Source of the DNA: Tachypleus tridentatus
Lineage: Eukaryota; Arthropoda; Merostomata; Xiphosura; Limulidae
Reading direction: 5' to 3'
Assembly: GCF_004210375.1 (NCBI RefSeq)
Contig: NC_134830.1
Span: forward strand, 5,332,001-5,396,000
Length of the DNA stretch: 64,000 bases
Below, piece by piece: positions 1 through 64,000 of the stretch (position 1 is its first letter; each line of letters starts with the position of its first letter). Both the position numbers and the translations under genes were made by a program. The notes beneath the pieces were generated by a model that saw nothing but the letters and a program-made list of their open reading frames with translations, had not been told where the DNA came from and ran no database searches.

Positions 1-590
1 CAAATGTCAAACAAGTATAATTTACTGAAGTCTTACTGTTATGACTTTTCTTCAGTTAGCAGTGCACTCTACAACAATGATTATATTCAAATAAATGGTC
101 ACTGGTTAACTTAGCAGTCATACAATTCTTGGGTATACTGTATGAATACTGACAAAAATCATGATTATATAAATATCCTGGAATTGTACTCATTCCTTTA
201 GGACAGACAATCGACTCACTTGTGTGAAAACAAAACAAAAATACAGAAAGATGTGAAAATAAGTTTTAATAAATAGATTAAGCTACAAATACAATTAGTA
301 TATAACACAATCTATTGAAGTTTTATTTTTTCCAGTTACTAAAAAAGACTATTACAAAATAATCACGTTTCTAGCTCTGCCTAATTTCCATCTGTCTCGA
401 CTTCATAGTTTGCTAAAAATTATAATCTAAGCTGAATGTATCTAAACTCCAAAACAAAAACACAATTCGATCTACTTGCTGGCTGGCTGACTCCAACTTC
501 AGTTTGAACTGTTACTACTGATTCTACTTACTCTAATGACATCAACTGATGTACTTCATAGTTTTATATGAAGCTAAGGTAAGCTATCAA
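1..590. other. AT-rich stretch without recognised gene
   Basis: No coding exon, RNA gene or transposon could be recognised on either strand. Short open frames here show no domain-like pattern and have no convincing splice context. Confidence 0.4.
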
Positions 591-837
591 TTTTCATGAT
601 ACATAATGTGGCAGCAACTCATTACTGTATCAAACAGAACAGAAACAAACTTCTAGTGACATTACAAAACAATGTTGTTAAACAGTAGCAACTCATTATT
701 ACTGTATCAAACAGAAATACAAAATTTTATCTAACACCACAAACAATACTGTTAAACAGAAGTCATTATTATTGCATCAGATGGAATAGATACAAACTTT
801 TATCTAACATCACAAACAATATTGTTAAACAGTCCAA
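590..837. repeat. Degenerate minisatellite, left half
   Basis: Three to four diverged copies of a roughly 70-bp unit built around CAGTAGCAACTCATTATTA, CTGTATCAAACAGAA and ACATCACAAACAATATTGTT. The same unit resumes after the Penelope-like insert at 1334, so the two halves were probably one array. Confidence 0.6.
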
Positions 838-1333
838 GATGAGGAGAAAACCCACTTGTAGAGAAAATTATATATTTAAAAACAGCTGGTATGGGTAGAG
901 AAAGCACTATGTAGAGGAGCGAACAATGTTTTGACCTTCTTTAGTCACCATTACGTTCACAAAGAAAGAAAGAGTTTTTGACCACCTGTTTGAAGATGGT
1001 TGTGTAATTTAGTTTAGGAATGTAGATGGCGTGCTTAGATGTTGGATTATATTTATTAATATAGGTATAAAGGTGTTTCTTTGTATTGGTTTATTTTGGG
1101 CTTGAGTCATTGTATAAATAAGGATTCTTTAATTTTGCGTTTGTTTATGTTTGTTTCTTTATTTAGTATTTGGGTGTTTTCTCTAGTTATGTTGTGTTTA
1201 CTTGATTTGCAGCTACTGGTCAGTAACCCTTTCTTTCTTTGTGAACCTGATGACGACCGAAGAAGGTCGAAATGTTGTTCGCTCCTCTATTAGTGCCTTC
1301 TCTACCCATACCAGCCGTTTTTAAATATATAAT
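838..1333 (-). mobile_element. Penelope-like retroelement remnant (GIY-YIG tail plus terminal repeats)
   Basis: On the minus strand at about 1230-1070 a decayed frame reads through motifs such as ENTQILNKETNINKRKIKE and ends KETPLYLY, which I recognise as the C-terminal tail of the GIY-YIG endonuclease of Penelope-like elements; an in-frame stop follows SLFIQ. The piece is flanked by inverted copies of one terminal sequence: ACCCACTTGTAGAGAAA near 848 with AACAATGTTTTGACCTTCTT near 923, mirrored by GAAGGTCGAAATGTTGTTCG near 1262. This matches 5'-truncated Penelope elements carrying inverted pLTR pieces. The reverse transcriptase is absent. Boundaries are approximate. Confidence 0.7.
1241..1282 (+). 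other. Hammerhead-ribozyme-like motif in Penelope terminal repeat
   Basis: The order is GTGAAC, CTGATGA, a GACC/GGTC hairpin with a six-base loop, GAAA, four bases, then GTTCGC. GTGAAC can pair with GTTCGC (six pairs, one G-U) as stem I, CTGATGA and GAAA match the two conserved core strands, and stem III would be minimal. One extra C follows the first core box, so this copy may be inactive. Hammerhead motifs in Penelope-like elements are published knowledge; this assignment is by eye. Confidence 0.4.
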
Positions 1334-1515
1334 TGATAAACAGTAGCAAGTCATTATTACTGTATCAGACAGAATAGATACAAACTTCTATGTAACATCA
1401 CATACAATATCGTTACACAGTAGCAAGCCATTATTATTGTATCAGATGGTATAGATGCAAAGTGTTATGTATCATCACATACAATATCGTTACACAGTAG
1501 CATGTCATTATTAGT
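1334..1515. repeat. Degenerate minisatellite, right half
   Basis: Two to three copies of the ~70-bp unit seen at 590-837 (CAGTAGCAAGTCATTATTA, CTGTATCAGACAGAATAGAT, ACATCACATACAATATCGTT). It continues the left half across the Penelope-like insert. Confidence 0.6.
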
Positions 1516-4500
1516 TTGTAAACTGAACCTTTATAAGGTATATACAGCAGCTTCAGGTTGTTTTGTCAGGAAGTTTCCAAGACAAATAATTAAGAGTAAA
1601 CAGTATAAATAAACACAACTATTAGGATGTCTCTTGATTCATTTTATTTCTTTGATAAACTGGACCAAGGTAACTCCCCATCCTGGACATCCTCAAAACA
1701 ATATATAGAAGGATGGTCAGGTGGCACATATACATCTTTGTAGCTATGCATATAATGATATGCGAAGTAATGTCTATTCAGGATCATAGTGCAATGCATA
1801 CACTAATTTGTACTTACAATGGAAGATTCTCAGGAGATAACACTACATAACACAAATACATAAACTATATACCACAAATTTTGTTCCTGGATAGTATGTG
1901 TTATTTCTTAATTACTTATGTTGTAAAAGTACAGAAAATGACCATTATTCCCTTCAAACTTTGCTTTTGTGACCTGAATAATGAAATTTAGAAATTAAAC
2001 TATTTTCTATGTAAAAATGAACAAATTTGCACATTTTCATTTACATAAGGTCTGAATAAAACAACATATGAATCAAGATTTAGATGTATTTATACTAAAG
2101 TTACACAAAAATGTTTAGAATTGAGTAGTTTTTCAAGATTTGAGACTGTAATGTAAATCACTTTCACGTATCAGACCCCAAATATAGTCTCCTATCATGT
2201 TTTCGTTATACACTCCCAGGTCACAAAAGCAAAGTTTGAAGAGAAAAATAGGTCTTTTCCATTTACTAAAATTAGGCATAAGCAATTGGGAAATAACACT
2301 TTCTGCCCAGGAATAGGAAAAAGTTAAAATTTTGTTACACAGTGTTATTAATAAATAGATATGCTAATGTCATCAAGGTTCCGAAATCCTGATGCCAATC
2401 ATGTTAGAGGTTATCCACAGAAAATTGAAAAGATCTCAGCAGATCCAAGAATGGGCTTTACAACTATAAGACAGAACAGTGGAAACACTGAAAGTTTTTA
2501 GCTGCAAGCTGAAAAATGGTCACCTTGTCACTATTTTATTGAATGCTACATAAGGATGTACACATGGAGGTTGGAATCATACCAGTCATCATTAGCCATC
2601 AAATGGCATCCTTTGTCCATTTTCAGTAAGTGTCACCCTCTCGTAGAGAATCCACAGAGAGGCTGGAATATTATCTTGAACAATTGCAAAGATATATTTA
2701 TACATATAAGATTCCCATCTGATACCCCTGTACTGGTAAAAAAGGTTCTGAACAGAATAGTTACACTTGGATAATCACAGATATGCATCCAAGTAAAAAT
2801 ACGCAGCTTTTACAAAGAACTTGCATGTTAGGAATTCAATTTGACTAGAAAACAAAATATATGGGAATATCACAGTAAAGAAGACAAATGAAAAGCATTG
2901 TCAGGATATAAAAACCATCCTTCTGAGCTCCATGATCTACTGTGGTAGGTGATATTACAATGGCTAGCTTTTCTTACAGCCTGTGTCTTAGGTAATATGT
3001 TTACAGGACCTTCTGAGAAAATAAAGTATAAAAAGTCTTAAAGACACAGATATCTGGCTGATACAAATAATAAAAAATTTGAAAAAAAGACAAGCCAGGA
3101 AAACATTAAACAGAATTCTCATTTAGTACAGAGCCTATAAGTTTTCAGAATAACGACTCAGGAGGTCATGGAATAATGGGGAGGAAAGAGACTGATGGCT
3201 TTCATGGTATTTGAAAGTGCAACCAAAAAAATGATAAGCTGCAGTTATGAAACTAATACACAAAAAAAAGAAGAAATATGTGATGACGTTGAGACAAACC
3301 AGAAATATCAAATCTAATGCACCAACTCCATAAGGTTGCTCAACAACACCAATTATGATTAACAGCCAGGGAAGAGTGTTGGCAAAAATGGACTTCTATT
3401 TGAGCCACTCAAGAAGATAATCCAGCTTCTGGGACTGTACACAATCTGACACTAAGAGACTATGACTGTACATTTATAATTTAACCACAACTGGAGCTCA
3501 AGTGATAAAAAAAGGTAGTTATGATACATAACAATGGGTCCTAAATCAGATGACACTGAAAAACAAGGTTCCATTGGAGTTACCACATGTGAGTACGTTC
3601 TAAGAAAATGACTTTGTAAAGTGAAGCCATCACCCCTGTTCTGCTTTGGTGGAAGGTGTGTAAAATAGAAGAGTATGCACATGAGATTCCAAAACTTCCA
3701 ATGCTAAGAGAAAAAGCTAATGTTTACCTTAAATTTTATTTGTCCGAAACCTCAGATTCTGCAAATGTTCTGTTGGTAATAAGCAAGATTTGGAATTGTG
3801 AGTAATCTACTCCAGAGAAATATAATCATCTGGGTAGTCAAACAGATCCTGTGTGAAAGATTGGATAGGCAAAATGGTTAGAATAAGCCAATGCAACATC
3901 AATAAAAATGACTTACAAGCATTCTGGCTATTCAACACAAAATGAATGGAACCAAAAGGGATGGGCAATACCCTCAATAACAGACAATTTCAATCTCATG
4001 TTTTCCATTTTGAAGTGAAGCATTTCTTGGCAAAGAGTGAGTAATGACAGAACAATACAAATTTCTTCAGACCAAAAACCTGGAAAAGCATGATAAAAAA
4101 GTCTGACAAATTCCTTTTGAAGACCTTAAATTACTGATCCAAAATATGTGACAAAATTGATAAAATAAAGAAGAGAAAAGACTGGATAAACAGAAAGAAA
4201 AGTAAGGTAAAGACCTTATTGAAAGATATGTCTAACCAAAGATCCAATAGTCAAAGTCCTTGCAAGTGAAAAAATAATTTAAAACAACCCTCAGATAATC
4301 CAGATGGTAAATTCATCCTGAACAGAATGGAGTATTTAGGATATCATCAACTTTGGATACTTCTTAAACTGGCCACTTGTTAGTGTCAAAAGGAACAAGC
4401 AGAAGTAGAAAACACCAAATGGGAAGACAGGATGAACATTACTTATTGATCCTATCACAGTGGAATGATGACCAGAAACAAATAGAGATGTTGTAACCCT

Positions 4501-5600
4501 AACTCCCTCCTGCTGTTGTGCTTCTCCTGTCTGGGAAACTAGTTCATAAGAAATTCTTGCAAAAACTCAAATGAAACTGGAGAGAAGCTCACTGGAAGTC
4601 AACTGAAATGCTGGGGGAGAGAAAGGAGTACCTGGCAATCATTAGTGGCTAATGTGTCAAAGGAACATAACAGCCACATGTTAAACTACAATAGTAACAT
4701 TAGTGACTAAGGTGTCAAAGGAACATAACAGCCACATGTTAATAGAAACTACATTAGTAACATTAGCTAATAATTCCACTGAAGATGTCTTAAATCAGAC
4801 AAATCTAACATCCAAAGCAGAAAACTGATGATGGGTCAAAGACTTCTCCCCCTTCATAACTCATCTGAAGGTTAAGAACCTGCTAAAGTACCTCTCTTTG
4901 CATTACAAAATCAAAAATATAAAAACTGGTATTTTGTTTCAAATTCTTAGAGCAGTAGCATTGACCATAAACCAAGAGAACATACTTCTATATCAGGGCT
5001 AGCTGACAATCCTATGTTGTAGACATGAAATCAAATAGGTTTGGACATATCATTCATGTTCATCATCACAAGGGAAAACGAGTGGATGTTCAGTAATTTG
5101 AGCATCCACATCATCATAAAGCCTTCTAGGGACATCAGAAGAATATCTGGCATTAACAGCCTAAATACATTGATAAGTATTATAATCACAAGATCTCTCT
5201 ACAAACTAGAACCACAATAAATGAGTAAGACCTCAAAAGAAAGTGCCAAATGTCTAATAACAGTATGAGAGTAATTGGAGATTCAAATTAAAAGTGAACA
5301 AAGTTAACAGCACAACTGCCAAAAATATGATCAACCCAGATTATGGCAGAATAAAAGAGTTTATGCACATTATTCTGGTGTATATGCAGTAAATCGCATG
5401 AAAGATGAAAGAACTTTAGCTAAATTGTCAAGTGACCTTCGTGTGTTAAGGGCATATGGTTGTTGAGAACAAGTTGAGGCTTTCAGTATTTCAGCGGTAA
5501 GTTTATCTGACTTACAGTTATTTTAGTTAATGTTATCCTTTTAATACATTCATACAATGAATAAGATAGCTATAAGTAACTTTTTATATTTCCAAATAAA
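1516..5600. other. Long stretch without recognised gene
   Basis: About 4 kb of AT-rich sequence. The open frames near 2556-2774 (+) and 3452-3682 (-) have no recognisable domain and no paired splice context. A roughly 62-bp direct duplication lies near 4645-4765, containing GTGTCAAAGGAACATAACAG twice. The even, A-rich composition of 2400-5300 could be an old unrecognised retroposon, but I see no diagnostic motif. Confidence 0.35.
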
Positions 5601-6040
5601 CTGCACAGTGCTAAGAAAAACATTAACACTCATCACAATCTTCACTGCACAGTGCTACGGAAAACATTAACACTCATCACAATCTTCACTGCACAGTGCT
5701 AAGGAAAACATTAACATTCATCACAATCTTCACTGCACAGTGCTAAGGAAAACATTAACACTCATCACAATCTTCACTGCACAGTGCTAAGAAAAACATT
5801 AACATTCATCACAATCTTCACTGCACAGTGCTAAGGAAAACATTAACACTCATCACAATCTTCACTGCACAGTGCTAAGGAAAACATTAACACTCATCAC
5901 AATCTTCACTGCACAGTGCTAAGAAAAACATTAACACTCATCACAATCTTCACTGCACAGTGCTAAGAAAAACATTAACACTCATCACAATCTTCACTGC
6001 ACAGTGCTAAGGAAAACATTAACACTCATCACAATCTTCT
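5601..6040. repeat. 44-bp minisatellite, 10 copies
   Basis: Ten head-to-tail copies spaced exactly 44 bp, starting CTGCACAGTGCTAAGGAAAA. Units differ at only a few positions (AAGAAA/AAGGAA, CACTCATC/CATTCATC). Each unit has the palindrome CACTGCACAGTG at its junction. There are no unique spacers, so this is not CRISPR-like. Confidence 0.95.
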
Positions 6041-6335
6041 TCTACATCAAATTATAAGATGTGAGCAACAATTCAATCAATTTTAAGTACATCAACTTCA
6101 TAAACCAACCTCCTAGTAACCGTTATGTTTTATAAAATATTACACTAAACCTTAGTAAATGTACATTTTAGTCTGTGTTTAAATAATATACATTAAAATA
6201 GGTTGTATATTTGTTTATTATTTTAACTGGTTGATTAGTTGGGAGTTCGAAAACAAAATACTACTAGTGAATGAAATAAATCAAATGAAATGTTACTGAA
6301 AATCCTAGAAATTAGAATATTCTTGTACAAGTTCG

Positions 6336-8076
6336 AAATGAAAAGCAGTGTTGAAACACCTCCTGGATTAATAGATATATCAAATGAAAAGCAGTGCTGA
6401 AATACCTCCTGGATTAATAGATATATCAAATGAATAGCAGTGTTCAAATACCTCCTGGATTAATAGATATATCAAATGAAAAGCAGTGTTCAAATACCTC
6501 CTGGATTAATAGATATATCAAATGAAAAGCAGTGTTGAAATACCTCCTGGATTAATAGATATATCAAATGAATAGCAGTGTTCAAATACCTCCTGGATTA
6601 ATAGATATATCAAATGAAAAGCAGTGTTGAAAAACCTCCTGGATTAATAGATATATCAAATGAAAAGCAGTGTTGAAATACCTCCTGGATTAATAGATAT
6701 ATCAAATGAAAAGCAGTGCTGAAATACCTTCTGGATTAATAGATATATCAAATGAAAAGCAGTGCTGAAATACCTCCTGGATTAATAGATATATCAAATG
6801 AAAAGCAGTGTTGAAATACCTCCTAGATTAATAGATATATGAAATGAAAAGCAATGTTGAAATACCTCCTGGATTAATAGATATATCAAATGAAAAGCAA
6901 TGTTGAAATACCTCCTGGATTAATAGATATATCAAATGAAAAGCAGTGTTGAAATACCTCCTGGATTAATAGATATATCAAATGAAAAGCAGTATTGAAA
7001 TACCTCCTGGATTAGTAGATATATCAAATGAAAAGCAGTGCTGAAATACCTCCTGGATTAATAGATATACCAAATGAAAAGCAGTGTTGAAATACCTCCT
7101 GGATTAATAGATATATCAAATGAAAAGCAGTGTTGAAATACCTCCTGGATTAATAGATATATCAAATGAAAAGCAGTGTTGAAATACCTCCTGGATTAAT
7201 AGATATATCAAATGAAAAGCAGTGTTGAAATACCTCCTGGATTAATAGATATATCAAAAGAAAAGCAGTGTTGAAATACCTCCTGGATTAATAGGTATAT
7301 CAAATGAAAAGCAGTGTTGAAATACCTCCTGGATTAATAGATATATCAAATGAAAAGCAGTGTTGAAATACCTCCTGGATTAATAGATATATCAAATGAA
7401 AAGCAATGCTGAAATACCTCCTGGATTAATAGATATATCAAATGAAAAGCAGTGCTGAAATACCTCCTGGATTAATAGATATACCAAATGAAAAGCAGTG
7501 TTGAAATACCTCCTGGATTAATAGATATATCAAATGAAAACCAGTACTGAAATACCTCCTGGATTAATAGATATATCAAATGAAAACCAGTACTGAAATA
7601 CCTCCTGGATTAATAGATATACGAAATGAAAAGCAATGTTGAAATACCTCCTAGATTAATAGATATATCAATTGAAAAGCAGTGTTGAAATACCTCCTGG
7701 ATTAATAGATATATCAAATGAAAAGCAGTGTTGAAATACCTCCTGGATTAATAGATATATCAAATGAAAAGCAGTGTTGAAATACCTCCTGGATTAATAG
7801 ATATATCAAATGAAATGCAGTGTTGAAATACCTCCTGGATTAATAGATATATCAAATGAAAAGCAGTGTTGAAATACCTCCTGGATTAATAGATATATCA
7901 AATGAAAAGCAATGTTGAAATACCTCCTGGATTAATAGATATATCAAATGAAAAGCAATGTTGAAATACCTCCTGGATTAATAGATATATTAAATGAAAA
8001 GCAGTGTTGAAGTACCTCCTGGATTAATAGACATATCAAATGAAAAGAAATGTTGAAATACCTCCTGGATTAATAG
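6336..8076. repeat. 46-bp minisatellite, about 38 copies
   Basis: Head-to-tail units of 46 bp with core GAAATACCTCCTGGATTAAT followed by AGATATATCAAATGAAAAGC. Copies are about 90-98% alike. Variants such as GTGTT/GTGCT/GTATT and ACCAGTACTG are spread through the array, suggesting ongoing homogenisation. Confidence 0.95.
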
Positions 8077-8199
8077 CAACTGTTTATAATCCAATGCTTC
8101 TACTTACCTGTTTAGCTAAATAATATATATTTTCAACCAGTTAGGCAGCTGTGTTATAAAAAAAGTTTCATTTGCACATACAGAGAATGATGTCACTTT

Positions 8200-8712
8200 C
8201 TGCATGAAACTCACCTAAATTTGATGTTGGTATCCAACCCCTGCATCATTTAAATATGGTATTCTAGCCATTCTGCATGCAGAGGTAAGGTATCATCTTG
8301 GAAGTTAACCCACAGTTAAATAGGAGCAAACCACATAGACAGATACAAGATTAGCCAAGCTATTGCGTGTGCAGAGGTGAAGTATTGTCTTGGAAGTTAA
8401 CTCATGGTTACTGGTATGCAAACTATATAGGTAGATGCACAACGTGTCAAGCTGTTGTGTATGTGGAGGTGAGTTGTGATTTTGGACTTTGAAAGTTAAC
8501 TCACAGTTATTTGCATGCAGATGCATGATGGGCCAAGCTATTGTGTGTATAGAGGTGAGTTATCATTTAAGAAGTCAACTCACAGTTATTGGTATCAGAT
8601 GCAAGATGAGCCAAGCTATTACGTGTGTAGAGGTGAGATATCGTCTTGTAAGTTAACTCAGAGTTATTGGTATCCAGATGCACAATGGGCCAACCTGTGT
8701 AGAGGTAAGATA
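8200..8712. repeat. Degenerate tandem repeat, ~80-98 bp units
   Basis: About five diverged copies containing GGAAGTTAACTCACAGTTA, a GCCAAGCTATTG-like segment and AGAGGTGAG. Spacing varies from 78 to 98 bp, so the array is old. The short plus-strand frame at 8515-8832 is produced by the repeat. Confidence 0.75.
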
Positions 8713-8879
8713 CTGTTTCAGAACATTTGTATTTATGTTAGCCTTCAGAAGGTAAACACAACTGAAAATAATAAAAAGTTCACAACACAAAAAACATTAC
8801 AATGTAATACATGTTATTTCTATATTTTATAAGTCAGCCTCTACTGTAAAATTTCATTTTTGGTACTAAGTAAATGTTT

Positions 8880-8995
8880 GCTGGTGGCTCAGCAGTAAGC
8901 TTGAGAGCTTATAACATTAAAATTTATGGGCTGATCCCTGTCATGAACGTAGTGCAAGTAGCATATTCTGAAGTTTTGTGCTTAAAACAAACATA
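8880..8995 (+). mobile_element. Diverged tRNA-derived SINE (family 2)
   Basis: A decayed tRNA-like head (GGTGGCTCAGCAGTAAGC, then GAGCTTATAAC and a weak B-box region TGGGCTGATCCC) is followed by a tail resembling the intact family member at 60528-60643. It aligns in order but is heavily mutated. Confidence 0.4.
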
Positions 8996-9554
8996 ACTGA
9001 TTTGAACAATCTTTATAAATTACTTTAATGTATCAAGAGATGGCTTTTTAATGAGTATGTTACCTAAGAAAATCTTACACCCATCTGACGTTCCTTATAG
9101 TTATCTACTTAATGCTATAGGCTGAACTACACAATCCTTAATTTTCTTCAAATATATCATTTTTATTAGATTTTTACTGTCAGAGTTTTGCAGAGTTCTA
9201 GACACAATTCTGAACTTAAAATAAATACACTTAGTTTTAAGCTTTGAAATAAGCTGTTCTGTTCAGATTAAAGTTTCTGTTTGTCAACTTGATAATCCAA
9301 GATCAGATTCTGATGCAGTTTTCATTGGGTGCACATACTGTATAGACTTTTATGGTGTTCATTCAGTTCTTAATGGTTTTATTGAGTTCAGATCTCTTTA
9401 ATAAAACCTTTCAAACCAATAGTCCAAGGACACACACAAGATATAAAATAAGGTGAATTTGTGCTTCTGATGTTTCAGTTTCAAAAACTGAACAATTTGA
9501 GTTGCATAATTTTATTAAATTTATATATCCAGTGAAATAAATGTTTCAAATATA

Positions 9555-10013
9555 TCGGAAGGTGGTAGCAGTTCCATTAGAACATACAATCATCCAAATA
9601 TTTTAGCAGTCTTCCTACAACACACTATTGCTAGCAAGTGGTAAAAGTTCTCCTAAAACGTGCAATCACCAAAAACTGGTAACAGTCCTCCCTCTCCAAG
9701 AAACTCCAGAAAGTAGTAGCAGTCCCCTCTTTAGAATATACAACTACAGGAAAGTTGTAGAAGTCTCCCTAGAACATACAATCACTGTTTCCTAGAACAT
9801 ACAATAATCAGAAAGTTGTGGCACCCAACCCCCACTTCAGAATATACAACTACAAGAAAGTGGTAGGAGTCCCTCCAGTACATACAATCACTGGAAGGTG
9901 GTAACAGTACCATTACCATCAGATGTTTCAGAACCCCCTAGAATGTCAAATCACCAGAAATTCATATTGTATCCTAAAAATACCTAAACATTGTAGCATT
10001 CTCTCAAAACATA
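9555..10013. repeat. Degenerate flank of the 44-bp array
   Basis: About ten strongly diverged units with the pattern AGTGGTAGCAGTCC ... AGAACATACAATCA, recognisably related to the homogeneous array that follows. Lengths are irregular. Confidence 0.7.
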
Positions 10014-11030
10014 TCACAAAGTGGTAACAATCTCCCTGCCCCCAGAACATAAAACAATCACAAAACGGTAACAATCTCCCTGCCCCCAGAACATAAAACA
10101 ATCACAAAGTGGTAACAATCTCCCTGCCCCCAGAACATACAACAATCACAAAGTGGTAACAGTCTCCCTGCCCCCAGAACATACAACAATCACAAAGTGG
10201 TAACAATCTCCCTGCCCCCAGAACATACAACAATCACAAAGTGGTAACAGTCTCCCTGCCCCCAGAACATACAACAATCAAAAAGTGGTAACAGTCTCCC
10301 TATCCCCAGAACATAAAACAATCACAAAGTGGTAACAGTCTCCCTATCCCCAGAACATAAAACAATCACAAAGTGGTAACAATCTCCCTGCCCCCAGAAC
10401 ATAAAACAATCACAAAGTGGTAACAGTCTCCCTGCCTCCAGGACATAAAACAATCACAAAGTGGTAACAGTCTCCCTGCCTCCAGGACATAAAACAATCA
10501 CAAAGTGGTAACAGTCTCCCTGCCTCCAGGACATAAAACAATCACAAAGTGGTAACAGTCTCCCTGCCTCCAGGACATAAAACAATCACAAAGTGGTAAC
10601 AGTCTCCCTGCCTCCAGGACATAAAACAATCACAAAGTGGTAACAGTCTCCCTGCCTCCAGGACATAAAACAATCACAAAGTGGTAACAGTCTCCCTGTC
10701 CCCAGGACATAAAACAATCACAAAGTGGTAACAGTCTCCCTGTCCCCAGAACATAAACCAATCACAAAGTGGTAACAGTCTCCCTGCCCCCAGAACATAC
10801 AACAATCAAAAAGTGGTAACAGTCTCCTGCCCCCAAAACATAAAACAATCAAAAAGTGGTAACAGTCTCCCTGCCCCCAAAACATAAAACAATCACAAAG
10901 TGGTAACAGTCTCCCTGCCCCCAGGACATAAAACAATCACAAAGTGGTAACAGTCTCCCTGCCCCCAGAACATAAAACAATCACAAAGTGGTAACAGTCT
11001 CCCTACCCCTGAAACATAAAACATACAGCA
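10014..11030. repeat. 44-bp minisatellite, about 23 copies
   Basis: Near-identical units of 44 bp containing CACAAAGTGGTAACAGTCTC and CCTGCCCCCAGAACATAAAA. Runs of one variant (CCTCCAGGACAT) are adjacent, showing local block expansion. The minus-strand frames at 10718-11096, rich in CFMFWGQGDCYHF-like strings, are translations of the repeat and not genes. Confidence 0.95.
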
Positions 11031-12294
11031 ACTGGAATGCCCTAAATAATATGTAGCCACTAAATACTTACTGAAGTAAATCTTTAAGAAATACATAAAC
11101 TATTAGCTACTTTTCAAGGACTGTTCATGACCACTTACCTTCTAATCACCCAAGAAATACTGTACTAGACTTCTTACCTTCTGACACCCAAGGGTTAAGA
11201 AATACTGTACTAGACTTCTTACCTTCTAAAATGTTAAGAACTTTGCACTAGCTTGGAATGTTATTCTAATAACAGAATATATTATATGATGTGTAAAGAA
11301 ACTACTTGTCCAACAGTAAATAACAGCATTAAGATGTCGGGCAACAAGAATACCACATGCAATGCTTACAACAAAAGGTTTCTAAGCTCATCCATTTGAT
11401 GAACATCTCACATAAGTTATTGACATGAATGTAGGCCTAAGAACTAACTATTAGAAGTTTCAACATTTTGAAATAATGTATACAAATACTCCTGTACAAG
11501 GAAGGATCACCAGCCAATCCTGAACCAACAAAAGCAGGCCTTGGTTTACTGATTAGAAAAACATTGTTCTCAACAGATTTGGGAGAATTTGATGAATGGT
11601 CAAAATGACAGAAATCCACCAAGTGGCAACCATTTCTTAACCCAGTCTTTGTGGCTTTTTTTCTGTTCAGAAATTAAATTTACATTTCTGGGAATGTTGA
11701 ATTTGATCTGTCAGTCCCAAAATCTAAGTAGCTCTTTTCCAACCTCAAGGAAAGGAACATGTTGAGTTTAGACTAATTCTGCTGTTTATAACATGAGAAG
11801 TAAACAGCAACAGATGAATAGAAATGTCATCCACCATTCCCCAAAAAAAAACTTTTCAGTCAAGGGAATAAACTGTAAATAGAGCCCCAAAAAATGCCAA
11901 TGGACAAGGAAATGACAAAGGTTACAAATGTTATCTTTCCTTTATCCACAAGTTAGTATTATCTCTGACCTTCAGATTTCAACATGAAATCCTGAGATTG
12001 ACTTGAATCATGTTAACAACTAATTAATTGATAATGTCAACAAATTACTGAAAAACTAATGAAACATCAGTTTTAGATTATGTTTACGTCAGGATTCTTA
12101 AGAAAATCATAAATCAGATACGCATGTCTCACTCTTCTACTTTTGGTAGATCAACAAATAGTGGTCAGGTACCTGAAAATTGGAGAAATAATATTTCTTC
12201 TATTTTAAATGTGAATAACAAAATTATAGTTGAACTTGTCTCACTTCTCTAGCAAAAAAAAAGTTAAGACAGTCCAATGAAAGAAGTTTCAAAT
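11031..12294. other. Stretch without recognised gene
   Basis: AT-rich sequence. A near-perfect direct duplication (AGAAATACTGTACTAGACTT followed by CTTACCTTCT) is present at about 11154-11228. No exon or transposon was recognised. Confidence 0.4.
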
Positions 12295-12499
12295 AATACT
12301 TTAGTAAAAGGAAGTATCACATCAATACTTTAGTGAAAGGAAGTATCACATCAATACTTTAGTGAAAGGAAGTATCACATCAATACTTTAGTGAAAGGAA
12401 GTATCACATCAATACTTTAGTGAAAGGAAGTATCACATCAATACTTTAGTAAAAGGAAGTATCACATCAATACTTTAGTGAAAGGTAGTATCACATCAA
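12295..12499. repeat. 29-bp minisatellite, 7 copies
   Basis: Seven tandem copies of a 29-bp unit beginning AATACTTTAGTGAAAGGAAG and ending TATCACATC. Only single-base differences (GTAAAAGG, AAAGGTAG) are seen. Confidence 0.95.
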
Positions 12500-12865
12500 A
12501 GTGACAACACTGATTTATCAAAATGTCTTGTTCCTCTAATCTATTAACTTTTCCTTGATATATGACACCTTACAATATCTTGTTCATTGCAATGACAAGA
12601 TAACCACATCTGGTATATAGTACTGATAATTATTTGAAGCTCTCTCGTTTTTGTTTTCTGCAGTTTATGATGGTTCAATGTGAGAAACACAAACTCTGAC
12701 AAGTTGTGAATATTGTTTTTCACTATGTTAACTAAACAATAATAAAACACAAAAAGTTTCCACTTACTTTCTAATGTCAATGTTTCATCTACAAAGTTAG
12801 AAAATATTTTTCCATAACTTGTGAAATAAAAACAGTACACAACCAAACTTATATCTATCTCTTCT

Positions 12866-13915
12866 CTACCAGGGAAACCAGAACAAGAAACAAATAACAG
12901 GATCTAATTGTAACAACATAACAAATCATTCCACAGAACCCAGAACAAGAAACAAATAACAGGATCTAGTTATAACAACATAAAACCATTCCACAGAAAC
13001 CAGAACAAGAAACAAATAACAGGATCTAGTTATAACAACATAAAACAATTCCACAGGAACCAGAACAAACAAATAACAGGATCTAATTGTAACAACATAA
13101 ATCATTCCACAGAAACCAGAACAAGAAACAAATAACAGGATCTAATTGTAACAACATAACAAATCATTCCACAGAAACCAGAACAACAGACAAATAACAT
13201 GATCTAGTTGCGACAATATAACAAAACCATTCCACAGAAACCAGAACAAGAAACAAATAACAGGATCTAATTGTAACATAACAAAACCATTCATAGAAAC
13301 CAGAACAACAAACAAATAACAGGATCTAGTTGTAACAACATAAATCATTCTACAGAAACCAGAACAACAAACAAATAACATGATCTAGTTGTGACAATGT
13401 AACAAAGACATTCATAGAAACCAGAACAACAAACAAATAACATGATCTAGTTGTGACAATGTAACAAAGACATTCATAGAAACCAGAACACAAGAAACAA
13501 ATAACATGCTCTAGTTGTGACAATGTAACAAAGACATTCATAGAAACCAGAACAAACAAATAACATGACCTAGCTGTAACAACATAACAAAACCATTCAT
13601 AGAAACCAGAACAGATAAATAACAGGATCTAATTGTAACAACATAACAAAACCATTCTATAGAAACCAGAACAGTCAATGGCATGATCTAGTTGTTAAAC
13701 CATGAGTAACAGGTTTTAGAAAAGCCAGAACAGTCAGATGACAGGATCTAGCTTTTAAACTATGACTAATCTGTTATAGAGAAACCAGAACATTCAGATG
13801 ACAGCCTCTAGCTGTAAAACACTGAGTAATCTGTTCTATAGAAACCAGAAAAACAGTCAGACAACAGAATCTAGCTGTAAAACCATGACTAATCTGTCTA
13901 CAGAAACCAGAACAC
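12866..13915. repeat. ~62-64-bp minisatellite, about 16 copies
   Basis: Tandem units with AAACCAGAACAAGAAACAAA, TAACAGGATCTAATTGTAAC and AACATAACAAATCATTCCAC. The last units (13660-13915) are diverged, with CAGTCAGATGACAGGATCTA and ACTATGACTAATCTG variants. The minus-strand frames full of CYLFVVLVS-like strings are repeat translations. Confidence 0.9.
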
Positions 13916-14019
13916 CTAAGATAGTGCAATAGGTGACCACAAAATCTTATCTTGAAGAGCAGACCATACATATTTATTCAATGCAAGGCATGACAGAGGT
14001 GGGCAGCTATCCCTTTCTG

Positions 14020-14200
14020 CTTTATCCACATAGTCCATGGGATGGGTGATTACACTCCATAATGGGCAAATTTAACAAGCAAATCTATCACAAAGATAAA
14101 CCTGTAAGAGATATACTTTACCCATGTAGTCCATGAGTGAGTACACTCCAGCATGAGCAAATTTATGAAGCAAATGTATCACAAGGATAAATCTGTAAGA
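14020..14200. repeat. Two-copy direct repeat, ~85-90 bp
   Basis: Two tandem copies of a segment with CCATGTAGTCCATG, GTACACTCCA, GAGCAAATTTA and GATAAATCTGTAAGAGAT. Diverged. Confidence 0.7.
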
Positions 14201-14840
14201 GATTTTGTGGAACATCCCATCCATGCAATGTGTGTATGTGGTCATGGAATTATAATATGTAAGTCAACGTTGTCTTACAGTGTGGATTTCAATGGTTAAA
14301 GAATACCTGATTAAGCACCACTCACCACAGAGCATGATACAGATTACGACTAATAACAACTTATGCAGTCAAAATCTCACTGACGTCTGAAGAATGGCTA
14401 CAGGCAAAGACAATAATCCAAAGAGGAAGATACTGCAATTCTATGCAAATAATAATGAGAAAGGCAAATGTATGAGGGATAGTCTACCTGTCTGATTGAA
14501 GAATTTTCTTTAAGGGACAACAAGAAGATATGTCAATGAAAATGTCAGATGTACCATTTAATGAGTAAGCCAATCAAATTAAAACCTCAACTCAACTGGT
14601 GAAAGTGGAAGGGTAAAGGTCATGAAGGATGTCTGTAAAAGAATAAACAAGCAAGAAGAGACACCATGGAGGGAAGCTGTGCAGACAATGTAACAGCAAA
14701 GAGCAAGTACAGGACACAGAAGTCTATCCAGATCAGACCAAGAATAAAAGTGGGAGATAGAAGGAAGGGAATTCAGTGAAAATGGAAGTTACCTTCTCGA
14801 GTCATTAAACTTTTGAGAAGGAAAGAGTGATCTACATAAA
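14201..14840. other. Stretch without recognised gene
   Basis: No exon, RNA gene or mobile element recognised between the two-copy repeat and the 3' end of LINE copy A. Confidence 0.35.
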
Positions 14841-15540
14841 GGTTGGTTGTTTGGTTGATTTAGTGTTTTATAGCACAAAGCAACTAGGCTATCTGTACCA
14901 AACATCTGGTAAAAAAGTATATTTAGTAAAATTCATAAAAGGAAATTAAGGTAAAACAAAACAAAGTGTGAAAAGAAAACATAAATAGCATAAAACAAAC
15001 GTTTACATCTAGTCTACAAGGTTAAGAGAAAAACTACAGTAATACAAGTTATAAAGGACTTTCTGTAGCACAATTGTAGTTATCATAACTTGCCAGGAAG
15101 ACTAATAGGTAAGTACAAAAACCACCATCACTCACCTGAAGCTGGACTTTCCAGTCCTGGTTTTGAGTTATTTGATGTTACAGCCATTTTCTAATTTCAA
15201 ATCGAACTAAATGGACTGTGATTCTTAACAGGGAATCACATTAAAAAAGTCTCATGTATAAATTAAAAAACTTAAATAGCATTAAAAAGATTAATGGCCT
15301 CTAAAGAACTAAAAACATTTCTAAGGTGGACAGTGTTACCATCACCAATAATACTGTCTAACGTTATGGACAAACCTTGGGACAGAACACGTTTAAAATG
15401 GTGCTGTCGTTGAGTAATAATGATAGCAAGAAAGTAAAATCTGGCTTATTGTGACTGAGTATTACACAGACTACACATTGGTGCATCAGTTCCAGATAAA
15501 AGAAAATGAGTTAAGAAACTGTGACCAATGCGTAGTCTAG

Positions 15541-18030
15541 TCAGAACAACTTCCTCTTCTGATCCTTATTGAAGCAATACAGCCAATGTCCAATATTGGA
15601 TTTTATTTGGAAAAGCTTGTTTTTGTGTTGCTCACTCCAAGTCGACTGCCAGCTGGCACAGAGGTGAGCCTTCAATGCAGGACCACCATAGTCCTTATGT
15701 GGAACAGGCACAGTGGTGATCGTGCCAGAGCAGATAGATTTAGCTGTGGTGTTGGCGAACTCGTTCCCATGAATATCAACGTGGTCCGGGTATCCAGAAA
15801 AACTAGACAAAAGTAGATGTTAAATAGAAATTGGCCAGTCAGTTTTGAATATTGGCAAGAACAAGGTGTGAACTAACGTGAAGCAATTCCAAGGCCAGTA
15901 GAGAACTAAGTGAGTCAGCATAAATAGTACAATTGGAGTACTGCTTAGCTTCTATGTGATCCAGGGAAAGATAAATGGCATACAGTTCAGCACTGAACAC
16001 AGAAGCTGTAAAGGGGATTCTGAATGCAACCACTGAACCACAACAAGCCAGGGCAGAATCCACACAGTCACCTAATTTCAAACCATCTGTATACATAGGA
16101 ATGAAAGGATGGTTCAAAAGATGTTCAGCAAATAACAGACAGTATTTCCAATCGGGAGTGTCTGTTTTTCTCAGATGACTTAAAGATAGGTCACATTTGG
16201 AGACTGTAAGAAGCCATGTTGGGATAGGCTGACCAGAGGATGCAACAATGTTATCCAAAGACAGACCCAATTTATCAAATTGCGCCCGGATACGAAGGTC
16301 AAAACGAGCAATGACAGATCGTCTGTTCTGAAAAATTATGGCCCACCGAGGAAGGAAACCAGAACTCCAGGTGGGATGCTTTGATAAGGAACGATGTTTT
16401 GAAGCATGTAGTAAAGACAGTTGGAAACGACAGAGATGCAAAGAAGGTTCATGAGACTCTATGTACAAGCTCTGAACTGGGGAGGTGCAGAAAGCCCCGG
16501 TGCAGATCCAAAGTCCTTGATGATGAATGGGGTCCAGCAGAGTTGAGAATCAGGGTGAATACCCTGTTGGTAGCAAAAGTGCATGTAAACAGTTTTAGAG
16601 AGAGAGAGAGAGAAGTTAAAGCCATTTGCTGTGGTCCACATCAGTAAATGACTGAGGGCAGTCTGTAGCTGCCATTTAATATACCTCATGTTTGACGACT
16701 GACATGAGATGTGAAAGTCATCGACACAAAGCCTGTTTGCAACAGTGAGAGGGAGTTGTTCAGTGATGGCATTAATCTTTGTACTGAAAACTGTGACATT
16801 CAAAACACAGCCTTCAGGGACTCCAATTTCCTGTAGAAAAGAACGGGAAAGTGTCAAACAAACTTGTAATCTCTTGTCCATTAAAAATTTTTAATAAAAA
16901 TGAGCAAATGGCCATGTAACCCATATATATGGAGGTCTTGCAAAATGCCATACCTCCATGTTGTATCATAAGCCTTCTCAATGTCAGAGAATATTGATTC
17001 AAGATGTTGTCATTTGAGAAAGGCTATTCTGATTGCCATTTCAAGTCAAAATCAGGTGATCCACAGTGGAGCACTGTCTTTGGAACCCACACCAGATAAG
17101 TGAGAGGAGGCTGTTTGATTTGAGAAACCAAACAACACGAGTATTAACCATCCTCTCTAAGGTCTTACAGAGACAGCTCATCAAAGCAGCTGGACGGTAG
17201 TTTGAAGGAATCTTGAGATCCTTCCCAGGCTTACAGAAAGGTAGGACAATAGCCTGGTGCCAGGCATCAGGAAAAATATTCTCCTGCCAAATCTGGTTAA
17301 AAACAATCAGAAGAATAACAAGAGAAGCAGGAGATAGATGGTGCAGCATTTCATAGTGTACATCATCAGGTCCAGCTTATGTACTGCCAAACTGATGAAG
17401 GGCCAGTTTAAGTCCCACTAATGTAAAGGGATGATTATTGTCATGGAGACTGTCAGCTCGAAAGGAAAGAGGTGATCTCTCTGGCCGAGTCTTGATGGCT
17501 AAGAAAGTAAAGGAAGAAGTGGAAGTGCTAGATACCCAGCAAAAGCTTTCACCTGGAGTATCGGCGATACTCCAGGTATCAGCTACTTCCTGGCCATCAG
17601 AGAGCAAGATTGAAAGGGGGACAGAATTATATTGCCCACTGACCTTTTGATTCTTGTCCCATGTGACTTTGGAACTGGTGGTAGAAGATGTGCTGGTTGT
17701 GAACTTAATCCAAGATTCCTTCTAGCTTTGACATCTTACCCACTGAGCATGTGCGTGGGCCTGCTGAAAAGCAATGCAGTTTGAGAATGTGGGATATCTA
17801 CAGAAAGTATCCCAGGCCCATTTTTGAGTCTTCCATGCCATGTGGCAGGCAGGATTTCACCATGGATGAAGACATAGTGGAAAACGTGTTGAGGTTTTAG
17901 GAATACATTGAGCAGCTGCTTGTATAATACATTCAGTTACTGCTGCCACACAGTCATCTATTGATGGCTTACAGATGATGGCAGAATCAAGTTCTGAGTT
18001 CTGCAAGAGCAGTGAAAAAGGGCCAGTTTG
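15541..18030 (-). pseudogene. LINE copy A ORF2 remnant (RT and RNase H)
   Basis: Fragments in successive frames form a decayed polymerase. The pre-RT linker (17607-17377) has LSDGQEVADTWSIAD. RT N-terminal motifs lie at 17349-17041 (FPDAWHQAIVLPFCKPGKD, IPSNYRPAALMSCLCKTLER, ending FQRQCSTVDHL). RT palm is at 16881-16459, with GVPEGCVLN and CVDDF where Y/F-x-DD is expected, so the catalytic DD is kept but the preceding aromatic is C. RNase H is at 16468-15541 (MYTDGLKLGD, ELYAIYLSLDH, IYADSLSSL, then PDHVDIHGNEFAN). At least five frame breaks make it non-functional. The endonuclease is not found. A short GA microsatellite lies near 16598-16613. Confidence 0.8.
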
Positions 18031-18039
18031 TGTGGTTCA

Positions 18040-18864
18040 CTACCACGTGGTGAACAGCAACTTTCGAGCCTCAGGATAAGTAATGTTATGAATCATTTTC
18101 AAACGTTGCACCTCATTTTCTGCCAAACATTTAAGGCAAGAACGAAAGTAAAATGGGTGAGAGCCATTGCAATTGACACAATGAGGATTCGTTTCACACT
18201 CATAGGCATCATGGTCCTTGCCACCACAACAAGCACACATCAAAGGACCATGACATAATGCCTCTGAGTGACTGAACTGCTGACACTGGAAACATCGGAG
18301 AGGGTTTGGAATGTATGGCTATACCCTGGAATTAAGATAACCTGCCTTGATGGTGACAGGTAGATGTGGTGATATAAATCTCATAATGAGGATATTGGTC
18401 AGCATCATAATTCTATCTTTGCAAGTGGAAATACACCTCACTGCAGAATCTCAAGTGGAGAAACCCGCAAGAATCTCTGACTCAGGGATGTTATTCAAAT
18501 CCCTCTCAACAATAACTCCTCATGATGAATTTAAAATAGCATGAAGTGTAACTTCAATAGGTATATTCCCAATCGCCTTTGAATGCAACAGGAGTTCAGT
18601 GTTGAGATGTGGATATTTCCACCAATGTCACCAAATTGAAGCTTCTTTACTGACATTGTAGAGCCAGCAAGTCCCTCTAGTCCCTTCTGAATGAAGAAGA
18701 GACATCTGCCCTAAAGGTTTGTCTGAAAGAGAATGTATTATAAGAAAATGAGGTACAACAGGTGTTACAGATGTTGAAAGTTGCTGCTCAGAATCTTCAA
18801 GATGTGGTCATTTACCTATGGACTGTTTTTCACTATTTTATTTGTTTTTATTTAGAGGATGCAT
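18040..18864 (-). pseudogene. LINE copy A gag remnant with CCHC zinc knuckles
   Basis: The minus strand has a possible ATG at 18864, the gag block (LIIHSLSDKPLGQMS near 18740, IGNIPIEVTLHAILNSS near 18570) and the knuckle segment at 18243-18040: CACCGGKDHDAYECETNPHC then CVNCNGSHPF, followed by NITYPEARKLL. This order is that of ORF1 of arthropod Jockey-like LINEs, where it packages element RNA. Stops and frameshifts interrupt it. The frame ends just before the RT linker, at the putative deletion junction. Confidence 0.75.
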
Positions 18865-19446
18865 GATAAATAAAGGAAATTTCAATGCCCATTGACCCCA
18901 CCCACCATGAAGCCCTACGAGGGGATGCACTACAATGTCAAACAAGGACACTGCAGCTACGTCATGGTTTTGTGAGCACTATACCCAAACACCAACATCA
19001 GATTCAACATCCACAACACCTGTTGAGAACATTCAACACTGATACTTGGTTGATCCTAGCCCAATTGGACTGCCCAACTGAACCCAAGGGGGGCCACCCC
19101 AAAGTTGCCCATCTACAAGAATTCAAGGCCAAAGTGGTGTGTTAGGGTTGGATCCCTCAACCACCAGGATCCTCTCCTCCCCTTCATGGGTTGCCATGCA
19201 TGGCAAACATGTGGGTGAATGTTTAGATCCCAGAAGAGATAAATTGAAAGAACAGAACATTCCCTGGGAGGTCGCCTCACCATGTACAGGAATCCACACC
19301 AAGGGGGCATGGTGAACAAACCAAAGACAGGAATGCAACTAACAAGATATCCAGATATGCAAGTAATTAGTTATGATGTCCATCTTAGTTATCCACAGAC
19401 ACGGAGAGAAACCCCACCTCACTGATGCTGCTGGTGACATAGCCAT

Positions 19447-21060
19447 CTACATCAAATAAAATGACAAAATAAAAGTACCTTGAATGGAGGAACAAGTAAA
19501 GGCTGAGGAGGACTTGGATGAGAAACAGGAATTAGAGAAGGATTGGGTGTCGACACACAGATTCCACGCATGATTCCAAAGACAAGCATTAACCATCATC
19601 TCCAAGACCTTACAGACACAGCTAGTCAAAGTAATTGAATGATAAATTAGAAGGAATGTTGGGATCCTTCCTATATTTAGAAAATGGTAGGACAATAGCC
19701 TTGCACCAAGCATCAAGAAGAACATTCTTCTGACAGATCCACTTAAAGACAAGCAGACTAAGAGCAAGACAGTCAGGAGAAAGATGTTTCAGCACCTCAT
19801 AATCAACATCATCAGGTCCAACTAATGTACTGCTAGACTGATGAAGAACAAACATGATATCCACTAGTGCAAATGGATTATCATATTTGTAGAGATGATC
19901 AACCCAAAAGGAAAAAAGCAATCACTCTGCCCAAGACTCGATGGCCAAGAAAGCAGGGGAGGAAGCAGAAGTGCTAGATGAGAAAAGCTCTTGCTGAGAG
20001 TATCACCGATATTCTGTACACCAACAACTTCCTGGCCATTGGAAAGCAAGATGGAAAGAGGGTGTGAAGTAGTGACCTTCTGAATCTAGTCCTATAGGAC
20101 TTTCAAACTGGTAATAGAATAGGTGGTAGTTGTAACTTAATACAAAATTCCTTTTGGCTTTGACGTCTAACATGCTGAGCATGGATATGGGTCCGCTAAA
20201 AAGCAATGTGGTTGAAGAGTGGGATACCTGTGAAAGTATCCCAAACCCATTTCTGCACCTTCCATACCTGCTGGCAGCATATTGAATATTTAGCTACAGA
20301 ATGAAAGCAGATGCTTGAATGATATAATCAGTTACTGCTTCCATGTAGTCATTAATAGATGGTAGACTAACAACAGCAGAATCAAGTTCCTAAAGAGAGG
20401 TGAAAGAGAGTCAATCAGTCTCCACCTTGACACTCAAGAGTTGGGTGGTACCAACCACAGCCAATCTCCCTCAAAACTAGTAGGAAAATTACCATTGTCC
20501 CACGGGTGACAGTCAACCCCCCAAGAAAAATGAAAGGTGAGGGGGAAAAGATAGATATATAAATAGCAATAAAAGATTGACTAAACAAATGAAATTATGT
20601 AAAAGAACCAATAATGAAGAGAAAACAGTTATGATCTGGGAGCATATGGAATGACTCCTTTCCTCCGTATCAGCACCACCCCACTGAAGTCTCCCAAAAT
20701 GAAGGAGAGAGAGTACCAAGGTCTGACTGATTTTAAGTCTCTACAGGAAACATGTAGGGGAACAAACAGTGATGGTACAACACAAGGAAACATGAATGGC
20801 TATGACCTCCAATGGTGTATACAATAACACAGACAAGGTGGGAACATGCTGATCAACAAACAGTGCCACCCCTTCATGAACCTGTCCATCAAACAACCTG
20901 TCATTTCAGTATAAAAAAAAAACTGTCAAAAGATGACAGTATCAGTTGGTGTCAAGAATGCTTTCTGTAAGGAACATACACTGGATGATAAAAATCAATC
21001 AAGGCCTTAATGTTATTTAAGTTAGAAAACCTTGATAGTTCCACTGTATCAAAGTGGCCA
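19447..21060 (-). pseudogene. LINE copy B endonuclease and RT N-terminal remnant
   Basis: The minus strand has an endonuclease start near 21060 (TLIQWNYQGF, like the IQWNC-x-G start of Jockey-type AP endonucleases), VDQHVPTLSVLL and ITVCSP near 20860-20740, and WGGADTEERSHSI near 20690-20640. The RT linker has LLFSGPISMLSMLDVKAKRN, LSNGQEVVGVQNI and VGPDDVDYEVLKHLSPDCL, then LDAWCKAIVLPFSKYRKDPN. Several stops and frameshifts occur. This copy keeps the endonuclease that copy A lacks, and loses the RT catalytic core that copy A keeps. Confidence 0.75.
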
Positions 21061-21423
21061 TTTTTACTGAGGTGGAAGAGATCTGGCTAGAAAACTCTTC
21101 TGTTTACAACCACCCTGTTTTTCTTTATTGGAAGGTCTGTTGACATACACGGATCCTGTATTAAGCAGATAGATCTTTGTAAGTTGAAGTAGATTTCACT
21201 TACAGTAGCCATGAATGGATAACTGTTCTTCACCTCAGGACTGAAGATGGACTTGAGCGGTCACAAGAATCTTGAGATGAAGAAGATGGATGTGGGTCAT
21301 CACTGGAAGGAACAGTGGGGACAGAAACAGGAGTAGACATTGACTTGTCAACTCATTTATCAACAGAGGGCAAAAGATTCTTCATGTGGTGTGAAAAAGA
21401 CTCTGACAGAGGAACGGAAATAT

Positions 21424-21880
21424 CCATCTGCTTACACACTGTAGCAGTGAAGCATACTGCAGCAGTAGCATGTGTCCAACCATCTGCTTACACGCTGTAG
21501 CAGTGAAGCATACTGCAGCAGTAGCATGTGTCCAACCATCTGCTTACACGCTGTAGCAGTGAAGCATACTGCAGCAGTAGCATGTGTCCAACCATCTGCA
21601 TATACACTGTAGCAGTGAAGCATACTCAGTGATGTCGAGAAAAACCCACTTGTAGAGAAATATATATGCGAAAACAGCTCGTTTGGATTGAGAAAATATT
21701 TTACGTAGAAGAGCAAACAACGTTTAGCAGTGAAGTGAAGCGTACTGCAGCAGCATGTGTCCAACCATCTGCTTACACACTGTAGCAGTGAAACATACTG
21801 CAGTAGCATGTGTCCAACCATATGCTTACACACTGTAGTAGTGAAACATACTGCACTAGCATGTGTCCAAGATGCATTAG
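21424..21880. repeat. 56-bp tandem repeat arising from LINE gag C-terminus
   Basis: About seven units (four at 21424-21630, about three at 21730-21880) of CCATCTGCTTACACACTGTA, GCAGTGAAGCATACTGCAGC and AGTAGCATGTGTCCAA, spaced 56 bp. On the minus strand it follows the gag motif NKISYPKTQMLL and starts with a gag-like SWTHASAVCFTTTVCKHMV, so the array grew from gag coding sequence. Since 56 is not a multiple of three, the expansion destroys the frame. Confidence 0.8.
21627..21728 (-). mobile_element. Penelope-like terminal fragment inside the 56-bp array
   Basis: About 100 bp matching, in reverse, the end of the element at 32340-32480: CAGTGATGT, GAGAAAAACCCACTTGTAGA, GAAAACAGCTCGTTTGGATT, AGAGCAAACAACGTTT. 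It breaks one unit of the gag-derived array (CATACT on the left, AGCAGTGAAG on the right). Confidence 0.75.
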
Positions 21881-22147
21881 GGGGTAATAACATCTGAGTC
21901 TTGGGGTATGAAATTTTATTGACAGTTTTCAAGCCCCATACCTATTTCTCCTCCACCCACTTAAGGCAAGTACAAAAATGTGAATCATTACAGTAGATCC
22001 AGGTTTGGACGACCCCCGCTGTCGCCGACCACCCGGTGTTTCCGACCATATTTCTGCCAACGGACAGCTTTCAATGTTATTTTCCCCGTAGTGACCAACC
22101 ACCCGCTGGATGCGACCAGTGACCACCCGTGTGTGATCAAAAACTGG

Positions 22148-22545
22148 TCGTTTGGTCGCTTAAATGCTGGTCTTAACGATCATTTCATAATACCTCACGT
22201 CTGATAACTGACAGTTTTGTCCAATGTACTGATGTAAAATATTGCTAAACAAACAAAACCACACCACACGCCAGCTTTTCATTGATAATTGCTGAACAAA
22301 CATGTCGCATCCAATTAGCAGACCAAATCATACCAAAAATGATCAGTTGGTCGCTTAAATGCTGGTCTTAACGGTCATTTCATAATACCTCACGTCTGAT
22401 AACTGACAGTTTTGTCCAATGTACTGATGTAAAATATTGCTAAACAAACAAAACCGCACCACATGCCAGCTTTTCATTGATAATTGCTGAACAAACATGT
22501 CGCATCCAATTAGTAGATTAGTAGACCAAATCATACCAAAAATGA
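22148..22545. repeat. ~193-bp direct duplication in the transposon 5' region
   Basis: Two tandem copies starting GGTCGCTTAAATGCTGGTCT (22153 and 22346) and ending near CCAAAAATGATCAGTT. The copies are nearly identical, apart from a small extra GTAGATTA in the second. Confidence 0.85.
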
Positions 22546-22655
22546 TCAGTTCGGTTAAGGTATAAATAGGAGGCATATATTTATTAAAAATCAGTTTCAA
22601 TTTGACTCTTTTGCTCTACACATATTCAAAACGTCTTTATCTTCATTCTGAAGTC

Positions 22656-24179
22656 ATGGCTGATTGTCGAAAACGCAAAGTGCTTTCACTAGAAGATCGT
22701 GTGAAAGTTGTTTGAAGGCAGCAAGAGCTGCAGAAAAATTGCAGAATCCATGAACGTTGGAAAGACACAAATACAGAGCATAGTAAATGACAAAGAAAAA
22801 ATAATATCACTGTGGCAAAATGGTGCTAACACTGGCCAAAAATATCAGAAAGGATGGAAAACAGTCTACACGGAGCTGAACGAAAGAGTGTGGGACTGGT
22901 TTTGTGCCGCACGTGCCAAAAACCACCCTGTTACTAGTGTAGCCTTGAAGGAATATGCACTGATGAAAGCCACAGAAATGAATCTGGATGACTTCACTGC
23001 CTCCAATGGTAATTATTTAGGCCTATAAATTTCCAGCTTGATAACCCAAAATGTTTTAATATGCATTCACTTTTGTTTTACTTGACTTGAATAAGTTTAA
23101 GTTACTTTCATAAATTTTAGCGCGTGTTTTGTTTTCTATATTACAGGCTGGCTAGAGGCTTTCCAAAAACGCAACAATCTGTCCATGAAAGTGTTGAATG
23201 GAGAAGCAGCAGGCGTGAATCCTGCAACAGTCGATGACTGGAACAAGCGCCTGGCAGCTATTACCGAGGGCTCTGAGGTTGAAGGATATCTTCAACGCAG
23301 ATGAGACGGGCTGTTCTATAGAGCCCTACCCACCCGTTCACTTGTCAAGAAGGGGACACTTGCAGTGGGGCAAAATTCAAGGAGCTGCTCACCATTTTAC
23401 TCGCATGCAGTGCCTCCTCCGAAGCTGACCCCATTAGTGATCGGAAATCTGCCAAGCCCAGCTGTTTTGGCAGCCTGTCAACATCATCGCTTCCCATAAT
23501 ATATAAACACAATAAGAAGGCGTGGATGACCAGCACTATCTTCAGGGATTGGCTCACAACTATCAACAATAAAATGAAGCTGCAGAAGAGGAAAATCCTT
23601 ATGTTTGTGGACAACTGCCCCGCTCACCCCGCCATCACCCTGTCAAATGTCAAGCTGCATTTCCTGCCTCCGAACACGACATCAAAGCTACAGCCATGCA
23701 ACGCAGGAATCATCCGTGCTTTCAAAGGCATTACAGGAAGCGGCTTGTGAGGCATGTGCTGTTCCAAATGAATGAAACAGACCTTGCAACAGACATCGCG
23801 ATCTGTGAACATTCTGGACATGGTGTACTGGTGTAAACAAGCATGGGATTGTATTACCGCTGAGACAGTGATCAACTGTTTTCGGAAGTGTGGTTTTGTA
23901 GCTTTTGCTCCAGCCACAGAGGACACACCACAACTGGAGCTACCCACAGCAGATCCAGACTTTGAGCATGTCCTGGGTGGTACATCCTGGGAGGATTTCA
24001 CTGACTGCGACAGTGACATAGTCAGCACCGTCCAGTTTGGAGACAACTGGCAGAAGGAGCTCGATGAAGCAGCTGCTGGTGAGCACCAGGAGCCAGAGCA
24101 GGAGCAACAAGACCAGGAAACTGGAGACGACTTTGTTCCAGGCAACAAGGAGATGGCTAGATGCCTGGAGTATCTTTGA
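22656..24179 (+). pseudogene. Tigger/pogo-like transposase (CENP-B HTH plus DDE), decayed, with one intron
   Basis: Starts ATG at 22656 (MADCRKRKVLSLEDRVKVV), with a frameshift near 22705. The N-terminal psq/CENP-B-type HTH has SCRKIAESMNVGKTQIQSIV, and a second Tc5-type HTH follows to 23008. A plausible 138-bp intron (GTAATT at 23009, ending TTACAG at 23146) restores a frame continuing WLEAFQKRNNLS. The DDE domain has FNADETG (first D), FVDNCPAHP (second D), FLPPNTTSKLQP and GIIRAFK; about 30 residues after the second D the sequence reads CNAG where LDxG is expected, so the third acidic residue is N. An acidic C-terminus (EHQEPEQEQQDQETGDD) follows. Several frameshifts; not functional. Confidence 0.85.
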
Positions 24180-24572
24180 AAGTGCGCAGTGGCCCAGAAC
24201 AACGCAGAACTTTTGAATATTGTTCAGAGTGGACAGAAGTCAGTGACCGTGTTGGCTCAGCAGACCAGAAAAAAACAGTTGTGCATTCAGGACTTTTTCA
24301 AACTGTAAATAAAGTTAATAGAGTCTACATGTATTGTAAAATTGTTTTTGTACATATTGCTGTTAGTTTGTTTTTTCCTTTTTTGCTAAGAAAAAAAAAT
24401 ATAAGAAGAAACAAATGAAAAGCCTTTCTTTGTTTTCTTTGTTAACTTCAAAATATGTACAAATAAAAAACAACAACATGCAAACAATGGGCTCCTGCAA
24501 TAACAGACCACCTGCTGTTTAAGACCACTATTGCTCTGCAGAAGGGGTGGTCTTAAATACCAGGATCTACTG

Positions 24573-25130
24573 TATATTTAATGCACTAAGGGCCCAGTTG
24601 GCAATAAAAGAACCACAACACAATGTCTTTGAATAACCAAACTGCTGACACTGAAAACACTGCAGAAAGTAAGAAATATATGGCCCTACCTTATAACTAT
24701 GATAACTGGCTTTGATAGAGGTAGCGGACATCTAGGTGTAAATGTCAAACTAAAAACATTGGTAGGCAACATAATTCCATCTTTAAGAGTAGATATGTTG
24801 CTCTGCAGAAGTTCTTTGACAAGAGAAACCACTGAGGATCTCTGAATCATGAATGTTTTTTTGAAATTACTCTCAATAATAACTCCTCATGAAAAATTCA
24901 AAGTAGCCTCAATGGATATATCCCCCATGGCCCGAGAACTCGGGAGAAATTTAGTGTATTTTGGTCAAGATGTTTCCACCAAGACATCCCCAGAATGTAG
25001 CTTCTTGAATGATCCTGGAGAGCCAGCAAGCCCCTTTATTGCTTTCTCAATAAAAATGGAGACATTTTTTCCTATAGGTTTTTCTGACAAGGAAGGCAAA
25101 ATGAAGAAAATGTAGTACTGGATGAATAAG
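24573..25130 (-). pseudogene. LINE copy B gag N-terminal part
   Basis: Minus-strand frame with LPSLSEKPIGKNVSIFIEKA, GLAGSPGSFKKLHSGDVLVE (25075-24965) and MGDISIEATLN (near 24915). It parallels copy A gag and stops at the transposon. Stops are present. Confidence 0.7.
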
Positions 25131-25961
25131 AGTTGAAGATTGCTGGTCTGAGTCTTCAAGATGTAGTAACTTACCACTGAGCTGTATTTTTACTGTTTTA
25201 TTTATTTACTTTTTGGATAGGAGGATTCATAATGAAAGGGGAATCATTCAGTTCCCACCGACCCCAATCCACCTTGGACTCCTGCAAGGAGATGCACTGC
25301 AATGCCAAAAAAGGACATGCAGCAACACCAGAGCTTCATGAACACCATTCCTAAACATTAGCATCAGACAAAATGTCTAAAACACCTACTGAAAATTCCC
25401 AACAGTGGTACTCGATTGACCCAGGGAGGACCATCCCAATGGTACCTGTCTACAAGATTTCAAGGCCAAAGAGATGTGTTGCAGTGCTCCATATACCACT
25501 CAGCCAATAAAATCCTATCCTCCACTTCACGGATCACCATTCATGTTGCATATTCAGATTCCAGGTAAACTGAACACAGAGAACCTTTCATGGAGGTCCC
25601 CTCACCTTGTCCACGAACCTATTTCTAAGGGACATAGTATGTTACATGAAAGTATGTTTCAAGTTTCATTACAATGTTGTGGTCCATGTTGTCCACATAC
25701 AAAAATTCTTTCTAGGAGCATGAATGGAAACAACAAAATCTGAATTATAACAGAAAAGTTCTCAATAAGTTGATATACACTCTGCACTCAATGTTGAATT
25801 ATATAGGTATTAATAGCACATTAGAGACCACTGTTCATTCTTCATTATTAAAAAAAATTGGAGTTAATTTTTAGCTCGGATTAAAAAATATTGCACTTGT
25901 TAACAAATATATTATCAAACCTTTGTTCAAAACCAGAAAGAAATCACTGTGTACAGTCTTG

Positions 25962-28900
25962 GTTCTCTTATTACATGTGTAACATCAGCATGAACAAGAC
26001 TGGTAAGAACTTACAATACAGTTTGTTTTCATACTACGAGTGTGACATCAACATGAACAAGACTGGTAAGAACTTACAATACAGTTTGTTTCATACTACG
26101 AGTGTGACATCAAAATGAATAAGACTGGTAAGAACTTACAATACAGTTTGTTATACTACAGATGTGACATCAACATGAACAAGACGGGAGAACTTACAAT
26201 ACAGTTTGTTATCATACTACAGATGTAACATCAGCATGAACAAGACTGGTAAGAACTTACAGTACAGTTTGTTTTCATACTACGAGTGTGACATCAAAAT
26301 GAACAAGACTGGTACGAACTTACAATACAGTTTGTTATCATACTACAGATGTGACATCAACATGAACAAGACAGAGGAGAACTTACAATACAGTTTGTTA
26401 GAATACTACGAGTGTGACATCAACATGAACAAGACTGGTAAGAACTTACAATACAGTTTGTTATCATACTACAGATGTGACATCAACATGAACAAGACTG
26501 GTAAGAACTTACAATACAGTTTGTTATCATACTACATATGTGACATCAACATGAACAAGACTGGTAAGAACTTACAATACAGTTTGTTATCATACTACAG
26601 ATGTGACATCAACATGAACAAGACTGGTAAGAACTTACAATACAGTTTGTTATCATACTACATATGTGACATCAACATGAACAAGACTGGTAAGAACTTA
26701 CAGTACAGTTTGTTATCATACTACGAGTGTGACATCAAAACAAACAAGACTGGTAAGAACTTACAATACAGTTTGTTATACTACAGATGTGACATCAACA
26801 TGAACAAGACTGGTAAGAACTTACAATACAGTTTGTTATCATAATACATATGTGACATCAACATGAACAAGACTGGTAGGAACTTACAGTACAGTTTGTT
26901 ATCATACTATGAGTGTGACATCAAAACAAACAAGACTGGTAAGAACTTACAATACAGTTTGTTATCATACTACATATGTGACATCAACATGAACAAGACT
27001 GGTAAGAACTTACAGTACAGTTTGTTATCATACTACGAGTGTGACATCAAAACAAACAAGACTGGTAAGAACTTACAATACAGTTTGTTTTTATACTACG
27101 AGTGTGACATCAATATGAGCAAGACTGGTAAGAACTTACAATACAGTTTGTTAGAATACTACGAGTGTGACATCAACATGAACAAGACTGGTAAGAACTT
27201 ACAATACAGTTTGTTTTCATACTACGAGTGTGACATCAACATGAACAAGACTGGTAAGAACTTACAATACAGTTTGTTTCATACTACGAGTGTGACATCA
27301 AAATGAATAAGACTGGTAAGAACTTACAATACAATTTGTTATACTACAGATGTGACATCAACATGAACAAGACGGGAGAACTTACAATACAGTTTGTTAT
27401 CATACTACAGATGTAACATCAGCATGAACAAGACTGGTAAGAACTTACAGTACAGTTTGTTTTCATACTACGAGTGTGACATCAAAATGAACAAGACTGG
27501 TACGAACTTACAATACAGTTTGTTATACTACAGATGTGACATCAACATGAACAAGACAGAGGAGAACTTACAATACAGTTTGTTAGAATACTACGAGTGT
27601 GACATCAACATGAACAAGACTGGTAAGAACTTACAATACAGTTTGTTATCATACTACAGATGTGACATCAACATGAACAAGACTGGTAAGAACTTACAAT
27701 ACAGTTTGTTATCATACTACAGATGTGACATCAACATGAACAAGACTGGTAAGAACTTACAATACAGTTTGTTATCACACTACAGATGTGACATCAACAT
27801 GAACAAGACTGGGGAGCACTTACAGTACAGTTTGTTTTCATACTACGAGTGTGACATCAAAATAAACAAGACTGGTAAGAACTTACAATACAATTTGTTA
27901 TCATACTACAGATGTGACATCAACATGAGCAAGACTGGTAAGAACTTACAGTACAGTTTGTTATCATACTACGAGTGTGACATCAAAACAAACAAGACTA
28001 GTAAGAACTTACAATACAGTTTGTTAGAATACTACGAGTGTGACATCAACATGAACAAGACTGGTAAGAACTTACAGTACAGTTTGTTATCATACTACGA
28101 GTGTGATATCAAAATAAACAAGACTAGTAAGAACTTACAATACAGTTTGTTAGAATACTACGAGTGTGACATCAACATGAACAAGACTGGTAAGAACTTA
28201 CAATACAGTTTGTTTTCATACTACGAGTGTGACATCAACATGAACAAGACTGGTAAGAACTTACAATACAGTTTGTTATCATACTACAGATGTGACATCA
28301 ACATGAACAAGACTGGTAAGAACTTACAATACAGTTTGTTAGAATACTACGAGTGTGACATCAACATGAACAAGTCTGGTGAGAACTTACAATACAGTTT
28401 GTTATCATACTACAGATGTGACATCAACATGAACAAGACTGGTAAGAACTTACAATACAGTTTGTTATCATACTACAGATGTGACATCAACATGAACAAG
28501 ACTGGTAAGAACTTACAATACAGTTTGTTATCATACTACAGATGTGACATCAACATGAACAAGACTGGTAAGAACTTACAATACAGTTTGTTAGAATACT
28601 ACGAGTGTGACATCAATATGAGCAAGACTGGGAAGAACTTACAATACAGTTTGTTATCATACTACAGATGTGACATCAACATGAACAAGACTGGTAAGAA
28701 CTTACAGTACAGTTTGTTATCATACTACGAGTGTGACATCAAAACAAACAAGACTGGTAAGAACTTACAATACAGTTTGTTATCATACTACGAGTGTGAC
28801 ATCAACATGAACAAGACTGGTAAGAACTTACAATACAGTTTGTTATCATACTACGAGTGTGACATCAACATGAACAAGACGTAAGAACATACAATACAGT

Positions 28901-31858
28901 TTGTTATCATACTACAGATGTGACATCAACATGAACAAGACTGGAAAGAACTTACAGTACAGTTTGTTACCATACTACAGATGTGACATCAACATGAGCA
29001 AGACTGGGAAGAACTTACAATACCGTTTGTTATCATACTACAGATGTGACATCAACATGAACAAGACTGGGAAGAACTTACAATACAGTTTGTTATCATA
29101 ATACATATGTGACATCAACATGAACAAGACTGGTAGGAACTTACAGTACAGTTTGTTATCATACTATGAGTGTGACATCAAAACAAACAAGACTGGTAAG
29201 AACTTACAATACAGTTTGTTATCATACTACATATGTGACATCAACATGAACAAGACTGGTAAGAACTTACAGTACAGTTTGTTATCATACTACGAGTGTG
29301 ACATCAAAACAAACAAGACTGGTAAGAACTTACAATACAGTTTGTTTTTATACTACGAGTGTGACATCAATATGAGCAAGACTGGGAAGAACTTACAATA
29401 CAGTTTGTTATCACACTACAGATGTGACATCAACATGAACAAGACTGGGGAGCACTTACAGTACAGTTTGTTTTCATACTACGAGTGTGACATCAAAATA
29501 AACAAGACTGGTAAGAACTTACAATACAGTTTGTTATCATACTACAGATGTGACATCAACATGAACAAGACTGGTAAGAACTTACAGTACAGTTTGTTAT
29601 CATACTACGAGTGTGACATCAAAACAAACAAGACTGGTAAGAACTTACAATACAGTTTGTTAGAATACTACGAGTGTGACATCAACATGAACAAGACTGG
29701 TAAGAACTTACAATACAGTTTGTTAGAATACTACGAGTGTGACATCAACATGAACAAGACTGGTAAGAACTTACAATACAGTTTGTTTTCATACTACGAG
29801 TGTGACATCAACATGAACAAGTCTGGTGAGAACTTACAATACAGTTTGTTATCATACTACAGATGTGACATCAACATGAACAAGACTGGTAAGAACTTAC
29901 AATACAGTTTGTTTTCATACTACGAGTGTGACATCAACATGAACAAGACGTAAGAACTTACAATACAGTTTATTTTCATACTACAAATGTGACATCAACA
30001 TGAACAAGACTGGGAAGAACTTACAGTACAGTTTGTTATCATACTACGAGTGTGACATCAACATGAACAAGACTGGTAAGAACTTACAATACAGTTTGTT
30101 ATCATACTACAGATGTGACATCAACATGAACAAGACTGGTAAGAACTTACAATACAGTTTGTTTTCATACTACGAGTGTGACATCAATATGAGCAAGACT
30201 GGAAAGAACTTACAATACAGTTTGTTATCACACTACAGATGTGACATCAACATGAACAAGACTGGGGAGCACTTACAGTACAGTTTGTTTTCATACTACG
30301 AGTGTGACATCAAAATAAACAAGACTGGTAAGAACTTACAATACAATTTGTTATCATACTACAGATGTGACATCAACATGAGCAAGACTGGTAAGAACTT
30401 ACAGTACAGTTTGTTATCATACTACGAGTGTGACATCAAAACAAACAAGACTAGTAAGAACTTACAATACAGTTTGTTAGAATACTACGAGTGTGACATC
30501 AACATGAACAAGACTGGTAAGAACTTACAGTACAGTTTGTTATCATACTACGAGTGTGATATCAAAATAAACAAGACTAGTAAGAACTTACAATACAGTT
30601 TGTTAGAATACTACGAGTGTGACATCAACATGAACAAGACTGGTAAGAACTTACAATACAGTTTGTTTTCATACTACGAGTGTGACATCAACATGAACAA
30701 GACTGGTAAGAACTTACAATACAGTTTGTTATCATACTACAGATGTGACATCAACATGAACAAGACTGGTAAGAACTTACAATACAGTTTGTTAGAATAC
30801 TACGAGTGTGACATCAACATGAACAAGTCTGGTGAGAACTTACAATACAGTTTGTTATCATACTACAGATGTGACATCAACATGAACAAGACTGGTAAGA
30901 ACTTACAATACAGTTTGTTATCATACTACAGATGTGACATCAACATGAACAAGACTGGTAAGAACTTACAATACAGTTTGTTATCATACTACAGATGTGA
31001 CATCAACATGAACAAGACTGGTAAGAACTTACAATACAGTTTGTTAGAATACTACGAGTGTGACATCAATATGAGCAAGACTGGGAAGAACTTACAATAC
31101 AGTTTGTTATCATACTACAGATGTGACATCAACATGAACAAGACTGGTAAGAACTTACAGTACAGTTTGTTATCATACTACGAGTGTGACATCAAAACAA
31201 ACAAGACTGGTAAGAACTTACAATACAGTTTGTTATCATACTACGAGTGTGACATCAACATGAACAAGACTGGTAAGAACTTACAATACAGTTTGTTATC
31301 ATACTACGAGTGTGACATCAACATGAACAAGACGTAAGAACATACAATACAGTTTGTTATCATACTACAGATGTGACATCAACATGAACAAGACTGGAAA
31401 GAACTTACAGTACAGTTTGTTACCATACTACAGATGTGACATCAACATGAGCAAGACTGGGAAGAACTTACAATACCGTTTGTTATCATACTACAGATGT
31501 GACATCAACATGAACAAGACTGGGAAGAACTTACAATACAGTTTGTTATCATACTACAGATGTGACATCAACATGAACAAGACTGGCAAGAACTTACACT
31601 ATAGTTTGTTATCATACTACAGATGTGACATCAACATGAACAAGACTGGTGAGAACTTGCAGTACAGTTTGTTATCACACTAAAGGTGCAACATCAGATG
31701 AAGACTGGTAAGGATTTATAGTACAGTTTGTTATCACACTAAAGGTGCGACTTCAACATGAACAAGACTGGTGGCAACTTGTTGTACACTTTATTATCAT
31801 ACTACTGATGTGACATCAATATGAAGATTGGTAAGAACCCTCTGTATAGTTTGTTATT
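25962..31858. repeat. 63-bp satellite-like array, about 93 copies, with duplicated blocks
   Basis: Tandem units of 63 bp: ATCATACTACGAGTGTGACA, TCAACATGAACAAGACTGGT, AAGAACTTACAATACAGTTT, GTT. Variants recur in a set order: a block at about 27771-29100 repeats 2453 bp downstream (30224-31550), a block near 26820-27130 repeats 2257 bp downstream, and a block near 26000-26520 repeats 1188 bp downstream. Because 63 is divisible by three and the unit lacks stops in one frame, long plus-strand frames appear (up to 496 codons, repeating YYECDINMNKTGKNLQYSLL), broken by small indels (GACGTAAG, GACGGGAG) and TAA variants. No start context, splice structure or other domain supports a real protein. Edge units are diverged. 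Confidence 0.95.
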
Positions 31859-32094
31859 TTACTGAATACATGAATAATATCAAATTAAAGATATGCAAGA
31901 TTTCACTGTCCATTTAGTTCTTTTCTACTTGAGATTCATTGTATAAAGGTTTTTAAGCAACATCGCACATTGTGACATTATATTTCTTGCCTGGATAGTT
32001 GAACACAATCAATTAATTATGAACTTAAAATAACTCTTGTGAAAAAGTTGGTTTCAATTAAGAGAAATTTGATTTGTGTGGATGTTGGAGAAGA

Positions 32095-32476
32095 CAGTAA
32101 AAATGTATAATAGAAAACACTCAAATACTAAATAAAGAAACAAACATAAACAAATGCAAAATTAAAGAAGCCTTACTTATACAACAACTTAAACCCAAAA
32201 TAACGAATATAAAGGAACGCCTTTATATTAATATAATAAAATAAATAAAATTATATATTCAAACATCTAACACCACCCTCTACATTCCAACAGTCAGTTA
32301 CATAACCCCTTTCAAACATGTGGTCAGCTTCCGGTCAGTTACCTCTTTCTTTGTGAACCTTACGATGCCGAAGAAGGTCGAAACGTTGTTCGCTCTTCTA
32401 TGTAAAATATTTTCTCAACCCAAACGAGCCGTTTTTGCATAGATATTTCTCTACAAGTGGGTTTTCTCAACATCAC
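32095..32476 (+). mobile_element. Penelope-like element 3' end (GIY-YIG tail, 3' UTR, terminal repeat)
   Basis: The plus strand reads ENTQILNKETNINKCKIKEA and LLIQQLKPKI, the C-terminal tail of a Penelope GIY-YIG domain. It is followed by a short 3' UTR (AACACCACCCTCTACATTCC, TTTCAAACATGTGGTCAGCT) and the terminal sequence GAAGGTCGAAACGTTGTTCG, AACCCAAACGAGCCGTTTTT, CTCTACAAGTGGGTTTTCTC, AACATCACTG. The hammerhead-like core at 32353-32392 is damaged (CTTACGA). The 5' part is absent. Confidence 0.75.
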
Positions 32477-33230
32477 TGAAAGCATAGCACTATTGCAATA
32501 CTCTTTTTGTATTATTTATACTACTGAAATAAATTATTGTGATGCATAATGAAGTAACACACTATCTACATTTACTGATTATACTCTAGTGCTAATTCAG
32601 AATATCCCCTTTATTCATAAGGTCTTAGACAAATTTTTAGAACAGGTGAGAACTCAGAATATGCATCTAAACATTTAATAAGTCGCAAAATAATGCACGA
32701 GTCGGTACTTAACAAAATATGTACATTTATTTAATGTTTTATAATCAGACTATTAATAACCACTCCTTGATTTCTAAATTTCATCTGGGCTTACTGTAGT
32801 TCAAATAATTTTATAAAAAATACATAACACGGAAATCATGTTACAATTCTACTTTCTTATTAATGACACAGTAACTTCAAGGAAGCACCACATACGACAC
32901 TAAATTCTGTAAATGCCACTTAAAAGTTAAACTATTCATTAAGAATTTACCTGCCGTTTACTAATAACATTAACGGTGAATTTAACAGTACATGAACAGC
33001 CTCCAAACTTATTAGCAGTGTTGTAAAGTGTCCAAAAACAAAAATACCGAGCATAAAGTTATAAATATATTTGACTCTGTGTTAGGCCTAAGAAAGTTAA
33101 ATCTTTAACTTAAGAAGTATCGAATTTTCTAAATTAGTTTTAAAAAAGCAATAAATACGTTTTTTATGTATTCTTCACACAATTATTTGTTTTAATAACC
33201 TGAAACTAAATCTACAATTATGATATGTTA
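32477..33230. other. Stretch without recognised gene
   Basis: AT-rich sequence (about 70%), no exon or repeat recognised. Confidence 0.35.
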
Positions 33231-33232
33231 AT

Positions 33233-33345
33233 ACTTACAAGGTACTGCAATTTGCAAATTAAACAAACTATTTGTATAATAAATTTCAAAGTTTCCCAAG
33301 TCTCAGCGCGTGGTCATGGATGCTAAGCGCCTTGTGTACGTCGAC
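33233..33345 (-). promoter_or_regulatory. Possible noncoding first exon and promoter (minus strand)
   Basis: A locally CpG-rich segment (AGCGCGTGG, TACGTCGAC at 33305-33345) is followed on the minus strand by a good 5' splice site, CCTT|GTAAGT, with the exon ending at 33239. The only ATG between (minus strand near 33318) opens a four-codon frame. This would fit the 5' UTR exon of a minus-strand gene whose coding exons lie elsewhere. Inference from one donor site and composition. Confidence 0.2.
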
Positions 33346-33621
33346 AACATTGGCAATTTAGTTTGCTCTTTACTCTCCCTGTTTATTATTAAAGCTGAAA
33401 AATATATAGTGCTTTTAGAAAAAATAAGATGCATTTTAATACGTAACAATACAGCTTTTACTTCTGTTTGTAAATTCAAGGTATGAACTCTTAAGTACTT
33501 TGTCTTATAATTAAAGTTATTGAATAAACATTAGGGGGAAGAAATTTCTAACTATATCTGTAATAGCCTAAGAAGATAGGGATCACGCATATTCCTGTCT
33601 TGTAACGTCACTTCCTGAAAC

Positions 33622-33700
33622 ATGAGCCAAAGTTGCAGCACCCCATCGAGGTCAGCAAACAGCAATACTACGAAGCAATGTCTAAGAGGTCCGTGTAAAG
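33622..33700 (+). CDS. Possible short first coding exon, unknown product
   Basis: An ATG in AAACATGAGC context opens 26 codons (MSQSCSTPSRSANSNTTKQC...) with a possible 5' splice site AAAG|GTATCT at 33701. It is Ser/Thr-rich with no recognised domain. It lies in a moderately CpG-containing stretch downstream of the minus-strand candidate promoter, so a divergent pair is conceivable. No second exon found. Confidence 0.15.
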
Positions 33701-34293
33701 GTATCTCAATGCTCTCTTTCGTGAATCACTCAACACTGGAGGGCGAATTGTGTAATTCCCAATTGATTTTGGTTTTTTTATTTTACATTCACTAATTATT
33801 ATACGTCTACAAAAATTAATATATTTTTTTTATAAAAGACATCAGCATATCATGACATTAATCAAAGTTGTAATAAATGTGTATTAGACGTATGAATCAA
33901 TACTCTAACGAGCAATTCTAAATATGTATATTAAATATTATTTATGCTCTTATTACATTTTATTTTTTATTTCAGACACTAATAATAACTTGTTCTATCA
34001 GATATTGGTTATTTACCTTTCTCATACATTTCGCTCGTGTAAAATTAAATTATAAGAAAAATAAGCACCGTAAATGAAAAAGATGGCCTCATGGTAAATA
34101 ATATTTGGCTTCATTCATAAGTAATATACATTTGGATTTACGACTAATGTTCTCCTATTTTATATTGTTATTCAATATCTCACTGACCGTTTTCTTATAC
34201 TTTTTAAGGGTAATTAGTTAAAAATAAAAAGATAATATTTAGATAAATTAACCATTTCGATAAATGGAATAAACTGTCTCTTCCTCTCCACGT

Positions 34294-34571
34294 GACCCGG
34301 CATGGCCAGGTGGTTAAGGCACTCGACTCGTAATCTGAGGATCGCGGGTTTGAATCCCCGTCACACCAAACATGCGCTCCCTTCAGTCGTGGAGGCGTTA
34401 TAAAGTGACGGTCAATCTCACCATTCGTTGGTAAAATTGCTACCCAAGAGTTGGCGGTGGGTGGTGATGACTAGCTGCCTTCCCTCTTGTCTTACAATGC
34501 TAATTAGGGACGGCTAGCGCAGATAGCCCTCGAGTAGCTTTGCGCTAAATTCAAAACAAAACAAACCAAAC
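34294..34571 (+). mobile_element. tRNA-derived SINE (family 1), near full length
   Basis: The tRNA-like head has A box TGGCCAGGTGGTTAAGGC, an anticodon-loop-like ACTCGTAATC, B box GCGGGTTTGAATCCCCG, and CACCA. The body is ACCATTCGTTGGTAAAAT, then GAGTTGGCGGTGGGTGGTGA and CTAGCTGCCTTCCCTCTTGT. The tail is GCGCAGATAGCCCTCGAGTA, GCTTTGCGCTAAATTC and an AAACC-rich end. Best preserved copy of the family here. Confidence 0.9.
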
Positions 34572-35490
34572 CCTCTCTACGTAACGCAATACCGCTATAT
34601 CTTCAATTATGAAAATATAAAGAAAGAATCAGAACTTCGGTCGTTGTAAAACCACAGGTAAAAAGCGAGTATCAAATTGGAGATAAGCTTCTGATACTGA
34701 TAAATATATTTCCACAGTACAAAAATGTTGCGATAGGTGAGTGAGATGAATAATTTGCTTTGGAGCTGGAATCCATTAAGATCGTTGATAAACAAATAAA
34801 CCAAACTGACAACAAAATTGGGACAGCCAATACTGACTCCAAATATGATTAAGTAAACGAAGGTGTTTCATCCCAACTAAAATATTTCATAGCTAAACTT
34901 GTTATAGTAAAACTATACAGAACTGGACTAATGTCTGTAAATAGATAGGACAAGAATGAATGTGTGGACGTTGAGGTCGACAAGGAAATTGAAGACATGA
35001 CTGCTTCAGAAGAAGAATATAAACATTTCCGTTTATATCTCATCCTTGGTTGGAAAGTAAAGGAGCTATTCGATCTAATTTGTGGTCATTCACAGGATAG
35101 TCATGAATCCGACGAAATCTGATAAAAACCAGTGTGTTAAGAAGATAGTATTGAAACTCTCCATGACTTTATCGAGAACAAGTTGGATTTGGCCAGGAAT
35201 AAAGTGAAACAGAGAATTTTCTGCACGTTCTGACCAGTTATGCTCTAGTTCATCATGTTTGGGATATGTCGTGGTTATACGACATGGAAAAGAAGAAGAA
35301 ATAAAGATACACTTCCACAATCGAGTAGACTATTTGAAATGATGAACGAAACAGTGCACTGGTTTTCTTGCAGATCTTATACAATACGACATTCCTTTTC
35401 ACCTAATGCTCAACAGGCGCAACCATCTAACAATCCTTTTATGGGTAAAACTTCCATGTGCCGACACTTAGAAATCCATAGTACTTCGGC
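34572..35490. other. Unassigned stretch between two SINEs
   Basis: Short open frames on both strands (34849-35043 minus, Ser/Thr-rich; 35255-35542 plus, running into the next SINE). The plus strand near 34960-35080 reads a degraded acidic frame (IEDMTASEEEYKHF), possibly an old transposase, but no family could be named. Confidence 0.3.
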
Positions 35491-35741
35491 CTTGTTTGTT
35501 TTTGAACTTCTCGTGAAGCTACACGAAGGCTATCTACGCTAGCCATTCCTAATTAAGCAGTGTTAGACTAGAGGGAAGACAGCTAGTAATCAGCATCTAT
35601 TGCCAACTCTTTTACCAACAAAAAGTAGGATTGGCCTTAAATTATAACGCCTCTACGGCTGAAAGGGCGAGCGTGTTTGATATGAACCCGCAATCCTTAG
35701 ATTATGAGTCAAGCACCCTAACCACCTGACCATTTCGGGCC
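35491..35741 (-). mobile_element. tRNA-derived SINE (family 1)
   Basis: Reverse-orientation copy: tail GAAGCTACACGAAGGCTATC, body GACTAGAGGGAAGACAGCTA and CCAACTCTTTTACCAACA, head ending CCCTAACCACCTGACCATTT. Diverged B box. Confidence 0.85.
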
Positions 35742-36097
35742 TTCATACAATAGTATGAGTTAGGACTTTTACTCGTCTCTAAATGCTACTTTGGAATAAT
35801 CGGTGACGAATACATCGTTCAATTCTGGTACATTCAACAAAAAATGTTGAGAATGTCGGGTCTAAAACAAAATTATCTTCTTTCTTGTCCTGTAAAAATC
35901 TAACAGAAAAAAATTCCCTTGCACAGCAGCAGACAGTTAAGTCACAGCAGAAATGAAGTCCAGCCAGTAGGTAGTTTTTTTAAATACTAAAATAAAGATT
36001 TGCTTTATTTGTTCACTAGCGCGTTTTTTGGTTTTTTACGTGTTAGATTTATTATATGAAGTGTATTTCGTAGATACTTGTCAACTTATCTGTCAGA

Positions 36098-36318
36098 GGG
36101 CCTGACATGGCCAGGTGGGTCAATGCGTTCGACTCGTAATTCGAATGTCGTGGGTTCGAATCCCCGTCGCACCAAACATGCTCGCCCTTTCAGCCGTAAA
36201 GGCGTTATAATGTGACGGTCAATCCCACTATTCGTTGGTAAGAGTAGCTCAAGAGTTGGCGGTGGGTGTTGATAACTAGCTGCCTTCCCTCTAATCTTAC
36301 ACTGCAAAATAAGGGACA
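36098..36318 (+). mobile_element. tRNA-derived SINE (family 1), tail truncated
   Basis: Head GGCCTGACATGGCCAGGTGG with GTGGGTTCGAATCCCCGTCG and CACCAAACATG. Body AGAGTTGGCGGTGGGTGTTG. It ends after the ACTGCAAAATAAGGGAC region without the GATAGCC tail. Confidence 0.9.
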
Positions 36319-36897
36319 TTTCAAACTTAACATTAAAACGCCTTACGAGTAAGTGAAAACGAGGATTGCTTGTATTGTCTGTTGGAAAATTGGCTCTTTC
36401 AGTCAAAGGTCCTTGTTTTAAACCCCAGTCCAAGTTTCTTTTCACTTACAATTATGTATTACGAACATCTGGTTCGGTCCAGTGATCAACTGAAAGATGC
36501 TCAGACAAAATATGCGAATTTAAACAAATTATCCAATGGATTATGATTAGTGCAGAAAGACCATCATAGCAAAAAGTGGTTCCGTCAGCCCAACGACGAA
36601 AATATACTGACCACAGTGGGATTTCTTATGCCTACAAGAGAGCTTATTATGCTGAAAATGAGAAGAAACCAGTAGACAGAAGCAACGACTCCTTAATTTC
36701 CAAAACTTTCTAATGGCTAATTTTGTAGATATTAAGAAGACAATAGAGAGAGAGACCAAAATAGTGCTTCTATTGAGTTGGGTTTCGGAGATTAATAGTG
36801 AATTGGAGTAAATCTTGTGAATTTATGCTATGAATGTAAAGGTCTAGAAACATTGGTCACTACAGAAGTATTGTGTCAGAGTTCATCTGAGTTGGTT

Positions 36898-36950
36898 GCT
36901 TTGTTTGTTTGAATTTAGCGCAAAGCTACACGAGGGCTATCTGCGCGAGA
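36898..36950 (-). mobile_element. SINE family 1 tail fragment
   Basis: Only the 3' tail is present in reverse: TTGAATTTAGCGCAAAGCTA, CACGAGGGCTATCTGCGCG. Consistent with a severely 5'-truncated insertion. Confidence 0.75.
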
Positions 36951-37347
36951 TGGTTGCCATCGATGTACTTGGTCTTTTCTTCTGCAGCGTAACAATGGAA
37001 ACAGATAAATTATGGTTACGACGAACTTTTCACCAAATGCCCAGAAGCACGTGCTTTCCTTGAACAGTAAGCAGAAACTATAACAAAGTAATCCCTTGAA
37101 TTTATTTATTTCAATAATCGGGGTACTTGTAAATCTTTACTCAAGTTAAAGTTGGAACTTCGAGTTTCCTTATTTTTTTTTTAGAAATGTGTCAAATTCT
37201 TGGAATAAAAAAATCCAGGACAATAGACCACCAATTTTCTGATAGCATGTTGAAGAGATACAGCCATACATTGTTAAATAAACTGGTCACTTACATGGAC
37301 TAACACCAGAAAACGTAGGATAAAGTTCTTACGCTGTTACTCATGGG

Positions 37348-37599
37348 GTGGCCCCGCCCAAATGGTTAGGGCGCTTGACTCGCAATATGAGGGTCGCGGG
37401 TTCGAATCCCCGTCACACCAAACATGTTTCAGCTGTGGGAGAGTTATAATGTCAACCCCACTATTCGTTGGTACTGGATATCCTAAGAGTTGGCACTGGG
37501 TGGTGATGACTAACTCTTCCCTCTAATCTTACAGTTAAATTAGGGACTGCTAGCGCAGATAGCCCTCTTGTACATTTGTGCGGAATTAAAAAGAAGAAA
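37348..37599 (+). mobile_element. tRNA-derived SINE (family 1)
   Basis: Head GGTTAGGGCGCTTGACTCGC and GTCGCGGGTTCGAATCCCCG, CACCAAACATG, a partly deleted body (GAGTTGGCACTGGGTGGTGA), and tail AGCGCAGATAGCCCTCTTGT. Two internal deletions against the 34294 copy. Confidence 0.9.
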
Positions 37600-38300
37600 G
37601 AACACTTATGGGTTAGTGAACAGCTGTATATTACACTACAAGTAACGCACCATCATCAAAAAAGCTGGAAAGAGAACCTAGTATCATTGGACCTTTTGTA
37701 CTCTTATCTGAAGAATAATAATTCAGAAAAGCCTTACACATAATAAGTAGATATGAAGGAACATCACTTATACCATATATGACATGACCTTACCCAGGAA
37801 CACCAAGCCAGACAGTGAAAAAATAAAAAGTTACTATGATGTTAACGATGAATAGACCGGATTCCATCGAGATTACTACAATCCCCACCACAAGAGAGGA
37901 CAAACTCCAAAGTTAGGTAGCTATTGGACTGAAATGAACCAAATGATCTTTAGAGAATCCAGAAAATAAACAATTCAAGTCAAAGGTTAGCCACAGTGAT
38001 ATTTTTGAAAATGTGTCATTGAGAGAGCAATCAATTGGAGAATTCTAAAGAATTTATCAGCACTCAACCTGCTTGAAACCTAGGGTTCCTCTCAAGAACA
38101 ATTAGGAATAGCCAACAAAGAAAGAGCTGCCAGTGGATTCGCTCAACTATCTACCAAAACAGCCAATGAAAGTCATCACATTTGAATATCATGGATTTTG
38201 AAAGAGAAAATCATTAAAAAGACTTGGTGAATGAATGATTTATTGTTGTATTAATAGTGTTCAAGGTACTTCAAAATCTAGGAAGAGGCTGTGTTGGAAG
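37600..38300. other. Stretch without recognised gene
   Basis: A-rich sequence between two SINEs; no exon or repeat recognised. Confidence 0.3.
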
Positions 38301-38550
38301 CTTGTTTTAGAATTTCGCGCAAAGCTACTCGAGGGCTATCTGTGCTAGCCGTCCCTAATTGTGCAAGACTGGAGGGAAGGCAGCTACTCATCACCACCCA
38401 CCGCCAACTGTTTTACCAACGAATAGTGGGTAACATTATAACGCCCCCAAAGGGGCTGAAAAGGCGAGCATGTTTGGCGCGACGTGGATGCGAACCCGCG
38501 ACCCTCAGATTACGAGTCGCACGCCCTAACCCACCTGGCCATGCCGAGCG
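38301..38550 (-). mobile_element. tRNA-derived SINE (family 1)
   Basis: Reverse copy, well preserved: tail AATTTCGCGCAAAGCTACTC and GAGGGCTATCTGTGCTAGCC, body CACCACCCACCGCCAACTG, B box region GCGAACCCGCGACCCTCAGA, A box end CCCACCTGGCCATGCCG. The plus-strand frame across it is a shadow. Confidence 0.9.
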
Positions 38551-39630
38551 TGTTGTAAGCTATATTTTCAATGTTTCAATTTAAATGTTAAATAAAGGGC
38601 ACATGACACCAAAATAGGCCCAGATTACTCACGAATATTAATGCAAGACTTTGTGTCTGAAACGAGGCTACCTTATTAATACGAACATTATCGAAGCAAG
38701 TTAAAGTTTCCACTGAGGTAAGTACCAGTTACTTGGTCATATTTAATTTTAGCATGTACTGCGGTCAGTTTTAGTTGCTGCACATATTCGTTTGACACAT
38801 CAGTCATGAAATTGTGGAAGTATACTTATAATTCATAATACCATTATAAATGCATCTTTGTTTAATTAGAAAGTGAAAACATATTTATGAGCTTAGGTTC
38901 AGAGAAATGTTATAAAACAAATATACTAATTCATTAACAATCCAGGATTGGAGTTAACCTTATTTTCACCAAATAATTTAAAGGAACCAGCCTAATAAGA
39001 GAACTCATTTGCAGCATGATCGGGTCACACCACACTGACGAAGACGTTTGATTTTTATTCTTCTTAACGCACCAACATCATTATTTTATCCGATGGCCAG
39101 TCGTTAATTTATGAAAACAACTTGTGCAAATTCGCTACGTTCAAATACAACAGTTTATTACTTTAATTATAGCTATAGTCGGGTCTGTCTGAGAGCCTTC
39201 CGAGGTCCTGGTCTTCCCATCCTGTTCACAACACACCTTTTTACCTCATACTTGACAGTTTATCACCTTTATTAGCCGTATATATTTAGTGTAGAATAGA
39301 TGCATGCTTCACCATAAAGTTTGGTTTGATACTAAAATAGCTTAGGCATAAAATTCCACCACCAACAACTACTCAGCAGTAAGACTAAGGGTTCACAAGT
39401 TCAAAAATTGGATTCTGATACTCATAACAAGCAGATCACAGCCTAAAATTATTTATTATAATTCATACCTTAAAAATGCACTTTCACTAGTGTGAAAACA
39501 ATGGTAAAATGTTTTGATACCACCAAAATCTGATAAATTGTTTGATCATTATTTTAGTGAACTAAATTTTCAGTTGGTTAACAAACAACAAGGATATGAT
39601 CTGATTTCTTTAAATGAAGACATTTCCACT
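38551..39630. other. Stretch without recognised gene
   Basis: AT-rich, no exon, repeat or RNA gene recognised. Confidence 0.3.
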
Positions 39631-39852
39631 AATTCTGTTCATCACAGTCCCTACCTATTAAAATGTTTAATTTGGCCTGGTTATAATAAAAATATGAAGC
39701 CCAATCCTGTTCATCACAGTCCCTACCTATCAAAATGTTTCATTTGGCCTGGTTATAATAACAAAAATATGAAGCCCAATCCTGTTCATCACAGTCCCTA
39801 CCTATCAAAATGTTTCATTTGGCCTGGTTATAATAATAAAAATATGAAGCCT
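39631..39852. repeat. ~70-75-bp tandem repeat, 3 copies
   Basis: Three units at 39636, 39706 and 39781 with CTGTTCATCACAGTCCCTAC, CTATCAAAATGTTTCATTTG and GCCTGGTTATAATAA. The 121-codon plus-strand frame 39514-39879 is mostly this repeat. Confidence 0.9.
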
Positions 39853-40039
39853 TATAACTCGAGCACTTTCAAAAAGTAAGTCTTTCTTCATCAGGGTGCC
39901 TATAATAAAAGGATATTTTTTCAAAGAGATAGGGTTATGGTGTTTTTGTAGTTTTCTTAATATTTTCCTAACATCACATATAAAGCAAAAATGTTGTATA
40001 GACTCACTTTTTGAACCTACACTTCTATGACTGATCTCA

Positions 40040-40490
40040 ACCAAACTGGGCACATACCCTCATAATGACATAGAGGTATCAATGTTTGGATCTGACCCTT
40101 ACAAGTCACTCCCCAAGGGTCCTTGTGTTCCCCATGTTACATGCACCCTTATAGTGATATAGAAGCATCGATGTTTTGATTTGACCATTGCAATTCACTC
40201 CCCAAGGGTCCTTGTGTTCCCCATGTTACAAGCACCCTTATAGTGATATAGAAGCATCAATGTTTCGATTTGACCATTGCAATTCACTCCCCAAGGGTCC
40301 TTGTGTTCCCCATGTTACAAGCACCCTTATAGTGATATAGAAGCATCAATGTTTCGATTTGACCATTGCAATTCACTCCCAAAGGGTCCTTGTGTTCCCC
40401 ATGTTACAAGCACCCTTATAGGCACATAGAGGTATCAATGTTTGAATCTGATCCTTGCAAGTCACTCCAAGGGCCTTTGTGGTCCCCATG
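40040..40490. repeat. 89-bp minisatellite, about 5 copies
   Basis: Units at exact 89-bp spacing (CCTTGTGTTCCCCATGTTAC at 40121, 40210, 40299 and 40388), plus diverged edge units. Other parts of the unit are ATAGTGATATAGAAGCATCA and TTGACCATTGCAATTCACTC. Confidence 0.93.
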
Positions 40491-41150
40491 CTATTCTATT
40501 GATCACTAACAAACTTTGAAGATACCCTGTGAGTGATTAAGGGGATTTACTGCTCAGATCTTGCTCCCATATGCTGCATCCCTAACCCAGTGCCAGTCTT
40601 TATGTTCACTAGCTGGTTATTTGTCAAACATTTCTTACCAGTGTAATTTTTACAATAAGACAAAATCACAAATTACAAAATCATAAAAGAATCTTCAAAG
40701 TCAGTCTCTACATTACTATTCTACTGACTTACTTGTTTATTCAGTACATAAATACATCATGTTAATGTTTGTTGAATTCTGCATAAGGTTTCTCAAGAAC
40801 TATGCCCACTAAATGTCCCTAACTTTGAAACAATAGACTAGTAGGAAGACAGCTTGTTTATAATATTCTATAGCAGTATTTCTGTTTATCCTTTTAGTAA
40901 GCTGGATTTAAATGCATTTCAGCAACACAGACTTCTACGTTTTGTAAACAGCATCAATGTTACTGGAACTAGCACCATGTCTCATCTACATGAGTCAGTA
41001 TTGGACAGGTTTTCTAGCAACACAACTTGCATCTTAACAAAATACTGCTGTATGTGTTATGTTTATATTGTCACGGTGTCCCCTATACATAAACATATAA
41101 ACATTTAATAAAAGACACTGAATAATAACTTACCTGTACAACATAAAATT

Positions 41151-41172
41151 TTACACACACACACACACACTG
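41151..41172. repeat. (CA)n microsatellite
   Basis: A short perfect dinucleotide run, about ten CA units, in the sequence downstream of MAX. Confidence 0.9.
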
Positions 41173-41448
41173 GAATACCAAAAGGAATCTTTCTCTCAAT
41201 ACTATATTAGTCCTTAGAAAATTTGGAATCTTGCCAAAATACAACTCGATATAAAAGCCAAAAATCAACAATGCCGTACACAGAAAAGTAGAACACCCAA
41301 AGTCATTATTTTTAGCTTATCACAGACAACTCATTTATTCTCAATGAAATATACAACACAAGAATCACTAATCACAAGATATACTTCACCGTTACATAAC
41401 CTGAACACAAATATAACAGAATTCATTCCATAACCCACAGTAAAAGTT

Positions 41449-41454
41449 TTTATT
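41449..41454 (-). terminator. Candidate poly(A) signal of MAX
   Basis: First AATAAA hexamer on the minus strand after the MAX stop codon, about 465 bases downstream; another lies at 41334-41339. Assignment is by position only. Confidence 0.3.
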
Positions 41455-41915
41455 TTGTGCTGTTATTTTGTTGAATATACACATGAAATATCCAGACATT
41501 TTGAAGGATACTGAAGTATTAATATCTAGTATTTAGCATTAATGGGAACATCAACCTCAAATTTCATTTGTTTAACAAATTAGCTTATTTTACATAATTT
41601 AAAAACACTGAAAAATACAAATGAAGGATACTTTTTCTTAAATACATTAATCAAAAGAAACTCATTAAAATTTAGTTATTTGCAATTTTATAAAAATTTT
41701 AACAATAAATATGTAGATTTATCATGTGAGTTGCACTTTTTACGAGTTTTCTAAACATCGGTCAACCTCAAAAGCCATTACATCCCACGTCGAACAATCT
41801 TGTCCTCTCCTAGAGAAACACGCATACACACTTAAAAAATACATATTTGACAGATGACGGCAGTAAAAACACAGGCTGTTAATACCATCAATACATCTGG
41901 GATTAAACAATCCAT

Positions 41916-42106
41916 CTAGGCAGGAGTTGACCCAATTTTCCTTTTTTTACAGTGGGTTTGTCCAGAATCTTCTGTATCCGAGCTCTCCGAGCCGGACCAT
42001 CTATCGAATGCTGATATTGTATTACTTTTGTTGTTAATGTGACTTGTATCTAATATGGTAGAAGATGTATAGTTTCCTGTAGCCTTGGATTTTTCCATAG
42101 ATCGTA
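41916..42106 (-). CDS. MAX: MAX exon 4 (zipper end and C-terminus)
   Basis: The acceptor TTTTTTTTCCAG precedes 42106. The exon starts in phase 1 with TA, completing an Ile codon with the A ending exon 3, and continues [34 protein letters not shown] and CKKRK to a stop at 41916-41918. The NTISAFD segment matches the conserved STISAFDGG of vertebrate MAX. Confidence 0.93.
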
Positions 42107-45100
42107 CTGGAAAAAAAACAACAAAAACCAAAAACAGGATAAACAACACTTACTACTAACCTTCAGGCTACTATAATCTAATCGTGGGTGTTGACTGTCA
42201 CTCTTTGAATTCATGTAACCTGAGAGAGTTTGTTTTAGCAATATGATGTAAAATGCAAACTTTTCACTTCTAATGGTATGGTAACTACTGACCACACTTA
42301 GACCAATTTGAATAAAAAATGTATGTACGCATTTATATATGAATTGTTTCACAAGCACAGACACTTCAAAATATTATGAAAATAACAATCTAAGTTTTTT
42401 TCACACATTAGTATTTTAACAAACTAAAATCAGCACATAGCAGCAGGGTTTAATGCTGAATCAGGTTAATAGGTCCAAATATTTTTACAGTTCTCAGTAA
42501 GTATACGGTTATATTCAATGTCATATTTGTTAGGTCAGGTTCCAGTCTTGAATCTTTTTTAATGTTGTTTTTGTTTCATTGGTGGACATTTTCAGGGTTA
42601 AACCTTTTCTTATACAACAAGTTAGTAATCTATTTCAGAATTGTTTAAGAACTTGTTCTTTTTATGCTATACCATAACTGTATGGTGTATGCAGGACACT
42701 GGTGTTTATGACATGGAACATTGTTAACAAGAGGATCAAATAGCTATGTTCTTTTTTTCACTATTACTGGCCACAAAGTTTAAACTTACTTCTCTTCATA
42801 GTGTTAACTCTTAAACATTTCATGTTTATTTTACTGTCAACAATTGAAGTAGAAATCTGCTAAAAATAAAACAAATCATAGCTTGTGTCATTAAACGGTT
42901 TACGTGATACTTACTCTGAGAACATGGTGTCATATTTATCAGTTTATGTGTCCTACAGCATTTATAATGGGAAAGGAGGTAAATATCTATCAGAATAGGA
43001 AAGTTATAACTATTAATACAATAAATTAGCTCCATTCATGTAAATAGTTAGAATCCCACATTGAAAAGAAGGAGGGGACATCCTCCAAAAACAAATATCA
43101 TACATGGGAGACCACACCGCTTGCAAACCAGGCATACTCTCTGTCCAGTGTGGAAAGATGTTGCATATATGAGTGGCAAAATGGAGGATTTCATCCAAAT
43201 GGGAGAGAACTACAGCAGGATAGTAATCTGAATTATACGTTATTTATAAAAATAAATTCCTGTAAATGTGGAAAATCAAAACTGTGCCTCTTAGTTCATG
43301 GTGGCTATGGTGCGACAGGTCATACACGACAAGTCAACTACATCCAAAACACTGGAAACTGGCATCAATAATGAGATCACATTATCATTAAGTGAAACAC
43401 AATTCACAACCAAGTCACTGGGTGCTGACACCCATTTGGGGAAGGAAACAGAATCACACCATCTTAACCTCAAGTTCACAAGACAGAAGGGTCTCATAAC
43501 TACAAACCCATGATAACAAGAAACTAAATGAAAAAATCCATAAACCTGACATCTGGTGGCAAAAAGAAGTTTGTGTAATATAAAACATTTCACTCAGATA
43601 CATAATGATTGGAACCATCCCAAGTGTACTACCATCCTCAGAATAATAAGCACTGAAGGATAACAGAAGGAAAAGAACCATATAAACCTGTAAGTACCAC
43701 CACCATGACATGGATGGAGTAACAGGTGTATATAATAGTGAAGGAATAGACATCTGTAATATGTGTGTGAAGATTTGTGTTGACTGGTTCAGGGTAGACA
43801 TGCAAGGAGGTGCACAAGGGATGATGGAAAGTAGGAAGCAAGAAATAAAAGGCCAATCAAAATTTAATGTGTAAGGAAGGTATTGGGTAAAAAATATCAC
43901 AGAAAAATAAACAGAAAGGGGAAGAAAACTGCAACACTTAGGTCATTGGAAAATGGGTTTGCCTGTTATAGGAGAAAGGCATATTATACTGGGAGCAGGT
44001 AAGGTGGATTCTGGCCTACAGGGGCCCTTGCAAACAAAAGTATTGTTAAAAAGTATAAATTGTAAAGAAAGATAAAAATGAAACAATCAATATAGTGGAA
44101 AACTTAAGAATTTATATAGTGAAATAAACACATGTATGTAATATTAGGTGTTGCTTAACTTAACACTGATTAACTTATAAATGGAATCACAACTAAACTT
44201 AAAATAGCAGACTTGTTAAGATTAACTGAACAAAATGTTGAAACAACAAACACTGGTGAAGCCTAATCAAACATGACAGAATATGTACAATATTGGGAAA
44301 GTTTATGTGGATCCTGCCTCAAGAACTCCACATAAATCAAGTGAATAAGCAGAAGGATAAGATATCATGAAAAATGATATAAATATGGCTGAATGTAATA
44401 AATAATACCATATGCATGGAAGAAAAACACAATATACTTAAACCAATAATATGAATTCTAAAGTAACAAAGGCCATGGTAAACATAAGTGAATGGGATAG
44501 TAGAAACAATACTCGGTCAAGGAATTTAATGTACTATTTTGGAACTTTTTCATTAACCACCATATAAAAGGTCCACCATAATTAAATGAACTGTCTAAAC
44601 ACTTTGCTAGTGTAGCACACTCTAATCCATTTTAGTGATAGCACATGACAAAACACATTTGGCTTGTAATGCTGTTCGAACACAAGAAGAGAAACAAAAC
44701 CTCTGTAGCTACAAAAAGATTTATGGAAATGTTCTGAATGTTCATAAGTGTCAACAATGGTTCAGGAAATTTAAAAGCTGTGATGGCAGGAGCTGAAATG
44801 TTGGAATTTATATTGATGCTTTGAAGATGCTTGTTGAGTCTAACCCAAGGCAATACATTCAGAAAATAGCTCTGAAATTGCATGTCTTTCACAACACAGT
44901 ATGTTAACATCTAAGGAATATTGGAAAACACCATAAAGGAGGTGTTTGGGTGCCTCACAAACTCTCTGATAATCAATGTAAACTGTGCTTTGTCTCTTCT
45001 GGCACATAATGCATGTGAACCATTTTTGGACAGAATTTTTACCACTGATGAAAAATGGGTTCTTTACATCAATATTAATTGTCAAAAACAATTGTTCAGC

Positions 45101-48100
45101 CACAGATAAAACCACTTCCAACCCCCAAACCTGAGCTCCATCTGCTGAAAGTGATGTTTTGCATTAGGTGGGACATCAAAGGGGTAAATCATTTCAAACT
45201 CCTTAATCCACAATGAACTGTCAATGCAGAGGTCTAGAGTCAGCAAGGGGAACATTTAAATCAAGTCCTTCATTAGAAACCTGTTCATCAATCCAAAAGG
45301 TGCCCTTCTTCTCCAATGACAATGGACGTCCATACATCGCACATTGGACATGACAAAAGATTACGGAGTTGAATTGGGAGGTTCTCTCACACCCACCGCA
45401 TGCTCCAGATGCACCATCAGATTACCTTTTTTTCTGTTCACTGCAACACCATCTTAATGGAAAAATGTACATAAAGGTGGAAGGTGCTAAACAGGACACC
45501 AATGTGTTTTTCTTACTTTAAAGCCAAGTGATTTCTTTAATCAGGGCATTACTAACCTGACTGTAAGATGGAAAGCATCATCAGTAAGACTATTTAATAT
45601 TTTGTTTTCATACACAGGTTGTTATTTTTCATCTAAACAAAGTGACATGAATTAATTGATGTCCTAATACAACTAAAACTAATGATAAACCTGAATCTGA
45701 CTACAAGTTGAAACCAATCTTGCAAAAACCTATGTTATGAAACCTAAATAATTACAGATAATAATACCAACAATAAAATTATTAAAACCCGTAACACTAA
45801 AATGTCTTATTTTTCCATAGTTGGGAGACTATATTTCGAATGTGTGGGTCCCCCAACTTAAGGCAAGGTCCGACAAAAATCAATTCATCAGACAATCAAT
45901 CTCCTGACAAAGTAAAGCCCAAAATCTTCCCATGGAGTACTGGAACCAGAAACCTCCGTAACTGTACTAACAGAACATTTAACTTTTGAAATGGTAACAC
46001 AGAATTCATAACACAATATAATAACCACATACAAATATGATGGAAAAAAATTAAAAACTTTTGTAATGAAGTAATAAGTTCCATAAACTGGTAGAAATAT
46101 AAAATAATTCCACTTCAGAATAACTCAAGTTACAAATATTGTATAATAAAGAGTAAACTTAGAAAAAATGAATAGAAATGAAACACTTGAAGGGAGCATG
46201 AACTAAAAATTATAACAAGTGCTGCCAAATCAGAAGTGACATATACAATCAAAAGTGTGTGTTGCACTCTTAATGGTGGAGGATTGTCTTGTGATAACTT
46301 GCATGCGAGACATACTGGAATCAGTCACTTTCAAATGTGTGGGAATTTCTAAGCTTGTGACATGCATGAAAATGTTTGCATACAGAGGGCACCACTGAAT
46401 AACTTGAGCAGAAACCATGCACCATGTCCAAATTCTCATGTACCAAAACCCTCCAGGAAGTTAGTTTCATATTTGGAAATTATATTTATCCAAATATTAA
46501 TGAGCATTTTCAACTTATATTACAAAAAACTGTCTAATGCAAGAAAAGATACCAAAATCTCACAAGTAAATTTTTTCTTAATTTTGAGTTCCATTTACCC
46601 AGTGTTGTTTTCTGGGAGTTACAAGTATTTAACACAAACATTATTTGCTCTTACTCTGTTCTTCTAAAACCTTGTTTTGTCGTTTCAAATCATCTATATC
46701 CTGATGGTGTGAGGAGTTTCTTCTTCTCATAAACTGGATATAATCTGCAGCTTTCTTTAAAATCTGTGCCCTTGAAGACTGAAAGAGAAAGTCAATAAAG
46801 TCTAAAGAAGACAAAATTAAGCTGAGTTTTCTTCTTGTGAGTATTTTTTTCAACACTAACTAATACAATCTATACAGTAAAAACTATCCTCACACATTTT
46901 AGAGACTAAAATTATTTAATGGACCATAATGAAATGTTATGTATTTGATACAAAATCACAACAGCACTAATAAATTGATGGTCAGTCAACGCTTATACAT
47001 GTGTAATATCGAAGTAACCATTATCTCAACCTGGCATGTTTGCACAAGCCTGTATGATCCTTAGTAGAATATGGAAGATTTATGGAGAGGTGTTTTAAAA
47101 AGGTGCAAACATTGTGGGGCAAGAGATGACCAAAGGCAGAAATTTCCATGCGGAAGGTATTGTTTACAATTTATCTATGCTTTTTATTAAAACATTTCCC
47201 ATTTATTATTGAAAATCTAGATTAAAATGCTTTTTAACAAAACTATTTTTAAGTATCTGCCTTCGTACTGCTTGAATTTATAGCTTACAGTATGATGGTC
47301 TCATGAATGTGATTTGAAATTACATTTATTAGAAACCTGATGATACTAAAGCGTCCTCATCTGCTGACATTGCCAGAGGAAAGTTAACTTTGCACTGCTA
47401 AGTTAGTTAATGACATTCAAAGAAGTGAAAGAAAGATTGAAGAACAAGCTTTTGAAACAGTTAGATAGAACTTTAGTCAAATGGAGTCTGGGTTTCAGCT
47501 AGAACCTAGAGTATTATCTATCCAGTATTACTATAAGCAAGCTGCACTGAAAGTGGTAGAGTTACACTGATCAAGTTAATGAGAATTATCCCACTAATAC
47601 CAAAATCAAGCACCTTGTATCTACTCTCAAAATAAAGAAAAATGGTGACAAATAGCTAAGAACACTACAAACTAAGGTTGGGTTAGTCACAGGGCTGAAC
47701 TGTTAATTAAACAACACAACACCATACGTATATCTTTCATGTTTAGTACAAGGAAAGTCAAAAATTTGAAATAAGTTCACTAAATTTGTTTAGTAACATT
47801 GTGTAGAATTTCAGTTCAACCTGAATATGCTAAAAATAAGATTTTTAATATTATTCCAGAGCAATGTTGTATATTAGAGTTTGCCATACAGCACAAATCC
47901 TGGATGCCAATCCCACAGAAGCACTGTTTAAAGAAGTATTTATAAGGTTTCACGATGGACACTGAAATGTTAGATTCATGATACAAGTTTTACTTATTCT
48001 TATTTTTACAACAATGTCCATCAGATTTTTCAATTGGTCACTTTTGGACATCTGAACACAAATTTTCCTGATGCAAAATAGAATAGAAAGATGACAACGT

Positions 48101-51100
48101 GGACTTAACATTATTTTCAATTAAATGCTGTTTCAAAAGAGAAACAAATCCTAATTTTACCCAAGTCATGATGAGAGCGTCATCTGTTGTGACAGAAACC
48201 AGTTTTATGAAATCCAGACTGAATTTTTTTGACATTTCAAGAAATGTTTCATAGATGTCTTTTCCATATGTTCGATCTCGTAATTCACAAAAGTCAAGCA
48301 TTTCTTCCCTCACTTGAGGATCTGAAGTTACATATCGAACCCAAAATATCAACTGATCAGTGTTACTGACAACTATTGAATCATCTAGTGCTAAAGAAAA
48401 ATACAAACAGTGTTTTAGTTGTTCAAGCAACAGATTTTCTGTCTTTCACTAACTCTACCATTCTGCAGACAATTGTTCTTTGATTAAATTACAAATTATA
48501 TGCCTTTTGAAGAATATTATGTTTTATTTTTGAATCATAATTCTCCAACAGAGTTTCAATGACCACAATCAATATTTCGTTTACTAGTTCAGCATCAGAA
48601 AATGATTTCTTTTGTTGAGCTGGTATCCAGGCTATTTTATAGCTAGTTAACATAACTAGTTATATTAATGATAAACATATTTATAGCCCTCCCATGTGAT
48701 TGTGTTTCAGACAGCTAATTTTATTTCCAAATGGGTGGAGTCTGTGGCAGTGATAAAACTTGTGACGTCAGCAATGATGTAAAGGCAGTGCAGTTGCTGA
48801 TTACCAAATTTGCAATACCAGAATGATGGAAAAAGTTGACTTCTAAACTTAAGATGGCCAAATGTGGCCAGTGGCCATGGAGTTGCCCACCCCTGCTATA
48901 GATCCTAGTCTGACTTGTACATTTCTTACTACTGGATATTTTACTTTTATCACAGTGTAGTTTATGTTATTTGTTCTGATGTTAAAATTTAACACAATTA
49001 TTGTGTCATGTACACACACTTCAAGCACCATAAATAATTTTATCTACAGTTATAAGCACCTTTTCTCCACGCAACTCTGGGACAGCATCCCTCAAGCTAC
49101 TAAAGCTGTCTTTTATGTGGTCTCGTCTTTTCCTTTCTAAAGCATTATGATGTGCCCTTTTTTCTGCCTGAAAGAACAGTTTTATTTAAAAATATTAGAC
49201 ACTTTGAACTGTACATTTGTATATTTTTGGTGTTCCAATCTGATTACTTTTACATGGTGAGTAAGTTTTAACATTAACAGTTAATACAAGTCAGTATCTT
49301 AATTCAAGTTTTCTAACAAATACAGACACAGGAGACATAAAATTTTTGTTTTTCATTTCCATAAACTTAAAACGTAATTCTGTAATAAACAAAAGAGAAA
49401 TCAACACATTTATAAGTTCTAGTTTTTTTCCTTTTATAAGTTTTACTGATAGACTAAAATTGTCCTTGCATTTTGTGGCATGAAAGGTTTTCCTGGTCAC
49501 TAGTTCTGGACATTTAAAACTAGATGGTTCTTAGTGGATTTAATAAAAAGCTGGAAATAATGGATGGTTAAGCTCCACAAAGATGTAAACAACTTAATTA
49601 TTTGTAACAGAAGTGAACATTTATGATATTGCAAGGGGTTATCTGTTAAAACCACACTATAAAGTTAAACACAATCGTTTTAAGAATACTTCATATAAAA
49701 AATAAGAGCTGGGAAGTTTTTAATGTTTCTCCTAACAACTTTCTTGTTGCTTTTGTTTATGGCGTTTCCTTCTGAAAGCATGATAAATATTTCTTTACTC
49801 CAATAAGTAAGATAAACACATTTCACTGATTAGTATGGTGGACTAAAGCACGCTGTGTAACGACCACTGATGGCAGTTTGTTGTTGACCAATTGTGATTT
49901 ATATTTATAGAAAAATAATCAGCAAGTGATATATGTTAATAAACATAAAACATGTTAAAATGAGACGTAAAAAATAGAAGCTTTTTTTTCAGGGATTTCA
50001 GCAAATTAAGAAATATTCTGAACTTGTTTTGAATTTTGAGTAAGGGTACATGAGGGTTATCTGTACTAATTTAACGATGAAAAACTATATGGAAGGCAAC
50101 TGGTCATCACCACCCACTACCAATTCTTGGGCTACCTTTTTACCAATTAATAGTGGGATTGACCATTGCATTATTGTGCCCCAACAGCTAAAAGGGCATA
50201 CATGTTTGGTGGGATGACAATTCAAACAAGTGACTGCAAATTGTGAGTCAAGCTCCCTAACCACCAGGCCATGCTAAGCTTCTGAACCTGGACTTACTTG
50301 TTATCAGCAATTTGTACTGTTGGATCTTAAACTCGGTGCATCGGCACTGCCACAAAAATGAAGGAAAATTTTGAAAACCAGCACAAACTCAATGTTGGGA
50401 AGTTCTGGGGGCTTCTGAAACTTCAGGCTCAAGATATATTGACTGTTTTGTTTATACTAGAAGAGCAGCACCTACATAGGAAAATGTGTATACTAAGCCC
50501 CTAGTCCCCTGAAGTTAAACCTGTTTCTTAAACATGTCATTTGTTGACTGTTAGAGCACACTACCTTAAAAACTAACTAAAAACAAAATGCGAGTGATAT
50601 AAATGAATAAATGAAAAAGATCAAATAAAAATAATATCATATCTCACAACATCAAAACAATCCACAGAGCTTCCAACCATTTGTAAAGTGTGACATTTTT
50701 AATTCTAAACTTTGTATTTCATTCTATATTGTTTGTATAACATTAATGTTGCTCTGTAGTAAAACTATTTACTTACCAAGCCTTAACTAAATCATATTCC
50801 TACATACAAATAATTTCTGTATAGAATTTAAAACAGGGAAGGAGTTACTTATAAACCTTAATAACAACACCTCAAATACTTTAAAGTAGACGAACAATTT
50901 TGCCAAAGTTGAAAACATTTAAAGAGAAGGTATTTAAAAAATATTTCTGAAAAGTAATCCCAAATTATACACCTTAATCTCAGATGTTCATTTTTAAGCA
51001 TTTGGAATACTTCTTTACAGCATGTAAAAATAAATGAATTTTTATTTATTTATTTTATGGCATCATCTCTTTAACATAAATCTTTAAAGCAATGTTCAAG

Positions 51101-54100
51101 CAAGTACACCACAGAGTTTGGGATCTTTTACTAGTTCTGAAAGAAACCCTTCTACCCACCCAATCCATAACTTGTACCATGAACGTCCTCTAACCTGTTC
51201 TTTAGAAGTTATACATGTGAAATTCTTTAATAAAGATTACTTTTTTGCCTATAAAATTTAAGAATTAATTTATTTATACAAAGATACTCTGTATGGAAAA
51301 AGTTACAATTTGGGCATTTTACCTTCTGGTGATTTTCCAGGTTATTGATGGGTAATATTAAAATAAATACAGCGTACTTTAAACTATAATTATACACACT
51401 TGTTAAACTGGTACACCTTTATAAACAGTTACCTCAACTGTAAGAATAAAACTGTTAACATAGCCTAAATACAATTACAGACCGGTAAATGCTATTAGCA
51501 CACACTAAATACAATTACAGACCGGTAAATGCTATTAGCACACACTAAATACAATTACAGACCGGTAAATGCTATTAGCACACACTAAATACAATTACAG
51601 ACCGGTAAATGCTATTAGCACACACTAAATATGATTATAGACCGGTAAATGCTATTAGCACACACTAAATACGATTACAGACCGGAAAATGCTATTAGCA
51701 CACACTAAATACGATTACAGACCGGAAAATGCTATTAGCAATACTAAATACAATTACAGACCGGTAAAGGCTATTAGCAATACTAAATACAATTACAGAC
51801 TGGTAAATGCTATTAGCACACATTAAATACAATTACAGACTGGTAAATGCTATTAGCACATACTAAATACAATTACAGACTGGTAAATGCTATTAGCACA
51901 TACTAAATACAATTACAGACTGGTAAATGCTATTAGCACACACTAAATACAATTACAAACTGGTAAATGCTATTAGCACATACTAAATACAATTACAGAC
52001 CGGTAAATGCTATTAGCACACACTAAATACAATTACAGACCGGTAAATGCTATTAGCACACACTAAATATGATTATAGACCGGTAAATGCTATTAGCACA
52101 CACTAAATACGATTACAGACCGGAAAATGCTATTAGCACACACTAAATACGATTACAGACCGGAAAATGCTATTAGCAATACTAAATACAATTACAGACT
52201 GGTAAATGCTATTAGCACATACTAAATACAATTACAGACCGGTAAAGGCTATTAGCACATACTAAATACAATTACAGACTGGTAAATGCTATTAGCACAT
52301 ACTAAATACAATTACAGACTGGTAAATGCTATTAGCAATACTAAATACAATTACAGACTGGTAAATGCTATTAGCACATACTAAATACAATTACAGACTG
52401 GTAAATGCTATTAGCACATACTAAATACAATTACAGACTGGTAAATGCTATTAGCACATACTAAATACAATTACAGACTGGTAAATGCTATTAGCACATA
52501 CTAAATACAATTACAGACCAGTTTGGCTTGCCATAGCTTTTTTCTTTGCAAAATGGTACCTATAGTAGGTTGCAATTACTTGCTATAGGAGCAGTGTCCA
52601 TACAGGACCGTTCTGCCCAGCCATTGTTCCTTAGATTAGAGTCATCTGCCTGGCCAGATTGAGTGTTGTGCCATTAATGACACTATATCAGTTGCCTCGC
52701 ACTCATCCACCACCTGCCTTCCATGGCTTCATCGTAACCCTGACACAGGGGGTTAAATGGCTACTCGGTCTTCCCAAGGACCTCCCATGGGCTAGCGGAG
52801 GGAAAAATGGAATTTCTAGAACACATCTGAAGGAAGAATGGGATAGAGAAGCAGATGCTATGTGGAAAAATAGAAGGGAGGAAAAGCAGAGGGTGTCAAA
52901 GAACTAAATATATCGACAGCCTCAATAACTATGTCACCAAGAACTCAATGAGCAACATCTAGTTGATAAGGAGGATTGACAACAGAGAAGTCTGGCATGC
53001 CATGGTCGTCGATGTCTGCCGCAGATTTGACACATGAAGAAGAAGAAGACAAACCAGTAAATGCTATTAAGATAAATATAATTACACAATGGCCTATACC
53101 AAAATGCTGTTATGCCAAACTATTAGTTTCACTATCATAAAATAATTTTAAAATTCATTCCTTTTTTGTAGTGGATTTTAGGGAAATAATCCAAGACTAA
53201 AAATTCACCTTCATAAAACAATTTCAAATTTACCTTCCATTGAACATTCAGGTTATACTTGGTACTGGGAGTGGGGAATATCAGAACATGCAATAAAATA
53301 TTCCTGTGGTTACAACTCAAAATCCTTTGTTTTCCCACCAGCACACTTCACACAAACCTTAAAAGACCAACTGACCCAAACAAAGAAAATATGTTTACTT
53401 TATAACATTACTCAGTTGATTCCAATGACGTCCAAGCAGTGTGATGTTGCTAGTGGTATAGCATATATGATTTTAAGCTGTAACTACAGAACATTGAATA
53501 CAAGTCTAAAGAGGTTATAATTTCATTGTACAGGTCACTAATTAGGCCACATTTGGAATACTGTGTTCAATCTAAGGCTTTCCATCTTAGAAAAGACATT
53601 GAATTGTTAGAAAAGGTTCAGAAGGGTTACTAGAATGATGCTTGAGATGGAAGGAGATGCTAAAATCTCTCAAGTTGTTTTATCTTTAAAAAAAAATATT
53701 TAGGGATTTAAGATTGTAAAGGAAATTACTAGTAACAACACCATATTTTTTCATATTTAACAGTGAGGGCAGCAGGACAAGTATATATTTTGGTAGGGTA
53801 AAAATCATCTCTGAATATTGTAGATGCAGTAAATTTATGCAAGTTTAAGGAAAGGTTTGAAAGGTACAAAAATGATCAGGGCTCACTTTTAAGATTTTAA
53901 AAATGATTTTCGTTTAGAGGATGAAACAGTCAATATGACCCTATAGATCACAAATCATTATATTGAACCTTGCCAAATGTTCCTTATAATCAATATACAC
54001 AAAATCCACACCTCTTCCCTCATCTATGCAAGTAGAACATCTCCAAAAAATGTTAAATTGGTAAGGCATGATTTTCCCCTACTGAAGCAATGTTAACAAT

Positions 54101-54655
54101 CCAACAAAATTTTTAACTTTGTTAAATGACTTTATAAAGCATCTTTTATCACATACATAAAAATTTTCCGCACCAGTGATATAACACTAATAGCAATACT
54201 ATTAGTAATAGGTTATAATTATTGGTACAATGTTTATCAACTCCCTTGAAAAGTAACAATAACACTATAGAACATAAACGAACTTCCAATCTTCAGGCCT
54301 ACGTAGTTTTTGTTAAATAATAAATACCAACATAACAAAACTCCAGAGTTCAATAACTTGATTAGCATTAACATCAAACTTATACTGACACTGATATTTA
54401 TTCATTATTGATACAAGTTACTACTACTAACACAAGAAGGTTTCTCTAGTGCTATAAATATCAGAACAGTACTAGTACTACACGAGTTTTTGTACGAACT
54501 TTCTATGTCACTGTCAGAAGTATATTACATTGACAAGCTGAACAAGAACACCAAGGCCACGGTAAACAAAACAGGTAAATACAATATTGTTACGTTAAGG
54601 TAAAAAACTAACTTACATCACTTTCGACGTCAATGTCCTTATCTTCATCACTCAT
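41916..54655 (-). CDS. MAX: MAX: bHLH-leucine-zipper partner of MYC (four coding exons)
   Basis: Nuclear DNA-binding protein that dimerises with MYC, MXD and MNT family proteins and binds CACGTG E-boxes. Coding exons on the minus strand: 54655-54617, 49167-49060, 46778-46655 and 42106-41916. All introns have GT/AG ends, with phases 0, 0 and 1. The joined product is 153 residues, against 160 and 151 for the two human isoforms. Features in order: acidic N-terminus [13 protein letters not shown]; basic region [20 protein letters not shown]; helix-loop-helix to about residue 73, with [20 protein letters not shown]; zipper including [19 protein letters not shown]-terminus with [18 protein letters not shown] and basic KKRK near the end. 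The nine-residue insert of the longer vertebrate isoform is absent. Its introns hold transposon remnants, but the coding frame is intact. Confidence 0.95.
42865..44630. other. MAX intron 3, unassigned part
   Basis: No clear repeat family. The 148-codon minus-strand frame 43900-43454 is hydrophobic and low in complexity, lacks a domain and sits inside the intron on the same strand. I regard it as chance. Confidence 0.3.
44640..45595 (+). mobile_element. Mariner-like DNA transposon remnant
   Basis: Decayed mariner transposase opposite to MAX, in intron 3. Visible pieces are an HTH-region fragment ([10 protein letters not shown] near 44750), [14 protein letters not shown] (near 44845), the first catalytic block [15 protein letters not shown] (45020-45075), a degraded [11 protein letters not shown]-like block near 45320, [12 protein letters not shown]-like remains near 45390-45420, and an NLTVRWK end near 45560. 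Many frameshifts and stops. Terminal inverted repeats not located. Confidence 0.75.
46655..46778 (-). CDS. MAX: MAX exon 3 (helix 2 and zipper)
   Basis: The acceptor CTTTCTCTTTCAG precedes 46778. The exon encodes [20 protein letters not shown], then [20 protein letters not shown] and Q, ending at 46655 with donor A|GTAAGA. Reading through the donor adds only S-K-S-K and a stop, so intron retention would give a zipper-truncated protein. Confidence 0.95.
47000..48037. other. MAX intron 2, unassigned part
   Basis: AT-rich, no recognised element, though it may contain the decayed 3' part of the adjacent hAT remnant. Confidence 0.3.
48038..48893 (-). mobile_element. hAT transposon remnant (ZBED/GTF2IRD2-like transposase)
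   Basis: In MAX intron 2, same strand. The frame 48430-48038 carries hAT transposase motifs: [16 protein letters not shown] (consensus-like SIALDEST), [20 protein letters not shown], and [21 protein letters not shown]. Upstream at 48640-48440 decayed pieces continue the family ([32 protein letters not shown]). The minus strand opens near 48893 with CAGGGGTGGGCAACTC, a typical hAT terminal sequence. BED finger and C-terminal dimerisation region not found; the other end was not located. Confidence 0.8.
49060..49167 (-). CDS. MAX: MAX exon 2 (basic region and helix 1)
   Basis: The acceptor GTTCTTTCAG precedes 49167. The 108-base exon encodes [20 protein letters not shown] and [16 protein letters not shown], then donor AAG|GTGCTT. 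The H-N-x-x-E-R-x-R-R residues that contact the E-box are all present. Confidence 0.95.
50022..50280 (-). mobile_element. Old tRNA-derived SINE (family 1) in MAX intron 1
   Basis: Heavily mutated reverse copy: tail TACATGAGGGTTATCTGTAC, body GGTCATCACCACCCACTACC and ACCAATTAATAGTGGGATTG, head CCCTAACCACCAGGCCATGC. B box lost. Confidence 0.8.
51465..52522. repeat. 40-bp minisatellite in MAX intron 1, about 26 copies
   Basis: Units of 38-40 bp: ACAATTACAGACCGGTAAAT, GCTATTAGCACACACTAAAT. Variants (ATGATTATAG; ACCGGAAAAT; GCAATACT; ACTGGT) recur in the same order about 439 bp apart (51630 and 52069), showing a duplicated multi-unit block. One more diverged unit follows at 53048, after the 52523-53047 insert. 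Confidence 0.95.
52523..53047 (+). mobile_element. Probable retroposon inserted in the 40-bp array
   Basis: About 525 bp unlike its neighbours, GC-richer, ending in a GAAGAAGAAGAA tract at about 53036-53047. It is flanked by minisatellite sequence that looks duplicated: ACAGACCAG on the left and ACAAACCAG on the right. A repetitive 3' tail plus a short target duplication suggests a non-LTR or SINE insertion, possibly RTE-like. The 82-codon frame 52659-52907 has an [20 protein letters not shown] end but no domain I can name. Confidence 0.5.
53450..53900 (+). pseudogene. CR1-like LINE reverse transcriptase remnant
   Basis: At 53525-53640 the plus strand reads [16 protein letters not shown] then [15 protein letters not shown] with a stop. 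This is the conserved C-terminal RT segment of CR1/L2-type LINEs ([15 protein letters not shown]...[17 protein letters not shown]). Flanks are too decayed for exact limits. It lies in MAX intron 1, opposite strand. Confidence 0.75.
54617..54655 (-). CDS. MAX: MAX exon 1 (start codon exon)
   Basis: ATG at 54655-54653 in AGAAATGAGT context. The exon encodes [13 protein letters not shown] and ends with donor GAT|GTAAGT at phase 0. It matches the acidic N-terminus of animal MAX (MSDNDDIEVESD in human). Too short for a standard ORF list; identified by position, splice site and similarity. Confidence 0.9.
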
Positions 54656-54720
54656 TTCTTTTTATTCTTTAAAGAGGTGACCACTGAGCTTGTAACTCAT
54701 AACACATATAAACCATGAGT

Positions 54721-54760
54721 AAAATGGCGTCTACAACACGCCACGAGGTCAAACCACGTG
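54721..54760 (-). promoter_or_regulatory. MAX proximal promoter with canonical E-box
   Basis: CACGTG at 54755-54760 lies 100 bp upstream of the MAX start codon, and AAAATGGCG, resembling a YY1 site, at 54721-54729. The E-box is the palindromic target of MYC-MAX and MXD-MAX dimers, so autoregulation is plausible. The transcription start was not located; no TATA box is obvious. Confidence 0.45.
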
Positions 54761-54879
54761 CATTCAGAGGATTTTAGCCACTCACGTTTCCATACTGGTT
54801 TAGTGTCATGATCGATTAAATTTAGCTGTAATCAATAAATCAAATAATCAAAAATACCTGCAACATCACTACTAAAGAT

Positions 54880-55152
54880 ATGTTTGCACAAAAAGTAGTT
54901 AATGTTTGCAGACACTTTTTAAAGTATTTGTGCTTTCTGATAAAAATTAAAATACTCTTTTTGGTGAACTATTTAGTGTTGTTTCATGTCACTCCGCTGT
55001 ATAAGTCACTTTCGGAATATGATACATTGAAGGAAACGTATCAGTTTTTAAACTTCGAAGACCAAATTGGAGAATTAGAGCCTTGTTACCAACAAAATAA
55101 AATAGCTAACACATTCCGGAACAACAACAAAAACCTAAACCCGACATTTTAG
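54880..55152 (+). CDS. Small open frame divergent from MAX, unknown
   Basis: A 90-codon frame starting 225 bp from the MAX start codon, on the opposite strand. Residues 12-38 are hydrophobic (FLKYLCFLIKIKILFLVNYL...), followed by a charged half (LKETYQFLNFEDQIGELEP). No family recognised. It could be a first exon from a bidirectional promoter or chance; nothing else supports it. Confidence 0.2.
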   Translation: MFAQKVVNVCRHFLKYLCFLIKIKILFLVNYLVLFHVTPLYKSLSEYDTLKETYQFLNFEDQIGELEPCYQQNKIANTFRNNNKNLNPTF

Positions 55153-55597
55153 CTCACGTCTTTCTCAAGGATTACAACTTTACACATAAATACAAAATGA
55201 CAACTGGAAAGAACTCGTACAGGGAAATCTGACTTAAAAAATAGCAAAGCCAAGAGTTATCGCACACACGTTTAACGGAATTCGAACATTTTACTGCCAT
55301 TTATTCTACTCTGACATAATCATATACTCAAAATAAATGTTTTTATCTGTAAAATTGATACGTCACTTTACGGAAAAAAACAATACCTTCAAACCAAAGT
55401 TATTTCTCAGTCATTCTGAGATATATTTTTACGTCAAATGTATTTCTCGTCATCAAGAATTACTTCACCGTAGACATAATACTGTGCCACTGAGAGAGGG
55501 TGTGTGTGTGTTAAAGAAATGAATAAATTATAAATGACATTAAAAATAACTCTTATAATGTATTCACTTCCTTAACAAGTTATATCTTATATATATA

Positions 55598-56178
55598 TAT
55601 GTAAAAACGGGTGGTATGAATTGAGAAAATTTTATGCAGTGGAGCGAACAACGTTTCGACCTTCTTCCGTCATCGTCAGATTCACAAAGAAAGTAAGAGG
55701 TAACTCACCAATAGCTGACCACATGTTTGAAAGGGGTAATATAATTGAGTGTAGGAATTTAGAGGGCGTGCTTAGATGTTTGATTATATTTAATAATACA
55801 GGTATAAAGGCGTTCCTTTGTATTGGTTTATTTTGAGCTTGAGTTGTTGTATAAGTAAGACTTCTTTAAGTTTGCGTTTGTTTATGTTTGTTTCTTTATT
55901 TAGTATTTGAGTGTTTTCTATGGTTATGCTGTGTTTATTTGATTTGCAGTGTTCGAAAACGTGTGAAGGTGGTTTTTTTTATGTTCTTTAAATCTGGTTT
56001 CCATTTTTCTACTTGTTTCTCCAATATAGAAGTCGTGGCAGTTATCACATTGTATTTTATAAATAATGTTGGTGTGTTGAAGGTCGAAACGTTGTTCACT
56101 CCTCTACATAGTGCTTTCTCTATCCATATCATCCATGTTTACATATATATTATTCTCTACAAGTGGGTTTTTTCGTCA
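55598..56178 (-). mobile_element. Penelope-like retroelement remnant with GIY-YIG domain
   Basis: On the minus strand from about 56075 to 55770, pieces in two frames read DCHDFYIGETSRKMETRFKE, ENTQILNKETNINKRKLKE, LLIQQLKLKINQYKG. This is the GIY-YIG endonuclease of a Penelope-like element with the YIG motif visible. Terminal sequences flank it in inverted orientation: GAGCGAACAACGTTTCGACC (55643) on the left, AGGTCGAAACGTTGTTCACT (56081) and CTCTACAAGTGGGTTTTTTC (56155) on the right. RT is absent. Confidence 0.8.
55644..55685 (-). other. Hammerhead-ribozyme-like motif in Penelope terminal repeat
   Basis: Minus strand: GTGAAT, CTGACGA, a short GAC/GTC hairpin, GAAA, CGTT, GTTCGC. Core boxes CTGANGA and GAAA are intact and stem I can form with GU pairs. 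One unpaired base follows the first box. Activity unknown. Confidence 0.4.
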
Positions 56179-56249
56179 TAACGGAAGTTATATCCCAGGA
56201 TTAAATGTACTCTTTCGCGCAGTGAAGATTCTGTCAGAACTTTAATGTT

Positions 56250-57215
56250 GTTTAATACAGTTGTCTTTGTTGAAAATAACAAACTTGTTACTAAAATGTC
56301 CCCCAAACTATGTGTTAAATCGTTTATTTTAGATTTCATCTCGCGCCATCCATATAATACTAAACGTGATCTGATTACCAGACAAGTCAAAATAATAGAT
56401 AAAATCTACGATACAAACGGCAATAGAACAGTTACTAGGTCGAACTTAAGAAATCTTTTTCGATGTAACGGTTACCCCGATATACTTTTGATATTAAAAT
56501 AAAAACTTTTTCTGAACAGAGTCGAACAAAAGCAGCTTAATGAAACTTTCCAGACTGAAAACGTTATCTGAACTCCACCTCCTGTCGATGAATCAGCCAT
56601 TAAATGTTTACGCAAAACTATAAATAAAGATCTAATATTGTACAAAACTCGCGGACTACCCATGTAAAACTTATTTATTTATTCGACTCTTTTTTTTTTT
56701 TAGTTTGATGATAGTTATTAAAAAATTGGCTTGGTAGAAACGATAGAAAAGGATGACTCTTGTACTGTCAAATATCTAATATCTGAAATGAAATGTACGT
56801 TTTATGACGATAGATACATTTGTGAAACCCGTTGTCCAGTAAGTGAACGATTTAAAGGTCACATCGGTGTCACTGCGAATCTTTATTGTAAGAGGTCACT
56901 CCCGAAAACTTTCTATTGAAACATGTTATAGTAGATAAAACACTATCATTAAGCTGTTATTAAAATATACAGTTTCCTTGATCATAAATTCGAAGAGCCT
57001 TTTCGGATTGGATTTCATAAATCTAAAATTAACAGAAATAATTAAACAGAAATTGAATGTGTGAGCGATAGTACATGACTTTACTATTGTCATGTCAATT
57101 TTTAATTGTTGTGTGTGTTCTTTGTTGTTGTATCTGAGTCATGTGACGATGTAACCTCTGAGAAAGCCAAAAGCCGAAACGTCGGATCTGAATAAAAGCT
57201 TTTAAAGTTTTCAAT
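56250..57215 (+). mobile_element. Second-lineage Penelope-like remnant (RT end, GIY-YIG, 3' end)
   Basis: The plus strand has an RT C-terminal segment at about 56262-56500 (VENNKLVTKM, RHPYNTKRDLITRQVK, FRCNGYPDIL), a linker fragment to 56665, and a GIY-YIG piece at 56770-56920 (DDRYICETRCPVSERFKGHI, with YIC where YIG is expected). The 3' end near 57150-57215 contains CTGAGAAAGCC, AGCCGAAACGTCGG, a terminal motif distinct from but analogous to that of the other Penelope copies. Frames are broken. Confidence 0.65.
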
Positions 57216-58370
57216 ACTGACTGAAGGATACAAATATTTTCAATGAAAACGACAAAAAACTTCAGATAAAAATTGTTTTTTATTTAATCCTACCCGATGT
57301 TTTGGATTTTTTTGATTTTTTTTACAAAGGGCTATGAATTTATCACGTTAAAATACTTGTTTTGTGTTGACTTTCAAAATTTTTCGTAAAAATTAGAAGG
57401 ATTTACACATTTTTGATAAAAAGTTGAGAAAAACGACCTTTACATTTCCTTCAAGATGTTAATATATTCTTCTATAGTATGTGTATGTGACTTGTCGGCG
57501 ATAAATTCGAACAACAAACGTACAGTACACAATCAACTTCTCTTAAAATAATATATTCAAAACAATTCAAACGTATTTACAGAAATTATTTACACCATGG
57601 AATGCCACAGTTGTTTTTAAAACTATAAATAATTCTTCTTTCTCTCCAAAAGTTCACTCGAGCTGATTCAATTACTTTAGATCCAATCAACGAGAACAAG
57701 TATTTTTCTCTTCTTTTATCAAAATACTGTATTATCACTGAATAATTCATCTATGCTACTTTAAGGATTACCACAGTTGTATCCTGAACTTCAAATAGTT
57801 GTCTCCCTTTACTCAAAGTCCACATAGATGAGTTCAATTTCTTTAGAATACCCTTTGACAAGATAAATTTTTCTTCTTTTTCTATTAAATTATGAAACTC
57901 ACTTTAAAATATCGCCCGTTTGTTATGGCTGTTGATTCACATGCCAGTTAACGTTTTCTTTCACTAAGCAACTTTTCTGTGACTGAACTTTACTTTCACT
58001 TCACTTTTTATTTAGTTCTACTTATCTTGCATTCGACTGGTCAGCTGTATTTGATTGTCGTTTACTGAGGCCTCGAATGTTCTATAAACTACACAGGCAA
58101 CATGGTAATGAACAATACTCACTTTAGGTAACGAGAAAAATACGGAAAATTTAAGGAGCTTGTCGTCAACAATACTACACAATTGAACTACAACTTACAG
58201 CTCTTACCGAATTACGTAATCAAACTTGTAAATATTACCGTCTTTAAAACAATTATCGTTTAATACACCTGTTATTAAAGATTTAGCAATCATTAGGTAC
58301 TATCTCACAAAATAAATTAAATAATAACCTTACACCAAACAGTCTTGTACATCCAACAGCTTCAGATACA
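57216..58370. other. Stretch without recognised gene
   Basis: AT-rich. A loose repetition of the CACAGTTGT ... TTCTTCTTT ... AAAGTTCACTCGAG pattern appears at 57600-57700 and 57770-57870 (two diverged copies of about 170 bp). No exon recognised. Confidence 0.35.
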
Positions 58371-58512
58371 TATTATTATTTATTATTATTATACCACTCG
58401 ATTCCATGAAGGAACATTGGGCCGCAATCGCTTGCGGACTCATTAACAGGCTGGTTTTTTAAGTGAGCAGATTGTTAGCCTATTGCACAACCCCCAACCA
58501 GGAGGAGAAACC
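58371..58512 (-). mobile_element. RTE-like LINE 3' end with (ATT)n tail
   Basis: Minus strand: CTCCTCCTGGTTGGGGGTTG, TGCAATAGGCTAACAATCTG, ending in an ATA/ATT run at 58371-58391. A simple trinucleotide tail after such a block is typical of RTE-clade 3' ends. Only the tail is present. Confidence 0.5.
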
Positions 58513-58514
58513 TG

Positions 58515-58738
58515 AGCCGTCCCTAATTTTGCAGTGTAAGACTAGAGGGAAGGCAGCTAGTCATCACCACCCACCGCCAACTCTTGGGCTACTCTTGTAC
58601 CAATGAATAGTGGGATTGACCGTCATTTATAACAACCCCACGGCTGAAAGGGCGAGCATGTTTAGCGCGACTGGGATGCGAAACCGCGACCCTCAGATTA
58701 CGAGTCGCACGTCTAACGCGCTGGGCCATGCCGGGCAC
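58515..58738 (-). mobile_element. tRNA-derived SINE (family 1), tail truncated
   Basis: Reverse copy with GCCGTCCCTAATTTTGCAGT, GACTAGAGGGAAGGCAGCTA, CACCACCCACCGCCAACTCT, GGTTG-less B box region GAAACCGCGACCCTCAGAT, and CTGGGCCATGCCGGGC. The GATAGCC tail is missing; it abuts the RTE-like tail. Confidence 0.9.
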
Positions 58739-59264
58739 AGATATGTATAAAACAATGTTTTATTTTAACCAAAGTTTCGCCTTTGCGGCTTGATTAGGGT
58801 TAGTACACACTACTAATAAAAAAAAACACTTAAAATTATAATAACAAAAAATAATATAAAATTAGACTAATATAATTGAACGGTGCACGAAGAATCGTGC
58901 TGAAACTTTTAATAAACAGGAAGACTTACTTATATAATTAAAGCAAATGTTTAAAAAATCTTACATGAATTATTTATAGTTTTTTAGAGGGCAGGCATTG
59001 TATCGGTTAATGTGGGGGCGTTTAAATTGAATCGAAAACGTATCCAATTTAGTGCAAAATTCAAAAACCCTTCAATCGGATAATAATGAAAACAAAAGTA
59101 CAATAGACTCTTTTATATATCAAGTAAAACCTTGAAGATACTAAACACTTAAAATACAAAATATAGCTTAGGAAGGAGAAATTATTGAACAGGACAAAGC
59201 TACAATAAGAGAAATGCACTCGTACATATATACTTTATACGACACTTTTAATCTGCTAAAATCA
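58739..59264. other. Stretch without recognised gene
   Basis: AT-rich, nothing recognised. Confidence 0.3.
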
Positions 59265-59410
59265 AGAAATAACATACAATATTTACAATAATCAAATAAG
59301 AACATACAATATTTACACTAATCAAATAAGAACATACAATATTTACACTAATCAAATAAGAACATACAATATTTACACTAATCAAGTAAGAACATACACT
59401 ATTTACACTT
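59265..59410. repeat. 30-bp tandem repeat, about 4-5 copies
   Basis: Units AACATACAATATTTACACTA followed by ATCAAATAAG at 30-bp spacing, with edge copies diverged. Confidence 0.9.
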
Positions 59411-59684
59411 ATCCAATGGTAAGGACGATATTTTAATCCCTTCCCCTCACATCAAACTTATCAGCAAAGATAGCAGTTTTCCAGCATTTTGCCACAATGT
59501 TACCATTATGATACAGGAGCTTCAGGTAAGGCATACATCATATCTGCATTCCCTATAGACGGTTAAAATTTTATCAACAACTTTCGTGTTGCACACTTCA
59601 CTTTAAAAATAAGCTTTCTATCACACAAGTGGTGTCAAAATTGTCTACGTAAACCACACTTGAAGCGGTTCTTTGTTCGTCGTT

Positions 59685-59792
59685 CTCCATTGGGTTTACG
59701 GATTTACAACGCTAAAGTTATGAGTTATATTCCCTTCGGTGGACACAGAAGATAACCTGATGTGGTTTTGCTATATGAAGAATACAACACAC
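59685..59792 (+). mobile_element. Diverged tRNA-derived SINE (family 2)
   Basis: Aligns with the 60528 copy: GGATTTACAACGCTAAAGTT, TTCCCTTCGGTGGACACAG, GATAACCTGATGTGGTTTTG, CTATATGAAGAA. B box mutated. Confidence 0.7.
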
Positions 59793-60527
59793 GCTTCTTC
59801 ATCGTATAGTGTTGCATTCACGACTTTTGAGTGTACAACTAGTAAACGTGTTCGTGCAACTTCATCCTGCAGTTCAGATAACAAGCTATAATTCAGTGTG
59901 TAGTAGGAGCTCTCAATCCTGATTCAGATATATTGACACTGGTGTTTTTATTAAAGTAAATATCATGGATTTGGATGCTTACTTGTGTTTTTTTATCTCA
60001 TCTAAGACATATCTTTACTTTAGTGAGATTTGATAACGGTGAGGCAATCTTAGTCCAAAATGCGTTGTAAAATTGAGGAAACTGCATGCTTCTTGTCTGG
60101 TCACTAGCTGAGGCCAGTCACATACTGTTGCTATTCTAGCAGGACCCAAGGGGATTCATATACACGAATACAAATTTACCTGAATCAGTTAGATGGAGAG
60201 CTAGAGGATAATAGGGCAAGTTAGGAATGAGAGAGAAGCTACTTTCAAACCAAAGTCACGTCGTTTTATACTATTTACTTAGTATAATTACGGTATTTAA
60301 TACAAGTTAATTAGTATAATTATGACTCGTCAATAAGCTCAGCTTGTTCAACTCCACACGCAATTTAAAAATCTGATTTGTACTTTTATAACCCGCTATC
60401 AAACCAAAACCATAAATTGTTGCTAAGTGATTTATTTATGGGCATTTATTCGTCGATATGGGGGTAGATATTCAAACTAACTAACTATGAATGTATAGCT
60501 ACAAGTTGTCTAATTTCAATCTTTATT

Positions 60528-60643
60528 GCCCCCGCTAGTACAGCGGTATGTCTCCGGACTTACAACGCTAAAATCAGGGGTTCGATTCCCCTCGGTGGGC
60601 TGAGCAGATAGCCCGATGTGGCTTTACTATAAGAAAAAACACA
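60528..60643 (+). mobile_element. tRNA-derived SINE (family 2), well preserved
   Basis: The tRNA-like head GCCCCCGCTAGTACAGCGGT (A box), GGACTTACAACGCTAAAATC (anticodon-arm region), and GGGGTTCGATTCCCCTCGGT (B box) closes with GGGCT, then the tail GAGCAGATAGCCCGATGTGG, CTTTACTATAAGAAAAAACA. The head nearly folds as a tRNA, but the acceptor stem carries an extra base and it is fused to the SINE tail, so it is not an active tRNA gene. Confidence 0.85.
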
Positions 60644-60852
60644 TCAATCTTTTTTCACATATATTCTTACAATTGTTTCTTTCATTTAAAGTTATGTTCG
60701 CCGCTAATAAGCTAATAATAGTTGTTATTCCTCATGTTGCAGTATAGAATGTATTTCCACCTAGCTCATTAAATGTATTTTAACTTTTTCCTTTCCGTAA
60801 TTGGTAATTTTGCTCGCTTGTTGAAATCAAACTTTTTTAATAGCCTGATTTA

Positions 60853-61010
60853 GTTTGGTTTGTTTTGAATTGTGCGCAAAACTACACGAGGACGATCTGT
60901 TCGAGCCGTTCCTAATTTTGCAGTGCAAGACTAGAGGGAAGGCAGCTAGTCATCACTACTCACCGCCAACTCTTGGGCTACTCTTTTGCCAGCGAAGAGT
61001 GGGATTGTTT
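60853..61010 (-). mobile_element. tRNA-derived SINE (family 1), 5' truncated
   Basis: Reverse copy with tail GTTTTGAATTGTGCGCAAAA, CTACACGAGGACGATCTG, body GACTAGAGGGAAGGCAGCTA and CCAACTCTTGGGCTACTCTT. It stops before the tRNA head. Confidence 0.85.
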
Positions 61011-61473
61011 TGTACTTTACCGTGACTTCAAATGTTAATCTTTTTTATCCATTTTTGTAGCGAAAACTACAAGACCCAGAGAGCAATCGTACTCCATCGC
61101 TTGAGAATGAAAATTTTTGCCTTTAAAATTAGTCGTTGCTTTATGTTTTGTTAATACAGTAATAATTTGGACATTATTATACTGATATGCTATTATTGCT
61201 TTTTTTTTTTTTAATTTGTAAAACAAATTTCTCCCTCTTTAAGTACCAATTATTTTTCTCAATGGAGGTGGCTACATGGTAAACTGGTTGTCATGACGAT
61301 GATTTGTGTAGATGGTTATTTTTTAAATTTTATGTGAAATGATATGTTAAGCCTGAGACTTAATCTCTTGTCATGTTAATATATGTTTACCAGTTGTAAT
61401 ACATTTAAAGGTTAACATAGGTTTAAGAAGTAACTCTGCTGGAACATAATACATAATTTCTCACTAAATTATA

Positions 61474-61635
61474 ATGGATGGACAATTATGTGATTCACCA
61501 TATACATATTTAGTGTTAAAAACACTGTCGGAAGTATCTAGATCCAATGGTAGTAACATTAACAGTATCAGCACATACTTAAAATGGAACTGGAAAAGAA
61601 TTGCCCAACTTTCAGGCCGAAAAAATCCAGAAATT
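61474..61635 (+). CDS. Possible first coding exon, unknown product
   Basis: ATG in ATAATGGATG context opens 54 codons (MDGQLCDSPYTYLVLKTLSE, then NGSNINSISTYLKWNWKRIA, QLSGRKNPEI), followed in frame by a good 5' splice site ATT|GTAAGA at 61636. The helical, basic pattern with spaced hydrophobics vaguely resembles winged-helix or linker-histone-like folds, but no family could be assigned. No downstream exon was identified; the gene may continue past the window. Mutations typical of dead elements are absent. Confidence 0.4.
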
Positions 61636-61989
61636 GTAAGACAAGAAGAAGTATATTTTTAACGTTAGAAATGAGTCATTGCTGTTAAACAAATTAATAA
61701 CACTTTTAAGTAATTATTGCAGCTGACTTTACATTTCTAAGATTTTTTTGAATTTTTACAATAAAATTTAGATAGGAAAATAAAAAGTTAATATTCTAGA
61801 ATGTATATTTAATTTTTGTTGGAATTACAGAAATCAAGTAACCATCTTTAATTTTAACTAAGGCAGGTAGGCCTACCTCTGTATCAGCAAGTCTAACATT
61901 AAACTTATTTACTATGATTTACAATACATGGCATGAGAAAATAATAATATGATTAGCCATAGTTGCTTAACATAACATTGAAGGACAAC

Positions 61990-62960
61990 AAGGGACTTGT
62001 TGGTCCACCAAGGTTTTTCCATTCTCTAAACTAAATTTAAAAATTAAACATCTCTCAATCACCAGCCTCTATGATATAAATAACTATTATAGCTTAGTCT
62101 AAACTTTTCAAAAGTTACTGCATGTTTCACATCTGAAAGCAAATTATTCCAAAATCCAACTTTACTTGCTAGAAATATAAAACTGTCTTTAGCAGATTAT
62201 TATTATTCCGTTAATATTTATATTTGTGTTTCCTTGTCCTACAAAGAAACCACAGGGTTCACTGTGGTCCTTCTTTTTTTTGAAAGAATATTAAGGATCT
62301 TAACCTGACCTCTTATGACAACCTATACATCCCAGGTATGATTTTATTAGCCTTTCAACAAATCAGTGCTCTTCTTGAGGTAAGGAGATAGAGACTGAAC
62401 AAAATATATGAAATAAGGCCTAACCACAGACTTGCATAGTGAAATTATAATTTCTTTATACTTATATTCAGTATTTCTGAAAATACTTTCTAAAATCCTA
62501 CTGCTACCACTAGTAATGAGACTTGTTTAGTGAATTAAAAGACTTACTGAACAAGATGCTGTAAGTTCCATTTCTTATAATTATAATCCATCTTTCACAT
62601 ATTCTCCCAACTCACTAAATCATCAAAATCCTTTTGTAAAGCACCATCTTTCTTACAGCCAGAAACAACCAAAATCTTAATATCTTTAGTAATTGTTAAT
62701 TCATTAATACTATTGATGTAAATCAAAATAAGCAAAGATTTCAAAGATCAGACTTTGGGGAGCTTTCTTGTAATGTTAATGCGGTTATGAACCCTCTGCT
62801 TTCCTTCATCCACTCATTTTTTTATCTAATAAGCCAGCGTATCACCCCCATACTTATTAAAATAATTTTTCAAACAAGTCTTTAAAGCTTCCTATAACTT
62901 TTAATAATTCAAAACACTTTATGTTAATTACCATCCTTCAAAATTTTGTTTCACAATATA
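61990..62960 (-). pseudogene. CR1-like LINE reverse transcriptase remnant
   Basis: The minus strand, in transcription order across several frames, reads NYFNKYGGDTLAY (near 62880), EWMKESRGF (62810), SLKSLLILIYINSINEL (about 62750-62700, matching the xPLLFLIYINDL region), KDGALQKDFDDLVSW (62640-62600), HYASLWLGLISYI (62440), KANKIIPGMYRLS (62350-62310; like QRRATKMIPGMRGLSYE) and RCETCSNF-like remains. This is the order of a CR1-type RT. The [F/Y]xDD box is lost (KILVVSG). Many stops. Confidence 0.75.
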
Positions 62961-64000
62961 TTTGCCTGATTAAATGTCATTTGAAATGTGTGGAAAAGAA
63001 AAAACAAGGCTATTTTATGTTTTGCCATGTGAATATTATTTACAAATTTTTTATTTTACAGCTTTTAGAACTTCAATTTTGAATATACTTTCATTTATAT
63101 ATAATTATCTTTGAGTCACAAACAATAATTAGTTGATTTACATTAAAGAAATTGGGATCCATCATTCTACCCCATGTGGGTGTTTGTAACCCACAAGAAG
63201 GTTTTGGATTAAAGTTAACTAATCACTATAAGTCCTCAGATGAACTTAGGTTGTCTATCTTCCTCACCAATTGCTCTGTCTGTGTCTTGGTTCACAGTGG
63301 TGGCTTATGGGATTGTTATGGTTCTCTCCCTGACCATCTCCTTCATCTCTTTTTACAGGGTTGTTATTGTCTTTGGATGGTCCCAACCTGTTCTACAGTT
63401 GCAAAAATTGATTACAAGTGAAAGCATCCTTTTGATACCGGACATCAGTTTCTGGATTGATAGATCAGAGATACTCTTCACGTCATACCCAGACATCAGT
63501 GAGGGTCTTGATCCCCTGTTCTTGGGTTTGAGGTGAAGATGATATATTTTCATCCTACTGTTGTATGGATGCTGGTACTCCACGAGGAGGTGTTGGATGT
63601 TGTTGACTTACTGAGTGTGGTTTGCCACACCCTAGCCACGCTGAAACTAAAGGTACGTCCTTGTTTACCAAAATTTTTAGGATTGAGTTTCCTTTCTTGC
63701 TGTGGTTAGGATCATTTTCCTACTTGGATGTGCTCTTCTCAGTTGTTGTTCTAATGTCTTATACATCCATGTATGGGTGAAGTGTATACCTGGCTCAGAA
63801 ATAGCATGGTTCCCCCTGTTTTGATCTTTGGATCTATATTTCTCATTTACAGGGGTATCCTTTGGACACTTTTGAGGATGTATGTAACTTCCAAATCAAT
63901 TTGATATGTGTTATAACTCAGCATATACCTCAACAATAAACATGTCATACAGAGATAGCATTGTTTAATATTATATTATTGACTGTTGAGTTATGATTTC
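62961..64000. other. Unassigned right edge
   Basis: Sequence from 63150 is less AT-rich than its surroundings (CCCCATGTGGGTGTTTGTAA, TGCCACACCCTAGCCACGCT). Overlapping frames at 63152-63421 and 63240-63536 look chance or repeat-derived; the second contains a hydrophobic stretch (VAYGIVMVLSLTISFISFYR). It may be an unrecognised repeat or UTR. Confidence 0.3.

Follow-up and report, generated by a model that had tools for sequence, protein, structure and literature searches.

Stringent recognition of a 3' tail by the LINE protein is described for UnaL2, ZfL2 and SART1 in excerpts of PMC4176376 and PMC3747384, and the loop is the specifically recognized part of the tail according to an excerpt of the former. 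Such SINE/LINE tail pairs reveal which enzyme copies which parasite. As excerpted, PMC3747384 gives 58 SINEs with a partner LINE stated, and its 2013 Table 1 has a single row for Protostomes, that of Gecko. We describe here a system from the horseshoe crab Tachypleus tridentatus, present in a stretch of 64,000 nucleotides (the window) at 5332001-5396000 of contig C6 and followed through an assembly of 205 contigs totalling 2.17 Gb. A single class of 3' tail is carried by one LINE and by no fewer than three SINE families, and one of these families is apparently young and one old, a combination useful for studying how SINEs change partners. Given the single protostome row in the excerpted table, a genome with a LINE and at least three such SINEs is a useful case.

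The system is an ordinary stringent-type SINE/LINE tail partnership. The elements have a tail in common and carry it at their 3' terminus; target site duplications (TSDs) flank SINE2, some SINE1 copies and some tail-only insertions; and the tail sequences are compatible with a hairpin that shows a few compensatory changes between families. Our main reading, to which we give a probability of roughly 0.8, is stringent-type retroposition built on a LINE lineage's 3' tail, a probable hairpin with an A/C repeat, through which at least three SINE families were copied in trans and whose donors were several related LINE lineages. A non-LTR lineage would tag its RNA with this tail, probably a hairpin (CAGA-UA-GCC loop GC-UUUG) that leads into a short A/C-rich repeat. 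On recognizing the tail, the LINE reverse transcriptase would nick the target and use the repeat to prime copying, and SINE1, SINE2 and SINE3 RNAs with the same tail class would be copied in trans by target-primed reverse transcription. The hairpin would form in the cell, and the donors would be several related LINE lineages, not the LINE A family alone. Coordinates of the features are collected in Table 1.

Table 1. LINE and SINE features of the window, with positions counted from its first letter
Feature	Positions	Strand	Remarks
LINE copy A	14841..19443	minus	frameshifted non-LTR retrotransposon; 5' end approximate (~19443)
Terminal A/C-rich run of LINE A	14841..14870	minus	homology among 30/30 copies stops here
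LINE A 3' hairpin (predicted)	14871..14900	minus	UGGUACAGA-UA-GC...GC-UUUGUGCUA
RNase H-like motifs of LINE A	15544..16100	minus	YTDG, SAELYAIYLSL, YADSLSSL, IHGNEFANTTAK; by eye
ORF1-like zinc knuckles of LINE A	18043..18318	minus	CFQCQQFSHSEALC...; by eye
LINE copy B, reverse transcriptase N-terminal part	19450..20389	minus	identity to LINE A 72.6% across 716 bp and 75% across another 84 bp
LINE piece like LINE A ORF1 part	24604..25617	minus	66.5% identity to LINE A 18239-19292
SINE1 copy a, full length	34296..34570	plus	tail 34520-34570; TSD CCTCTCCACGTGAC / CCTCTCTACGTAAC
SINE1 copy b, with tail	35492..35740	minus	
SINE1 copy c, stops at body/tail junction	36100..36317	plus	then ATTTCAAAC, like sequence normally 3' of the hairpin
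Tail-only insertion	36896..36946	minus	hairpin and AAAC run without SINE body; TSD GCAACCATCTC / GCAACCAACTC
SINE1 copy d, with tail	37363..37592	plus	aligned core; element start near 37350
SINE1 copy e, with tail	38302..38546	minus	TSD AGCTTACAACAC / AGCTTCCAACAC
SINE1 copy g, with tail, old	50024..50274	minus	80% to consensus; TSD CAGGTTCAGAA / CAAGTTCAGAA
SINE1 copy f, without tail, stops at body/tail junction	58515..58736	minus	
SINE2 copy, degenerate, with tail	59690..59785	plus	no clear TSD
SINE2 copy, full length	60528..60643	plus	tRNA-like head, tail 60603-60643; TSD TCAATCTTT; B box GGTTCGATTCC
SINE1 copy h, 5' truncated, with tail	60849..61007	minus	

LINE copy A is probably internally deleted. 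Two of its reverse transcriptase pieces match Pfam RVT_1 under Pfam's cut-off, 17044-17376 with E 6e-4 and 16459-16890 with E 3e-4; pieces picked by eye and read across the breaks give E 2.2e-14. By eye, we take the motifs at 15544-16100 to resemble RNase H; Pfam and PDB sequence searches for an RNase H in LINE A returned nothing credible. L2 LINEs are not known to carry RNase H, so LINE A would not belong to L2 if these motifs are real. The zinc knuckles have no Pfam match, and no endonuclease domain was matched in selected open pieces of LINE A, a copy that by eye looks deleted there. The element ends in CAGATAGCC...GCTTTGTGC and then the A/C-rich run, its 3' terminus reading GGTACAGATAGCCTAGTTGCTTTGTGCTATAAAACACTAAATCAACCAAACAACCAACC on the minus strand. 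A candidate TSD, TTTGATGTAGATGG near 19456 and CTTTATGTAGATCACT after 14841, is weak, equally good matches being numerous nearby. The 3' end of LINE copy B was not found within the window; the ORF1-like piece perhaps belongs to the same LINE copy as B. Between these two LINE pieces lies a Tc5/pogo-like DNA transposon (22705-24180; HTH_Tnp_Tc5 1.6e-7, DDE_1 1.9e-22). The window also holds about 93 copies of a 63-bp tandem repeat (25977-31825), in which one frame stays free of stops over as many as 505 codons because the unit is a multiple of three, and minisatellite arrays with units of about 29-60 bp at 5600-6039, 6336-8076, 10006-11023, 12278-13914, 51465-52519 and 59260-59417.

SINE1 occurs in the window as eight copies, six with a tail and two stopping at the body/tail junction, plus one tail-only insertion. 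Three of the six tail-bearing copies (a, e and g) have a TSD score of at least 8, a count with no shifted control. The 284 kb of fetched sequence, in which 20 loci had been chosen for a SINE1 tail, contain 98 chained SINE1 hits, fragments counted. The SINE1 consensus and the window copy of SINE2 match the B box GGTTCGANTCC exactly; in SINE1 copy a it is mutated. Against Rfam tRNA the SINE1 head scores 18.2 bits (gathering score 29); the SINE2 head has no Rfam tRNA match, and its 16.8 bits for the tRNA-like mascRNA model lie below that model's gathering score. ARAGORN called no tRNA in the 64-kb window, and its calls on the consensus were only low-scoring and conflicting.

From 423 first-look candidates in the genome-wide search for SINE2, 40 were scored and 20 fetched. 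Identity to the window copy is 95-99% among the 40 scored (100% where it meets itself), and a TSD score of at least 8 is reached in 18 of the 20 loci versus 2 of 80 shifted controls; the misses are locus L163 and locus L154, which was mis-anchored in scoring yet has a 12-nt TSD. One fetched locus holds a tandem pair of SINE2 copies (L157:1380-1545). A third family, SINE3, has SINE2's tRNA-like head (BLAST) and the end AGCACAGATAGCCCATTGTGTAGCTTTGTGC, a different tail of the same class. This more diverged family accounts for 11 places in the fetched loci that are closer to SINE3 than to SINE2, L160:2826-2967 and ten further ones, one of the 11 being the duplicated pair L188/L189.

The original prediction had claimed, from three tail sequences in the window, that the LINE and two SINE families share a tail. 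All three sit where it placed them, the LINE one on the minus strand, and the sharing extends genome-wide and to SINE3 as a third family. Its reading of the SINE2 tail is right for the copy at 60603, which has GGCTTTACTATAAG, and wrong for the family, since 19 of the 20 SINE2 loci have GGCTTTGCTATAAG and the sole exception, L151, is the window copy. When the LINE core is searched for on the two strands of the 64-kb window, SINE tails take the next six places, with scores from 32 to 24; four are of SINE1 type (36913 minus, 34550 plus, 38312 minus, 37590 plus) and two are SINE2 (60634 plus, 59779 plus). Other sites start at 22, a score that copies b, g and h, the older ones of SINE1, do not reach.

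Shuffled queries in the window, LINE A and consensus tests excluded the A/C runs. For the SINE1 consensus tail, the 3' end of LINE A is the best site in that element; none of 2000 shuffled queries equals it anywhere in LINE A, one of 5000 shuffles does as well within the last 65 nt, and none of 60 shuffled windows does so. The tail of SINE1 copy a is equalled anywhere in LINE A by one of 2000 shuffled queries. For the SINE2 tail the corresponding figures are 1/5000 (last 65 nt), 17/2000 (anywhere) and 10/60 shuffled windows. With the LINE core as query, the SINE1 score is reached in 1/60 shuffled windows and the SINE2 score in 19/60. Because 10 and 19 of 60 shuffled windows match its score, the SINE2-LINE likeness taken alone is not significant window-wide, its strength being confined to the LINE 3' end. 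When tails are compared with the LINE 3' consensus, 5, 40 and 128 of 10,000 shuffles equal or beat SINE1, SINE2 and SINE3, so all three SINE tails beat shuffled sequence in the comparison of consensus 3' ends that had been proposed as a check.

A tail model was built from SINEs only, with seven SINE1-type tails (one of them the tail-only insertion), two SINE2 tails and no LINE. Run on the window, it ranks the LINE A 3' end 10th, directly behind its nine training sites, with 18.7 bits and E 0.045; the next site has 10.6 bits and E 3.9. A sequence-only version gives the LINE A 3' end E 0.005, from which we conclude that the structure term contributed nothing. The SINE-only model finds 20 of 30 LINE loci at their 3' end with E of at most 1, LINE A (L121) among them.

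Those 30 loci were fetched from 5120 first-look candidates for the LINE 3' region, of which 40 were scored; the best-scored copies are 85-89% identical to LINE A. In every one of the 30 fetched LINE 3' ends, LINE A included, the tail and a CAAC/CCAA-type run are followed by unlike flank, and the 20 nt displayed beyond the A/C-rich run differ between copies. The finding that 30 of 30 fetched copies end in the tail settles that the true LINE 3' end does not lie elsewhere, the outcome that the original prediction had named as counting against it. The 5' arm varies across copies as GG[TC][GA]CAGA. An exact match of at least 9 nt to the 3' flank occurs upstream in 4 of 30 loci, which span 1.5 kb upstream only, and shifted controls are similar.

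A hairpin in the tail is plausible, not proven. A stem can be drawn in all four families, with constant CAGA and UUUG, a bulged UA, an upper stem of short GC/GC type and varying outer pairs; in LINE A, all 11 pairs of the stem drawn on the SINE tails are standard pairs. At position -1 the pair is G-C in SINE1 and SINE2, A-U in SINE3 and R-U in the LINE; at position -2 it is C-G in SINE1, A-U in SINE2, C-G in SINE3 and Y-G in the LINE. Position -3 is unpaired in SINE2, and position -4 is G-C in the LINE, A-U in SINE3 and unpaired in SINE1 and SINE2. Over the outer four pairs of the four family consensuses, one of which (SINE3) was made by eye, own arms pair in 13 of 16 cells, compared with 31 of 48 for swapped arms, and three of the four positions show double changes; the true assignment of arms, one of 24 in all, ties with one other, in which SINE1 and SINE2 are exchanged. 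Covariation among the window copies themselves is not above shuffles. A double compensatory change in LINE A (simulation P 0.006 to 0.04) was dropped as a candidate, the family level being G/A facing U.

The original prediction had called for comparing predicted stem-loops, and that comparison is divided. The stem forms in the folded consensus of the LINE (z -1.9, or -3.6 in CpG-intact form) and of SINE3 (z -0.7); at minimum energy, the consensus tails of SINE1 and SINE2 adopt another hairpin (GGCUA...UAGCC and GGGCU...AGCCC). SINE1 copy tails, by contrast, folded into the drawn stem. Among folds of single window-copy tails, none is far from shuffles except that of SINE2, which is the other hairpin. 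The loops read GCC-TAGCT-GC in the LINE, GCC-CTCGTGTA-GC in SINE1 and GCC-CGATGTG-GC in SINE2, and the terminal repeats are CAAC/CCAA runs in the LINE, AAAC runs in SINE1 and CA-rich in SINE2.

That the likeness arose by chance, as short motifs beside A/C-rich runs, is highly improbable. The shuffled-window counts for SINE2, in either direction of comparison, are what such a reading can draw on; the SINE1 shuffles, the SINE-only model and the consensus tests speak against it, A/C runs having been kept out of the shuffled queries, and the conservation of all 30 LINE ends together with position-specific matches largely excludes it. A more serious competitor is a reverse direction or a common source, in which recombination carried an old tail sequence from SINE to SINE and its likeness to the LINE is a distant one. 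The tRNA-like head common to SINE2 and SINE3 fits this, as does the 84% likeness over 49 nt of SINE1 and SINE3 tails in L160; yet the likeness falls exactly at the LINE 3' terminus, where a mobilization signal is expected, and we hold such an origin to be quite unlikely.

The original prediction had both SINEs borrowing the tail from this very LINE family. The position-specific 3' tail and the TSDs bear out the sharing; the loops and terminal repeats differ. That the LINE A family itself was the tail source, as one partner for all the SINEs, we judge unlikely, less so than recombination between SINEs. The common CAGATAGCC and GCTTTG blocks point that way, the LINE A 3' end is the best non-SINE match in the window, and we interpret the variable 5' arm as the product of CpG decay of GGCGCAGA, which includes the GCGCAGA of SINE1. 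Against it are the differences in loop sequence and length and in terminal repeats, and unequal apparent ages, the best-scored SINE2 copies being 95-99% and the LINE copies 85-89% identical to their window copies. These identities suggest, without proof, that the LINE A family is not the current mobilizer of SINE2. Because the loops differ and the loop is reported as the specific part of the tail, the tails are more likely to have come from several related LINE lineages than from the LINE A family alone. No LINE with the exact SINE1 tail was found upstream of the 20 body-less SINE1 tails that were read.

Body-less tails were sought genome-wide with a pattern requiring the exact 23-nt SINE1 tail core and non-SINE1 letters at four set places before it; this gave 428 sites, and a reversed control pattern gave 0. 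Twenty of the 428 were read, all from contig C1. Eight of these are deletion variants, in which SINE1 body lies no more than 40 nt upstream. A TSD score of at least 10 is reached by seven of the 20 loci (six independent) versus 2 of 100 shifted controls. The seven (L171, L172, L178, L187, L188, L189 and L190) all fall among the other 12 loci and none among the eight deletion variants; L188 is a paralogue of L189, and both of them, like L172, have low-complexity repeats. The duplication ends two bases before GCAG in six of the seven, so that the insert begins at the stem base in these; in L187 the scored match ends four bases before it. In L190 the insert interrupts a LINE copy whose two flanking parts align to LINE A (positions 144-864 and 852-1390). 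The sequence CCTCTTGCATTCA flanks the insert on both sides and occurs once in LINE A as CCTGTTGCATTCA, a 13-nt target with one mismatch. Since LINE A matches both flanks, it shows the site without the insert, and the tail-only insertion is proved in this one case by a LINE copy as empty site.

Among the 100 matches listed of the 428, 89 are distinct; setting aside 34 that carry letters of the SINE1 body leaves 55. These 55 retain the SINE1 letter in 43 cases at position -1, 49 at -2, 40 at -3, 22 at -4, 23 at -5 and 4 at -6; the pattern reveals breakpoints in about seven positions only, so these counts locate the start and do not prove a hot spot. In the 284 kb, with the centres of L171-L190 excluded, 52 SINE1 copies reach the tail, 37 with the full 5' end and 15 with a later start, 11 at consensus 27-120 and four at 214-224. 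Of the last four, L160 is SINE3, L184 seems to be a SINE1 with an internal deletion and L176 is a 35-nt match, so the only clean tail-only case is the one in the window. With one clean tail-only case versus 11 starts elsewhere in the body, this sample gives no support for a hot spot at the hairpin base. In the 1.5 kb upstream of the 20 body-less tails, LINE A DNA matches only at L190, where the LINE is the target, in a search that could miss a LINE unlike A; LINE A protein pieces match nothing in the same sequence. At L187:2161-2324 and in copy c, SINE1 body is joined to post-hairpin-like sequence as if the hairpin had been skipped.

The tail-only insertions fit priming followed by an early stop. 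A further, tentative proposal, which we rate as possible and somewhat doubtful, is that the hairpin alone is a sufficient retroposition unit. Perhaps at least 100 TSD-flanked inserts of about 45-60 nt would then start from the stem base, with the reverse transcriptase releasing or the template ending there, and the hairpin-skipped SINEs (copy c and L187) would be the reciprocal scar. If the hairpin-only class is real, its members would serve as minimal substrates provided by nature, showing where a reverse transcriptase begins and ends its copy, and the minimal recognition signal could be read from sequence.

In other collections, a short tail pattern has at least 120 loci in viral_contigs; longer exact tail patterns have none there and none in genome_contigs. 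Viral or prokaryotic kin were considered and rejected, BLAST of the LINE and the SINEs giving only 23-nt LINE-tail matches at six loci, taken as chance; SINE1 copy a has no match in phages or plasmids. Among the open-access papers surveyed on horseshoe-crab and chelicerate SINEs, none describes these elements in its title or abstract start, and tail sequence fragments searched there as text brought up nothing related.

The system belongs to a known kind; its less usual feature is the apparent insertion of bare hairpin tails. Eel UnaL2 with UnaSINE1/2 and zebrafish ZfL2-1/ZfL2-2 are likewise stringent, with a stem-loop in the LINE/SINE tail and, in UnaL2, short 3' repeats (PMC4176376 and PMC3747384, as excerpted). 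They are L2-clade elements established by retrotransposition and binding assays, whereas our case rests on sequence and a predicted stem-loop; the likeness to eel UnaL2 is one of mechanism. For monocot ZmSINE2/LINE1-1_ZM, the excerpted PMC3747384 likewise has a hairpin model from LINE-SINE compensatory changes; that pair differs in its L1 clade, plant hosts and T-rich SINE ends. PxSE5 and SfSE1 with PxLINE1 in Lepidoptera are also arthropod SINEs with a LINE 3' end, and PxSE5 differs in being 5S-rRNA derived, a likeness drawn by description from an excerpt of PMC8010984. The closest listed case in the excerpt of PMC3747384 is the Gecko SINE and I-clade LINEs of Aedes aegypti, again a SINE with a tRNA promoter that shares a LINE 3' end in an arthropod. 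Compared with Gecko as described there, the horseshoe crab has at least three SINE families on one tail class, with the RNase H and zinc-knuckle likeness of LINE A seen by eye only.
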